From contig NC_088305.1 of the NCBI RefSeq assembly GCF_032854445.1, positions 25,196,628 to 25,260,627 on the forward strand: DNA of 64,000 bases, in the 5' to 3' direction. This DNA is from Liolophura sinensis (taxonomy: Eukaryota; Mollusca; Polyplacophora; Chitonida; Chitonidae). The translations under genes and the position numbers were made by a program. The notes below the pieces were generated by a model. The model worked only from the letters and a program-made list of their open reading frames with translations. It was not told the origin of the DNA and searched no databases. Position 1 is the first letter of the stretch. Every line of letters begins with the position of its first letter. Shown in pieces: positions 1 to 64,000 of this stretch.

Positions 1-1100
1 AGTGTAATGGATCTTGTAACGTAAAAAACAACAATTATAATGAGTACGGCGTAAAACACCAATTAATTAATAACTTCTAATAAACTTTCGAACAACTGGA
101 CGCTAAAAAGAATTTTGACGTCTAGTGTTGTGCGGATATGAGGCCGAAACATTTGCACGTGACATGTACGTGTGACCCCACTCTTAAGCAGGTTTCGACA
201 GGCAAACTGAAATAACAGAATCCACATGAGACAAGGTCACTCACCAGTGATACAGCGAACCATAGTTTTGTTCCAAACAATTTAAAAATTGCGTGAGAAA
301 ACAAGGGATTGTAAGACATATCACTGCAAAAAGAACAAAGTACTTTATACAAAGGACGAGTGCTTCTTAGGCGAACATAGGGCTAATTATTTCCTAAGCG
401 TCTAATCACACTCCTCATAGCACTTGCGCGGGTCTTTATGACTGCTATCAGCACACTGTCACCAATAGCAAATTTTGAACAAAATCGAGGTGGATGGGAT
501 GCAGGTGATGAAGCAACAAAACAAGATTATTCCAACTGTTGACCACATTTTTTTTTCATGTATGTTAATTGTACGTCTGGGCAAAGATGCTTGTGGTGAG
601 GTTATAAAGTGTGGAAACAAACCCACGCGTCGAAAGGTCACACCTAATTGTCTAGTGATGGCGAGGGTGCAACACAGGCGCAGAGAGTGGTTCATACGCT
701 ATGAGGAGTTTGTGGTCCACTCGCGACTACTTACCGTATCGAGTTTTGCGTGCTTACATTTCACACAGAGTGCTTTAGAATATCGGCTGCAATATTTAGT
801 CAAGGCAAATTCATATACATACTCAGCAGAGCGAATCTTAAAACTTCCGTATCTCGTCATTCAGATGTCCAATGAACACAGACACTATTTGAAAATATTG
901 AAACGGACAGATAATAATATACATTTTTTTCTGCGGTGAATACCCATATTACAAAAAATTAAATAAAATCTGCAGTTTCCAGTACAAATGTGCGAATATA
1001 TTGTAAGACAATTAAAGGCATTAAATTGCGGTTATATGTCTGTTGCGTGTATCTCACAACGATATTATTATATGTTGGTTTTATAATATCATACTTCCTC
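1..1100. other. No gene recognised; SINE A tail fragment near 42-72
   Basis: Presumed intron or upstream sequence of gene 1. The only recognisable item is GAGTACGGCGTAAAACACCA at 42-61, the 3' end of SINE family A. A 154-codon open frame at 475-939 has no recognisable motifs or splice context. Confidence 0.5.
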
Positions 1101-1151
1101 TTCGGTTGTACGTGGGAAGGTCTGTTAGCAACCTGCGGATGGTCGTGGGTT
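1101..1151 (+). mobile_element. SINE A middle fragment
   Basis: Matches the GTACGTGGGAAGGTCTG...GGATGGTCGTGGGTT part of family A and stops abruptly where a SINE B fragment begins. Confidence 0.7.
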
Positions 1152-1515
1152 AAAGGAGATAGTGTAACGACTAGTTGACCCGTATCAGTATAATTGCTCG
1201 AGCGGGACGGCTTACATGCCTTCATGCCTTTTGGAAATCTGTTCTGCAACAAGTAGGCACATTACATGCACTCTAAGAGCTTATTCGTCGTCCGGCCGTA
1301 TGTGGGAAGGTCTGCCAGCAACCTGCGGATGGTCGTGGGTTTCCCCCGGGCTCTGCCCGGTTTCCTCCCACCATAATGCTGGACGCCGTCGTATAAGTGA
1401 AATAGTCTTGAGTACTGCGCATAGTACCAATCAAATAAATAAATAAATAAATAAATCCTTCGTCGTCACATAACCAAAAAATGGTTAAGCACGACGTTAA
1501 ACCCCAAGCAGCCAC
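1152..1515 (+). mobile_element. SINE B fragment interrupted by SINE A
   Basis: Family B sequence (GTTGACCCGTATCAGTATAAT, then CACATTACATGCACTCTAAG) runs to 1292, is interrupted, and resumes at 1459 with the B 3' end (CACGACGTTAAACCCCAAGC and a CACTCACTC tail). Confidence 0.72.
1293..1458 (+). mobile_element. 5'-truncated SINE A inserted in SINE B, with target duplication
   Basis: Begins at the CGGCCGTATGTGGGAAGG part of family A and ends in (AAAT)n. It is flanked by TTCGTCGTC at 1284-1292 and 1459-1467. 5' truncation plus target-site duplication indicates LINE-type reverse transcription. Confidence 0.78.
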
Positions 1516-1884
1516 TCACTCCGTGTATTTCCGTATTAGGTCATTGAGTAACCATGCACCGAATTTTTCCTGCAAATGCCCGACGTTGAGAAGAGAAGAA
1601 TTTAGTCAGCCTATAAGTTAATCAATCAGTCAATCTGCGAACCATTGAATCAAACAATTCGTTAGTCGATCTGTCAAGCTACCATATCATTCAATGAACT
1701 GTATGTGCTTTTCTACGGTTACAGGAACGTGTGTACACGGATAGCCGTGAGATACGTACAGAGGCGGGTCTGTGTTTACCGATGGTGGTTCAGGTGAGGC
1801 AATCCCAGCAAAATACATGTACAAAGCTCACGTAATTCTGACCTAATACGGAACAGGAAATCAGGGGAAAAAACTAGAGCGCAC

Positions 1885-2615
1885 GATGGGGGAAGAGTGG
1901 ACAGGAGGGCATTACGGGGAAGGGTGGACAGGAGGGCAGTATGGGGAAGAGTGAACTCGAGGGCAGCATGGGGCAGAGATGGCTGGGGGGCAGTTTTGGG
2001 AAGAGATGACTAGAGGGCAGTATGGGGAAGAGTGGACAGGAAGGCAGTATTGGGCAGAGATGACTGGAGGGCAGTTTTGGGAAGAGATGACTAGAGGGCA
2101 GTATGGGGAAGAGTGGACAGGAGGGGAGCATTGGGAAGGGTTCACTGGAAGGCAGTGTGTGGAAGGGTGGACAGGAGGGCAGTATGGGGAAGAGTGAACT
2201 GGAGGGCAGTATAGGTAAGAGTGAACTGGAGAGGAGTATTGGGAAGAGTGGACAGGAAGGCAGTATAGGAAAGAGTGGAAAGGAGGGGAGTATTTGGAAG
2301 GGTTCACTGGAAGGCAGTCTGGGAAAGAGATGACTGGAGGGCAGTATTGGGCAGAGATGACTGGAGGGCAGTATGGGGAAGAGTGAACAGGAGGGCAGTA
2401 TTCGGCAGAGATGACTGGAGGGGAGTATAGGAAAGAGTGGACAGGAAGGCAGTATAGGGAAGAGTGGACAGGAAGGCAGTATAGGGAAGAGTGGACAGGA
2501 AGGCAGTATAGGGAAGAGTGGACAGGAGGGGAGTATTGGGAAGGGTTCACTGGAAGACAGTGTGTGGAAGGGTGGACAGGAGGGCACTTTGGGGAACAGT
2601 GGACTGTTTATTCTT
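1885..2615. repeat. 27-bp minisatellite, about 27 copies
   Basis: Units are variants of GGGGAAGAGTGGACAGGAGG followed by GCAGTAT. Both strands stay open for long distances because 27 is divisible by three; the 299- and 212-codon minus-strand frames are by-products. Lies in gene 1 just upstream of the EMI exon. Confidence 0.92.
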
Positions 2616-2724
2616 CTATTATAAATTCTAATAAATACAAGGATTTCTAACTGATTACTGCAAATACAGCAACGTTTTGTCAGATTTGTGTTCTTTGTTA
2701 TAGAACTGTTGACTTTTTTTATAG

Positions 2725-2819
2725 CTGCTGTCGATATCGAACGATATCTGTGTGTCAGTACTATCTTGAACAAAAATGTTGTCCTGGATGGAGTAAAAGA
2801 GGCAATCGCTGCGATGTTC
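2725..2819 (+). CDS. Gene 1 exon 1 in window: C-terminal half of EMI domain
   Basis: The acceptor is a T-rich tract ending TATAG and the donor is C|GTAAGT; start phase 2, end phase 1. The translation begins CCRYRTIS and contains KCCPGW followed by a further Cys, the hallmark end of an EMI domain, a small Cys-rich module of extracellular proteins often placed before EGF repeats. The equivalent exon of gene 2 (50123-50220) has QYCCPGW at the same place and is one codon longer. The N-terminal EMI half is not seen. A phase-2 signal-peptide exon such as those at 38.3 and 40.8 kb would splice in frame straight onto it. Confidence 0.83.
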
Positions 2820-2825
2820 GTAAGT

Positions 2826-2942
2826 AAAATAATAATAATAATAACAACAACAATAATGATACTAATACTAATAATAACAACAATAATAGCAATAACAACA
2901 ACAACAATAGCAATAATAATGATAATAATAATAATAATTCAA
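2826..2942. repeat. (AAT)/(AAC) microsatellite
   Basis: Imperfect trinucleotide run of AAT and AAC, immediately after the EMI exon donor. Confidence 0.9.
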
Positions 2943-3049
2943 AATGATGTTCTAAGCTTCGCGTCTGTTAAGTAGACACAGTTTTTAACGTCGCTGGTGA
3001 GATCAGCACGGTGTGGCCTTAAATGCCAACATGTTTATAACGTGGGCAT

Positions 3050-3195
3050 CTGGGGCCGAGTGTCTGGCTTAACCTGCTAAGTGACCAAGGAGTGACCAAT
3101 GCAATCTCTGTGAGTTCAAGTCCAGCTCAAGCTGGCTTCCTCTCCGGTCTTTCGTGGGTTTCCTCCTGGTTCTGTCCTGTTTTCTGTCCTACATC
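3050..3195 (+). mobile_element. Diverged SINE A fragment
   Basis: Carries GTGAGTTCAAGTCCAGCTCA and the TTCCTCTCCGG block of family A; the 3' tail is lost in the adjacent repeat. Confidence 0.6.
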
Positions 3196-3472
3196 GACCT
3201 ATAAATCGACATTAATGTCGACATTAATCCTGTCAATGATAATCTTGATATCAAAGTTAATGTTTACATTAACCTTTTCGACGTTAATCATCATGTCGAC
3301 GTTAATTTTGTGGACGTTAATCGTGCCGATGTAAATCTTGTTATCGACGTTTGTCTCATCGATGTTAATCATAGTGACTATGTTAATGTTAATGTTGATG
3401 TTAATATGGACGATAAAGTCGAACTTAACGTTGATGTCGATGCTCACGGTGATGTCGATGTTAATCTAAGCC
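3196..3472. repeat. Degenerate GTTAAT/GTCGAC-type hexamer array
   Basis: Irregular 6- and 18-bp periodicity (GTTAAT, GTCGAC, GTTGAT) for about 280 bp, self-complementary in parts. Intronic in gene 1. Confidence 0.7.
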
Positions 3473-3615
3473 AGTACAGAGCTTTACTTCATGGTTGAGG
3501 TTGTGGGATGGGGATCATGCATCTAGCACAAGTTTCAAACATGTTAACTGTCCCTAATGTAGATGTGGCATTTAACTCAAATCTTATGCTTCTTTATACT
3601 CGTTTTATTTTCCAG

Positions 3616-3711
3616 CCATTTGCAAACCGAGGTGTTTCAACGGAGGAACCTGCAATTCTCCAAACAAATGCGATTGCCTTACTGGTTATAAGGGCGACCT
3701 GTGTGAAAATC
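3616..3711 (+). CDS. Gene 1 exon 2: EGF-like module 1
   Basis: Symmetrical phase 1-1 exon of 96 nt, acceptor TTTTCCAG, donor C|GTAAGC. It encodes ICKPRCFNGGTC then NKCDC, GYKGDLC: six cysteines with EGF spacing and the usual NGGTC and GY.G motifs. The gene 2 counterpart (50864-50959) has exactly the same length and Cys pattern. The exon could be skipped without changing the frame. Confidence 0.9.
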
Positions 3712-4021
3712 GTAAGCTTAATATCTGTGGTTTAGCAATGTTTGCTTTATTCATATATTTAACTGCTGTTCAACACCATATTATGAATTTTTCACTTATA
3801 CAATTACGCTCAGTTTTTACAGGTGGAAGAAACCGGAGTCTTTGAGATATAAACAACTGACCTTTGAAATGTTACTGAAGAACACTCTTAGATGTAAAGT
3901 AGAGATTATGAGCACTACATTAGTAGAAGACAAGTGGCTTTAATTCAACGTTAGACGAGTGATACTGGTAACTTTTTAACATGGGGGGTGTATACCAGGT
4001 TTGCTCCATCCATAAAACTTA

Positions 4022-4160
4022 TAGGGGCCTCCGTGGCTGATGTGATTAGCGCGCCAGCGCGAACCTTTCACCAATGCGGTCGCTATGAGTTCAACTCCAG
4101 CTCATGCTGGATTCCAGCTCATGCTGGATTCCGTGCGTGGCAAGGTCTCCTGCCTAAGTA
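4022..4160 (+). mobile_element. SINE A 5' half
   Basis: Starts GGGGCCTCCGTGGCTGATG with tRNA-like head, and includes a local 17-bp duplication of CCAGCTCATGCTGGATT. The 3' half is absent. Confidence 0.7.
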
Positions 4161-4243
4161 TGACACTAATCAACACTCAAGGAATAGTATTCTGTTAGAG
4201 GCTCTGACTGGCCGCAAAAACTGTCGGCTTGTGTGGAAACTCC

Positions 4244-4305
4244 GCTAGGCATTGGCAAATGAAGAACAGAGTTCAAATCCAGCTCTTGCTGGTCTCGCCA
4301 TTCAA
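4244..4305 (+). mobile_element. SINE A scrap upstream of EGF-2 acceptor
   Basis: GAGTTCAAATCCAGCTCTTG and flanks match the family A promoter B-box region. Confidence 0.45.
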
Positions 4306-4332
4306 TCGAATGTACTATATTTTCTCTTGCAG

Positions 4333-4428
4333 CCGTGTGTGCGTTCGAAAAGCCTTGTTATCCAGGCGTTTGCCACGGGAAATGTACCTGCACAAACAAC
4401 CATACTGGCGCCTCTTGCACAACCCTGA
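4333..4428 (+). CDS. Gene 1 exon 3: EGF-like module 2
   Basis: Symmetrical phase 1-1 exon of 96 nt with acceptor TCTCTTGCAG and donor A|GTAGGT. It encodes VCAFEKPCYPGVC then GKCTC and TGASC, six cysteines in EGF order. The gene 2 counterpart (52213-52317) is three codons longer in the C3-C4 loop. A SINE scrap ends about 25 nt upstream of the acceptor. Confidence 0.9.
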   Translation, partial: PCVRSKSLVIQAFATGNVPAQTTILAPLAQP

Positions 4429-4479
4429 GTAGGTATATTACCGTATGAAACAACTGAGTTAGATTATATGTTAATTGTA

Positions 4480-4560
4480 TATGGCCGGCTTAAGTTTATT
4501 CCATGACCCTTTGATCAATAAGGTCGCGTGTTCAAGTCCAGCTACCGTCGGCCTTTTGTT
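4480..4560 (+). mobile_element. tRNA-like SINE head scrap
   Basis: AAGGTCGCGTGTTCAAGTCC resembles a tRNA T-arm/B box as in SINE A. The rest of this 1.1-kb intron (4429-5535) shows nothing further that I recognise. Confidence 0.4.
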
Positions 4561-5535
4561 TTGTCGACTTACTCATCTATCAAACGGTTTCTTGAATATA
4601 CTTGGCAAGACACGCAGATTTCTTTGAACGGAGTTAAAAATGAACGTACCCAAAATATATATGTATGAAATATGTAAGTAAAACACTAATGGAGTGCAAA
4701 ATAAGAAATAAATAAAGAGTTAAAGAAATACAGAATCCGATTTGCCAGGGTGGATAGGCAACATCGCTCATCAGTGTATTTGGCCCCATATTTAAATCTG
4801 CTATAACTATCACAGTGTGTTTGGTTTGGTTTCACCCTTCATGTCGTAGTCTTTTATATGATATACCTGCATAAGCCGAGATTCTGCTGGTGGACTAAGC
4901 ATCCCCGATGCATTGCTCCTTTGCATCGTTCGCTTCTTAAACGTAACCAAAACACAGCATTTTGGGGAAACCTACACCAGTAACATACCTTTTTAAACTT
5001 AATTCTCCTCAACCCATGGTTTTAGGGGTAGTTTAAGTGAGTTTTATTTAACATTTACATGAACAGTTAGAATAACACCCTCCATGTAACTGAGGTAAAT
5101 TGACGAAAGGCCTGATTTCACCGGTTACGTGTGAAAATCGCTGCATTAGTTTCACTCTCTATCCTGGTTCAACTGTACACTTGTATAAAGCAGGATTCTG
5201 AAGTTGAACTGAGAGTCGCCGAGGCTTGCTCCCTTTTATCGTTTTCGTGTAAATATTGATGAAATGCTTGCTTTCTCCACGTTCCATTGACAGAGATAAA
5301 ACCCTAACTGGGGTAGATAAACATGTGCAAACTATCGCACAAAAATCCTACCGCACTGTCGTCGCTGCTCTTGCTTTACTCTCCATGCTGTACTCTGTTG
5401 TACTATGTGCTGTGGTATCTCACTTATATGTGCTTTTACCGCAAATATGCTATCACCATAACACACATGGTAAAAAACCTAAATGTAAAACAATAAGCTT
5501 TCAATAAGAGTTTCTGTTCTTGTTTACCACTACAG

Positions 5536-5823
5536 AACCTACAGAGAAGCCAAGTATTCCCACAGCTTCCACCGTTATGTCTGTGATTGATGCTGAAACG
5601 TATCAGACCTACTACACCGTTATGACCAATGCCACTTTGGACAACGGGGAAGGCACCAACTCATTCTGGACCAACTTACAGTTTTTCAATCACGTCAATG
5701 TCACCTGGGACGCCAGGTACGAGCAAGAGGAAGACTACCCAGCACGACCGAATTACGTTCACGAGTTCAAATTTGGAATAGTTCAGGCCGAGGTCATTCT
5801 TCGTCACTCAAAACGGGATAGAG
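5536..5823 (+). CDS. Gene 1 exon 4: conserved ectodomain, segment a
   Basis: 288 nt, phase 1-1, acceptor CCACTACAG, donor G|GTAAGT. The protein opens with a Thr/Pro/Ser-rich linker (TEKPSIPTAST), then a conserved block with SFWTNLQFFNHVNVTW and FKFGIVQAEV. The gene 2 exon at 53593-53880 is also 288 nt and shares FWTNLYFFNRLNITW and VKFGIV. I do not recognise a named domain. One NATL and one NVTW sequon suggest N-glycosylation. Confidence 0.88.
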
Positions 5824-6270
5824 GTAAGTTATCTCCCCCTTTTACATCAGCTTCCAATAGAGTACGTGCAAGGGTGTAATTACGTACACGTTCGCTTACA
5901 TGATACGTTTTGCGACGTCTCAGTTAATTCTGCATCCGATTATTATCAGGATAATGGGGCACTAACTCAGAATTCATGGCATGCCTCAACTTTGTACCCA
6001 CCTACCATTTCCTTCAAGTAAATCGTCCGATGTTTAGCGCAATGGTTTGGCAGCAAGTTTTGTGGATGGACAAAAACTAGGGTATGACCTTTCGCTCTCT
6101 GGCTAACTCACAGTAAGAATTACCCTCGTCGTACATTTAAAGCTCCTAACCTATAATAGTCAGTGTGAGTGAAACTTTCTGTATTATACTAAACACAAAG
6201 TGAGACCTAAGTCATTATAATGGATAGAAAAAATATTAAAAACTGATGATGTTTCTCTTTCGATTAACAG

Positions 6271-6406
6271 ATAAATGGATTGAAGCAAGTAAAACAACTA
6301 CCCCGTGTAAGGAAAATGAGATTTCATCTGCCGACCCAGAGGAAGGAATTCTGTCATGTCGCGTCGACGCCGGACGATTTCTGACTAGTCTTGAGCATGA
6401 AGACAT
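6271..6406 (+). CDS. Gene 1 exon 5: conserved ectodomain, segment b
   Basis: 136 nt, phase 1-2, acceptor TTAACAG, donor AT|GTAAGT. It encodes KWIEASKTTTPCKEN followed by GILSCRVDAGRF and LEHED. The two cysteines and the C.(V/L)DAGR..LEHED block are retained in gene 2 exon 57261-57396 of identical length. Named domain not recognised. Confidence 0.87.
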
Positions 6407-6675
6407 GTAAGTATCTTTTTGTGCTGAAATTTCAGTATTTATGATTTTCATCATATTTATAATTAAATATTTTTAAAGAAAATGAAAACAAGATAATGTA
6501 AAGGTCAGTGGAAAAGTTACATATCTTGAACAGCTTTTACCTATTTTTATTTTATTTTCATTTGACTAAGTTAAATGCAGCCAAATTAATTTAATGCTCT
6601 TATTGTCTGCAATGTAATACAGTGGGGACGCCTGGACGTCAGCAATAATAAATAGACAACATAAACTCATTCAGG

Positions 6676-6744
6676 GGGCTCCCTGGCCGAATGTTTGGCG
6701 CGCCAGAGCGGCACAATGACACAAGAGCTCTCAGTTGGTAGACC
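6676..6744 (+). mobile_element. SINE A 5' portion, split by SINE B
   Basis: Starts GGGGCTCCCTGGCCGAATG and reaches the family A AGAGCTCTCA position, where SINE B begins. The remainder is at 7063-7196. Confidence 0.68.
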
Positions 6745-7062
6745 GGGCCTGATAGCGCAGTCGGTAGAACGTCCGCTTTGGGGTCGGGTCACACCTTAGA
6801 CTTTAAAAGAGGAAGCTGTTACTTCCTCGCTTAGCATTCAGCATTAAGGGGATAGTGGTGGTTGACAGGTATCAGTACAATGGGCTTACTTGCCTTCGGT
6901 AAGGCGTCTCAGTGAAGCACCACTAAATAAAGAGCGGTGGGAATCCGTCCTGCAACAAAGAGACACATTGCATGCACTCTAGGGACTCATTCATCGTTAT
7001 ATGACTGAAAAATTGTTTAGTACGACGTTAAACCCCATTCACTCATTCACTCACTCACTCAC
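6745..7062 (+). mobile_element. SINE B, nearly full length, inserted in SINE A
   Basis: tRNA-like head GATAGCGCAGTCGGTAGAAC, body with CAGTATCA/CTTGCCTTCGGTAAGG blocks, and 3' end ACGACGTTAAACCCC plus (CACT)n. Diverged target duplications of about 16 bp (TGACACAAGAGCTCTC and TGACGCGAGAGTTCTC) flank it. Confidence 0.75.
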
Positions 7063-7196
7063 TGACGCGAGAGTTCTCTCACCAATGCGGTCGCTGTGAG
7101 TTCAAGTCCAGCTCACGCTTGCTTTCTCTCGCCGCCGTCCTGTAAGTGAAATATTTTTGAGTACGGCGTGAAGCAGGAACCAAATAAATGACTAAA
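7063..7196 (+). mobile_element. SINE A 3' portion after SINE B
   Basis: Resumes with TCTCACCAATGCGGTCGCTG and ends with GAGTACGGCGTGAAGC and an AAATAAAT tail; partly deleted inside. Confidence 0.68.
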
Positions 7197-7600
7197 TAAA
7201 TCAACCCGTTGAGCCATGGCTAAGCCACGAGCGTCAACAAATTCTGTGAAACTACATGGAGAATTATGGTTCTGTTCCTTTCTGGAGCAAGCAAACTATG
7301 TATTGTAAGGTGCTTTACCATAAGTGAGGCTACCCGCTGTTGTAGCTTAAAACGAAACTGCCTGGATTTATAACAACTCGAAAGATTCTTTCTCTTGGCA
7401 ACGGTCACATACTTCTGTAGTGTGTAAACTTAATCTGTGAAGACCTGAATGTAATGGACATATTCCCGAAACAATTCTAAAAAGCTGAGCATATTAGCTT
7501 TACGACTTCTTAGCTGAATAAACGCATTATAGTCAGACTGTTGCAAGTCCTAAAAAAGTCGACCAGATTTCCTACCATAAGGAAATAAAGTAATTTTTGG

Positions 7601-7645
7601 TGCAGTTGATGAGTACGTCGTAAAACTCGAATCAAATAAATAAAT
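7601..7645 (+). mobile_element. SINE A 3' tail fragment
   Basis: GAGTACGTCGTAAAACTCGA followed by AAATAAATAAAT. Confidence 0.5.
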
Positions 7646-7790
7646 GGTTCTTATGCATAAACAAGGTCAGGCTAAGAAACTAAGCGATATCCATGCATGT
7701 TAATCTACAGTTCTCTCTCAAAAACGTTACCTAATCGATATTGTTTATTTAACAGACTGATACGTTTCACCAGCCATGTTGATGTTTCAG

Positions 7791-7995
7791 GTTGGATGTC
7801 ACAGTAAGATCAAAAAATGGTGGACAGGCAACTTTGGTCAAATTTGGACAGGGTAACAAGATACTGACCTACAATGGAACATGGACAGAGAAGGAGATGC
7901 AGTTCATGTTTGACTTTCGGGAACCTTTCCATTGCATTATGAACAAGACGTGCTTACACCTTCCCATCAGCATCAAGGGGCCGGATATCCGCAGG
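7791..7995 (+). CDS. Gene 1 exon 6: conserved ectodomain, segment c
   Basis: 205 nt, phase 2-0, acceptor GATGTTTCAG, donor AGG|GTGCGT. Encodes LDVTVRSKNGGQ, then TWTEKEMQFMFDFREPFHC and LPISIKGPDIRR. Gene 2 exon 58168-58372 has the same length, phases and the FREPFHC and GPDIR motifs. The donor context GTGCGT is conserved between the paralogues. Confidence 0.9.
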
Positions 7996-8305
7996 GTGCG
8001 TGCGCATACAAATGCATACAGTGTTACAATTTCTATTAATGTAACACAGCAATTACTAATCGTATTTTACGATAAGGAAAAAAAATTATGTAATCGGATC
8101 AATATAGAAAGAAATTCAAACTGTCAACTGTGAGTGATAAACCAATTTTCTATAGTGAAACTGTCATTTTACTCGTTTGCTTCATTCAAATGTAACTTCG
8201 ATTTTAATGCTATTTTGGACATATGGTGACGGTGCCGAATCGAGTAACGGCATCATTAAAGTAAAAGAAAGCTAAAATATAAAGGTAGGTTCAGCATACA
8301 ACTGA

Positions 8306-8611
8306 AATCTATGCGTAAAAATACAATCATTTATCTTTTAGACGTTTTGAAGACTGCTCAAGACATTTAAATGTTTGAAATATATATTGGTGTTTGTTGT
8401 CCAAACCGACAGTGTTTAGGGACTCTGACGTCATATTGCCCCTTTTTTCTTACGTTCACCAGAAGGAAGGAGTTGTTCACCAGAAAAATCAGGTGACGTC
8501 AGAGTTTCTAAACACTGGTGGTATGGCTCGTGAAGCCGTCCACAGAATTTAAAAGTTTGAACGCCGTTAACTCTCTTGAAAAAAATGATTGTATCTTTAT
8601 GCATAGCTTTA
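8306..8611. mobile_element. Foldback (MITE-like) element with long inverted arms
   Basis: The outer arms pair CTATGCGTAAAAATACAATC (near 8309) with the reverse complement of GATTGTATCTTTATGCATAG (8588-8607). The inner arms pair CAGTGTTTAGGGACTCTGAC (near 8411) with GTCAGAGTTTCTAAACACTG (8498-8517). The arms are about 120-130 bp each, with an unpaired centre near 8440-8490. No coding capacity. Intronic in gene 1. Confidence 0.75.
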
Positions 8612-9208
8612 AGTAGTCTAGCTAGCGATGTCTACTTTTTTGAGCGGCCTTTTCCTCACAGGTGTTGGACGCCATGTCCAAGGTACTGGTCATAACCGAC
8701 ACACCCACCCCCACCCCGAACACCCCACCCACATAACCACTCACTCCCACCTCCACCACCTCCAGTCTATCCTTTTATTCAGATGGCAAAAGCGATATAC
8801 ATGTAGGCTTCTGGAAGGCAATTTGAATACTGAATTCAATTTATTCGTTCAGCTAGGATATTTCTTTAGTTAAGCCATAAATCATTCAGTCAGTCATTAA
8901 TTTCCGCCATTACGGCAAACTGTTGACCGTTTCTCTTTGCATGAATATTCATATTTTCTTACTTTTTTAATGGTTGGTGTTGAACGTTGTTTTTGGTACT
9001 GACCCGGCATTGAAATCATTGACTATACCGGTATTGAAATGTCAGAGTCTATGTCTGGGTTCGATGTCCGTTACTTATTTGTTATAATAATAAACAAAGC
9101 GGTCACGGGAAGACCCCATGTCTGAAATATATTTTAAAGGAAGATTTAGCAATACGGAAGAACATGTAGCCTAATCTAAACTCCAACCTGTATGTTTCGT
9201 TATTTCAG

Positions 9209-9424
9209 ACGGGGTTCACGATAAGGTGGCCTGGCTGGGAAGATTCTCTATCCGGGATAGAACGCTACATCTGGCGAGTCTTCCGGCTCAGGGCAGACGG
9301 GTACGGAAATCTGACGGAAGTAGGGGCGCCAGTGGCTTGGCAGCAGGCAAACGGAACGAATGCCGGAAACGAGATGGCTACCTTCACACCAGATGCGCCC
9401 GGAACATACTCAATCTATCTCCAG
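9209..9424 (+). CDS. Gene 1 exon 7: conserved ectodomain, segment d
   Basis: 216 nt, phase 0-0, acceptor TTATTTCAG, donor CAG|GTCTCT. Encodes TGFTIRWPGWEDSLSGIERY then WRVFRLRAD and ends PGTYSIYLQ. The WPGW.D.LSGIERY.WRVFRLRAD block is very well conserved in gene 2 exon 58666-58881, also 216 nt. Together with the start of the next exon, the layout resembles an Ig/FN3-type beta sandwich (GTY.IYLQVTD.A.NS), but this is inference. Confidence 0.9.
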
Positions 9425-10300
9425 GTCTCTTGTAGTAAATTCTCAGTATGCCCGCAACAGACTCTACATAGTTTCTCATTTACCACTTTTCTTCGACACT
9501 GCCATTATTTCAAAGACAGTTTGTCTTTTAACCCCAACAGTCCTATTTCCATAGTTTTACGCATGCGCATTGCACAACGTACGCTATATTTATATCGTTC
9601 CATTGAAGGACAGCGTTGATGAGATTTTTGTTGTGACGGGATGTGTTGTTCTTAGTCGATTGGTGCATTTGTTTAAATGCGCGTGCGTGGTCCCTGGGTT
9701 ATTTTTTCAGGTCTCCATGTGGCGTGAGGGCACTTCCACCCTCAGTGTTTTAAGGCGTTGTTCAAACACCACGATAAAACGTTGAGTTTTGAATCATGAT
9801 CACACGTGTTCGACTTATATCGGTTAGACACCCATTAGGTTAGGCAGGTATATTTTATTGCAAAGAGTGGCAGCTTAAACCGAGCTCCCCCAACTTTGTT
9901 ACATCAATGAGTTTATTTTTATTTCCAAGTAGGGCCAATTACATCCATAAAACGCGATAATTTTTTCCCGTACATGCATTTTTTAATATCTTTTAATTGA
10001 GAACTCTCACTATTGCATGTGTTAATATTTGTTGTGAATCGTTTAGTAGTAGATTGAAACCCCATAAACTAGTTCAAGACAAATATATTTCCAACAATCT
10101 AGTACACATTCAACGCCATCATTCTGGTTCCTTGGCGTATTCTGCGTGTCTTGAACGTAACTGACGTGATTAGCGTCATCTAAAGTGTACGTCAGTGGTA
10201 TTTGTATGTCTACAAACAAGACAGCAGACTAGGATTACATGCCCTTAACCCTGGTTTATATTTGCCAATGAAACTTATTTTCAACGGTACTATCTTCCAG
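9425..10300. other. Intron, no feature seen
   Basis: Gene 1 intron between the 216-nt and 647-nt exons. I see no repeat family or conserved block in it. Confidence 0.5.
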
Positions 10301-10947
10301 GTGACTGACAACGCCAATAACTCTCGATTCGCGAGGACTGTGGTTCTGTACGATCCAAGCAGTCAGGTAGAGATTAACAACTCAACTAATGCCAGACTAT
10401 TCGTCTCTAGTGGATCTCCAAAAGTCGATTTTCAGTGGCAAACAAACCTCACGTCGCCTATCGTCGTCACCTGGAAGAACCACTTCAAGAATGCCCTCCA
10501 CGAAGACAACAGTTTATTGAATAGAGTGCTTCCATTTCCCGGAAAGCTCTTTGTAGAAAGGGTTGGCGACAGGGACATAGTGGATGACAAACGCGTATCA
10601 GATGAATACGACGATCATAGCGGACAGAGGACAGTAGACGCTATACCGAATGTCCACGGTATCGTCAAGTTCGAAGTAGCACATAGGACAGACAATGTCC
10701 TGGGGACATCCTGTAATAAGCCACCAAACTCATGGACAGAGGTTTCCGACCCACTCAGCGAGGAGCACAGCTTTGACCTAGTCCGACAAGATGGATCCAC
10801 GGTGTGCATCTGGATCAAAGGGTCGGACATCCTTGGCAACTCTGAGACGGACATGACCTTAGTGAGCTTTGACAGCACGGAACCGGAACTGAATGCCCCA
10901 GAGCTGGAGAGGAATGTTGCTCCGGAAGGAGAGGCCTATTTCAGCAG
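10301..10947 (+). CDS. Gene 1 exon 8: conserved ectodomain, largest exon
   Basis: 647 nt, phase 0-2, acceptor TATCTTCCAG, donor AG|GTAAAG. Starts VTDNANNSRFARTVVLYDPS, contains WQTNLTSPIVVTW, LLNRVLPFPGK, VDAIPNVHGIVKFEVA and VCIWIKGSDILGN, and ends near EGEAYFSR. Several N-X-S/T sequons (NNS, NST, NLT) fit an extracellular location. Gene 2 exon 59614-60263 is one codon longer and aligns throughout. The open frame extends upstream of 10301, but paralogue comparison and the acceptor place the exon start here. Named domain not recognised; the (V/L)VLYDPSSQVEIN motif is the best search seed. Confidence 0.92.
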
Positions 10948-11106
10948 GTAAAGGATATTCACACCTCGGTAAATGTACTCTGCCGAATGATATTTCGTTA
11001 ATCGTCTCTCATAATAAGAGATTGTATCACGAATCCAACTGTCGCTAGACTGATTCATACAGTTTGCACTGTATGTTATTTTACGTTATCTTATATATAA
11101 CGTTAT

Positions 11107-11515
11107 ATTAGAGTCAGTGTTATATTACAGTCAGCGTTATATTACAGTCAGCGTACAGTCAGCGTTATATTACAGTCACCATTATATTACAGTCAGCGTT
11201 ATATTATACTCAGCGTTATATTACAGTCAGCGTACAGTCAGCGTTATATTACAGTCACCATTATATTACAGTCAGCGTTATATTACAGTCACCATTATAT
11301 TACAGTCAGCGTACAGTCAGCGTTATATTACAGTCAGCGTACAGTCAGCGTTATATTACAGTCACCATTATATTACAGTCAGCGTACAGTCAGCGTTATA
11401 TTACAGTCAGCGTACAGTCAGCGTTATATTACAGTCACCATTATATTACAGTCAGCGTTATATTATACTCAGCGTTATATTACAGTCAGCGTTATATTAC
11501 AATCAGCGTTACGTT
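11107..11515. repeat. 17-bp minisatellite with 11-bp variant units
   Basis: Units GCGTTATATTACAGTCA, ACCATTATATTACAGTC and a shortened GCGTACAGTCA alternate about 26 times. Every unit carries TTACAG, an acceptor-like hexamer. Intron of gene 1 before exon 12063. Confidence 0.9.
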
Positions 11516-12062
11516 AAGTCAATCCCTAAATAATGACGAAACCTTTCTTCAAAAATGTATTGCACTATTATAAATTGTGTTTTAATCAGTTTGTAATAAT
11601 ATTACAAAATATACTGCTATCGTTTTTTATGTGTAATATGAGAGATGAGTATGTTTATTCTTCGGGAACGTTCCTAATGTTCCAAAACTAAAACGTACCA
11701 TTTGATTAAAAATAACAAAACGAAAGCAATTTGAAAAAAAATTACCAATGTTGGTGCCCGTGTACTGAAAGGATGGCGGGAAGTAGGGATGACTTCTGAC
11801 GCAAGAATGCATAATTATAACTTTTTGTGCCCTTTGCCCTTTTTAACACGTTTCGAATATTTGTTGTACAGAAAAGATTTGTAGAGATTATTATATGACA
11901 ATTATTCTGCAAATGTATACGCGAGAATTCAACCTGTCATACAAAAAGAATTTGAAAATGTCGATCGAAAATCAGTTTTCTGATTGAATCTTAAAATTGA
12001 TAAATCAGTTAACAGGTCTGTTATAATTGATGATAAACCATAGCCGGTTATACCTTTGTCAG

Positions 12063-12180
12063 AATCGTGAGCCATGCGGTGGACGACGATAGCGGCATCA
12101 GAGAAGTAACATGGCGGATGATCAATACGGCCAACGATTTAGAGTTCGGAAGCGGTAGTTTCGACGCCCGTTGGAATCAG
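12063..12180 (+). CDS. Gene 1 exon 9: conserved ectodomain, segment f
   Basis: 118 nt, phase 2-0, acceptor CTTTGTCAG, donor CAG|GTAAAT. Encodes IVSHAVDDDSGIREVTWRM and ends near SFDARWNQ. The D.DSG(I/V)..(V/I).WRM core matches gene 2 exon 60990-61107, which has the same length. The preceding intron carries a 17-bp minisatellite. Confidence 0.86.
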
Positions 12181-12562
12181 GTAAATTGGAGAAAGACTTC
12201 CGGTTCAGCGATAAGATCTGTTTTAGGCTCAGTTATAAATGGATGGATTGTGGCAAAACGCTTGAGAATCTAATCGTCGAAACATTCGTATACCAATCGT
12301 CAACAAATATGGAAGTTCCAGGTCAATAATGGCAAGGCCAAATCCCAAAACGACGTATAACACAAATCATCAAGGAACTAAGAAAGTATATAGAATACGA
12401 CACAATTCTTAATTATCGGACACCCAAGTTGTACGTTCCATCCCACTCAGGGATATGATTTCCGAGATTCCCCTGTTAGTACTCGTCCCGTCGATTTCAT
12501 GACAAAGAAGCAGACCGTACCACTGGTAGAAGCTGCGTTTTTGTTTTATGTTTTTGGGGGTT

Positions 12563-12606
12563 TTTTTGTTTTGTTTTGTTTTTTTTTTTTTTTTTTTTTT
12601 TTTTGT
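12563..12606. repeat. Poly(T) tract
   Basis: T-rich run with a few G and a long uninterrupted T stretch, possibly the tail of a minus-strand retrocopy, but no body is recognisable. Confidence 0.6.
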
Positions 12607-13200
12607 GCAGCGCTGAATTTCAATAAGTCAGGCAAGTACGGACCCCCAGGGAATCAATTCGAAAAATGGAAAAGAAAACTTTGAAGATAAATACACTCTA
12701 TGGTTTAAAGAGTCGTGCGGTTTGTTATAATTGGAGACAACACTACGACTAATATTGCTATTAATATACAATAAAGGTGTTCTTGTTGATCCACTGAACA
12801 GTTTAGCATAATAAATAAACAAAGAAGTAATGGACTTCTGCGGAGTTACGTGGTTTATTTAGTGGTACCTTGTGATCTTTAAATCTTATTAGAGCTGGGA
12901 AATTTCCATTTAGAAAAAGCTATAGTTTAAAACTGGCTGCCTGCTGATATGACCGTTAGCGCCCTTCTTTACTGAAAGCAATCCCGACTCCCTCCTTTAA
13001 AAAAGTTCTTTCTCAATATTCCTTTGCGAGAAAATAAAGGGTGTCAAGGACTTTGCTCCGGAGATAGTTCCACATAGACACACTCCAGGATAGACCATGA
13101 AATGTCTTTGCTTGCCATCCAAAATGGCCATCAGTGGAAGTCCTCAATAAAGATTTTTGTACTCCAGAGATCGTTTCATTGGTTTTTTTTTCTCCTCTAG

Positions 13201-13395
13201 GCTTGCCCCGGAACTTCACTGCAATGTGAATGTTCTCCTTCGAACACTGTCAACTGTTACTATCGACAGCTCAACGTGTACATTCCTCACTGTGCCATCA
13301 ATGTGTCCAAGAGCGAAGTTGCCTCCCTTACTGTCCGGGTCGAGATCGAGGCTATCAATAACGCTGGCCTTCGTTCGAAAATGAAAACTTTCCAG
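13201..13395 (+). CDS. Gene 1 exon 10: Cys-rich ectodomain segment
   Basis: 195 nt, phase 0-0, acceptor a long T/C tract ending CCTCTAG, donor CAG|GTAAAT. Encodes ACPGTSLQCECSPSNTVNCY, then VYIPHCAINVSKSEVASLTV and AGLRSKMKTFQ. Five cysteines and the (V/I)YIPHCAINV.K motif are shared with gene 2 exon 61726-61926, which is two codons longer near its start. Named domain not recognised. Confidence 0.89.
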
Positions 13396-13446
13396 GTAAA
13401 TAACCACTGTAACAGCGATAGCTTAGTGTAAACATACCATGATTAA

Positions 13447-13600
13447 TTAGGAAGGTCTTGCAGCAACCTGCGGATGGTCCTGGGGTTACCCAGGGCTCTG
13501 CTCGGTTTGCACACGCCATAATTGTAGCAGCCATTCTATAAATGAAAAAATTTCAGTACGACGTAAAACACTGATCAATCAAATAAATAAAATAAAATAC
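13447..13600 (+). mobile_element. SINE A 3' part
   Basis: GCAGCAACCTGCGGATGGTC to TACGACGTAAAACACTGATC plus AAATAAATAAAA; diverged. Confidence 0.7.
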
Positions 13601-13737
13601 CGTGATGTCTAACAGAATATTACAAGCTTTTGTTTCTTTATCTATGATAGGATTTTTCAATGTTTTGAACTGTTTGAACATATTTATGTCCTGATAGATG
13701 TTTTTTTAACTTACCTCTTGTCTGTTATTTACTTCAG

Positions 13738-13774
13738 CTTAACAAAGTAACTGGACTGGATGGAATTAACAAAT
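13738..13774 (+). CDS. Gene 1 exon 11: 37-nt micro-exon
   Basis: 37 nt, phase 0-1, acceptor TTACTTCAG, donor T|GTAAGT. Encodes LNKVTGLDGINK. Gene 2 has a 37-nt exon with LGNISQLDGINE at 63535-63571, which validates this very short exon. It links the Cys-rich segment to the FN3 domain. Confidence 0.83.
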
Positions 13775-14223
13775 GTAAGTTACATCTAAAATTGAAACGT
13801 TAGCTGTTTGTTGCCGAGCCGTTACGGGCCTTATCTTTCAATGTATGAGTTCAATCCCTGCACTGGACAAGGCGTTTGTGAATTATCTAGTTCTCACTAT
13901 TCACAGTGGACTTAGTGACTATGAGCGGTCGGTTTATGACCCTTTGCGCAGTTTTACAATCATAATGACGTTTTGTTTTCCACCGGTATTGTATACCTGT
14001 ATGTCTGTACATCAGGTGGGAAAATTCCTGAGTAACTTGCCAAACGTCTGTGGTTTAACACCATACCATGATCGCTACTGGTATGAGTGACAAACGGTTG
14101 AATATTTCGTTAAATAACTTTCAAATAAATAAAGATGGTGATGATAGTTAGAATTTATCAAAGATAATTACCCCACTCCGCTGATAGCCGGGAGATTACA
14201 GCCTCCACCTCATAAATGAGAGA

Positions 14224-14327
14224 CCCGTCCAAAACATCTGGGCCTCAAACCCGTCCAAAACATCTGGGCCTCAAACTCGTCCAAAACATCTGGGCCGCTA
14301 ATCCGTGCAAAACATCTGAGCTTCTAA
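14224..14327. repeat. 26-bp tandem repeat, four copies
   Basis: Four units of CCCGTCCAAAACATCTGGGC plus CTCAAA, with increasing divergence to the right. Confidence 0.85.
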
Positions 14328-14841
14328 CCAGAGGCACATTAATTTCACCATATTCCCCCGCAAACATGGGCTCCCCAACACCCGCCTGTCACAAAACAGC
14401 ACATGTTCCGCATACCCCAACACTGCTAGTCACGCCAGTAGCGCCTTCCCCATCCCCTCTTCACGGAGACAATGACCCCCAAGAGAAAGAAATTTCATTT
14501 TAATTCCTCTTTGCCAAACAAGTGAGATAATATTATGAAGTGGATCTAAACGCAACGTTTCGTTAACTTTTTAACTTGCATTTTACAAGATTTGGAGGTT
14601 TTTGTCGAGTGGAGAACCCACTGGTTCAGCTGAAACTTTCAGTCAAGAGGTTTGTCAAGAATTTGACAGGGAGCGGTGGTGGACTTACCATCCTCGTATA
14701 TAGTTAATAAACAAGGTGTTAAACACTATTAAAATAATGAAATCCAGTGAACATTAGTGTGGACATTGCCAACCATCAGATAAACATACTTTAGCTCCAT
14801 CAGATTTTTGAAACGTTTCTTTGTTTACTGACAACCACTAG

Positions 14842-15111
14842 ATGTCGCCCCAGTGCAGTTTGCATCTCGCGATATCACGTCCTCCTCGGCTACGATAACT
14901 TGGGACAACCCACCAAGCTGCTACAGTCTGACGGCCATCCAGGTGGCGTACAGGCCTGAAAACGGGGGACGACTCTACAACACCACCTCATTCAGGCTCA
15001 ACAAAGACGTGAGCCTAAACGCCCTGTACCGCTGCACCGATTACGTCATGTGGATTTCTAACATCTATGATAAAGAAGTTAGTGACCCCTCGGAATACAG
15101 GTTCACTACCG
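14842..15111 (+). CDS. Gene 1 exon 12: fibronectin type III domain
   Basis: 270 nt, phase 1-1, acceptor CAACCACTAG, donor G|GTGAGT. Encodes VAPVQFASRDITSSSATITW (classical FN3 start with the invariant Trp), then LTAIQVAYRPE and a YRCTDYVMWIS strand. About 90 residues, the usual length of one FN3 unit carried by one symmetrical exon. It is membrane-proximal, as in many receptor kinases. Confidence 0.88.
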
Positions 15112-15626
15112 GTGAGTATCGTTTATGTACACATTGCATTTATCATAAATGGGGGCAATTATCTTTACAGCTGTGTTTTTGATAGATTAAACGGTAACAC
15201 CTGAGTCAGTTGTATGTTCTCATAAAACAACAAAGTATTTTATAACACAAAAATACAACTTTAAAATATGACTGATTGTTCTCGATATAGCGCTGAGTTT
15301 AAGGGCCAGAAAGACCGGCCTGCATCCAAATGTACCCCATCTGACGCATTTCCCTATTTCTTCATCATTTTCACATTTCTAAGAGCAACTTTTAAGTTTA
15401 TCCTCAATAATGCATTGATAATGTCTATAACTTACCTTGTCATGGGTTTTCCACATCAGGTCTTCATTGACATTTGTTTTAAAGCTTCAGACTACTAAAT
15501 TCATTAAAAAAAAATTTTAAATTGCTTAAATAACACCAGGTGAACATGTGACAAGGTTCAACAAATAGGGTAGGCTGTTGTTATGGTCAGTATTAAATGT
15601 CATAATTATTTTTACTGTCTTTTTCG

Positions 15627-15692
15627 TGAATGATTGAATGAATGAATAAATAAATGAATGAATAAATGAATGAATAGATGAATGAATGGAAG
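15627..15692. repeat. (GAAT)/(AAAT) microsatellite
   Basis: GAATGAATGAATAAATAAAT-type tetranucleotide run in the intron after the FN3 exon. The remainder of that intron has no recognisable feature. Confidence 0.85.
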
Positions 15693-16124
15693 AAAAAGAC
15701 TCTAAATTTATCATGCATAATATACCCCAGGATTGTGACACATGTGCATGTAAGGATCACTTGGTAGTATGTCTTATCCCTTCCATCATTATTATAATTA
15801 TTCCATTTATGATGAAGAATAAATAAACATGAATTGAAATAATTTAAAATAATCGCAGCATTCTGTCCTACTTAATCACGTATTACACTCCTCAGGCATT
15901 GATTGAAACCTTTTAATGCGAATTGTTTTGCAATCATTTTGTTGTTATTTCTAGATTTACCGTCACAATGTGTTCAGATATCTATTGCTGTATTTTTATT
16001 CCATCTGTGTCCAAATATTGTGCTGTGTTTTTATTCCACATGGGTTCAAATATTTACTGCTGTATTTTTTACTCGGTCAATTATTTGGCGTTTGTACATG
16101 TATTTATTTTGCTCTTTTATACAG

Positions 16125-16163
16125 TGTGCTACACATCATCCGAGATAGCTGGCATTGTTATAG
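16125..16163 (+). CDS. Gene 1 exon 13: 39-nt exon entering the transmembrane segment
   Basis: 39 nt, phase 1-1, acceptor TTTTATACAG, donor G|GTATGT. Encodes CYTSSEIAGIVI, the short extracellular stalk and first residues of the membrane helix, which continues in the next exon. No paralogue copy is in the window; support comes from the splice sites, the exact phase fit and the split hydrophobic helix. Confidence 0.75.
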
Positions 16164-16774
16164 GTATGTCTTCTTAACCTGTTTAGTTATTGATGCAAAT
16201 TAATGATCATTGAGAAAGTTACGTAAGAATTATGCAAACTATTTATGCAGATTATTATCGCATATTCAAATTACATTAGTCATCAATACGACATTCTGAC
16301 TGGCCGTTTCAATCGCTGGAACACACACAAAGGCTGGGTTCAATGCCCTCCCTTGGACAGGGGATTTATGGATTGTCACTGTCCGCACAGCCTTGGTGAA
16401 AAGTAGCAGTCAGCGACACCACTCTGTAGCAGATTGCACAGTCTACCATTGGTTTAAGACCACTCGCCATTCATCTACTTAATGTTCATATCTGTACGAC
16501 ACCAATGGGGAAGTACATCAGTACTCAGTTGCCAAAGGTCGGTAGTTTACCCTGAAGATCCATCAAACTAACCGCCATCACAGGAGTGGAAAATTATTGA
16601 ATATGGCGTCAGTTTAACTTAATAAAACATAATTGACCATCAACTGACGTATCTGAGAGCAATGTCAGGATATTCCACGACTGCAAATTTAAAATCTTCG
16701 ACATTTTATATGGATCCTTGAAGCATACACATGTACACTTAACATCAATCAAACACTGCATAATTTTGACCTAG

Positions 16775-16940
16775 TAAGGTGTGTGTCATGTTTGGTGTCG
16801 TGGACACTGTGCTTCACTGAGGCAGCACTGCATAACACCTAATAACAAAGAATCTGCTGCAACAGGATGTCACCGTCTGACATCACCGAAAGGTTTACCA
16901 TAAGTATAACCCTGGAAGAGTAGGCAAATAAATAAACGTG
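16775..16940 (+). mobile_element. Possible diverged SINE B-like fragment
   Basis: GCTTCACTGAGGCAGCACT and CTGCTGCAACAGGATGTCAC recall the GTGAAGCAGCACTA...GTCCTGCAACAAGG part of family B, ending in AAATAAATAAA. Weak. Confidence 0.35.
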
Positions 16941-17043
16941 ATGTCGAATGAATGCACACATTTAAATCCGATTATCCCTTTGTACTTATTATTTCCCGAA
17001 GCGAAATATTTGTCATTACGACTTTTTTTGTCAAATTCAACAG

Positions 17044-17210
17044 GTCTTCTGTTGCTTCTGGCTGTTATCGCCCTTTTGGTTTTTATCCTCGTACTCTGGA
17101 GAAGAGGTCAGCTGAGGTCAACTCTAGAACGCCGCTTCACTCGCGCAAGAACAATTCTCAGAAACAGAGTGCACAAGAATAGTCGTCGAGCGGTGCGGAC
17201 AACTTATTTC
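17044..17210 (+). CDS. Gene 1 exon 14: transmembrane helix and basic juxtamembrane region
   Basis: 167 nt, phase 1-0, acceptor AAATTCAACAG, donor TTC|GTAAGT. Starts LLLLAVIALLVFILVLWRRG, so the helix (with GIVIG from the previous exon) is followed at once by a positively charged stop-transfer stretch rich in Arg (LERRFTRARTILRNRVHKN). Ends VRTTYF, the only juxtamembrane tyrosine in this exon. This places the N terminus outside and the kinase-like domain in the cytosol. Confidence 0.9.
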
Positions 17211-17279
17211 GTAAGTACATCAGACGATTTTCTGGAATTCCACTGTTCTCCCAGGCCTGGGCCCCTTTTGACAATTGAT

Positions 17280-17490
17280 GGACAGCTGACAGTTAGCCTC
17301 ACCCACACTACAGTTAACCACGCCCATGTGTCAGAACCTTGCCAGTTGTCAGTTAACCTCTATAGTTGTCAGTTATCCTCGCCCATATGATAGTTAACCA
17401 CACCCACATGACACGTAACAATGCACGCACGATAGGTGACCTCGCTCACACGTCAGTTAACCTCGCCTCATACCACAGTTGACCTCGCTT
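17280..17490. repeat. Irregular AGTTAACCTCGCC repeat
   Basis: About ten degenerate copies of a 20-24 bp unit CAGTTAACC(T/A)C(G/A)CCCA, just 3' of the transmembrane exon donor. Confidence 0.65.
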
Positions 17491-18095
17491 ACACCACAAC
17501 CATTTTGTTGTTGAACTGTTGTTCAGAAAACCACACGAATCGTATTTACTTTATTCATTCTTCCGAACCCATAATGGCGTTTTGAGAATAAAACAAATGA
17601 TATTCGACAGGCTAAAGTTTCTGAAAACCTACCATCGCCAGTGTTTGTTTTAACAGTGCTCCCGGCAGCAATGTTGTACCTAGATATTATTCTTCGCCGG
17701 GTGTTTGTCGGACAACTTCAGGTTTACTGTCTTGTGTCCGTCAAATCGTGCTTCTAGACTGGCTGACGATAATTTGGAGACGTTGCTGGTGATCGGTCAA
17801 TGCATGTTCCCTTACATATACCAGCACGGCATCGTTTCGAAGACACGACGTCACATGGCCGTGGGGAGCGACTTGAATCACTCTCGGCTGGTCCCGCAGA
17901 GATTGTTCAGTTGCATGCCGAATGAGTGAAGAAAAAGAGCTGAAATAATAAATTAGCTAAAATGCACAGACTTGAGTGTTACCTGTATAGGGTAAAATAG
18001 CCCTATATTCAACCAGTTCAATATGAATCATCAAACCCAAACGTTACATACATGGTCTGTGCGTTCTCTTGGGAACCCTCACTCACCAACATGTT

Positions 18096-18171
18096 CGCCA
18101 CGCACAACACGCTTGCCATGCACAACACGCTCGCCACGCACAACACTCTCGCCACACACAACACGCTCACC
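18096..18171. repeat. 18-bp tandem repeat, about four copies
   Basis: Units like CGCCACGCACAACACGCT; 18 bp keeps frames open on the plus strand. Confidence 0.8.
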
Positions 18172-18379
18172 AAAGGTCTTATGATCGGGACTTTACCATG
18201 GCTCTATGTCTCTCTGTCCAGATTCCCTATAAGCCTTGCCCACGTTATATTGAGTGATGTATATAAAAGGACGACGATCTAGTCCTTAAAATGATAGTCG
18301 TTCAGATATATTTATTTATTTGTTTATTTGTTTATTTATTTATGTATTTAAATCTCGCGAAACCACCTACCACATCTCG

Positions 18380-18500
18380 ACCAGCACCTGTGCGGATGAT
18401 TGTGAGTTTTCTCCCACCATAATGGTGGCCGCAGTCGTATAAGTGAAATATTCTGGAGTAGGCCTATGGCGTAAAAAAACAATCAAAGAAATAAATAAAT
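18380..18500 (+). mobile_element. SINE A 3' part
   Basis: CACCATAATGGTGGCCGCAG, GTATAAGTGAAATATTCTGG and AAATAAATAAAT tail, just upstream of the first kinase exon. Confidence 0.65.
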
Positions 18501-18555
18501 TGATAAATAATCAGCTCCTTTTATTTTTCATATGCCTGTCTTTCTTTATTTACAG

Positions 18556-18751
18556 AACAACATGAGCAAGGACGATGACTTGTACGTGTACGGGAACATG
18601 GCGTTTGACGGCCGCCAAAACTGGGCCTTGAACGGAAGTGACCTGGACTTACAGGAGATTGTGGCCGAGGGCAGATTTGCCCGGGTCTACAGGGCTGTAC
18701 TTCTGCAGGAAGGCTCCGCTTCGCAATCTGTGGCCGCCAAAATGCTGCTGC
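18556..18751 (+). CDS. Gene 1 exon 15: juxtamembrane end and kinase N-lobe start
   Basis: 196 nt, phase 0-1, acceptor TTATTTACAG, donor C|GTGAGT. Encodes a Tyr-containing linker (DDLYVYGNMAFDG), then LDLQEIVAEGRFARVYRA, the beta1-beta2 nucleotide loop. The normal G-x-G-x-x-G is A-E-G-R-F-A, so the first and third glycines are alanine. VAAKML keeps the beta3 lysine. This is the first of several departures from an active kinase. Confidence 0.9.
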
Positions 18752-19213
18752 GTGAGTCTGCCGTCTTCCCTACAGATCTCTCCCTTGTAAAAACAATCCC
18801 TGTTGTGATGGCCAGACATTTTGTTTCTTTGTCAGTCCAGCGTAACCAAAATCCAAGATCCTCCTTTGTAGATCAGGACATCAGTTTACTCCCACGCACA
18901 TATACCCTTTGCCAAAAAAAGAACAATCCATTGCTGTACAATTTTGAGTTGTTAAGTATAACGAGCATGACCACAAACAAACTGCCTTTGCACAAATCTG
19001 CCGTGACACTACCACGTTGTCATCGTCGTTTTATATTATTCCAATATGAAAGAATTAGTAAATATTTCCACTTCAGTCTACTGTCTCTTTCCTAGATCAT
19101 CCTCTCTATGTTAATGTGTGAGATATTTGCTACTGTTGTTGGGCTGACACAAAATTGGGCTTTTGTGTTGTTACATTGTTGTTATGTTCCTCTGTTGGCT
19201 GTTTTTGTTACAG

Positions 19214-19339
19214 CTACCAAGGCCTTTGACCAGAACGAACGATTACTGATGAATGCAAAGATTAATTTCATGGCATCGAACGACTTACGGCACGACAATG
19301 TAATACATTTTGTGGGCGCCATTACTGATGACGTAGACC
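19214..19339 (+). CDS. Gene 1 exon 16: kinase helix C to beta4
   Basis: 126 nt, phase 1-1, acceptor TTTTTGTTACAG, donor C|GTAAGT. Encodes TKAFDQNERLLMNAKINFMA then LRHDNVIHFVGA, matching the helix C and H.N(I/V)(I/V)..(L/V)G region of tyrosine kinases. In the natural alignment (NAKI against the usual EAKI) the helix C glutamate that pairs with the beta3 lysine is Asn. An extra three or four residues lie before LRHDNV, so the exact alignment is uncertain. Confidence 0.86.
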
Positions 19340-19649
19340 GTAAGTTTCAATGGGAAATTATTTTCGTTTTCCTGAAATAACACAGTTGCAGTGTGCATTC
19401 GGATACTCCGGTATCTTCATCCAACAAATAAATCTACAAACTTATCATACGTGAAGTGTGTTTGCGTACACCATCAAATCCAAAGCAGGTAAATCAGTCA
19501 CGTTAAGTTCAACCTAACCCCAACGCTAAGTTCTAAGCAAGGTGTCCAAAATACAGTTTATGTCATCATTTAGAAAAACAATATTTAAAGTCACATTGAC
19601 AAACAAAAGATTCATAAAAAAAATTAGTATCACTATCAGTTAAAAATAT

Positions 19650-20093
19650 AAGTATATTTTGATTGATTATAATTATAGCAGGATTAGCTTACGTCTTATA
19701 AGTATATTTTGGTTGATTATAATTGTACCAAGATTAGTTTACGTCTTGTAAGTATATTTTGGTTCATTATAATTGTAGCAAGATTAGCTTATGTCTTACA
19801 AGTATATTTTGGTTGATTATAATTGTACCAAGATTAGTTTACGTCTTGTAAGTATATTTTGGTTCATTATAATTGTAGCAAGATTAGCTTATGTCTTACA
19901 AGTATAGTTTGGTTGATTATAATTGTACCAAGATTAGTTTACGTCTTGTAAGTATATTTTGGTTCATTATAATTGTAGCAAGATTAGCTTATGTCTTACA
20001 AGTATATTTTGGTTGATTATAATCGAAGCAGGATTAGCTTAAGTCTGATAAGTATATTTTGGTTAATTATAGTTCTAGTAGGATTAGCGTACA
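19650..20093. repeat. 50-bp tandem array with alternating A/B units
   Basis: About nine 50-bp units (AAGTATATTTTGGTTGATTA...). The middle units alternate between a GTACCAAGATTAGTTTACG type and a GTAGCAAGATTAGCTTATG type, giving a 100-bp higher-order period. Intron between kinase exons 16 and 17. Confidence 0.9.
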
Positions 20094-20454
20094 TTAAACC
20101 CAACAGACACGTCGTGCAACAACACTCGTTGGCGTAATCTCGAATTTGGCCATGCCAAAGACAAAAACATCTTAGGCTTTTCTACGCTGTACCCCAGTGT
20201 TAAATATGTAATTAAGAGCTGATACATTTTCAGTATATGTTGTGCCTTTGTTGGGGTGTGATATATGATAACGTTGCCATGGCGATGTAGTGAAGTAGCA
20301 GTAAAGCTATCGGTACCGTATTTCACCTAAAGTTTAGCATTTTTCAGATTTTTACATTTTGCTTCATTCTTTTTTTAAACATCATTTATAAATAAATAAA
20401 TAAAAATGGCGATGGGATCCATGAGTACATGACTGCGCAATGGTGTTCTAAAGA

Positions 20455-20562
20455 TGACGCATATCGGATTCCCAGAAGAATCGTACTTGAGATGGTCTTC
20501 CTGTGGATGGTCGTGGGTTTCTTCCCAGCATAATGCTGACCACAAAAATCAAATAAATAAAT
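20455..20562 (+). mobile_element. SINE A 3' fragment
   Basis: GTGGATGGTCGTGGGTTTCT, CAGCATAATGCTGACC, then AAATCAAATAAATAAAT. Confidence 0.6.
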
Positions 20563-20856
20563 ATTATGATATTATGAAATGGCCAAACGATATCCAAAAC
20601 GAGGTTGTGACTGAAACAAACAAATAAACGGGAAAGGTACTGGGGTCAGTTTCATGAAGAGTAGTTATTGTTAAGGTGTTCTTAGCTATGTACACTTCAT
20701 AAATCTACAACACGAGCTGTCATGGGAGCAAAGGCTTACTTGAAACTCATATAGACTCATCAGGAGTTACGCCCCTTTGATCTGGGCACGGGGAATGTGG
20801 GATTAAGGTTGGGGTTCGTGTCCGTCTGGGTTTAATCGCGGCATTGTGTTGGACAG

Positions 20857-21017
20857 GAGGCCCAATCATGTTGCTGGAATTCTGTGAGATGGGCCCCTTG
20901 AAAACCTGGCTGACCAATCAGAGGAATCAGGGCAGAGTGTCTGAGGATGTCGTGGATAGGCTGTTTTACATCGTCTATGAGGTCGCCAAGGGAATGGAGT
21001 ACCTCGCCTCTAGAGAT
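20857..21017 (+). CDS. Gene 1 exon 17: kinase hinge to helix E
   Basis: 161 nt, phase 1-0, acceptor GTTGGACAG, donor GAT|GTAAGT. Encodes GPIMLLEFCEMGPLKTWL, the hinge and helix D, then LFYIVYEVAKGMEYLASRD, the helix E that leads into the catalytic loop. The acceptor has a weak pyrimidine tract, but the phase and protein fit are exact. Confidence 0.87.
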
Positions 21018-21091
21018 GTAAGTCTAGGCGTGGGATTTCATGTCGCAGAACAAACACTTCACTTCTGTTGTAACACTGAAGTGTTTGTGTA

Positions 21092-21345
21092 CACTGAAAA
21101 ACTTAATCTGTTAATTTTAACAGATCATCTGTTGTCTGAGAGATGATAGAATGTATTCTGTTATTATAAATAATACGGTATACTGTCATATTCAACATAA
21201 TATTCTATTAGTCTAATAGAATCTTCACGTTGAATTAATAGAATACGTGTTATATTTAGCAGAATAATCTGTTGCAATAACAGAATACATTCTAGTATCA
21301 CTCAGACAACTTTCTGTAAAATTTTACTTTGGAGAGTACCACCCT
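21092..21345. mobile_element. MITE-like element, copy 1
   Basis: Inverted termini include TAGAATGTATTCTGTTATT (21147-21165) and its exact reverse complement AATAACAGAATACATTCTA near 21276-21294. Outer arms run TACACTGAAAAACTTAATC to a degenerate AGAGTA end, fitting a TA target. It is related along its length to 53145-53402. No coding capacity. Confidence 0.72.
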
Positions 21346-21985
21346 TGTCCTTTATGAGCACACATAAACCGAATATTGTGATCATCGCTAACAAAGAAAC
21401 AAAAGAACACATTGGTTTACAACGTATTGTTCAAGGCGGGAAGATATTTTACGAGCATTCATTTGACAAGACTTATCCTTTCACCTGAAGTTAAGGAAAC
21501 ATGTATTCAATTCAAAGTATCGCATTCCCTAATAGAATAGTTCTGATTTTCTCGGTTTATTCATTCAATATTGAACAACACTGTGAATCAGACGAGTATT
21601 CATAGAAGGTTAATGTGACTTTTTGGAAGCAAAGACAATAGTTGATGTAATTCTGCAACTTTAGTATAAAGAACATAAACATTTTCATTAATGTGAGAAA
21701 GTGTTATTTAAATCTATCCCAGCGATGTCCCTTGATGTGGCTTCCATTGTCTTTCATGATATCAGCACAAGAGTACTTTACTCATTGTATATAACCACAT
21801 AGATCCTAAAAGCTCGGCCTTTGTTAGATTTCTTATATTTTATTTATTTGTTGTTTAACGCCATGCCTTGGTAAACTTACTTCTTTTGGCAACTTTCTGA
21901 CGTGTGACATACTGATCCCCAACATTGGTGGATGACACACTGGAGATGAGAATGAACTAAAACATTCCATGAATTTCCCTTTTAG

Positions 21986-22108
21986 ATTGTGCACCGGAAG
22001 TTGGCGGCCCGTAACATCCTGTTGGACTTTAATCTCCATCCGAAGATCATCGGCTTCGGCCCGGTACCGGACGAGCTGGCAGACGACGCGGACAACACGA
22101 CCAAAGGG
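21986..22108 (+). CDS. Gene 1 exon 18: degenerate catalytic loop and DFG region
   Basis: 123 nt, phase 0-0, acceptor CCCTTTTAG, donor GGG|GTATAA. Encodes IVHRKLAARNILL, where the catalytic HRD Asp is Lys (codon 21998-22000, AAG). It then reads KIIGFGPVP, where the DFG Asp is Gly (codon 22052-22054, GGC). LAARN is otherwise perfect for a receptor tyrosine kinase. The activation loop that follows (DELADDADNTTKG) is acidic and has no tyrosine. Loss of both catalytic aspartates predicts no phosphotransfer. Confidence 0.92.
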
Positions 22109-22319
22109 GTATAACTCTTACAGCTCTCTGTCCCTTTTTGTCTCTCTTGTGTGCCACTCGGGACATTCTGCATCTTTGTCTTTTCTTTGTTTCTTTGCCC
22201 GTCTCTGTTTATGTTTTCCTGTCTACAACCTGCACATTTCCGGGATCTCCTATCATCTGTATTCGTCTTTACATATCTTCGTTTTTTATACATTATAAAA
22301 AAAACTATATGCACATTTT

Positions 22320-24372
22320 AGTCCGGGTAGATGTGACACTTTGGACCAGCAATGGCTGCGCAGTGTTGTCTGGGGAACATTTAGCCTGGATAGATTTGAG
22401 ACTTTGGGGAACATTTGGTCTGGGTAGATGTGACGCGTTGTCTGTCTGGGGAACATTTGGTCTGGGTAAATGTAAAACTTTGTCTGGGTAACATTTAGCC
22501 TGTGTAGATGTGACACTTTGTCTGAGGAACATTTAATCTGTGTAGATGTGAAACTTTGTTTGGGGAACATTTGGTCTGGTTAGATGTGACGCGTTGTCTG
22601 TCTGGGGAACATTTGATCTGGGTAAATGTGAAACTTTGTCTGGAGAACATTTGGCCTGGGTAGATGTGATACTTTGGACCAGTAATGGCTGCGCAGATGT
22701 GAAACTTTGTCTGGGTAACATTTAGCCTGTGTAGATGTGAAACTTTGTCTGGGGAACACTTGGTTTGGGTAAATGTGACACTTTGTCTTGGGAACATTTG
22801 GTCTGGGTAGATGTGATACTTTGTCAGGGGAACATTTGGTCTGGGTAAACGTGAAACTTTGGAACAATAATGGCTGCACGGTGTTGTCTGGGTAACATTT
22901 GGTCTGTAAAGATGTGAAACTTTGTCTGGGGAACATTTGATCTGGGTAGATGTGATACTTTGTCTGGGGAACATTTAGTTTGGGTAGATGTGACACTTTG
23001 GACCAATAATGGTTGCACGGTCTGGGTAACATTTGGTCTGGGTAGATGTGATACTTTGTCTGGGGAACATTTGGTCTGGGTAGATGTGATACTTTGTCTG
23101 GGGAACATTTAATCTGTGTAGATGTGAAACTTTGTTTGGGGAACATTTGGTCTGGTTAGATGTGACGCGTTGTCTGTCTGGGGAACATTTGATCTGGGTA
23201 AATGTGAAACTTTGTCTGGAGAACATTTGGCCTGGGTAGATGTGATACTTTGGACCAGTAATGGCTGCGCAGATGTGAAACTTTGTCTGGGTAACATTTA
23301 GCCTGTGTAGATGTGAAACTTTGTCTGGGGAACACTTGGTTTGGGTAAATGTGACACTTTGTCTTGGGAACATTTGGTCTGGGTAGATGTGATACTTTGT
23401 CAGGGGAACATTTGGTCTGGGTAAATGTGAAACTTTGGAACAATAATGGCTGCACGGTGTTGTCTGGGTAACATTTGGTCTGTAAAGATGTGAAACTTTG
23501 TCTGGGGAACATTTGATCTGGGTAGGTGTGATACTTTGTCTGGGGAACATTTAGTTTGGGTAGATGTGACACTTTGGACCAATAATGGTTGCACGGTCTG
23601 GGTAACATTTGGTCTGGGTAGATGTGATACTTTGTCTGGGGAACATTTGGTCTGGGTAGATGTGATACTTTGTCTGGGGAACATTTGGTCTGGGTAGATG
23701 TGACACTTTGGGCCAATAATGGCTGCACGGTGTTGTCTGGGTAACATTTGGTCTGTGTAGATGTGAAACTTTGTCTGAGGAACATTTGGTCTGGGTAGAT
23801 GTGATACTTTGTCTGGGGAACATTTGGTCTGGGTCTGTGTAGATGTGAAACTTTGTCTGGGTAGCGTTAAGTCTGGGTAGATGTGAAACTTTCTCTGGGT
23901 AACATTTGGTCTGGGTAGATGTGACACTTTGTCTGAGGAACATTAAGCCTGTGTAGATGTGACACTTTGTGTGAGGAACATTTGGCCTGTGCAGATGTGA
24001 AACTTTGTCTGGGGAACATTTAGCCTGGGTAGATGTGACACTTTGTCTGGGGAACATTTAATCTGTGTAGATGTGAAACTTTGTTTGGGGAACATTTGGT
24101 CTGGGTAGATTTGACACTTTGTCTGGGGAACATTTGGCCTGTGTAGATGTGAAACTTTGTCTGGGGAACATTTAGCCTGGGTAAATGTGAAACTTTGTCT
24201 GGGGAACATTTAGTCTGGGTAGATTTGACACTCTGTCTGGAGAACATTTGGTCTGGGTAAATGTGAAACTTTGTCTGGGGAACATTTGGTCTGGGTAGAT
24301 GTGACACTTTGGACCAATAAATGGCTGTACGGTGTTGTCTGGGGAACATTTAGACTGGCTAGATGTGAAGCT
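22320..24372. repeat. 38-bp minisatellite array, about 2 kb
   Basis: Units are variants of TCTGGGGAACATTTGGTCTG followed by GGTAGATGTGATACTTTG, interspersed with longer units carrying GACCA(G/A)TAATGGCTGC. Long minus-strand frames are by-products. Lies in the intron between kinase exons 18 and 19. Confidence 0.93.
22526..23680. repeat. Near-exact 576-bp internal duplication in the 38-bp array
   Basis: 22526-23101 recurs at 23102-23677 with only a few substitutions seen (for example GTAAACGTG/GTAAATGTG and GGTAGATGTG/GGTAGGTGTG). This indicates a recent block duplication on top of the 38-bp period. Confidence 0.85.
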
Positions 24373-24989
24373 ATATGTGCCACTGAAACTTTGCATTCCT
24401 CTCGGTTAATCCAAAAAAGATAAACATAATTAAAATGATTATATTTCCATTTTACTGACAAATAGCACATGCATGTATTTACAGCTAATGAAAGAACATT
24501 TGTCAACTGAACACGTAAACGTAATTGGCATTTTGCTTACAAACACAAGTGGGGTCGAGTTAAAAACTTTTTTTCGCTAAAAAATAAAAAAAGCGATCTG
24601 CATCATGTGCATTGTCTATAATACTAAGCAATTTTTGTCGACATTAACTTACAGATCGCCTGTCTTCCTGTGTACCGGAAAAACAACTAGCACCTGTTAC
24701 CGTCACAGACTTCTTAGATGGTACAACTTTCCAAGTATAGTTGGATCAGTGTCGTTTTCTGGTCTGCATCTTACATCCAAGGGATTCGTTTTGCTTCGCC
24801 TAATTCCATGAAAGCCCCAGTGCTAGGTGGAATTGTGGACAGCTAGAATGCACGTATTTAAATGTGCACTCTTAAAAAAATTCCAGACCAAAGGGGGATA
24901 TATACATTGTTTTTATATATACTATTCCGATCACTGTCTGGAAGATACAAGGTAAATTTATTATCATCACCTTTTGTCATTATCTATAG

Positions 24990-25110
24990 GAACGGCTCCC
25001 TCTAAAATGGATGGCAGTGGAACTGGTGAAGGCTAAATCAACGAAGCATTCCAACGAGAAGACGGACGTCTGGTCCTATGGTGTCGTGGTGTGGGAAGTA
25101 TTCAGCCTGG
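24990..25110 (+). CDS. Gene 1 exon 19: kinase P+1 loop to helix F
   Basis: 121 nt, phase 0-1, acceptor TTATCTATAG, donor G|GTGAGT. Encodes [11 protein letters not shown], the tyrosine-kinase signature LP.KWMAPE with Pro replaced by Val, then [16 protein letters not shown], an intact helix F motif. The exon is flanked in both introns by the same 38-bp minisatellite, and its 3' end resembles the repeat unit. Confidence 0.92.
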
Positions 25111-25117
25111 GTGAGTA

Positions 25118-25525
25118 TCATAAGGAACATTTAGTCGGGGTAGATGTGATTTGTCTGGGAAACATTTGGTCTGGGTAAATGTGAAACTTTGGAACAATAA
25201 TGGCTGCACGGTGTTGGGTAACATTTAGTCTGGGTAAATGTGATACTTTGTCTAGTTAACATTTAGCCTGGGTAGATTTGTTACTTTATCTGGGGAACAT
25301 TTGGTCTGGGTAAATGTGAAACTTTGTCTGGGGAACATTTGGTCTGGGTAAATGAGACACTTTGTCTGGCGAACATTTAGTCTGTGTAAATCTGGCACAT
25401 TGGGAACAATTATTCTGACTAGATGTAACACTTTGTTTGGGGAACATTTAGTCTGACTAGATGTGACACTTTGTTTGGGGAACATTTAGTCTGAGTAGAT
25501 GTGACACTTTATCTGGTGAACATAC
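25118..25525. repeat. 38-bp minisatellite, second array
   Basis: Same unit family as 22320-24372, now in the next intron, starting just after the donor of kinase exon 19. Confidence 0.9.
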
Positions 25526-25775
25526 CCATCCATAAAGTTCCAGTCATATTTGTTATTTGTACACGGATTTTTTTATCAGAATTTCTGTTTTAACTGGAGA
25601 ACATCGTTTGGAAGAATGCATTCACATATGTACAAGCATAATTTCCGTGTGCTGATGTTTTGTGGATAATCCTGTTATGCTTTTAAAATTTATGCTTTAA
25701 AGTTTAAAGTTTATTCTCTAACCGGTGCGAACAAAATTGCAATGTACTGATATATGCTCTTTTGTCTTTCATCAG

Positions 25776-25869
25776 GCGAAGCCCCATATTCCAAGATAAA
25801 GGGGGGAGAATTGTCAAAGAAGCTGACCCAAGGTTACAGGCTTCCAAGGCCGGAGTTTATGACGGACGA
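25776..25869 (+). CDS. Gene 1 exon 20: kinase C-lobe
   Basis: 94 nt, phase 1-2, acceptor TCTTTCATCAG, donor GA|GTAAGT. Encodes EAPYSKIKGGELSKKL then GYRLPRPEFM, the G..PY......E....L..GYRLP.P block found in most receptor tyrosine kinases. Confidence 0.9.
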
Positions 25870-26169
25870 GTAAGTATATGCTGCCCATGCTACAGAGCAG
25901 TTTATCGTTATGATCATGTACCCATTAAGGGCTTTAAGTGATTTTAAATATTCAAGTCTTGGAACAAGGCGATTCCCAAGATGTATTACTCATTTTTACT
26001 GTGTGTACCAAGCAAAACGGAGAAACAAAACTGGTGTAGCGATTTAGGTCGGTTTTCACTCTTCTCCCTAAATATCTCAGTGTATATCTTTTGTTGCCTT
26101 TTCTGTTAAGCAATCTGTTAAGTCTTCGTATGCATTATAACAGATTAGATCTCAATTAATGATCCGAAG

Positions 26170-26565
26170 GTGGTTCTCCTATTGTGCCTTCATGGTTCCT
26201 CTGTTGTGCCTTCATGTCCTTTATTATGTCTTCGTGGTGTCCTCAGTTGTGCTTTCATGACTTCCTCTATTTGAGGTCTAAGGACTCCTTCGTCCTCATA
26301 TGATTGAAACATTGTTAAGTACGACGTTAAATCCTAAGTACTCATTCACTCTACTGTGCATTCATGGTTTCCTCTATTGTGCCTTCATGGTGTCTTCTAT
26401 TGTGCATTCATGGTTTCTTATTGTGTGCCTCCTTGGTTTCCTCCATTATATACTCCGTTGTGCTTTCATAGTTTTCTCCTCTGTGCCTTCATGGTTTTCC
26501 CTATTGTGCCTCCATGGTTTCCTCTGTTGTGTCTTCATATTTTCCTCTACAGTGCCTCCATGATT
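26170..26565. repeat. Tandem repeat of about 22-27 bp, irregular
   Basis: Units like CCTCTATTGTGCCTTCATGG plus TTT; interrupted by a SINE B 3' fragment at 26274-26352. Confidence 0.8.
26274..26352 (+). mobile_element. SINE B 3' end inside minisatellite
   Basis: GTCCTCATATGATTGAAACA, TTAAGTACGACGTTAAATCC and ACTCATTCACTC tail. Confidence 0.65.
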
Positions 26566-26595
26566 TCCTTCGCTCATAAACCTGAACACATTGGT

Positions 26596-26655
26596 TTACG
26601 TTGAATGTTTTTTGAGTACGTCATAAAAACCGAATCCGTTAAACAATAAATTAAA
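26596..26655 (+). mobile_element. SINE A 3' tail fragment
   Basis: TTTTTTGAGTACGTCATAAA followed by an AT-rich AATAAATTAAAT tail, directly before the last exon. Confidence 0.5.
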
Positions 26656-26672
26656 TTAGAGGCTCCCTTCAG

Positions 26673-26823
26673 GTACGACAAATTGACTAAGAGATGTTGG
26701 AATCAGATGCCAGAGGATCGACCCAGTTTTGTAAAGCTGGTTAAGGAGCAGTCGGCTTTGTTCGACAGCAGCGGGAAACACTCATCCTACTACGACAGCA
26801 GCCACCTGAAGAACTACTACTGA
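26673..26823 (+). CDS. Gene 1 exon 21: last kinase exon, C-terminal tail and stop
   Basis: 151 nt, acceptor GCTCCCTTCAG, phase 2 to TGA at 26821-26823. Encodes YDKLTKRCWNQMPEDRPSF, the C-W......RP.F motif that closes a tyrosine-kinase domain, then a short tail ending SSYYDSS...LKNYY. The tail has four tyrosines in two YY pairs, possible docking sites if phosphorylated by a partner kinase. Confidence 0.92.
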
Positions 26824-27418
26824 GATTTCAATCTGAAGAGGCCATTCCAAGCGTAACCACCAAAAGCTTGAAGGTCAAATCTCATGATTTTCGAGTACCA
26901 GTAATCAGTTCTACTAATGGTACACAAATAGTTCAGTCTATATGAGATTGAAAATTAGCTTCTGCATATACTTTGGTAAGCAACGTAATGTAAACCAGTA
27001 GTTTTTTTGAGAAAGATTTTTAAATCAGTTTGACGTTTATTTGGGATCAGTATAAGAGGCCATTGGCCCCAATACATGCATACGTGTAGAGGGAGTGATT
27101 ATATATAATCAAGTACAATATGCAAAAGTTTGTGCAGACTTTTTGTTACAGAAGAGAAAACGTGTATATTTAATTAGCTAACAACTGTACTCTTCTTTGT
27201 ATAGCAAAAAGCCAATGGAGTGCACAACAGTTAAATCGTTTTATTTAACCCATACATCTGTCTATTCCTTACAATTTACACGGACATGGCAATGGAACCA
27301 AGTGCAAGATTAAATCAATATATATTTTGTCTACCACTAGATAAAAAAAATATATTCGTCCTATAGCGTGATTAAATGTTTCCTTACTTTGTCGTGGTAT
27401 AGAAAATATAATGGATTG

Positions 27419-27424
27419 AATAAA
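27419..27424 (+). other. Candidate polyadenylation signal of gene 1
   Basis: First AATAAA after the stop, about 600 nt downstream and followed by T-rich sequence. A second AATAAA lies at 27749. A likely but unproven 3' end; the intervening 26824-27418 would be 3' UTR and contains nothing else I recognise. Confidence 0.4.
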
Positions 27425-28100
27425 AAAACAATATATTTGTAAACATTATATATATTCTCCATAATTAACCAAATTCATCTCTAATAGAATATTTACATTT
27501 TAGGATAGAACAGGCTGACTGAGCTTTGATCTCGGTTGGCATATTTTTATATAGATATTAATTTTATATGTATATTTTTAAGTTCTTCGAACTGTTTTGT
27601 TTTTCGAAATCCATCCAGCTATCTTCAAACATAAGTGTTAAATGTTGACATGCTACGATGCACAATGATTGTTTGACAATACTGAACACAACAGCTAAAA
27701 GAATTCATTTGACATACGATGAAAAAAGACAGCAGTTAGCTTGTCACTAATAAATACTGAGCAAAACATCTGGTAAAAGTTTCCATTCCGGAAACATCAC
27801 TTTACTTTCAGGTCACGTGATGTAAAACTGAAACTCCGTTGCAGCTAGTATACAGTCTGAGCCGATCGCTAATTTGCTCGTGATTGCTAGGATACCACGA
27901 CGTTGAACATTTTCGCGTCTTCGCCTTCGGGTTTTTACGTCAACTTGGACTAAAATTGGCCTAGAAAGAAAACGCTGTTTAGAAAATTAATTTTGATTGT
28001 GTGTCATACGGCAGTGTTGCAGTGCTGATAATTTTAGATTCTGGTGCGGATGACACTTTCTTGCTGTTTTTTTCCATAATTCTTTCAACATGGACACAGA
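27425..28100. other. Intergenic, nothing recognised
   Basis: AT-rich sequence downstream of gene 1; a second AATAAA at 27749 is the only item of note. Confidence 0.5.
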
Positions 28101-28122
28101 CCCCCCCCCCCCCCCCCCCCCC
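28101..28122. repeat. Poly(C) tract
   Basis: Uninterrupted run of about 20 C. Open frames crossing it on both strands are poly-Pro/poly-Gly artefacts. Confidence 0.9.
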
Positions 28123-28537
28123 ATTACAACTTCCTGTAATTCTGTGTATTTTAGAGTGTAAAGTCTTTTTTGATGCCAGCCTGCCGTTTTTGGTGTACAG
28201 GTGCATACTTGGTATCAAAATGCTGGAAATTGTCTAAGCTTTGGGCAGGTATGAGTTTTACTGATGAAAGTTTGAAATTCTGGGCGAGAGGACACAAAGA
28301 GATAGATGGTGATGAGGCTGCGAGTGACGTCCCCCTTGGCGTTGCTAGGCACCCCTCCCAGCTGCTGGCATGGAAACATCCAGATTTTGACGGTTAACCT
28401 ATGTCAAGATTTTAATGGCTTCTTTCTCACAGGCTGGGTCAGGTATGCACTAAAGCTTATTGGCCACGCAATGTTTGGGGCTGAGCTACAGCAATCCTCT
28501 GGCATACACGTGGTACTTGTCCAGCGCCGGCATTTGG

Positions 28538-28588
28538 AAAGGAGGGGGAGGGGGGAGGGGGGAGGGGGGAGGGGGAGGGGGGAGGGGT
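28538..28588. repeat. G-rich purine tract (GGGGGA)n
   Basis: About 50 bp of runs of four to six G separated by A; capable in principle of G-quadruplex or triplex formation. Confidence 0.88.
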
Positions 28589-29029
28589 CTGGATTCTTGT
28601 CATGCCTTGATAACAAACGTCTATCCCCGAAGTTCGCAGGGCCTTTTGTGTAGTCTTACATGTGCGTACATTGAAGTACATGACACCAGTATCGTGGACA
28701 AGCCTGTTCGCCAGTAACTTACTATATGTCCGTCGTTTACTCTGGGAACTCACGATTCCTACACCCATACAAGTGACTGCCGTCGTGTAAATACAAAACA
28801 TCTGAGTATACTTTTGAGTATTTTATACTATACTATATTATATTACATTATATTACATTATGGATTAATCGGAAGTGTATATTCGTTAGTTTTGAGGTTG
28901 ATTTCTGTAGTCAGTTTTAACATACAAATGCAGCTGTTCTTCCTAACTTTGAACTTCCTTCTTATGTGTTATGTTAATGTACAGTAATGAAGATATTAAT
29001 GAATGTTAAATGCTGATATGCTGTACTGG

Positions 29030-29225
29030 TGAATAACCATTTATGATGTAGTAATCAGTGGCTAATAAAATATATTGAATGCTTAATAAATGGTGATTTT
29101 TATGTATTCACTCGCTAACAAAATATGTTCAATGGCTTCGAAATGGTGATTTTTATATATTCACTGGCTAATATATAATGTTAAATTCCTAATAAAATGG
29201 GAATTTTTGAATGTTCACTGCATGA
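29030..29225. repeat. Diverged repeat of about 55-65 bp, three copies
   Basis: AATGGTGATTTTTATGTATT and CACT(C/G)GCTAA blocks recur three times. Confidence 0.65.
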
Positions 29226-29267
29226 CTTATAAATGATTAGATTTATAAAGTGAATGGTTCCTAAGAT

Positions 29268-29622
29268 GGTAGGCCTGCCCCTATACCACAGTTGCTTGAG
29301 CGTCCGCTTTAGGAGCGGTAGATCCGGGGTCAATCCTGCATCGGGTTACACCTAAAAGAGAAAGCTCTAACTTCCTCGCGTGGCGTTCAGCATGAAAGGG
29401 ATAGTCCAACGACTGGTTGACCCATATCAGTATAATGGCTCGGGCGGGGCGGCTTACTTGCCTTCGGTAAGGATTCTCAGTGAAGCAGCACTAGATAAAA
29501 GAGTCCTGCAACAAGGAGGCACATTACATGCACTCTAAGGATTATTTCGTCGTCATATGACCGAAAAATTGTTAAGTACGACATTAAACCCCAAGCACTC
29601 ACTCACTCACTCACTCACTTAC
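29268..29622 (+). mobile_element. SINE B, full length
   Basis: tRNA-like head with GCTTGAGCGTCCGCTTTAGG and GATCCGGGGTCAATCCTGC (A- and B-box region), body GCTCGGGCGGGGCGGCTTAC, 3' end AAGTACGACATTAAACCCCA plus (CACT)n. Confidence 0.8.
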
Positions 29623-29764
29623 CTAAGGTGATGGTCATTTACATCTGGGTTTTAATGGTTAATGAAGTGGCTCCGTGCACATTTGCCTTTAAGTTTTCAT
29701 TTGTTATCTGTTACCAAACAAAATGTTGACATTTCTTGTTTATTGCAGACTGCTATGACATAGT

Positions 29765-29930
29765 ATAATGGTGAGTTGTAGGAGCCAGAAGCCTCTGACT
29801 AATGTGGTAGCTGTGAGTTCAAATTCTGGTCAAGGTGTCATCCTCACCAGGGCCAACCCAGTTTCCTCCCACCATAATGCTCGCCTCCGTCGTATAAGTG
29901 AAATATTCTTGAGTACTTTTATATAATAAA
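29765..29930 (+). mobile_element. SINE A, diverged
   Basis: GTAGCTGTGAGTTCAAATTC through CACCATAATGCTCGCCTCCG and GTGAAATATTCTTGAGTAC. Confidence 0.68.
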
Positions 29931-30410
29931 TGACCAAGTGTAAGTATTGTCCGCTGTAAAGAATTTTGCGCAAATTCTGGTCTTAGGTTTTCACGGTCTT
30001 TATTGGAAACGTAAGTTTTTGTTTTTCTTATTTATTTAATGATTTGTTTGTTGTTTAACGCCAAAGCTTTTCCTCACAGCAAATATTGTTTAATTTTTCA
30101 TACTACAATCAAAGAATAGTCCATTAAAATCAGGCCTCATCGGTTTAATCTGCGTTTACAGATTTTTACATGCCTGGCTTATTTGTCCTAAACCATGTTA
30201 TGGACTCCGCCGCAGATCACCACCAGACCAATGACATCGCAGGTTCAAATCCAGCTCTCGCTGGTTTAGTTACAGTTTTTGTCTCATAGTTTGTTAGGTT
30301 TTATGAGTTCCGGGACTGTGAAAAAGCTTCCGCTGTTTTGGTGTAGTTATTCCTTGCGCAGGTTATTATGTATTTGAATGAAAACATCAACTCAAAAGGT
30401 ATTAACTCAT

Positions 30411-30487
30411 TTTATTTATTTGTTTATTTGATTGGTGTCTTACGCCGTACTCAAGAATATTTCACTTATACGACGCCGTAGTGTTAG
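30411..30487 (-). mobile_element. SINE A 3' fragment, reverse
   Basis: TTATTTGATTGGTGTCTTAC and CGTACTCAAGAATATTTCAC are the reverse complement of the family A 3' end. Confidence 0.7.
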
Positions 30488-30592
30488 CGAACGTGTAGAG
30501 GTACATGGAGTTATTGTGTAACCAAGTGTAACTTCGTGGTTGAAACTTGGTTGAAGGTGGGAATATTTTCGTGTAAAATTTTGTATGTTCAG

Positions 30593-30863
30593 GGGAGCCT
30601 CCGTGGCTCAGTTGGTTAGCGAGCTAGCGCATCGTGATGACCCAGTAGTCTCTCACCAATGTGGCCGCTATGAGCTCAAGTCCAGCTCATGCTGGCTACC
30701 TCTCCGGCCGTACGTGGGAAGGTTTGCCAACAACTTGCGGATGGTCGTGGGTTTCCCCCGGGCTGTGCCCGGTTTCCACCCACCATAATGCTGGCCGCCG
30801 TCGTATAAGTGAACTATTCTTGAGTACGGCGTAAAACACCAATCAAATAAATAAATAAATAAA
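30593..30863 (+). mobile_element. SINE A, full length with 12-bp target duplication
   Basis: Starts GGGAGCCTCCGTGGCTCAGT (tRNA-like A box TGGCTCAGTTGGTTAGC) with B box GAGCTCAAGTCCAGC, conserved central domain, and 3' GAGTACGGCGTAAAACACCA plus AAATAAAT. Flanked by TTGTATGTTCAG at 30581-30592 and 30864-30875. The best-preserved copy and a good family reference. Confidence 0.9.
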
Positions 30864-31401
30864 TTGTATGTTCAGTGAGATAAAATGTATGTATTCATCC
30901 ACACCGGAAGGAAACGGACATTCCCGATTGGAGTCTAGGTTGGTCGATTCCTGCCAGAACTTTGTCACCCGCTTAGACTGTAATCAGGGTAGATAACGCT
31001 ATTTATTTGTCTATTTGCTGTCTACATTGAAATTCAGCACAAACAGATTATAATGATTTTGAAAGGAAAACTGAATAGAGTGAGGTCACAACAAGATTTT
31101 AATTTACAATATCTGCACCAACGTGCGGTTAGAACAAATTCCACGCGGTAACTCAGCTGCACTACTTATAGTCTTATACACTATAAGAGATAATACAAAT
31201 TTTATTTATGAAGGTTATATTATATTAAAACGTACGAATCATGTCATGGCAGTGTCAGAAACAGGGTTTAAATTAAAGTCTACATCAGTTTAGATGACTT
31301 GTGTAGCCTTTCGTCAAAACAAATTTTATCATTACCACAATTTTCCCTCATATTTCATCTTTGTAAGTTATTTTTGTCTATCAGACCCAAATCACAAACA
31401 A

Positions 31402-32590
31402 TATACTGGCATCAAACGCAAAGTACAAACAATATCCTGACATCAAACTCAAATCACAATATCCTGACATCAAACTCAAATCACAATATCCTGACATCAA
31501 ACTCAAATCACAATATGCTGACATCAAACTCAAATCACAATATCCTGACATCAAGCTCAAATCACAATATGCTGATATCAAACTCAAATCACAATATCCT
31601 GACATCAAACTCAAATCACAATATCCTGACAACAAACTCAAATCACAATATGCTGACATCAAACTCAAATCACAATATGCTGACATCAAACTCATATCAC
31701 AATATGCTGATATCAAACTCAAATCACAATATCCTGACATCAAACTCAAATCACAATATCCTGACATCAAACTCAAATCACAATATCCTGACATCAAACT
31801 CAAATCACAATATCCTGACATCAAACTCAAATCACAATATGCTGACATCAGGCTCAAATCACAATATGCTGATATCAAACTCAAATCACAATATCCTGAC
31901 ATCAAACTCAAATCACAATATCCTGACATCAAACTCAAATCACAACATCCTGACATCAAACTCAAATCACAATATGCTGACATCAAATTCAAATAACAAT
32001 ACGCTTACATCAAACTCAAATCACAATATCCTGACATCAAACTCAAATCACAATATCCTGACATCAAACTCAAATCACAATATGCTGATATCAAACTCAA
32101 ATCACAATATCCTGACATCAAACTCAAATCACAATATGCTGACATCAAACTCAAATCACATTATGCTGACATCAAACTCAAATCACAATATGCTGACATC
32201 AAACTCAAATCACAATATCCTGACATCAAACTCAAATCACAATATCCTGACATCAACCTCAAATCACAATATGCTGACATCAGGCTCAAATCACAACATC
32301 CTGACATCAAACTCAAATCACAATATCCTGACATCAACCTCAAATCACAATATGCTGACATCAGGCTCAAATCACAATATCCTGACATCAAACTCAAATC
32401 ACAATTTGCTGACATCAGGCTCAAAGCATAAGTGATATCCTCTCATAAAACTCAACGCACGAGCAAAATGCTGAAATCAAGCTCAAAGCATGTACACTAT
32501 GCTGACATGAAACTCAAAACCCTTACACTATCCTGACATCCAGCTCAAAGTACAAGAAATAGGCTGACATTGAACTCAAAACGCAGATAA
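31402..32590. repeat. 27-bp minisatellite, about 38 clean copies
   Basis: Unit TCCTGACATCAAACTCAAAT plus CACAATA; the last about 170 bp are degenerate. Period divisible by three, so both strands are open for hundreds of codons (378 on plus, 203 on minus). Confidence 0.94.
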
Positions 32591-32979
32591 TAAATATCCA
32601 GACATCAAACTATTCCCAGATTCACTTAACATGACATCATTACATACCGTACTTGACATGCTGCCAGTCAGAGGAGGCTGATAGCTGACTTGTCACCCCT
32701 TGATTTAATTGTTGTGTCGCGAAGCCGCATGTTTTTAATTCCGACCTCAAATATCCTCACATAATCTACAAATATATTTGATAAAAAAACGTTGTTAGCT
32801 ATCACGTAATAAAATACCTCGATTTTACACCAGACATACGAACTGCGGCTGCAAGCAAGTTTTCACGGTTGATAGTGTTCCAGATATGTAATGTAAAGTG
32901 TGTTCAGAAAACATTCCGGTTTGCCTACTTATGTTATAATATTTCAGCAAGTGTTTAAATATTATTCAGCAAATATTAT

Positions 32980-33780
32980 TTATTTGGTATTCCTTTACTC
33001 CAGTGAAATGCAATTTCGTAATCTAATAGCAGATTACCTATATTTGCTGTGTTATGATTGTGATGTCAGTATATTGTTTGTGTTCTGAGTGTGATGTCGG
33101 AACACTTTGTGTTATGAGTGTGACGTCAGTATATGGTTTGTGTGATGACTGAGAGGCAGGGTACTGTTTGTGATGTCAGTGTATTGTTTGTGTGATGATG
33201 ATTATGATGTCAAAACATTGTTTGTGTTATGACTGAGACTGCAGGATATTGTTTGTGTTATGATTGTAATGTCAGAACATTGTTTGTGTTATGAGTGTGA
33301 TGACAGTATACTGTTTGTGTCACGAGTTCCATGTCAGTATATTTTATGTGTTATGAGTGCCAGGTCAGAACATTGTTTGTGTTATGATTGTGATGTCAGT
33401 ATATTGTTTGTGTTATAATTTTGATGTCAGTATATTGTTTGTGTTATGAGTGTGACGTCAGTATATTGTTTGTGTTATGAATGTGATGTCAGAACATTTT
33501 TGTGTTATGAATGTGATGTCAGAACATTGTTTGTATTATGATTTTGATGTCAGTATATTGTTTGTGTTATAATTTTGATGTCAGAACATTGTTTGTGTTA
33601 TGATTGTGATGTCAGAACATTGTTTGTGTTATGACTGTGACGTCAGTATATGGTTTGTGTGATGATTGTGATTTCAGAACATTGTTTGTGTTATGATTTT
33701 GATGTCAGAACATTGCTTGTGTTACGATTTAGATGGCAGTGTATTGTTTGTGTTATGAGTGTGATGTCAGTATATTGTGT
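32980..33780. repeat. 31-bp minisatellite, about 24 copies
   Basis: Unit GTCAGTATATTGTTTGTGTT plus ATGAGTGTGAT, with AGAACATTG variants; the clean part begins near 33040. Confidence 0.9.
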
Positions 33781-33814
33781 GCACCACAAATGAAAACTTT
33801 CTGAGGAAAACAGT

Positions 33815-34220
33815 TGCAGTTATAGCCCGCACACGAAATCATTTTTATTTATATAGTATATACAAGGAAATGGCTATCTGGTTACCATGACAACCGCGAA
33901 ACTAGACAAACTTGAGTCACGACACATCGTCATCTGTGTATCAATGCATCCACCAAAAATAAAACTTGGAGTTATAGCCCGGACAGGAAATCATATCTAT
34001 TTATATAGTATACATACGGAAATGGCAATTTTGTAACCATGACAGCCGAGGAAATAAATAAATATGAGTCGCGACACATCGCCATCTGTGTATCTATGTA
34101 TCCACCAAAAATTAAAACTCTTTGTGGCAAATCGTTCAGTTATAGCCCGGCCACGAATACGGACGGACAGATGGACAGGCAGACAGACGGATAAAATCGC
34201 CTACTGGCGAGATTGTATAA
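33815..34220. repeat. Dispersed-repeat tandem of about 150 bp, 2.3 copies, with GGACGGACAGA tail
   Basis: GTTATAGCCCG.ACA.GAAATC and CATC(G/T)(T/C)CATCTGTGTATC recur at about 150-bp spacing, ending in ACGGACGGACAGATGGACAG. Family not named. Confidence 0.65.
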
Positions 34221-34503
34221 AAAGGTGATATCGGACATTCTTTAAGGAATTTAAGGAAAGTAGATAAAAATTTCATTTGATTATCAAATATGGATTTTTA
34301 TATAAAAAAATATATATATAACGCCCAGATACAAAATATATATCGCCCAGATACAAAACGTTTTGCTGTGGCTCAAAGCAGTGTACAGGTGATCGCTGCT
34401 ACCAATGCATTCATTGACAAATTAAAATTATAACTATACAGTATCTAAAATTTTCCCCACTCCACCTGTTTAACAGCTGACTTTTTCTTACATTCATTAA
34501 TGG

Positions 34504-34658
34504 GAGGCTTCCGTGACCTCTGTGGTCAGGGCGTCAGCGTGGCGTAATGACCGATGAGCATTTCAACAACGCGATCACTGTGAGTTCAAATCCAGTTCAG
34601 TCCATCCTCTCTCGCCGTGCGTGTGAAGATGTGCAGCAAATTGCGGATGATCGTGGAT
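34504..34658 (+). mobile_element. SINE A 5' half
   Basis: GGCTTCCGTGACCTCTGTGG, GTGAGTTCAAATCCAG and GCAAATTGCGGATGATCGTG; no 3' tail. Confidence 0.68.
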
Positions 34659-34927
34659 ACAAGCAAATATATTCACTAATGAGCACGAAATTTTATAAAG
34701 CAGCAAAACCACAGGCGCTTTGCAAGTTACTGAGGAACTTTTTGGTGGAAGACAAGTGTTATTCAAAGTATGCGAACGCCGGGCAAGAGCGTAAACGGCC
34801 GTCACCATAACCCCATGCAGGAACAATGAGTGCCAACATTTGTGCTGCTATTTCAAACATCAGCTACATAAAGTTAAGACTTCCAGATGTCAACTTACAT
34901 GTATCTGACTTTGAATGGGCAATCAAA

Positions 34928-34966
34928 TGTCGTACTTAACAATTTTTCAGTCATATGACGACGTGG
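34928..34966 (-). mobile_element. SINE B 3' scrap, reverse
   Basis: TCGTACTTAACAATTTTTCA GTCATATGACGACG is the reverse complement of the family B 3' region. Confidence 0.6.
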
Positions 34967-34999
34967 AGTGCCAAAGACACCAGACATGACACCCCACTC

Positions 35000-36180
35000 A
35001 GTCACATTATACTGACACCGTACCACCCAGTCAACTTTCCTTGCCCTAACCCCTCAGAGCTGCGTGCCAAGCGAAAACACAATTTTTGTTGAGGTATGAA
35101 ATTTTTTTTTTTTTAGCTAATGATGCCTTATTGTGATATTTTCATTAATGCATACGCCTGAGCGAATGCACGTAGAGGTTGAATTTAAAATGTACAGTTT
35201 TTGTTCTCTTCAGTACATATTATATACGCATTTAAAGATGCTATATAGAAGACTTTTGGCAAGAAAAATCGATTAACAAAAAACGAGTTTGATTTTGATA
35301 CTATTTTAGAGTAGCCCAAATAATTACCTTTCACAAAATATTAACCTCGTGTGTGCGTGTGCTTCGGTTTAAAAAGGGTAATAAAGTTCCAAAAATTTGT
35401 AAATTTCCAAAATCATGTTAACACTATATAAATAGTACATGTAAGAGTCTGATATTTACCAAAGGCATTAGTTTGAGCTATTCTAGGTAAGTACAGAAAA
35501 TTTGATTTGATATTAAGGAATATGTGTTTTGGTCAAAAAACCTCTTTAAACTATTAACCTTAATAAAGTTTCGCTGTATAGATAACTTTCTTTTAAAAGG
35601 CGGAAGAAAAATCCACGATGGCGAGATAAATTTAGATAAGGTCGTATATGGATGTTTATTACCCTATTATGTTGACACAGGTAAAAGTATATATCATCTC
35701 ACCTGGACAGGGGTCATAGTTTCCAAGCGTGTGATATCGTGGAATGAAATCTTTCTGTGCAAATTGAGGAAGTTAATACTTCCTCAATTATTGTCGTCCA
35801 AGATCAAATATAATGAAACGTGAGCTCTCACTTACCTAAACATCACGAAGATGCCGTGTTTATTTAATAAAGCAAACTATTTTGTTCCAAGGATTTCCGT
35901 ATAATGCTAATGAAACTTACTAAGTGTGAAAACATTTAAGTATATAGCAAAGTATCAGAATCACAATTCACTCCGTCAACCGGTGAAAATAATCCAAGGT
36001 CAAAATCCTCAAGACCATTCAAATGTTCGACTCGACAGTCGCGCCTAAATCATTTGAAAGTCTCATTTTTTCACACATTTTGTTTAAGCAATGTTAAATG
36101 AAGAATTCTGAAAAGCACCCTTCATGGTACAGGCCATCATTTGAATGAGTATCTAGATCACGTCATCTCGTGATCGCGAT
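35000..36180. other. Intergenic, no gene recognised
   Basis: AT-rich sequence with a poly(T) run near 35104. A 99-codon frame at 35524-35823 shows no motif I recognise. A short perfect hairpin is listed separately. Confidence 0.5.
35762..35789. other. Perfect hairpin, 12-bp arms, 4-nt loop
   Basis: AATTGAGGAAGT, then TAAT, then ACTTCCTCAATT. Function unknown. Confidence 0.6.
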
Positions 36181-36189
36181 GAAATCTGT

Positions 36190-36750
36190 ATTTTGTATAG
36201 GTGTTTAACCTTAATGTATCCCAGAATCCTAATAATTGGGATGTATCTTTTTAAGTGTTTAACCTTAATGAATCCCTGAATCTTAACAATCTTACCAATA
36301 AGTGTTTAACCGTATGTATCCCAGAATCCTTATGATTCGGATGTATTTGTATAAGTGTTTAACCGCATGTATCCCAGAATCCTAATGATTCGGGTGTATT
36401 TGTATAAGTGTTTATCCGTATATATCCCAGAATCCTAACAATTCGCATATATCTGAATTTCTATAAGTGTTTATCCGTATGTATCCCCGAATCCTAACAA
36501 TTCGGATATATCTGAATTTCTACAAGTGTTTATCAGTATGTATCCCCGAATCCTAACAATTCGGATATATCTGAATTTCTATAAGTGTTCATCCGTATGT
36601 ATCCCAGAATCGTGCTGATCTGGATGCTTTTGTGTATGTGTTTAAACTGCATGTATCCAGAATTCGTATGATGCGGATGTATTTAAATAAGTGTTTAACT
36701 TAATGCATCACACAATCGTACTGATTCGGGTGAATTTCTGCATCCCAGGA
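36190..36750. repeat. Minisatellite of about 53-60 bp, about ten copies
   Basis: Units like GTGTTTAACCGTATGTATCC then CAGAATCCTAATGATTCGGA and TGTATTTGTATAA. Interrupted by a SINE A at 36751-37015; a last partial unit follows at 37028-37070. Confidence 0.85.
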
Positions 36751-37015
36751 GGGGTCTTCCGTGCCTCGTCGGTTAGCGCGCTAGCGTAGCGTAATGACCC
36801 AGAAACCGCCCACCAATGCGGCCGCTGTGAGCTCAAATCCAGCTCATGCTGGCTTCCTCAGCGGCCGTATGTGAGAAGCTCTAAAGGAATTTTCGGATGG
36901 TCGTGGGTTTCCCCCGGGCTGTGTCCGGTTTCCTCCCACCATAATGCTGATCGCCATCGTATAAGTGAAATATTCTTGAGTACGGCGTAAAACACCAATC
37001 AAACAAATAAATAAA
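36751..37015 (+). mobile_element. SINE A, full length, in minisatellite, with 12-bp target duplication
   Basis: GGGGTCTTCCGTGCCTCGTC start, complete body, AAACAAATAAATAAA tail; TGCATCCCAGGA at 36739-36750 and 37016-37027. Confidence 0.88.
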
Positions 37016-37389
37016 TGCATCCCAGGATCGGAATAATTCCGATGTATTTGTTTTCACCCCAAGGGGTTGTTTTACGATCTGATTGATTCTGAGGTATTTG
37101 CAGAAGTATGTTAACATATTATTTTTTAAAGAATTTAAGATTTTTTTCTTTTTATTTGTATTAGCATTTATACTTTTCTATTCTAGGTTCTGATCGATTT
37201 AATTCCATCTAGTTGGAAAAGGATTTGTACCTGTACCCCACGATGTGATAGATTCAGATCTTTTTGGATGAAAGTTTAAATATCTGTTTTCCAGAGTTTC
37301 ATCTGCATCGAAGTCCGAAAACCTGGGATCAAACCCATGTTGTGTCATACAAAAGTCTTTAAAAATGTTACTTATTGTTGTATCGCTTG

Positions 37390-37600
37390 GCGCTCAGCAA
37401 TGAGAGATTAAGAGCAAGGAAACGAGACTGTTTGGTTAGGTGTCAGTATACTGTGACTGGGAACAGTGTCACCTCTGGTGTCTTTGGCATGATATTTCAG
37501 TGACAGCAGCACTTTAGCGTCATGGGCTCGCCCGGCCACAAGAAGACACAGTCTATGTACATGTACACACGTTAAATGACTCCTTGCCATCATATGATAT
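37390..37600. mobile_element. Possible diverged SINE B-like element
   Basis: CTTGGCGCTCAGCAATGAGA, GTTAGGTGTCAGTATACTGT and GTTAAATGACTCCTTGCCAT loosely follow the family B order. Low confidence. The rest of 37030-37890 shows nothing. Confidence 0.3.
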
Positions 37601-38136
37601 AAACCACCAAGCAGACATCCTCACATGTACATACATTGCCTTTTGGAAGAAGATCTGCAAACACTATTACCATTGTTTTAGTGGCTTGATTTAAATTTCA
37701 ATTCTGGGCAATTGCTGCTTTTGAGGCAAGAAAATTTTAGGTGTCATAACAATGACCTGCATACCACCGCTTGCCACCCAAAAGCTTCATTATAGTCTGA
37801 AATGTTATTCTCTCCCAGTGCTCCATAATGCATTTTATTATATATCTTATATTTCCTCTCACATTAATAAATATGTCTTTTTGCCATGTTGTCTGCGATA
37901 TTGGGCCACTGCCAGTTATTACATTTTGTTTAGGCTATAAAGAGATTGACGACCTAATCGATCAAGAGATCACTTGTTAAAAACATTCGTGATGTCATTT
38001 AAGACATACGCACGACAGGTCGTTTGCGTGAGCAAACTTTGGCAAATAATCTTGGCATTAGTCATCTAATATTTTAAGAGTGCACCGTGTTAGATTACAA
38101 CGTTTGTGTTAAACATTGTACGCATGTTTTCATTGC

Positions 38137-38147
38137 CCAATCAAATC
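38137..38147 (+). promoter_or_regulatory. Conserved CCAAT-type motif upstream of signal exon copy A
   Basis: CCAATCAAATC lies 146 nt before the ATG at 38283 and is preserved exactly in copy B (40627-40637). No TATA box is obvious. Conservation between diverged copies suggests a promoter element; not proven. Confidence 0.4.
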
Positions 38148-38282
38148 CTACCATTCGCAATACCGATAAGGTCAATCGTGGTTTTAAATCATTGAATACG
38201 TACGAGGGTCTCCAGAGGCTCAGTAACAACGACTCAGGACGGGTAGGGCATTGTTAGCGCTCTCAGAACTCGATGCTTGAGC

Positions 38283-38362
38283 ATGCGTGTGTTAAATACG
38301 TTGGTCTATTGTGGGCTTTTGTTTCTGGTACAATGTTTCATAAATGTCCGAGCTTGGAGTGG
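38283..38362 (+). CDS. Signal-peptide first exon, copy A (gene 2 alternative or orphan)
   Basis: 80 nt from ATG to donor GG|GTAAGT, phase 0-2. Encodes MRVLNTLVYCGLLFLVQC then FINVRAWSG: short N region, hydrophobic core, polar end, as in a cleaved signal peptide. Copy B at 40765-40844 has the same length, frame and donor with many substitutions but no indel, which argues for coding constraint. A phase-2 end joins exactly to the phase-2 start of the EMI exon at 50123, where GG+C forms a Gly codon. It could be an alternative first exon of gene 2 or the remnant of another paralogue. Confidence 0.68.
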
Positions 38363-40241
38363 GTAAGTACACCTGTCTGTTGTCTTCTTGCATGGTCTGA
38401 TTTATTATATTTGACAATCTTGTTACCTTTGTGTCCTTTCCACGTGAAAAAGCGACCAAACTAATGTGAGAATTTATATGTCTATTTTCCTCAGATGACT
38501 TTTAAAGCATTTTTTATGGCTGAAGAGGTCTTTTATCCCTCATTTATCGACTGCCAAGTTACATATCGCAATCTGATCGTCATATTTTACAATCTCACAT
38601 CGATTGAGATTCTTTAGAGAAAGTGATCAAAAGTTGAGCCACTATAGCTTCGCAACTCTTTGCTGCGCAACATTGTGCATTATTGACAAAAAACATTTCC
38701 TATGCGAATTTAAGAGCCTGTGACTCTAGTTTCACATTGAAATCTACAACACTTTGCTGCATGAGTTCTCGTGTTTGCGGTGGGGGTGGGGGGGGGGGGG
38801 GTTACAATTAACTCCGTAACGCCTCAAATGTGGTGAAAAAGTTGCATGACATACAGTGAGCATGGACTTAAACGAGAATATGGGATTTAATTTTCAAATC
38901 GGTATGGAAGTAACTGAAACACGTTAGATATATCCGTTTTTCTGTTGTTTTTTTTTTGGGGGGGGGGAGGTTCTTATTGTATCTTATTTGATGGCAGCAT
39001 CTGAACTGTCATGTCACGTATGACTCAGATAACCTGTTGATATTCCGTTAGTTTGTTAACTCAATGGGCAATCCATAGAGGTCATCGGCTGTACGATACG
39101 CACGCGTATTAAGCTGGACCCGCAATTGTTGCATGCGGTTATTTGGCTTAAAAGGATACAGGATCGATGCTGACTGGCTGACACTGGAGATAGGGTTTCC
39201 TGAATTAAAGCCTGGTCACGCTTCAATGAACTTGCCATACGTAAAATTTATCTTACGAATGGCGTAGCGTGGACTTGCCTATCTCTCACAGCAACCAATC
39301 GGGAACGAATCTGTATCCCTTGAACACGATAGCGTCATGATCAGTTAAATCTGATTGCGCAGCACTTGAACCTGTCCCGTGATCTACATTCGAAACACTT
39401 CCTGGTCGACAATGCTAACTAAAGCACGGAAAATACACGCCTAAACTGTCATCATTTCAACGTTTCTGTTCTTGTTGTTGTGTATGGATTTTTTTGCTGT
39501 TGTTGTTTTTATTTGTACTTCTTTTTGCTATTGAGGGATAAAACGGATCTGACAAACACTTGCAGAATCATGGTCAGTGGTGGTGTTTCTGACGACGGAT
39601 TTCCCAGACCTATGTATTTGGCCCATATGTAAAACTGAGTACAGAATATGACTATCAAACGTAAGATTGATAAAATCCAAGCGTCGACACAGATAACGGT
39701 CAACCATAATAAACAGGTCGATAATCCCAAGACCAATTGTAAAACCTCGCCCAACACAAACCACCAACATTCGAGATCACGAGCCTCTCTACGTGATCCA
39801 ACGGTACCGGAACAGTGGGTGCATTTCTATTTTAGAATGAAACCACCAAATGTAAAAAGCTTACGATAGTAAAACTAGAACAGTGACACGTTGTATGGTC
39901 ACAGGTAACCGGTGAAATACGACGTCTTGTCAGCTAACCGCAGATAAGGGTTTATTCTAACTGTTCATTTAAACGCTTAATCGGTAGCAAATGAAGCACC
40001 TCCTACATGTAGCACTATGGCTTAAGCAGAATAAGATAACAAAATGAAGCAGATAATTGGGACCGGTTTACGCAAAGTATATGTATCTATGCCTGGGGTT
40101 TCATTTCTTCCCACCATGATGCTGGCCGTTTGATATTGGAGGCTTGCCAATTATTACATCTTAGATAGTCTGTATAGGGCTGGACCCAACCGGTCAGAAC
40201 ATCTTTTGTTTAAAACATTCGTGGTGCCATTGAAGACATGA

Positions 40242-40497
40242 TTTATTTATTTATTTCTTTGATTGGTGTTTTACGCCGTACTCAAGAATATTTCACTTAT
40301 ACGACGGCGGTCAGCATTATGGTGGGTGGAAACCGGGCACAGCCCGGGGGAAACCCACGACCATCCGCATGTTGCTGACAGACCGGAGAGGAAGCCGGCA
40401 TGAGCTGGACTTGAACTCACGGCGACAGCATTGGTGAGAGACTCCTGGGTTATTGCGCTGCGCTAGCTCGCTAACCAACTGAGCCACGGAGCCCCCC
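40242..40497 (-). mobile_element. SINE A, full length, reverse, with 12-bp target duplication
   Basis: Reverse complement of the whole family A, including CGGCGTAAAACACCAATC and the GCTCCGTGGCTCAGTTGG head; TTGAAGACATGA at 40230-40241 and 40498-40509. It lies in segmental copy B only. Confidence 0.9.
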
Positions 40498-40626
40498 TTG
40501 AAGACATGAGCACAGCGTGTCGTTTACATTAATGCACATTTAGGTCTTGGCAAATATTTAAAAAATCAGAGTGAACCGAGTTAGATAACAATGTTCGTGT
40601 TAACGATGGTATGTATGTTTAATCGG

Positions 40627-40637
40627 CCAATCAAATC
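40627..40637 (+). promoter_or_regulatory. Conserved CCAAT-type motif upstream of signal exon copy B
   Basis: Same CCAATCAAATC as copy A, 138 nt before the ATG at 40765. Possible core or proximal promoter element. Confidence 0.4.
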
Positions 40638-40764
40638 TATACAGATAAGCTGCAACAAAAACGTGGTTTAAAGTCGAGCATTTGTGACGAACCCCAGAGG
40701 CTCGGCAACAATGACACAGGAGGGATAGAGCATTGTTAGTACTGTCAAAATTTGGTGTTTGACA

Positions 40765-40844
40765 ATGCGTGCTTCAAATGCGTTGGTCTGTTGTGGGTTT
40801 TTGTTTCTGACACAATGTTCCATAAATATACAAGCCTGGAGTGG
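40765..40844 (+). CDS. Gene 2 exon 1 (copy B): signal peptide
   Basis: 80 nt, ATG to donor GG|GTAAGT, phase 0-2. Encodes MRASNALVCCGFLFLTQC then SINIQAWSG, a typical signal peptide. It is the copy nearest to the EMI exon and splices in frame to 50123-50220, giving ...AWSGCWQHKYRR. The 9.3-kb intron between them holds the 75-bp satellite and a 73-bp array. The start codon was chosen because both copies share it and the upstream sequence is less similar. Confidence 0.74.
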
Positions 40845-42370
40845 GTAAGTTTAGCTTTCTGTTGTTTTACTGCACTGTTTTAATATCCTTTTTTTCTTCC
40901 AAAATGGTGCTCCCGTAATGTACGTTTCATTTCCAGGGGAAAAAAGGGACGAAACTGATTCGACATTTTATATTTTCAATTTTCCAAGTTTCAAAACTGA
41001 CTTTTAAAAAGTTTCTTATTGTAATGGCTGACGAGGTGTTTTATCCCTATTTACGCATTGCCAGTCTTGATTACGGTTTATTTGGCCATTTGATTGTCAA
41101 GTAACCACAGGCATGTTTTACCGGCTAGCGTAGATTCTAAGCTGATAAGAATGATTCGGTTTGCCGATACCTTAAGGAATATGAACATAATCTGTGTCTC
41201 TATACTTTCGCAGCACTTTTCTGTACACTCCGCGATATTGCAACGAATTCAACAAGATGTTTCTAAGCAAATTTACCTGCATGTGAATCCAGCCTAAAAC
41301 TGAAGTCTACAACCCTATGATACGTGAGTTGTAGTAAGTTTATGCCTAAATCTTCCTACCGAAAACACGACTTTCCTATGCAAATTTGCTGAACTTTGAT
41401 GAAAGACATACAGCATTGCCTTTTCAAATCCACAAGATATTCGTCTGCAATTATATCAGCACGTGACTTTACGTGTAGCGTTGGGTCGAAACCAACGAAA
41501 TTTCCGTGCGCCTTTATGTCCTTAGTTTCTCATTGAAATCTATAGCACTTTCCTCCACCAACTGGCAAGCCTCTGCCTGTGCACATCTTTCCTGTGGCTC
41601 TTAACGAACAGGTGTCTCTAATTTCACTTTGAAATGTACCAAACATTTCTTCACCAATTTACGAGGTCGTGTATCTAGATTCACAACGAAATGAGCCAGA
41701 CTTTTAAATCTGCAAAACTTTGCTACGAAAATATCCGAGTTTACAATCAAAATCTGTAATATCCAAAAAAAAAAGTTCAACACAAATCACGAGAACCATA
41801 AAAGTCAATAATATAAGGACTTAAGACTGTCATGTACAGAGAAGGCGTCAACTGTTTTCGATGAGGTCGCGAAGACGCAGGAAATGTTTAATAGGCCCAT
41901 AAAATTAATCAGCAAGCAGATTGTGTATACCACGCTAGTTCATTAGTTCTCATTTATCATAAATATATATCTTAGTTGCGATTTTATTGCAACAATTCAT
42001 ATATCTAAAGAGGCAATGATATATTCAACATGATACAGAGTTCAAATGTGAAATATAATACACGAGATCTTACACGAGATTGACGCCCAATGGTGCTCAA
42101 ATGTCTGTTTTGACGACCATATTCAAATATAACACGCAGATGCTTTATTTAACACGATTTAGGGTCATTTAACACTGATTGCTTTGAATCTCTCACGTGA
42201 TCTATGTCCAGGTCCCTTCCTGGTCGATAATCTCCAAAAGCCCGAGTTTAACCCTGTCTGAACTCACCGACACGATTTGAACCATGCGTTGAGTGTTGCT
42301 CTATTTTAAAACTTACACCGTTAAATATGCCAAAGTACACGTCTACAGTTATCATCATTTCAAGTTTTGC

Positions 42371-42893
42371 GACAAGTCAACAATCGCAAGGAAGAGTATG
42401 ACGATCTTCCAGTTCGAACTCATTTGTCATAAAAAACGTTTCAACTGTATTTCGTGCCAGAGGCATAACTGACGCCTCTTTACTTTATGAACTCCTCAAC
42501 GTCAAAAATGGTCATCTCCTGAGTTTTATCAAAATTCACCAATAAAAACTCAGGAATTACGCATACTTTAGACAAAAGAAATTACATATATATCAAGTCT
42601 AAATTGAAACAAATGTTGAGATGGAGGTTTTTGTCTTAGGGTTCATGTCCTGCCTCGTCGCCTTGACCCCAGTGACCTTGGACTTGTACAATGTTTGTTA
42701 GTGGTGGCGAGATGTAACGCGAACGAGGAGATAGGCGCATGCGCTGTGACGAGTGACGTGTACTGTTATACATCGTTACATTATTTCTCTCTGTCATATA
42801 CCAAGACTTTGTAATTAACGAATATCGTTCAATGTTCATGGTTCGTTCATGAGTTTTACAGTAACACATTAACTGAACTGTGGAATAAGTCAG
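42371..42893. other. Intron of gene 2, nothing recognised
   Basis: No repeat family or coding motif seen between the end of segmental copy B and the next SINE. Confidence 0.45.
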
Positions 42894-43042
42894 CCAACAA
42901 CCGGCGGATGGTCGTGGGTTTCCTCCTGGGCCCTGCCCGGTTTCCTCGCACCATAATGCTGGCGGCCGTCGTATAAGTGAAATATTTTTTGAGTACGTTG
43001 TAAAACACGAAATAGATAAAATAAATAAATAAATAAAAAAAT
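42894..43042 (+). mobile_element. SINE A 3' part next to the 75-bp satellite
   Basis: CAACCGGCGGATGGTCGTGG, CACCATAATGCTGGCGGCCG, GAGTACGTTGTAAAACACGA and a long AAATAAAT tail ending about 40 bp before the array. Confidence 0.75.
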
Positions 43043-43084
43043 AAATAACTGTGGAATAATACCTAAAGCGGCGGACATAAACTA

Positions 43085-46000
43085 ACGTTCTGGTGGGAAG
43101 TTTTAATCAAAGTGCCACTGAGGTACATACATGTATCTTTATTAGCTAGCACGGTAAACGATATAACGTTCTGGTGGGAAGTTTTAATCAAAGCGCCACT
43201 GAGGTAGATATTTTGATTAGATAGCATAGTAAACGATATAACGTTCTGGTGGGAAGTTTTAATCAAAGCGCCACTGAGGTACATATTTTGATTAGATAGC
43301 ATAGTAAACGATATAACGTTCTGGTGGGAAGTTTTAATCAAAGCGCCACTGAGGTACATATTTTGATTAGCTAGCATAGTAAACGATATAACGTTCTGGT
43401 GGAAAGTTTTAATCAACGCGCCACTGAGGTACATATTTTGATTAGCTAGCATAGTAAACGATATAACGTTCTGGTGGGAAGTTTTAATCAAAGCGCCACT
43501 GAGGTACATATTTTGATTAGATAGCATAGTAAACGATATAACGTTCTGGTGGGAAGTTTTAATCAAAGCGCCACTGAGGTACATATTTTGATTAGCTAGC
43601 ATGGTAAACGATATAACGTTCTGGTGGGAAGTTTTAATCAAAGCGCCACTGAGGTAGATACATGTATTTTGATTAGCTAGCATAGTAAACGATATAACGT
43701 TCTGGTGGGAAGTTTTAATCAAAGCGCCACTGAGGTACATATTTTGATTAGATAGCAAAGTAAACGATATAACGTTCTGGTGGGAAGTTTTAATCAAAGC
43801 GCCACTGAGGTACATATTTTGATTAGATAGCAAAGTAAACGATATAACGTTCTGGTGGGAAGTTTTAATCAAAGCGCCACTGAGGTACATATTTTGATTA
43901 GATAGCATAGTAAACGATATAACGTTCTGGTGGGAAGTTTTAATCAAAGCGCCACTGAGGTATATATTTTGATTAGCTAGCATGGTAAACGATATAACGT
44001 TCTGGTGGGAAGTTTTAATCAAAGCGCCACTGAGGTACATATTTTGATTAGATAGCATGGTAAACGATATAACGTTCTGGTGGGAAGTTTTAATCAAAGC
44101 GCCACTGAGGTACATATTTTGATTAGATAGCATAGTAAACGATATAACGTTCTGGTGGGAAGTTTTAATCAGCGCGCCACTGAGGTACATATTTTGATTA
44201 GCTAGCATAGTAAACGATATAACGTTCTGGTGGAAAGTTTTAATCAACGCGCCACTGAGGTACATATTTTGATTAGCTAGCATAGTAAACGATATAACGT
44301 TCTGGTGGGAAGTTTTAATCAGCGCGCCACTGAGATACATATTTTGATTAGCTAGCATGGTAAACGATATAACGTTCTGGTGGGAAGTTTTAATCAAAGT
44401 GCCACTGAGGTACATATTTTGATTAGCTAGCATAGTAAACGATATAACGTTCTGGTGGGAAGTTTTAATCAGCGCGCCACTGAGATACATATTTTGATTA
44501 GCTAGCATAGTAAACGATATAACGTTCTGGTGGGAAGTTTTAATCAGCGCGCCACTGAGATACATATTTTGATTAGCTAGCATAGTAAACGATATAACGT
44601 TCTGGTGGAAAGTTTTAATCAAAGTGCCATTGAGGTAGATATTTTGATTAGATAGCATGGTAAACGATATAACGTTCTGGTGGGAAGTTTTAATCAAAGT
44701 GCCACTGAGGTACATATTTTGATTAGATAGCATAGTAAACGATATAACGTTCTGGTGGGAAGTTTTAATCAAAGCGCCACTGAGGTACATATTTTGATTA
44801 GATAGCATAGTAAACGATATAACGTTCTGGTGGGAAGTTTTAATCAAAGTGCCACTGAGGTACATATTTTGATTAGATAGCATGGTAAACGATATAACGT
44901 TCTGGTGGAAAGTTTTAATCAAAGTGCCACTGAGGTACATATTTTGATTAGATAGCATGGTAAACGATATAACGTTCTGGTGGGAAGTTTTAATCAAAGC
45001 GCCACTGAGGTACATATTTTGATTAGATAGCAAAGTAAACGATATAACGTTCTGGTGGGAAGTTTTAATCAAAGCGCCACTGAGGTACATACATGTATTT
45101 TGATTAGCTACCATAGTAAACGATATAACGTTCTGGTGGGAAGTTTTAATCAAAGCGCCACTGAGGTACATATTTTGATTAGCTAGCATAGTAAACGATA
45201 TAACGTTCTGGTGGGAAGTTTTAATCAAAGCGCCACTGAGGTAGATATTTTGATTAGATAGCATAGTAAACGATATAACGTTCTGGTGGGAAGTTTTAAT
45301 CAAAGTGCCACTGAGGTACATATTTTGATTAGATAGCATAGTAAACGATATAACGTTCTGGTGGGAAGTTTTAATCAAAGCGCCACTGAGGTACATATTT
45401 TGATTAGATAGCATAGTAAACGATATAACGTTCTGGTGGGAAGTTTTAATCAAAGCGCCACTGAGGTACATATTTTGATTAGATAGCATAGTAAACGATA
45501 TAACGTTCTGGTGGAAAGTTTTAATCAAAGTGCCACTGAGGTACATATTTTGATTAGATAGCATAGTAAACGATATAACGTTCTGGTGGAAAGTTTTAAT
45601 CAAAGTGCCACTGAGGTACATATTTTGATTAGATAGCATAGTAAACGATATAACGTTCTGGTGGGAAGTTTTAATCAAAGCGCCACTGAGGTACATATTT
45701 TGATTAGATAGCATAGTAAACGATATAACGTTCTGGTGGGAAGTTTTAATCAAAGCGCCACTGAGGTACATATTTTGATTAGATAGCATAGTAAACGATA
45801 TAACGTTCTGGTGGGAAGTTTTAATCAACGCGCCACTGAGGTACATATTTTGATTAGATAGCATAGTAAACGATATAACGTTCTGGTGGGAAGTTTTAAT
45901 CAAAGCGCCACTGAGATACATATTTTGATTAGCTAGCATAGTAAACGATATAACGTTCTGGTGGGAAGTTTTAATCAAAGCGCCACTGATGTACATACAT

Positions 46001-46105
46001 GTATTTTGATTAGCTAGCATGGTAAACGATATAACGTTCTGGTGGGAAGTTTTAATCAAAGCGCCACTGAGGTACATATTTTGATTAGATAGCATGGTAA
46101 ACGAT
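43085..46105. repeat. 75-bp satellite array, about 40 units
   Basis: Unit GATATAACGTTCTGGTGGGA AGTTTTAATCAAAGCGCCAC TGAGGTACATATTTTGATTA GATAGCATAGTAAAC; a few units are 81 bp (extra ACATGT near the middle). Since 75 and 81 are multiples of three, the minus strand is open for 1,016 codons. Recurrent variants (GCG/GTG, GGGAAG/GGAAAG, GATAGC/GCTAGC, CATAG/CATGG/CAAAG) are shuffled among units and mostly change the encoded residue, as expected for unequal exchange rather than protein selection. In the first intron of gene 2. Confidence 0.93.
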
Positions 46106-46129
46106 TTTGACAATGATTTAATTCATGCT

Positions 46130-46980
46130 CTTAAAATTAATATTCTTGCGCCTTTCAAACATCACTGAGAGTTGTTGACGGTTTCTCTTTCCATGATTTC
46201 AATCCCAATTTTTTTTGTGGGGGGGGGGGGGGTGTTGAGCGTTTTGGAGAGCCGGGGGGAGGGTGGGAAGGTGGCGATTAGGCCTTGCGGTTCTTGACAT
46301 GGAACGTCCATTTTGGTTGACGGCTCGGATAGAAATGTCTGTGTTGACGCCTAGCTTTCGTGACATGTGTGGCATTGGGTTTTTTAAAACTAGTTTAACC
46401 TCAAGCATATCAGTGACTCCGGGGTAGAATAAGGTATACATACACATTACCTACAGGCAACTAAAAAATCAAGGAAGTTAAGTATTGATCCTCTTGATTT
46501 AAAGTCAACACATCAAATAAAAAGTAGATAGTGCACGACCCAGCCAAACCCCTAACGGTACACTCTCGACCTGACCTGAGCCTCAATGGAGAATACCCTG
46601 TTATCCTGTTTTATGAACACACAGCGATGTTCTGAGATAAAAACACTTGAACTTTAATATATGAACAGGGCTGTCAAACACAAAAGCACCATGACAGTTT
46701 CTCATGGTGGACATGTAATAAATATTAGACAAGGTACATTTCACGCTGCAAAGGTTATCTTGGTTAATAATGGCTGACAGGACAAATACGTACTACGTAT
46801 AAGGGTATTTACACTGTGGTGAGTGTATGTATATATAAGTTACGCCTCTGTTGTGGCATTCTACGTCAGATGCAGTCTGTATGCATAGCTTAGGTATAAT
46901 TAATAAGGCACCGTGTACATATTTATCAGGTGAACATTGCACCATGATCTTACATGTACAATGCATATGGGGTTTCGACA
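46130..46980. other. Intron, nothing but a poly(G) run
   Basis: A run of about 14 G at 46218-46232; no other feature recognised. Confidence 0.5.
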
Positions 46981-46989
46981 TCGCTATAC

Positions 46990-47865
46990 TTTGTCTTATT
47001 GTATACCATGTAAGTGCTGTACCTTGCTATAGCAATGAATATCAGGTTTCTGTAATGTTATAATTGTCAGATTTTATACCATGTAAGTGTTGTGCCATGC
47101 CACATCAATGGATATAAAGTTTTGCTAATGGTATTTTATATTATTGCATATCAGGTCAGTGTTTTGTTGTATTATGCTACCACACTGCATGCCGAGTTCC
47201 TGTAATGGTACACTTGTCCGAGTCCTTATCATGTTAGTGTCGTACCATGCTACAGCAATGAATACCGAGTTCCTGTAATGGTATATATGTCAGATTGCAT
47301 ATCACGTTAGTGTTGTACCATGCTACAGCATTGAATGCCGAGTTCCTGTAATGGTATAATTGTCAGATTGCTTATCATGTTAGTGTTGTACCATGCTACA
47401 GCAATGAATACCGAGTTCCTGTAATGGTATATATGTCAGATTGCATATCACGTTAGTGTTGTACCATGCTACAGCAATGCACGCCGTGTTTCTGTAATGG
47501 TATATATGTCAGATTGCATATCGCGTTAGTGTTGTACCATGCTACTGCAATGCACGCCGAGTTTCTGTAATGGTATATATGTCAGATTGCATATCACGTT
47601 AGTGTTGTACCATGCTACAGCAATGCACGCCGTGTTTCTGTAATGGTATATATGTCAGATTGCATATCACGTTAGTGTTGTACCATGCTACTGCAATGCA
47701 CGCCGAGTTTCTGTAATGGTATATATGTCAGATTGCATATCACGTTAGTGTTGTACCATGCTACTGCAATGCACGCCGTGTTTCTGTAATGTATAATTGT
47801 CAAATTGCATATCATGTCAGTATTGTGGTATGGTATGGAAATGCATACCGAAATATGCAAAGCTG
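46990..47865. repeat. 73-bp minisatellite, about 12 copies
   Basis: Unit TCTGTAATGGTATATATGTC AGATTGCATATCACGTTAGT GTTGTACCATGCTACAGCAA TGCACGCCGTGTT. Spacing of TCTGTAATGG is 73 bp in the cleanest part (47491, 47564, 47637); older units to the left are diverged. Confidence 0.9.
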
Positions 47866-47869
47866 AATT

Positions 47870-49895
47870 GTGATCATATTTTGGAATATATTGACAAAAC
47901 TTAATTTCAGATGTTCTTTTCTCCCTAACGCGAAAAATCAAGAGATAAATATTTAACATATTATGAATTTACAAAGAAGCAACGTTTCACAATCTTTAAT
48001 TTAAATTTTACATTATTTTATGTTTAATTTTTCTGCAATGCATGGCTTTTATTACTGGGTTATTATTATATGAACAGCCTGGCCAAATATACCTGCTCTG
48101 AATTACCTCCCTTGACAGTGACTTTGCGCTGGGACTAATGTAACATCTGTTATAGTGGCCCAGCTTTGACGTAACGAGAGATCAGTTTTTGAAGTGTTAA
48201 ACTAAGAGAAATGGAACCACACCTATTGAAGCATGCCTCCGAATGAATTTAGAAAAGATACATATCTTCTATACTGCCGGGCTTTCCAAATAAGTTTACA
48301 ACATTAAAATGTATTTTAAAGCTCGATCTTCAACAAGCTTATGTCCTTTTAACTTCGAAACTTGCCATTAGCCAATCTCTGAGGTAACCCCCCACCCCCA
48401 CCCCCACCCCCACCCCCAACCTATCACATGTTACTCTTAAAAACGCATCTTTTATACGGGAGAGTGACCTCAAGGTAGGTAATTCCGCGCAGCCCTCCTA
48501 ATATGAATGGGGTCCAGACTCAGCCTGTTAGGAAAGGCAGTGGTTTCTAGCAGGATTTTCCTGGTGTTCTTCACACATAGACCCTACCGTTGTAAAGTAA
48601 TTGAAGCAGTCCTGAGCACGACGTCAACAGCGCTCTGTGCTTAATTCATTTCTGAGAGGGCCGGTCCAGTGGAATTTTAATGGATTGTTTGTGTTGGAAA
48701 GCATAAAAATAAAATCCTAGGAATCTTGTACAAGTAACTCATTATTTTCATAAACTTTTTACTTTTCTTGACCTAATTTACTATTTATTTATGTATTGTC
48801 TAATCTGGATGTCATAAGAAGGTATAGGTGCCCATATTACAGACATCACCAATAATCAGACAAAAGTAAATGACTTTTGTTATGACCGATGTCGGTAGCG
48901 TGTACTGCTGGGTAGGAAACAATACGTGGTACGTCGGACAAGATGACACCAGCACAATGTCATACTAGCATTTCTGCAACAGCCTATTTATATTGTTATG
49001 ATTATGTTGTTTTTTTTACAGGAGCCATGTCTGTTCTACAAAGGTAACAACGTACCGAGTAGTAAGATATTGCAATTTTAATTGGTGGGGGTAAGTCATG
49101 CCACAACATCTACTCATTTATATTTACATATTTGCATTAATAGATTTACACTTTTTCAATCACAATATTTTAACAAAGTGACAATAATCCATAATTCCTG
49201 TGTAACATTTTGGAGCGTGACCAGCTAATCTTAGTTTCGTATCAGATTTTAGTTGACTACCAGATCCAAGATGGTCACTAAATCCAGAATTGGTCAGCAG
49301 ATCCAAGATGACCACAAAACCCAAGAGGGTAAAAATGCCGACATGGCCACCGAATCCAGTACGATCACTAAATCCAATGTGTCCAACAAATCTGTGCAGT
49401 ATTTGACTTCATAGATGAAAGCAATCGGTGTCAAAGTGAAAGTTGAAAAGGGGTTTCAAACCACGTGGCCGATATTCATGAAGCCATTGATGTACATGAT
49501 ATCCAAACATGGTAGCTAGACTTTATATGATGTTGGACGGCTAAAAAAACGGTTATGTTAGGTGGAAATTTCTTGCGTCATTGTGGCATCTGTTGGCAAG
49601 CATTCCTATATTTCGGACTGCATGCCATGCTATATTGTCTTCATGCCTGACGATATAATACTTGAGACCAGTGCATACCCCATAAACACTGGTTACACAA
49701 AACGAATCAGCTCTGCATCAAAGCTTCTTGTCCAACATACATCTGTACACCCTATCTACCAAAGCTCCGTGGTTTATTTCGGTTTCTTCCACAAATAAAT
49801 CTCACGGCCATCATAAGCGCAAAAGTCTTGAACACGACATTAAATAAACATCAGTCAATCAATTAACTAATCAAGTTCAGCTTCTTGAGACACAA
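47870..49895. other. Intron of gene 2, (CCCCCA)n tract only
   Basis: Contains CCCCCA repeats at 48388-48418 and a weakly SINE-like stretch near 49765-49860. No coding motif recognised. Confidence 0.5.
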
Positions 49896-49897
49896 AT

Positions 49898-50057
49898 ATT
49901 ACTTATTTATTTATTTCATTGATATTTTACGCCGTACTCAAGAATATTTCATTTATTCGACAGCAGCAAGCATTATGGTGGGAGGAAACCGGGCAGAGCC
50001 CGGACGAAACCCACGACCATCCACAGGTTGCTGACAAACCTTCCCACTTACGGACAC
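49898..50057 (-). mobile_element. SINE A 3' part, reverse
   Basis: TTTACGCCGTACTCAAGAAT, GCATTATGGTGGGAGGAAAC and ACCATCCACAGGTTGCTGAC; ends 65 bp before the EMI exon. Confidence 0.8.
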
Positions 50058-50122
50058 AAATATAAAAAAGAATCACAAAGTACCGATAAATTAACACGTA
50101 CCCGTATTTTTACTGTTCCTAG

Positions 50123-50220
50123 CTGCTGGCAACACAAATATCGACGGGAAACCATCTACTCCATATCACAATATTGTTGTCCTGGATGGAAACATAATGG
50201 TAATCACGTCTGCAACATAC
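50123..50220 (+). CDS. Gene 2 EMI-half exon
   Basis: 98 nt, phase 2-1, acceptor CTGTTCCTAG, donor C|GTAAGT. Encodes CWQHKYRRETIYSISQYCCP then GWKHNGNHVCNI, the end of an EMI domain. Its phase 2 start fits both upstream signal exons. Confidence 0.83.
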
Positions 50221-50254
50221 GTAAGTATATATTAAACAGTTAATTAATTTATTT

Positions 50255-50342
50255 AAATTTATTTAGTCATCTATTTATTTAATTGTTTTGGTGTTTCACG
50301 TCGTGCTCATGAATATTTCATACATACAACGTCGACCAGTAT
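50255..50342 (-). mobile_element. SINE A 3' fragment, reverse
   Basis: TGGTGTTTCACGTCGTGCTC ATGAATATTTCAT matches the family tail in reverse; starts just after the EMI exon. Confidence 0.55.
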
Positions 50343-50354
50343 ATGACATTGCTT

Positions 50355-50860
50355 GTTTCCATTTCTGATTACTTATTTTAGCTATGGTAAGTTTACGATT
50401 GTCTGCTTCATCTGTTCTCATTATCCGATTATCTGCTTTAGTTGTTTTCATTATCCGATTGTCTGTTTCAGATATGTTTATTGCATGATTGCTTGTTTCA
50501 GCAACTTGAATGTGCATTTTATGATTGTCTGTTACAGTTATGCTCGTCATGTGATTGTTTCAGCTGTCTTCATTGTGTGATTGTCTATTTCAGATACATG
50601 TATGTACATTGTATAATTATCTGTGTCAACTGTGTTCATTATGTGATTATTTTTTCCAGGTACACGTATCTCCATTATGTGATTGTTTCAGCTACACGTA
50701 TGTCCATCATGTGATTGTTTCAGCTACACGTATGTCCATTATGTGGTTGTTTCAACTACATGTATGTACATTATGTGATTATCTGTTTCAGCTACATGTA
50801 CATACAGTATGTGATTATTTGTTTCAGATACATATATGTAGATTATGTGGTTATTTCTTT
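50355..50860. repeat. Minisatellite of acceptor-like units abutting the EGF-1 exon
   Basis: About 14 units of 26-36 bp, each built as GATT(G/A)T(CTGT)TTCAG followed by a short (A/C)TACA(T/C)GTATGT(C/A)CATTATGT. Most units contain a pyrimidine tract plus AG; at least two read TTCAAC instead. The last unit runs straight into the EGF-1 exon and also reads TTTCAACC at the acceptor position. Confidence 0.82.
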
Positions 50861-50863
50861 CAA

Positions 50864-50959
50864 CCGTCTGTCTGCCGCAGTGTTACAACGGAGGCACTTG
50901 CCAAAGTCCAAACAAGTGCCTTTGCCCGGTAGGCTTTAATGGCGACCTTTGCGCAAACC
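50864..50959 (+). CDS. Gene 2 EGF-like module 1 exon with mutated splice acceptor
   Basis: 96 nt, phase 1-1, donor C|GTAAGT. Encodes [12 protein letters not shown] then NKCLC and GFNGDLC, six cysteines aligning one for one with gene 1 exon 3616-3711. The expected acceptor AG at 50862-50863 reads AA (TTTCAACC against TTCCAGCC in gene 1). Upstream AGs in phase lead to an in-frame TAG at 50839-50841, and the CAG at 50878-50880 would shift the frame. The exon may be skipped (in frame), or the base may be an allele or sequencing error. Confidence 0.72.
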
Positions 50960-51267
50960 GTAAGTAGAGGCCAATGAAGTTTTGGGAGATGCCATTTGTT
51001 TTATTTCGTTGGATTTTTGCACTGACCTCAATAATATTTCACCTCTCGGTCGGTAGGAAAACCCCATTTCTCTGGTCAGACGCTGGGTTCAAACATGAGA
51101 CAGCTTTGGCCCGGAGGCTGTCATCTGTATAGGTAGTCAATTGTTTAGACAATCCTGTGAAGAGAACTCGCTGGTTCGATCGGTTTAAAGGTTTGTCGCA
51201 AGTAATCTTCTCTTGATTTATAAGACCCGAATTCAGCCCTCGCCAGATGGGTTTCGGTCCTGTGTAC

Positions 51268-51780
51268 TGGCGACGGGCGGTGGTTTATTGTCCTGTGTAC
51301 TGTCGACGGGCGGTGCTTTAATGCCCTGTGTACTGGCAAAGGGCGGTGGTTTACTGCCTGTGTACTGGTGACGGGCGGTGGTTTACTGTCCTGTGTACTG
51401 GCAACGGGCGGTGGTTTACAGTCTGTGTACTGGCGACGGGCGGTGGTTTACTGCCTGTGTACTGGTGACGGGCGGTGGTTTACTGTCCTGTGGACTGGCG
51501 ACGGGCTGTGGTTTACTGTCCTGTGTACTGACAACGGGCGGTGGTTTACTGTCCTGTGTACTGGCAGCGGGCAGTGGTTTACTATCCTGTGTACTGGTGA
51601 CGGGCGGTGGTTTACTGTCCTGTGGACTGGCGACGGGCAGTGGTTTACTGTCCTGTGTACTGGCAACGAGCAGTGGTTTACTGTCCTGTGTACTGGCGAC
51701 GAGCGGTGGTTTACTGTCCTGTGTACTGGCAACGGGCGGTGATTTACTATCCTGTGTTCTCGTGGCTGGCGGTGGTTTAC
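51268..51780. repeat. 33-bp minisatellite, about 15 copies
   Basis: Unit GTGGTTTACTGTCCTGTGTA CTGGCGACGGGCG. GC-rich for this window; open on both strands because 33 is divisible by three. Confidence 0.92.
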
Positions 51781-51851
51781 CCCAGGATCAAGAAACCCTG
51801 TTTCTGATAGTGCCATGTTTGAAATTGTTCCCAAGTTTTACTATAATATAA

Positions 51852-52019
51852 CCTCCGGTCGTACTTGGGAAGATCTGCAGTAACCTGCGGGTGATCATGG
51901 GTTTCCCCCTGGGTTTGCCCGGTTTCCTCCCACCATAATGCTGGCCGCCGCCGTATAAATCAAATATTCTTTAGTACGGCGTAAACCACCAATCAAATAA
52001 ATAAATAAATAAATAAATA
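51852..52019 (+). mobile_element. SINE A 3' part
   Basis: CCTCCGGTCGTACTTGGGAA to TAGTACGGCGTAAACCACCA plus AAATAAAT repeats. Confidence 0.8.
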
Positions 52020-52212
52020 TTATAATGTAACCTTAATTTCGCGGTTGCGTATTAACAACTTAATTTTATCTCTTGTTGCTATATAATCCTTCGGCATTTC
52101 AAGTGAAAAAACAGGCCATAGAATAACCTCCTAACTATACAGGAAAACGTATAGTTTTTTTTTAATCACAGTTCATATTCTTACACAGAGTGTATGTCTT
52201 TTTCATAAACAG

Positions 52213-52317
52213 CGCTGTGCTCCTACCTCAAACCCTGCTACCCTGGCACCTGCGGTGCAAACACTGACGATTGTACGTGTACACATGGATTTAACGGAGC
52301 CTCCTGCCTTACATTTG
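52213..52317 (+). CDS. Gene 2 EGF-like module 2 exon
   Basis: 105 nt, phase 1-1, acceptor CATAAACAG, donor G|GTAAGT. Encodes LCSYLKPCYPGTC then DDCTC and GFNGASC, six cysteines. Three codons longer than the gene 1 exon, all in the C3-C4 loop. Confidence 0.88.
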
Positions 52318-52361
52318 GTAAGTGTATCAATAATTATTTGAAAGGAGTCTTCAGCTCTCGA

Positions 52362-52585
52362 TAGGGCCTCCGTGGTCGAGGTGGTTCGCGTACTTGTGTT
52401 CAAGTTCAACTCATGCTAGCTTTCTTTCCGACCGTGCGTGGGAAGATCTTCCAGCCAGCTGCGGATGGCCAATAGTTCCCCCAGGCTCTTGTCGGTTTCC
52501 TCTCATCATAATGCTGGCAGCCGTCGCACAAATGAAGTATTCTTGAGGACGGCGTAAAACACCTATCAAATAAATTAACAAATTC
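52362..52585 (+). mobile_element. SINE A with internal deletion
   Basis: Starts AGGGCCTCCGTGGTCGAGGT, lacks part of the head, ends GACGGCGTAAAACACCTATC and AAATAAATTAAC. Confidence 0.78.
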
Positions 52586-52707
52586 AGCTGTCGAAGACTA
52601 GACAGTTCCGCTCAGGGAACGGGGACGATATTACAAGTGTAAGAAGGTACTGTTCTCAGCAAAACCCAGTCCCGAAGGTCGGTGGTTTATATACTCCGGA
52701 CAATCCA

Positions 52708-52849
52708 GGGCCCACATCCACAAAATTTCGTACATCCACTTTTCGTAACTTTTCTCGTAAATGCCTTAAGGCACTATTTCCCAGACAACCTGTTTTGCGA
52801 AAAAAAAGTTACGAGAAACACAACTTACATAATTTTGTGAAAGTGGCCT
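52708..52849. mobile_element. Small foldback (MITE-like) element
   Basis: GGGCCCACATCCACAAAATT at the left pairs with the complement of AATTTTGTGAAAGTGGCC at the right, and TTTTCGTAACTTTTCTCGTAA pairs imperfectly with the complement of a GTTACGAGAAA segment inside. About 140 bp, no coding. Confidence 0.6.
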
Positions 52850-53104
52850 CTGGTCTTGTAGTTTGACTTGTAGTTGATTGAATAAGAAAATGCGCAGTGA
52901 ATCACTTACATGACAAACCGGTATATCTTTTTCCAGTGTCCCGGCTGTTGCCTTACCAACTTTCGGAAAAGATTAGTTTCAATTAACTATTTAATTGTAG
53001 AAATTTCATTTATTAATCTCCTTCACAGTTGTCTTGTCCAGCTCTCACATTGGGTCAGCAGTGTTGTTACACTTAAACAAGACTCGACAGTTCCGCTAAG
53101 TGTT

Positions 53105-53133
53105 GGTTTTGCTGAACTGTTTTAGAGCCTGGA
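53105..53133 (+). repeat. 29-bp copy of the exon 53593 acceptor region
   Basis: GGTTTTGCTGAACTGTTTTA GAGCCTGGA recurs exactly at 53572-53600, where it spans the true acceptor and first 8 exon nt. Used as an acceptor, this upstream copy would soon reach a stop. Confidence 0.88.
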
Positions 53134-53144
53134 ACAGTGTTGTT

Positions 53145-53402
53145 ACACTTAAAAAAAAGAATATCTTAATTTTAATAGAAAGTATGTTGTTTGAGTGATA
53201 GTCGAATACATTCTGTTATAACACAATATTCTGTCATATTGAACATAATAATTTGTTAGTCTAATAGAATCTTAATGTTAAATTAATAGAATATCTGTGT
53301 TATATTTAACAGAACAATCTGCTGCAATGACAAAATACATTCTAGCATCACTCAGATAACAGACTTTCTATTAAATTTAACAGTTTATTTTTTTTTAGTG
53401 TA
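53145..53402. mobile_element. MITE-like element, copy 2
   Basis: Inverted termini TACACTTAAAAAAAAGAATA and the complement of a TTTTTTTTTAGTGTA end, with an inner pair (TTGTTTGAGTGATA against TATCTGAGTGATGC). Termini CACT...AGTG within TA dinucleotides fit a Tc1/mariner-type MITE. Related to 21092-21345. Confidence 0.72.
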
Positions 53403-53592
53403 GGGTTTTAGATTTATGATAACGTACCGTAAATCGTCTCCCAGACATTTCGGCCATTAGACTGGCTCTCTGATAACTCAATCACGAAGTTGTTTAAACG
53501 GAGAATTAGGGTATATTTTATCAGTAAGTGGTTGAGTGATCAGTTCTTATGTTATGAGCGGAACCATGAATGGTTTTGCTGAACTGTTTTAG

Positions 53593-53880
53593 AGCCTGGA
53601 GAGCAGCCGGAAGTACCTACAGCACAGACGGTCATGTACGTGGTTGACCCTGCAACTTCCGAGCTGTTTTACTCCATAGAGACGGACGCCACATTTCCTG
53701 GAGGGGGCAGGTCGGAGGTGTTCTGGACAAACCTCTACTTTTTCAATAGATTAAACATCACATGGGAAAGTTACTACGCCAGTAGAACTGATTTACCTCC
53801 CCTCCCTAGTTACATCACTGATGTAAAGTTTGGAATAGTTGAATCCCAAGCGGAAGTACTTCACGTGAAAAGACAAGGAG
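53593..53880 (+). CDS. Gene 2 ectodomain exon a
   Basis: 288 nt, phase 1-1, acceptor AACTGTTTTAG, donor G|GTGAGG. Encodes TVMYVVDPATSELFYSIETD, then EVFWTNLYFFNRLNITW and VKFGIVESQAEV. Same length as gene 1 exon 5536-5823. A 29-bp copy of its acceptor region also occurs at 53105-53133. Confidence 0.89.
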
Positions 53881-54071
53881 GTGAGGTTTTAAACAATAAT
53901 ACTAGTTCTTCGTATTCATATGTCCGACGATGTTTTATACTTATTCTTGGGTTTTGGTTGATTCACTGATTGAGTCGTTAAACCTACCGTCGTCGACTCC
54001 GCCAGTCCGATCTGATTCATTTCGTGTCAATATGATGGCCTGTAAGGGTCACAGTATGCCCCCAGTAATAT

Positions 54072-54225
54072 CAAGGGCGGTTTAGCGAAGAGACGATAAC
54101 GCGAAGTTAGGATTGGAAGAGGCGAAGACGCGATGCAACTCTGCCTCTTTGTATTGTAACTTCGGATTGTCATCTCTTCACCCCTTCACAACGCAACTTT
54201 GCCTCTTCGCTTCATCGCCTTTAAT
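54072..54225. repeat. GCGAAGAGG-type inverted repeat
   Basis: TTTAGCGAAGAGACGATAAC at the left and the complement of a CAACTTTGCCTCTTCGCTTC stretch at the right; internally repetitive. Possible small foldback element. Confidence 0.45.
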
Positions 54226-54288
54226 TTTGTCAACATTTTTTTAGAAATGTCAACATTAGATCTAACAAAATAAATATCATTTTGGCGC

Positions 54289-55735
54289 TTGAGGAATGTG
54301 TTAAAAATGGTCAAAACGGGAGAAAGTGGATTCTTCGTACTTAAAGTTTGGCTTGAGATTGTCAAAAAGAAGGTTAGTTTAGCTACACACCATATAGGCA
54401 TTGATGCTCTACCTAAGGTTAAACACGTTCTGAAGGATCCCACTGTGCAAGAAACACTCGCTGACCTTCATAGTAAATTTGTCATCACTGTAGCAGACAA
54501 GACTCCTAATAATGTCATCTTTATGTGCAATAATTATTATTGTCAAATTCTTGTCCAAAAGTTATATACATCTACAGCAACATCCACGTATTCTGCTACT
54601 ACATGTACTCTGGAGGAACTATATAATACAAAACCTTTCTTAAAGAAAGGCGCCTAAATATACCTATCCGTCATACAGAAATACCACAGCTTTACTGGTT
54701 TCCTAAAATGCATAAATCCCCATACAAGGCTCCATTTATTGCGGGTTAAGAAGTTGTACCACCAAACTCTTCAACCTTACTTACGAGAGCGTTACAGGAA
54801 GTAAAGTCATTTTGGAATAAGTATTGTTGTGCCATAGGAAAAAATTCAGGTGTCAACTACATGTGGATTCTTAACAACTCCAAACGTCTTACAGAAGAAC
54901 TTGATGCTCATGTGCATATACCGTCCAAAGACGTATCCACATGGTACTTTTCTATACTACAATTACTCACAAAGATCTTATTGGAAGAATATCGTCGTTA
55001 CTTGCCTCGCTATTTACTAAAACAGGTCACCGTTAAATTAACGTCAGAAGCAATAAGGCTGTTTTTAGTTCTACTATTTATAAAGGGTGCCACTCGTAGG
55101 ATGTTTCATTTTCTATTCAATTACTTGAATTTCTCATTAATAACATCTATGTGAAATTCGGGGATACCATTTACCAATAATGCATAGGTATTCGAATGGA
55201 TACCAATTCTGCGCCTCTTTTGGCAGACCTATTCCTGTTTTCATATGAATACGACTATATGCAGAAACTACTTGAAAGTAATAACTTTAAAAGTATTGCT
55301 GAAGCGGTGAAGGAAATCTATCCGCTTTCACTGGACTTAAAGGAGACAAGAGATAGTCTCGATGATACACCTTATTTGGATCTATATCTGTACAAAGATC
55401 AGCAAAGTCTCCTTTCACGCCGCTTTTACGACAAAAGGGATAATTTCAATTTTGATACAGGAATATATCCTTATTTGGATAACAATATACCAAAGGGTCC
55501 TGCACATGGCGTATTACATATCTCGCCTTGTAGCATTTGTCAGATATTGCGTAAATTGTGATGACTTTAATCTGCGTCGCAAATTGTTAGTTCAAAAACT
55601 AGTGTGTCAAGGATACTCCATCAAACGTCTTCATTCTAAGTTTCTCAAATTTTACAATGAGTATAACACTCTCGTTGGCAGGAATGGACAGAGCGTTCAG
55701 AATCTCTGGCGATCTGCATTGTGATCAACCACATA
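54289..55735 (+). pseudogene. Decayed Penelope-like reverse-transcriptase relic
   Basis: Fragments in three frames match a retroelement RT family: WFPKMHKSPYKAPF near 54698, LTRALQEVKSFWNKYCCAIG near 54782, then APLLADLFLFSYEYD near 55209, and YLDLYLYKD...DKRDNFNF near 55372. Breaks: a stop directly after the PFIAG position (54748), frame changes near 54650, 54860 and 55190, a stop near 55180, and absence of the Y-x-D-D catalytic segment between the LESNNFK and SIAEAVKEIYP stretches. No GIY-YIG endonuclease is seen. Assignment to Penelope-like elements is from memory of the family motifs and moderate in confidence. Lies in a gene 2 intron and largely explains its expansion. Confidence 0.62.
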
Positions 55736-56360
55736 GACGGCGCGGTTATCCTTATGTACATATCTATCGCGTACATGGTAGTTACACAGATGGCGCTGCT
55801 TGCCGAGTGTAACCAGTTGTCTTGTGGACAGATTTTATACAGACTAGCATGTCATGTGTAACATCACGGATACCGCCTCTTGTAGTATGAGACCCTTACA
55901 TATTAACGGGATAGAAGTAATCGTCCGTTACTTTTGAATCACAATCTGTTCGGTTAAGTTCTGTAACGCTCGTCTTTTTCGAACTGTATCTAATACCGAT
56001 CAACCTGGGGCGATCGGCTGTAAAGGCTTATTACATCTGCATGATGCCTTTATAAACAGTTGCCATTAAAGCACGACTGAGATACCTTGTGTAATTGTAA
56101 TTTGACATGGAACTCATTCATGTACTGCGAATTTGAACTTTGATATGGAATTGATGCTTGGTATATCAACTGTCTGCCCAGCATCATTGAAAACTGATGA
56201 CCGCTTCTCTCTTGTGTATTACCGGCTTTATTTCCCATTTTTATAATTTCTTACATACCTTTGTCTTTGGGAGCTAGTGTTAAACGTTGTATTGGAAATA
56301 GATCTTGCGATTATCGACTTGGAACGCCCTTTACTGACTTTTCGGCATTTTCTTATCTTA
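55736..56360. other. Intron, nothing recognised
   Basis: Sequence after the RT relic, possibly its 3' untranslated part; no motif seen. Confidence 0.4.
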
Positions 56361-56363
56361 TTG

Positions 56364-56640
56364 GAGGGACCTCCGTGGGTCAGTTGGTTAGCGCGTGAGC
56401 GAAGCGTATTGATCCAGGAGTCTCTCACTAATGCGGTCCCTGTGAGTTCAAGCCCAGCTCTTGCTGCCTTCCTCTCCAGCCGCACGTAGGAAGGTCTGTC
56501 AGCAACCTGCAGATGGTCGTGGTTTCCCCCGGGCTACTGCCGATTTCCTCCCACCATAATGCTGTCCCCTGTCGTACAAGTAAAATATTCGAGAGTACGG
56601 CGTAAAACACCAATCAAATAAATAAATAAGTAAATATTTT
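56364..56640 (+). mobile_element. SINE A, full length
   Basis: GGAGGGACCTCCGTGGGTCA head through GAGTACGGCGTAAAACACCA and AAATAAATAAAT tail. Confidence 0.86.
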
Positions 56641-56751
56641 ACTGAAACTGATTATTTGGCTCTTTCGGTTAAGGCTGAGGACTTCTTGGCACATGGGTGC
56701 ATAGACAGATCAGTTGAACCTCATAGATGCGGTCTGAATTCACGATATTTG

Positions 56752-57000
56752 AATGCATTTTTTTTTTTACTATATTGGCGTTTCACGCCGTATCAAGAAT
56801 ATTTCACCGCGGCCAGTATTATGGTGGGTGGAGCAGAGCACGGGAGAAACCCACGCCATCCTCAGTTTGCTGACAGGCCTTTCCACGTACGGTCGGGGAG
56901 GAACCAAGCAAAAGGTGTACTTGAACTCACAACGACTTCCGTGGTGAAAACCTACTGGGTCATTGCGCCGTAATGGCCACCTCAACTACGGAGGCTCCAC
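56752..57000 (-). mobile_element. SINE A, full length, reverse
   Basis: Poly(T), GGCGTTTCACGCCGTATCAA, GTATTATGGTGGGTGGAGCA, ending CAACTACGGAGGCTCC; complement of the family. Confidence 0.83.
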
Positions 57001-57260
57001 ATGCACTGAGTAGTGTAATGGGATTGAACGTAAGGCGCGGAATTCGTATATGGCGAAATCAAGCTATAGATCTTGATTTACATGTAGATTGTATAGATTA
57101 TGTTATGTCCACAAAGTATATGCACATTGTTATGTATGACTTGATACGAATAATGTAATATTATGTTAACAAAGTTTATTCTTGCTTAGACTGTTTGCGT
57201 TTAACAGAAGAGGTTTTACAGTGTACGGAGTGTCAGCGTTCAACATCTTTGTTTTAACAG

Positions 57261-57396
57261 CAGGCTGGATTAGTGATCCACCGGAAATTCATCGATGTCA
57301 AGAACACGTGATTTCTTCTGACACACCGGAAATGGGAATTCTTCAGTGCAGACTCGATGCTGGTAGATATAAGAAAACCTTGGAACATGAAGACAT
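57261..57396 (+). CDS. Gene 2 ectodomain exon b
   Basis: 136 nt, phase 1-2, acceptor GTTTTAACAG, donor AT|GTGAGA. Encodes GWISDPPEIHRCQE, then GILQCRLDAGRY and LEHED. Length and phases equal gene 1 exon 6271-6406. A second AG three nt downstream is also possible, but the paralogue supports the first. Confidence 0.86.
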
Positions 57397-57734
57397 GTGA
57401 GAAAACTTCAGATATGTTGGAAAGAAAATGACAATGTAGTACAGACTATGTATAAATAATCTAAACAGGTGTAATCGTAGAAAGTACTGGATATCTACTG
57501 TAGCCCATACAACACATCTTCATGTTTTGTTTTTCGTTTTTTATTAAGTTCTGTGACTTTTTCACCTGAGTGAAAAAGTTTTCAACACTGTCAATAGTTT
57601 TAAGGATAAAATAAGTTAAAAAGTAAATAAACGAAAAGAACACTTATGTACGTAAATATATGTTACAAAAATTACAAGAATTGCAAATATCCTATACAAA
57701 CCACGGTGGATTCAGATTTCCACACCAGTAATTT

Positions 57735-58016
57735 GGGGCCTCCGTCACTTTGTCTCCGTTTGAGGTGGTTAGCACGCCTGCGCGGCTCAGTGACCCAGGA
57801 GCCTCACACCAATGTGGTCGCCATGAGATCAAGTCCAGCTCATGTAGGCTTCCTCTCCCGCTGCGCGTGGGATGGTCTTCCAGCAATCTGCGGATGGTCG
57901 TGGGCTTCACCTGGGCTCTGCCAGGTTTCCTTCCACTATAATGCTAGCTGCCGTTGTATAAGTCAAATATTCTTGAGTACGGCGTAAAACACTAATCAAA
58001 TAAATAAATAAATACA
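57735..58016 (+). mobile_element. SINE A, full length
   Basis: GGGGCCTCCGTCACTTTGTC, with a small insertion in the head, GATCAAGTCCAGCTCATG B-box region, and GAGTACGGCGTAAAACACTA plus AAATAAAT. Confidence 0.85.
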
Positions 58017-58167
58017 CCCGTAATTCAGCACTCTGAAAACAACTAACCAAAAGTGAACTTCACTGGCAAGCTGTTTCCATTACAACTGCATTTTAAACTT
58101 AGGCTATATTTTTAAAAATTTCGCTTAGAAGTCAGGCGGAAATTAAACTTTGACTCACTTTTTATAG

Positions 58168-58372
58168 GCTGAATATCACAGTGAAGTCGAAAAATGGCGG
58201 CCATCGTGTAATACGTAAGCCAGACGGAAGTACTTTTAAACAAACTTACACGGGAAGATGGAATGAGAAGCAAATGCAATTCAGGATAGACTTCCGGGAG
58301 CCTTTTCACTGCAGCATCAACGGCACGTGCAGTGAACTTCCTGTCAGCATCCATGGACCGGATATCCGCAAA
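58168..58372 (+). CDS. Gene 2 ectodomain exon c
   Basis: 205 nt, phase 2-0, acceptor CTTTTTATAG, donor AAA|GTGCGT. Encodes LNITVKSKNGGH, RWNEKQMQFRIDFREPFHC and LPVSIHGPDIRK. Matches gene 1 exon 7791-7995 in length and motif order. Confidence 0.9.
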
Positions 58373-58665
58373 GTGCGTGCATAGTGATGGCAAATGTGTC
58401 TAATAAAACAAAATGGAACGTTCTGTTTTAAATCTGGTTCATTCTACTGGGAAATAATGATTTTTTTTAAATTGAATTCTGTGTGTACGATGGAAACACG
58501 CTACCTCATCAGGTAAAATACAACAGATGTTTTATCACCCTAGTTCAATTAACCTTTAAGAAAGCAGCCCCAGGTCTTGATTGGAGAAAAAAAAATCCAG
58601 CTCCATTGTTCTAAAAATCCTTTTCATGAAAGATACGTACAATCAATATTGCCTTGTCCTTGCAG

Positions 58666-58881
58666 ACGGGTTTCACAATGAAGTGGCCTGGCTGGCAGGA
58701 TCCTCTATCGGGAATAGAACGCTACACCTGGCGAGTGTTCCGGCTCAGGGCGGACCGGGACGGAAATCTGACGGAAGTCGACCAGCCGGTGTACTCTCAT
58801 CAGGCAAACGGATCGCTTGCAGGACTGGAGACGGACAACTACACTCCGGACACGGCCGGAATGTACTCCGTCTACTTGCAG
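58666..58881 (+). CDS. Gene 2 ectodomain exon d
   Basis: 216 nt, phase 0-0, acceptor TGTCCTTGCAG, donor CAG|GTATCG. Encodes TGFTMKWPGWQDPLSGIERY, then WRVFRLRADRDGNLTEV and GMYSVYLQ. Nearly the same protein as gene 1 exon 9209-9424 in its first half. Confidence 0.9.
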
Positions 58882-58904
58882 GTATCGTTTTTATGGAAGT
58901 CCAT

Positions 58905-59175
58905 TAAGACCATCATCGTACCATCGTATCTTCGTAGCATAAGCTGACGATGGTACTAAGCGATATTAGAAAACGACAGCAAGATTGCTTAAAAGTACAA
59001 ATCAGTGGCATGGTGACCATCGGTTCGTGGCATCATGCCATCGTTTAGTGGCATAGTGCCTTCGCTTCGTGTCATCGCGCCATCACTTCTTGACATCGTG
59101 CCATCGTGCAAGTGCTTTTGTACTATCGTTTTGTACCATAGGCCCATCCCTTCGTGTGATCGACTGATCGGGAAA
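58905..59175. repeat. Degenerate CATCGTGCC-type repeat
   Basis: Irregular copies of GGCATC(A/G)TGCCATCG and relatives at 15-25 bp spacing; intronic in gene 2. Confidence 0.55.
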
Positions 59176-59613
59176 ATTCTCACGTGAACGAAGGGATGCA
59201 TGATGCTTTTATTCTCTTTTTCTGCTTACGTGTTCTTTATCGACGCAGTGACACACAATAATGGTAAAAGGCTATGATCATCGTTTCGAACCAGAGTCAC
59301 ATCGCTTTGTACATCATCGGGCCACACCAAGATGAAAAGATGGTACGATGGGGATCTTACATCCGCTTTCATTCTTGTTTTAGATTCTTATTTTTTCGCA
59401 CTACTGTCAATATGGTGTCCAAGTTCTCAATGGCATTTAATTTCACTTTTCATCGGCACTTTTTATTGTTAAAGGTAGTCCCGCCTTACATGGCTTGTCA
59501 TTTAAATCACTAATGTAGTGACGGACCCACTTGAGCATTTCGTAATCTTTAACAATTTTCGAAATTTATCTATATTTTGATATTTTCTTAATTTCCATAA
59601 TATTTTCATCTAG

Positions 59614-60263
59614 GTGTCTGACAAGGCCAACAATTCTAGATACGCGCGTACTCTGGTTCTGTACGATCCTAGCAGTCAGGTTGAGATCAACACCTCTCCA
59701 GACGCTGAGCTTTTCGTATCCAGCGCATCTTCGGAAGTCGATTTTCACTGGCAGACCAACTTGCAAAGTCCAATCACCGTTTCCTGGAAGAAACACTTCA
59801 GGAATAAATTTCACGAAGTCAACAGCCTTCTTAACCGCGTGCTTCCATACCCTGGTAATGTCTATATAAAAGAGATTGGCGATAGAAAGTACGTGATTTC
59901 CAAAGAGGTCGATGACAACTACGACGACCATGAAGGGAACAGAACCGTGGATGCCATCCGTAACGTCCACGGTATTGTCAAGTTTGAGGTTGCGCGCAGA
60001 ACGGACAAAGTTCTTGGAACTTCGTGTAAGCAGGCACCAAATTCATGGAACCCGGTTTCGGACCCGTGGAATGAGGAACACGTTTTTAACCTAACCCGGC
60101 AGGACGGATTAACGGTCTGCATATGGATCAGGGCCTCAGACGTGTTCGGTAATTACCAGATAGATTTGACCCAGGTCCATTTTGATGCAACGGCGCCGGA
60201 ATTTGCTGCACCACCGGAAATCGAGAGAAACAAGGCCCCTACAGGAGAGCCCTACCACAGCAG
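59614..60263 (+). CDS. Gene 2 ectodomain exon, largest
   Basis: 650 nt, phase 0-2, acceptor TTTTCATCTAG, donor AG|GTAGAC. Starts VSDKANNSRYARTLVLYDPS, has WQTNLQSPITVSWKKHF, VDAIRNVHGIVKFEVA and VCIWIRASDVFGN, and ends TGEPYHSR. Aligns with gene 1 exon 10301-10947 over its whole length, one codon longer. Confidence 0.92.
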
Positions 60264-60764
60264 GTAGACAGCACTGAGGAAAAATAATTTGGTTCGACTG
60301 ACTAAAAGATCTTAGTTTTCCCACACAGCTAAGAGCTAATAGAGAAAACTGAGTCATATGAGTAGATTGTGCCATTGAAGATTCCCGTTTTTCTTGACTC
60401 ACTAAAGGCTGATGGGTCCTGTAATTTATCTTGTGGGTCATCAAACCAATCAGATGGGTCTCCAAGTACTTAGTTCATCTGGTTTTATGACTCAGTTTTC
60501 TGAGCTGAATGAGCTCAGTCGGATACAATTCGAATGTACCTGTTAATTCACATTCCTATTTACTTCATACATATTCATGAGAGAGTGAGCTGTCCAACAT
60601 GGCGTGTCAGTAAACCTCTCTATACCAGGTGCTATGTATGGTGCTTAGGTCATTGCCCGTCCCTAAGACTACAGCCAGCATTACAATAGTCAGTTGACTC
60701 AGTTATCTCACACATAATCATAATTTTCCATAATTATAAAATGCGGCTTATCGTTATCAAGGTA

Positions 60765-60818
60765 CCAGTGCTCACGAATATTTCACTTTTATAACGTTGG
60801 TAGGTTTCGGTAAAATAT
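60765..60818 (-). mobile_element. SINE A 3' scrap, reverse
   Basis: GTGCTCACGAATATTTCACT TTTATAACG resembles the family 3' end in reverse. Confidence 0.4.
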
Positions 60819-60989
60819 AGTATATTTAAAACCAAGCCTCCTTACCTGAAGAGGAAGTCAAACAAGCTAAAACTGTAATCGAGCCTGTGTCTTCACTGAC
60901 CATGCCACGAATGGTTAGAGCAAGGCAAATTAAAAGAAGGAAGCGCATTTATTATACCTCACACATTGCCAATACCTTGACCATTTCAG

Positions 60990-61107
60990 AATCAAATGTC
61001 AGTCACGTGACCCAGACAGCGGCGTCATGGAGATAAGATGGCGAATGCGTGACAACATGACGGGGGAGGAATTCGGCCGCGGAGCTGTCGACGCCTTGTT
61101 AAAGGAG
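60990..61107 (+). CDS. Gene 2 ectodomain exon f
   Basis: 118 nt, phase 2-0, acceptor ACCATTTCAG, donor GAG|GTAAAT. Encodes IKCQSRDPDSGVMEIRWRM and ends FGRGAVDALLKE. Same length and phases as gene 1 exon 12063-12180; one Cys is gained relative to gene 1. Confidence 0.86.
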
Positions 61108-61725
61108 GTAAATCAGTTGTTAGGGCATAGCCAAACGCTACAGACCATCACGATTAAGTTAAAATCAGAAAGCTTTGCAACGCACCACTTTTCATTGAAA
61201 ACAAAGCGATAGCTACCACTGTGTTGAGTGTTTGTTTGGCGCAGAGACTAATAAATCTTGTTAACAGTGCCAAAGAACATATATTCATACGCGTCGGGCC
61301 CATACCGCTAAAGCAGGAAATAGTAAGCTTGAGCGATCAAATTTTCAGAAGACTGAAAATTTGAACATTACGTTTGGCTGAAAATGGAACATCAACACTT
61401 CCTCGGCCGCCTAGATACTTTATAACTTGCATTTCTGTGGAAATTTAAAAATGTATGTTTGTTATTTTACTCGTCGTAGTAACGCCCAGTTTTCGATAAA
61501 TCACAAAATGTCACTGTAATTGTACACAAGCAAATTTCTACTGCTAATTTTTTCTTCAATTATGACTACTATTGAAGCCAGACCAAAAGGAACATGACTT
61601 CAAGTACTCTTTATTCTTAAACATTATTTTAAACTCCATTTTTAACTGATAGAAACCCGCTGTTTTATTTATTTGTTTATTCATTTATTAATGCTTTCTT
61701 TATTTTATTTTACTTTTCACATTAG

Positions 61726-61926
61726 GGAGAAGAGTGCTCCCCATTCTCAAAGGACTGTGAGTGTTCGCCTTCCCACACAACAAATTGCTACAGGCGGGAG
61801 AATGTTGTCTATATCCCACACTGCGCCATTAACGTCACTAAGGATAGAGTTGCCTCCCTTATCGTGCAGGTTGAAGTCGATTCCGTGAATGGCGCTGGTT
61901 TGTCTTCTGCTGTTACAACATTCCAG
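61726..61926 (+). CDS. Gene 2 Cys-rich ectodomain exon
   Basis: 201 nt, phase 0-0, acceptor TTTTCACATTAG, donor CAG|GTGCTT. Encodes GEECSPFSKDCECSPSHTTN, then VYIPHCAINVTKDRVASLIV and AVTTFQ. Cys pattern as in gene 1 exon 13201-13395, plus two codons. Confidence 0.89.
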
Positions 61927-62189
61927 GTGCTTAACCAAAACTAGACATATATACAAATGACAAAAAACTCTCCCTCGCGTAAGATTAAAAAGTCAAATGG
62001 AAAATAACATTCCAAATGTTGTTTATGGGGAAAGTAAATCATGGTATAGACGGCTTTTTCGCAGAGAGTTTAGTGGAAACTGACAATTGAGTGTTCATAT
62101 GACTAGAATTCAAGAGAGTACCTGTGCAAATCTTATATGCACTTATGATGTTTTCCTAAAGATTCAGGATTGTATTTATAAATGATAGT

Positions 62190-62340
62190 TGACTGCTTCG
62201 ATGGCCTAATGGTTAGAGCGTCCGCCTTGAAGTGGGAAGAAACACGGGGCCAAACGCCTCGGGTTATTACCAAAGACTGAAAATTGTATTTGTTAATGCC
62301 TCTCTTGACGCTCAGCACTGACATACGGCGTAAAACCACA
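62190..62340 (+). mobile_element. tRNA-headed SINE, third type
   Basis: GATGGCCTAATGGTTAGAGC GTCCGCCTT looks like a tRNA D-arm/A box, and the end CTGACATACGGCGTAAAACC resembles the family A tail. It lacks the family A core. Confidence 0.5.
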
Positions 62341-62394
62341 TGCATATATATATATATATACATATACCGGTGATATTCGGGAGGGTAGATGTAT

Positions 62395-62870
62395 AAATGG
62401 CACTTGTGATATTTTTCAAAAAAAAACGGGAGAGTAGCTCTACTTTTGATTTTTTTCTTAACAATTAAAGAGAGAAGCTCTACAAATAGTACTTGTGATT
62501 TTTTATAAGAATTCAGGAGAGTTGCTATACAAATGGTACTTGTGATTTTTTATAAGAATTCAGCAGAGTTGCTATACAAATGGTACTTGTGATTTTTTAT
62601 AAGAATTCAGGAGAGTTGCTATTCAAATGATACTTGTGACTTTTTATAAGAATTCAGGAGAGTTGCTATACAAATGGTACTTGTGATTTTTCCTAAGAAT
62701 TCAGCAGAGACGCTGTACAAACGGTGCTTTTGATTTTTCCTGAAAATTCAGGAGAGTGGCTGTACCAATGGTACTTGTTATATTTCCTAAAAAATCAGGA
62801 GAATAGCTCTACAAATGGTACTGTGATTTTTTTATAAGAATTCAGGAGAGTGGCTCTACAAATTGAATTG
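62395..62870. repeat. 47-bp minisatellite, about ten copies
   Basis: Unit TTCAGGAGAGTTGCTATACA AATGGTACTTGTGATTTTTT ATAAGAA. Confidence 0.92.
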
Positions 62871-63004
62871 AATCTGAGTACAGATATATAGATCTAGCTT
62901 ATCATATTTAAAGTCAAAGAAAAGAATTTTGGCGTCTGAGGAAAGACCATTGACATTTTTATCCAAACACTAAATTTTGTTAAGTTGTTACTGTTGTTGT
63001 TTTA

Positions 63005-63006
<2 letters not shown>

Positions 63007-63040
<34 letters not shown>

Positions 63041-63042
63041 TT
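63007..63042. repeat. (TTA)n microsatellite
   Basis: Uninterrupted run of about 12 ATT/TTA units. Confidence 0.9.
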
Positions 63043-63534
63043 CTCCTTTAATAGATGAAATTTTGGCGCCATTTATCAGTCTGATGTCTACTCAAATACA
63101 ACAATAGAATTCATAATATTGTATTTAATGAATGAAAAAAAAAATCTAAAGTAGCAAGGAAAGATATTTTGCTTAAAATTTGGATTGTCTCTCCACTGAC
63201 GGTTAATTCATTTATGTACTTGGCCTTGAGGATTAGAGGTCTACTGGAATACTTTTAGCCACGTGGTCAAGAAGTGCATACGTGGTGACTCTGGTCATAT
63301 TTTGTTTTCTTCCTCAATTGTCTTGTCGGATAAGTAGCATTCAAACGGTGCTGTTTGTCCTTTCGACTGGTCGAATGGGAGTGGTCGAATGAAAGTATGA
63401 CAAACTTTATTTCGTACGGTTTCCCAGATCTTTTCATCGACTAAACTCGTTGGACAGATTAAGCATTTAATTTTTGGTAAATTCGGCAAACGCTGTGGAC
63501 GCAATTTTAATGAGGAAAATATTTTTTCTTACAG

Positions 63535-63571
63535 CTTGGCAACATCTCTCAGCTAGACGGAATAAACGAAT
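63535..63571 (+). CDS. Gene 2 37-nt micro-exon, last exon in window
   Basis: 37 nt, phase 0-1, acceptor TTTTCTTACAG, donor T|GTGAGT. Encodes LGNISQLDGINE, the counterpart of gene 1 exon 13738-13774. The following FN3 exon is not reached before the window ends. Confidence 0.83.
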
Positions 63572-63694
63572 GTGAGTAACTTTCAAATATCATAAAAAGT
63601 TTCCTTAAAATCTTTTACTTTCTGGAAAGGCTCCGGTAGAGCGCATTGAATCACCTTGGTGTATTGGCTAGTTCTTGCCTAAGTATTGCCTAAG

Positions 63695-63790
63695 AATACT
63701 TCACTTCTTCGAGGGCAGCAAGCATTATATGGTGGTTGGAAACCAGGCAGAGCCTAGAGGAAACCCACGACCATCCAGAGTTATCTCCGT
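63695..63790 (-). mobile_element. SINE A fragment, reverse
   Basis: AATACTTCACTTCTTCGAGG, CATTATATGGTGGTTGGAAA and CCCACGACCATCCAGAG match family A in reverse. Confidence 0.6.
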
Positions 63791-64000
63791 TCGACGATTT
63801 AACGTGGAAAACGAAGGCTTATCAATGCATCCCCTTCAGAAGTTTGCAACATTTTCAAACATTCTCTGAATTATTTATCAGAATATTCAGGAAAATTTTG
63901 AATTGTGAAAATTTTTGAGAATTGTTTTCATGACAATTCGGATAATTAAGCCTACGGTTCAGAATATAAAAATATATGATGGCAAATAATTAATAACATA

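Follow-up and report, generated by a model that had tools for sequence, protein, structure and literature searches.

The 64,000-nucleotide stretch of Liolophura sinensis DNA analyzed here (the window) contains a gene, referred to as gene A, whose kinase region is spliced from seven GT-AG exons (18556-26823) into a single open frame of 323 residues that ends in TGA, each exon being bordered by AG at its 5' side and GT at its 3' side and the last ending in the stop. Upstream of this kinase region, whose exons were numbered 15-21 in a preliminary description, lie 11 visible exons with a homolog in a paralog (B), plus one probable exon (Table 1); no 5' end could be located for the gene. The probable exon carries a CCPGW motif that presumably resembles the end of an EMI domain, and Pfam returned no EMI match for the ectodomain. 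Exon 17002-17210, which has a phase 0 end, is in frame with the first kinase exon; its membrane segment is predicted from a hydrophobic stretch. As read from these exons, gene A would encode a single-pass receptor with two EGF-like modules, seven exons of uncharacterized modules, one fibronectin type III (FN3) domain and a kinase fold. Fold prediction for the longest ectodomain exon of A and of B gave a mean pLDDT of 45, too poor for a structure search.

Table 1. Exons of gene A and ectodomain exon matches of paralog B in the window.
Feature	Position	Strand	Basis
Gene A probable exon, CCPGW motif (EMI-like end)	2725..2827, borders approximate	+	open frame, acceptor
Gene A EGF-like exon 1	3616..3711	+	EGF_2 just above cut-off (single frame), splice borders, homologous exon in B
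Gene A EGF-like exon 2	4333..4428	+	weak EGF match below cut-off; homologous exons in B, C
Gene A ectodomain exon, without recognized domain	5529..5823, start approximate	+	homologous exons in B, C
Gene A ectodomain exon	6271..6406	+	splice borders; counterpart in B but not seen in C
Gene A ectodomain exon	7791..7999, end approximate	+	homologous exons in B, C
Gene A ectodomain exon, Y_Y_Y and PKD matches, both weak and under cut-off	9209..9434, end approximate	+	homology, borders, Pfam
Gene A longest ectodomain exon, without recognized domain	10301..10947	+	three genome matches: A, B, C
Gene A ectodomain exon	12063..12180	+	homologous exons in B, C; borders
Gene A ectodomain exon	13201..13408	+	homologous exons in B, C; borders
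Gene A FN3 exon	14835..15111, start approximate (no acceptor passed scan)	+	fn3 above cut-off (single frame); copies in B, C
Gene A transmembrane and juxtamembrane exon	17002..17210	+	hydrophobic stretch LLLLLAVIALLVFILVL; in frame with kinase; copies in B, C
Kinase exon K1: DDDLYVYGNM juxtamembrane motif, AEGRFA loop, beta3 Lys	18556..18751	+	
Kinase exon K2: helix C region, Glu position not acidic	19214..19339	+	
Kinase exon K3: hinge up to stretch preceding catalytic loop	20857..21017	+	
Kinase exon K4: HRKLAARN, GFGPVPDEL	21986..22108	+	
Kinase exon K5: KWMAVE, DVWSYG	24990..25110	+	
Kinase exon K6	25776..25869	+	
Kinase exon K7: tail YYDSSHLKNYY, stop	26673..26823	+	
Paralog B, nine ectodomain exons (span 50869..61935), first five matches	50869-50964, 52212-52313, 53592-53873, 57257-57397, 58163-58381	+	
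Paralog B, last four ectodomain exon matches	58666-58884, 59617-60264, 60988-61113, 61735-61935	+	

The kinase region is of tyrosine-kinase type (Pfam PF07714, 6.2e-64; score 216 bits, cut-off 23), with 25 residues C-terminal of the match. HRD has become HRK (Lys codon 21998-22000), DFG has become GFG (Gly codon 22052-22054), APE has become AVE (Val codon 25017-25019), and the GxGxxG loop reads AEGRFA with two glycines lost; the beta3 lysine and the LAARN, KWM and DVWSYG motifs are intact. The preliminary description had reported these substitutions, the intact motifs and a frame open to the stop; recomputation from the exon starts returned the same positions, and the seven-exon join agrees. 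It had also given asparagine as the apparent replacement for the helix C glutamate. That glutamate is indeed absent, neither Glu nor Asp being placed there by any of the MAFFT, EGFR, VEGFR2 and FGFR alignments, but the identity of the replacing residue is uncertain and depends on the alignment: Asn79 by MAFFT and EGFR, Ala80 by VEGFR2, and Lys81 in the FGFR alignments of a second paralog, C. If paralog C is the outgroup, asparagine at 79 would be a later change private to the lineage of A. Judged by its residues, the tyrosine-kinase fold of gene A cannot work via the ordinary mechanism. An enzyme that remains active in an unusual manner without both aspartates, for instance independently of metal, could draw on two conserved residues, the beta3 lysine (A and C) and the catalytic-loop asparagine (A, B and C), and reports of activity without the canonical motifs in CASK and in IRAK2, the latter without both motifs, are cited in PMC2686265. 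We nonetheless regard such activity as quite improbable in the face of the combined loss of the HRD and DFG aspartates, the helix C glutamate and two loop glycines, and of an activation segment that is without tyrosine in A, B and C alike.

Both paralogs share the ectodomain of gene A and lie on the same contig, the kinase of C being 82 kb from that of A; the FN3, transmembrane and kinase exons of B lie beyond the window end. In a search with pieces of the gene A ectodomain, B matched 11/11 and C 9/11. HRK and GFG occur in all three genes, with PVPDEL following GFG in each, and since they are common to A, B and C, comparison of the three places the loss of both aspartates before the duplications; AVE is private to A, and by the same comparison is a later change in that copy only. 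The kinase frame is open throughout its seven exons in A and C. In paralog B, K1 carries three indels and the transmembrane exon ends apparently out of frame; the gene, damaged near the membrane-kinase junction, may be dying. A further copy, D, shows a transmembrane-like match plus K1-K3 only, K4-K7 not being found in the 4 kb after its K3. That gene A is itself an artefact of assembly or gene modelling, with exons of different genes joined, is scarcely credible: HiFi coverage is given as 14x (PMC11068029) and the indels of B could be errors, yet the seven exons, their junctions and the losses all recur at two other places on the contig, and exon lengths in A and C are equal except for differences in multiples of three. 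Published RNA-seq for the species covers digestive gland, foot, gill, gonad and heart (PMC11068029).

The HRKLAARN motif occurs three times in the genome, and HRDLAARN 28 times, never on the contig of gene A (C11). The preliminary description had considered transcripts that use other exons with an intact HRD and DFG; as the exact HRDLAARN codon pattern (the exact pattern only, variants such as HRDLATRN being a separate matter) is absent from the contig, there is no exon with that intact motif to splice in. No gene combining an intact kinase with the ectodomain of gene A was found in the genome.

Between A and B, dN/dS over K2-K7 (256 codons) was 0.072 by NG86 (bootstrap 0.038-0.128, from the 428 replicates of 500 that could be computed) and 0.084 by maximum likelihood, against 0.188 and 0.202 for the ectodomain plus transmembrane segment (ten exon pairs, 778 codons); the difference in pN/pS between the latter and the kinase was above zero in 1000/1000 bootstraps. 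This contrast holds for the ectodomain as a whole, because the kinase and the FN3 exon do not differ in constraint (pN/pS 0.187 in both). Among K2-K7, pN is lowest in K4 (0.043), the exon of the dead catalytic loop; its pS (0.443) is also the lowest, and it is joint highest with K5 in A-B identity (90%). Synonymous sites are saturated in comparisons with C: NG86 gives no dS for A-C or B-C, and the maximum likelihood values (0.041 with dS 7.0 and 0.120 with dS 2.7, respectively) are not relied on. From these comparisons, the dead kinase domain is under strong purifying selection since the duplications, and because paralogs B and C share HRK and GFG, it has been kept long after the loss of the catalytic residues. 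The preliminary view that selection has kept the fold is thereby borne out, the ratio of 0.07-0.08 being remote from the value near 1 expected of a dead gene. One could point to the damage in B, the few pieces seen of D and the loss of the APE proline in A alone as signs of a decaying pseudogene still open by chance; we consider this very improbable, as dN/dS is far below 1, replacements since the A/B split (C as outgroup) are equal in the two lineages (13 and 13, with 25 undecided), and in a crude neutral simulation 0/2000 runs remained stop-free at each of four divergences.

With regard to family, the 60 best PDB matches of the gene A kinase are receptor tyrosine kinases, except for one named only 'Tyrosine-protein kinase', and among solved structures VEGFR2 is the best single-domain match of both A and the profile, FGFR3 that of C. 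The VEGFR, FGFR, PDGFR and Kit kinases, among the closest known systems, have intact catalytic residues. In a tree of 18 rows (no Tie sequence included), A, B and C group at 99/99 on a long stem (1.18), and the tree assigns them to no known kinase family. Support for A with B is only 80/53, so that the main ground for taking C to be the outgroup is identity (A-B 80%, A-C 60%). A link of the three to a degenerate kinase on contig C1 (93/87) was discounted, its branch (2.23) and their stem both being long. HER/ErbB ectodomains carry L domains and furin-like repeats, for which Pfam gave no match in nine single ectodomain frames and the joined draft of gene A. Eph receptors have an ephrin-binding domain and SAM as well as FN3; of these, Pfam matched only FN3. 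Tie receptors pair a Tie-type kinase with domains of the Ig, EGF and FN3 types; gene A has EGF and FN3 but no Pfam match to Ig. It shows features of a receptor tyrosine pseudokinase, namely a tyrosine-kinase domain, a predicted transmembrane segment in frame, the aspartate losses and low dN/dS.

Eight human receptor pseudokinases are listed in one review (PMC13259870), on which the following comparisons draw. HER3 (ErbB3) is like gene A in keeping the beta3 lysine and loop asparagine and in having lost the HRD aspartate and helix C glutamate, but it keeps DFG and GxGxxG, whereas gene A has also lost the DFG aspartate and two glycines, and no HER-type ectodomain domain was found in it; HER3 is phosphorylated by EGFR and recruits PI3K (PMC13259870). 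EphA10 (HRG, GFG) has likewise lost the HRD aspartate and has GFG for DFG, but its beta3 lysine is lost (VAVH) and its loop asparagine is histidine, while GxGxxG and the helix C glutamate are kept, the reverse of gene A (PMC13259870). STYK1, compared from the review's table only, shares the glycine for the DFG aspartate (GLG) and the loss of the helix C glutamate (Arg), but keeps the HRD aspartate (HKD) (PMC13259870). PTK7, ROR1/2 and RYK are described as pseudokinase-only families, as the gene A family apparently is in this genome; unlike the HRK of gene A, their HKD loop keeps the aspartate (PMC13259870).

The juxtamembrane tyrosine motifs of gene A are TYFNN and DDDLYVYGNM, and those of paralog C are TYVNN and DDDLYIYGNM; the two genes thus have in common the transmembrane stretch, YxNN (which spans an inferred exon junction) and YGNM, while the YGNM stretch is out of frame in paralog B. 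Grb2 docks at pYxN and PI3K at pYxxM, patterns that the tyrosines of A and C fit as putative sites; their conservation is not specific proof, because the sequence around them is conserved in general. A receptor that acts as a decoy or ligand sink through its ectodomain alone, with the kinase fold serving as a passive anchor, would accord with the vanished catalytic residues and the conserved ectodomain; it is nevertheless unlikely in our estimation, since the kinase is more constrained than the whole ectodomain (0.07-0.08 versus 0.19-0.20) and the juxtamembrane motifs are kept in A and C.

We favor, at a probability of roughly 0.65, the reading that A, B and C constitute a family of receptor pseudokinases with no active member in this genome, serving as scaffolds or allosteric partners. 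The preliminary description had likewise proposed a likely receptor pseudokinase, and the aspartate losses throughout the family together with the dN/dS of 0.07-0.08 support it. As a receptor pseudokinase, gene A's product would bind ligand through its ectodomain and pair with an active kinase, to which the pseudokinase may offer an interaction surface or act as an allosteric activator; the active partner would then phosphorylate the juxtamembrane tyrosines (YxNN, YGNM), making the receptor HER3-like in action while outside the HER family.

The three carboxylates of HRD, DFG and helix C serve Mg-ATP binding and catalysis. In gene A this acidic site would have turned basic, with Lys for HRD, Gly for DFG, possibly Lys in helix C (should the invariant Lys81 correspond to the Glu) and the beta3 lysine kept. 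STRAD-alpha and the rhoptry pseudokinases, which are neither receptors nor of the tyrosine-kinase group, are similar in having basic residues in the active site. In STRAD-alpha, Arg215, His200 and Lys197 contact the ATP phosphates without Mg2+ (PMC2686265), and rhoptry kinases have HGX, with X often basic (PMC4718504). By this analogy, we tentatively raise the rather doubtful prospect that the pocket could hold ATP or another phosphate ligand without metal, as in STRAD-alpha, and so form a ligand-gated switch read via the juxtamembrane tyrosines.

A full-text literature search returned no paper with HRKLAARN and none joining pseudokinase and chiton; most subscription journals lay outside its coverage, and the family may be published. 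In the main text of an oyster kinome paper, the term 'pseudokinase' is absent by term count. The mollusc family differs from the human receptor pseudokinases in its set of losses, and its three full copies are all dead in a domain more constrained than the whole ectodomain. Because evolution has tightly preserved this dead domain, its conservation suggests that it still has a signalling job, and the family would test independently why a kinase fold is retained.

Joined across AG/GT borders, the seven kinase exons (K1–K7) of gene A, the receptor gene under study, give one open frame of 323 residues that ends at window position 26823 and matches PF07714 in Pfam at 6.2e-64. The preliminary description, which considered this a likely receptor pseudokinase, had reported HRK, GFG, AVE and AEGRFA in place of HRD, DFG, APE and the GxGxxG loop, and all four are found in the joined seven-exon frame where it had put them. 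It had also read the helix C Glu as Asn; the loss of the Glu holds in each of the alignments compared, whereas Asn is only one of three candidates for the residue opposite it, which is Asn79 by MAFFT and against EGFR, Ala80 against VEGFR2, and Lys81 when FGFR is aligned to paralog C (position 79 is Lys in paralogs B and C, and Lys81 is identical in all three genes). From GFG to the KW/RW motif, the activation segment is without tyrosine in A, B and C. The kinase fold is generally held by the His of HRD, the Phe at DFG, the Glu of APE, the Asp of DVWSYG and the Arg of DRP, and it is these residues that gene A retains. A 38-base tandem repeat (~51 copies) makes up much of the K4–K5 intron and occurs again in the next one (~8 copies).

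Located 5' of the kinase are two EGF-like exons, seven exons to which no domain could be assigned with confidence (Pfam matches one of them weakly to Y_Y_Y and PKD), an FN3 exon and a transmembrane (TM) exon, whose phase 0 end leads into K1. Pfam was searched with nine ectodomain frames one at a time and with an 888-residue draft joined by hand; EGF_2 and fn3 exceeded their cut-offs on single frames but not in the draft. No start of gene A was found upstream of the identified exons.

A kinase search of the animal's own genome (609,464,459 bases, 632 contigs), whose size and contig number agree with those of the chiton assembly published as Liolophura japonica (609.5 Mb, 632 scaffolds; PMC11068029), a name later corrected to L. 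sinensis (PMC12441733), returned two paralogs with the same ectodomain, B and C, and a partial copy, D. Paralog B matches all 11 ectodomain and TM pieces of gene A, nine of them inside the window, and C matches 9 of 11; within the parts of C that were read, nothing corresponds to the first EGF exon or to one small exon. In D the TM piece matched weakly. The kinase exons of A measure 196, 126, 161, 123, 121, 94 and 151 bases and those of C 196, 123, 161, 114, 121, 94 and 148, every difference being a multiple of three, and C is open across all seven. In B, two exon lengths depart from those of A, K1 (200) and K7 (148); its K1 carries +1, +2 and +1 bases relative to A with stops in frame thereafter, and its TM exon is apparently frame-shifted at the end. 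Paralog B is possibly a recent pseudogene, or else its sequence contains assembly errors.

Paralogs of gene A and other features (C11 is contig NC_088305.1; the window is C11:25196628-25260627)
Feature	Location	Strand	Source
Paralog B kinase	C11:25263824-25273408	+	kinase search of own genome
Paralog C kinase	C11:25124584-25132849	-	kinase search of own genome
Copy D, partial	C11:27674609-27677872		kinase search of own genome
Paralog B, nine ectodomain exons	window 50869-61935		
K5-like pieces, paralog C	C11:25127211-25127781		
Reverse transcriptase-like frames	window 54274-55724		
38-base tandem repeat	window 22366-24311; 25215-25523		
75-base tandem array	window 43083-46105		
C1 kinase-like gene	C1:78695000-78702000; second match at C1:78682163		

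Downstream of K5 in paralog C, short stretches similar to the last part of that exon (VWSYRVVVWEIVSLG) recur, as if part of it had become an intronic tandem repeat. An intron of B contains broken reverse transcriptase-like frames (MDTNSAPLLADLFLFSYEYD), presumably a retroelement. The 75-base array (40 copies, 95% match) has an uninterrupted minus-strand frame of 1019 residues, which a period divisible by three makes possible; it is probably a satellite.

HRK and GFG, the latter followed by PVPDEL, are common to A, B and C. APE is retained in B and C, and AVE therefore most simply arose in A, as the Asn at position 79 most simply would have. The HRKLAARN codon pattern occurs three times in the genome, at A, B and C, and HRDLAARN 28 times, with none on C11 (reversed-pattern controls gave 0 for each); the 28 are a minimum for intact kinases, as the pattern misses variants such as HRDLATRN. 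Ectodomain searches of the genome turned up the distinctive modules in no other gene, five other matches covering the EGF part only, and as far as seen the family would be without an active member here. A family stem of 1.18, compared with 0.12–0.44 for the three tips, says that the family would have split off far before the duplications; the tree does not indicate its source family. Elsewhere, on C1, another degenerate receptor-kinase-like gene reads by eye NVDLAADTVL at the catalytic loop, GMV at the DFG position and WRYG for WSYG, and could represent a second dead-kinase lineage.

The preliminary description had proposed dN/dS of the kinase exons as a check. Between A and B, the 256 codons of K2–K7 (K1 was excluded because of the indels in B) have dN of 0.143 and dS of 1.97, and the resulting ratios of 0.072 by NG86 (bootstrap 0.038–0.128, 428 of 500 replicates computable) and 0.084 by ML, approximate because dS is near saturation, are far below 1. 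The same is true of the ectodomain and TM region, at 0.188 (NG86) and 0.202 (ML) over ten exon pairs and 778 codons, taken without the second EGF exon and the CCPGW exon. By pN/pS, which sidesteps the saturation correction, the kinase is at 0.187 (bootstrap 0.135–0.248) and the ectodomain and TM region at 0.369 (0.322–0.416), the latter exceeding the former in 1000 of 1000 replicates; the FN3 exon alone equals the kinase at 0.187, and the remaining nine pairs range from 0.280 to 0.492. Among K2–K7, pN is lowest (0.043) in K4, the exon of the dead catalytic loop and of GFG, though pS is lowest there too (0.443); its A–B identity is 90%, the same as K5. With C as outgroup, 13 replacements fall to A and 13 to B (25 sites undecided), indicating that, until recently, B was under constraint similar to that on A. 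As the losses are common to all three genes, selection acted on a kinase domain already without its aspartates.

Aside from FN3, which gene A has in common with Eph receptors, the hallmark ectodomain domains of the HER, Eph, ROR, PTK7 and RYK receptors are absent from its Pfam matches. Of the eight human receptor pseudokinases tabulated in PMC13259870, none carries HRK, and none has lost both HRD and DFG while its beta3 Lys and loop Asn are intact; by these two motifs EphA10 (HRG, GFG) comes closest, but it has neither the beta3 Lys nor the loop Asn. There is precedent in STRAD-alpha for basic residues replacing metal (PMC2686265), and in rhoptry kinases for a basic residue at the HRD position (PMC4718504).

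Between membrane and kinase, gene A carries TYFNN and DDDLYVYGNM, and paralog C DDDLYIYGNM and, spanning a predicted exon junction, TYVNN; the corresponding stretch in B is out of frame. The docking patterns for Grb2 and PI3K are pYxN and pYxxM, respectively, which the juxtamembrane tyrosine motifs of A and C would fit. HER3 is described as a target of EGFR phosphorylation that recruits PI3K (PMC13259870). Given this precedent, the observed catalytic losses, the constraint on a kept fold and the conservation of the tyrosine motifs in A and C, the best reading is that the receptor acts through an active partner, to which it would contribute ligand binding, phosphorylation sites and a surface for docking: it would bind a ligand through its ectodomain, pair with an active kinase that would phosphorylate its sites, and offer a docking surface.
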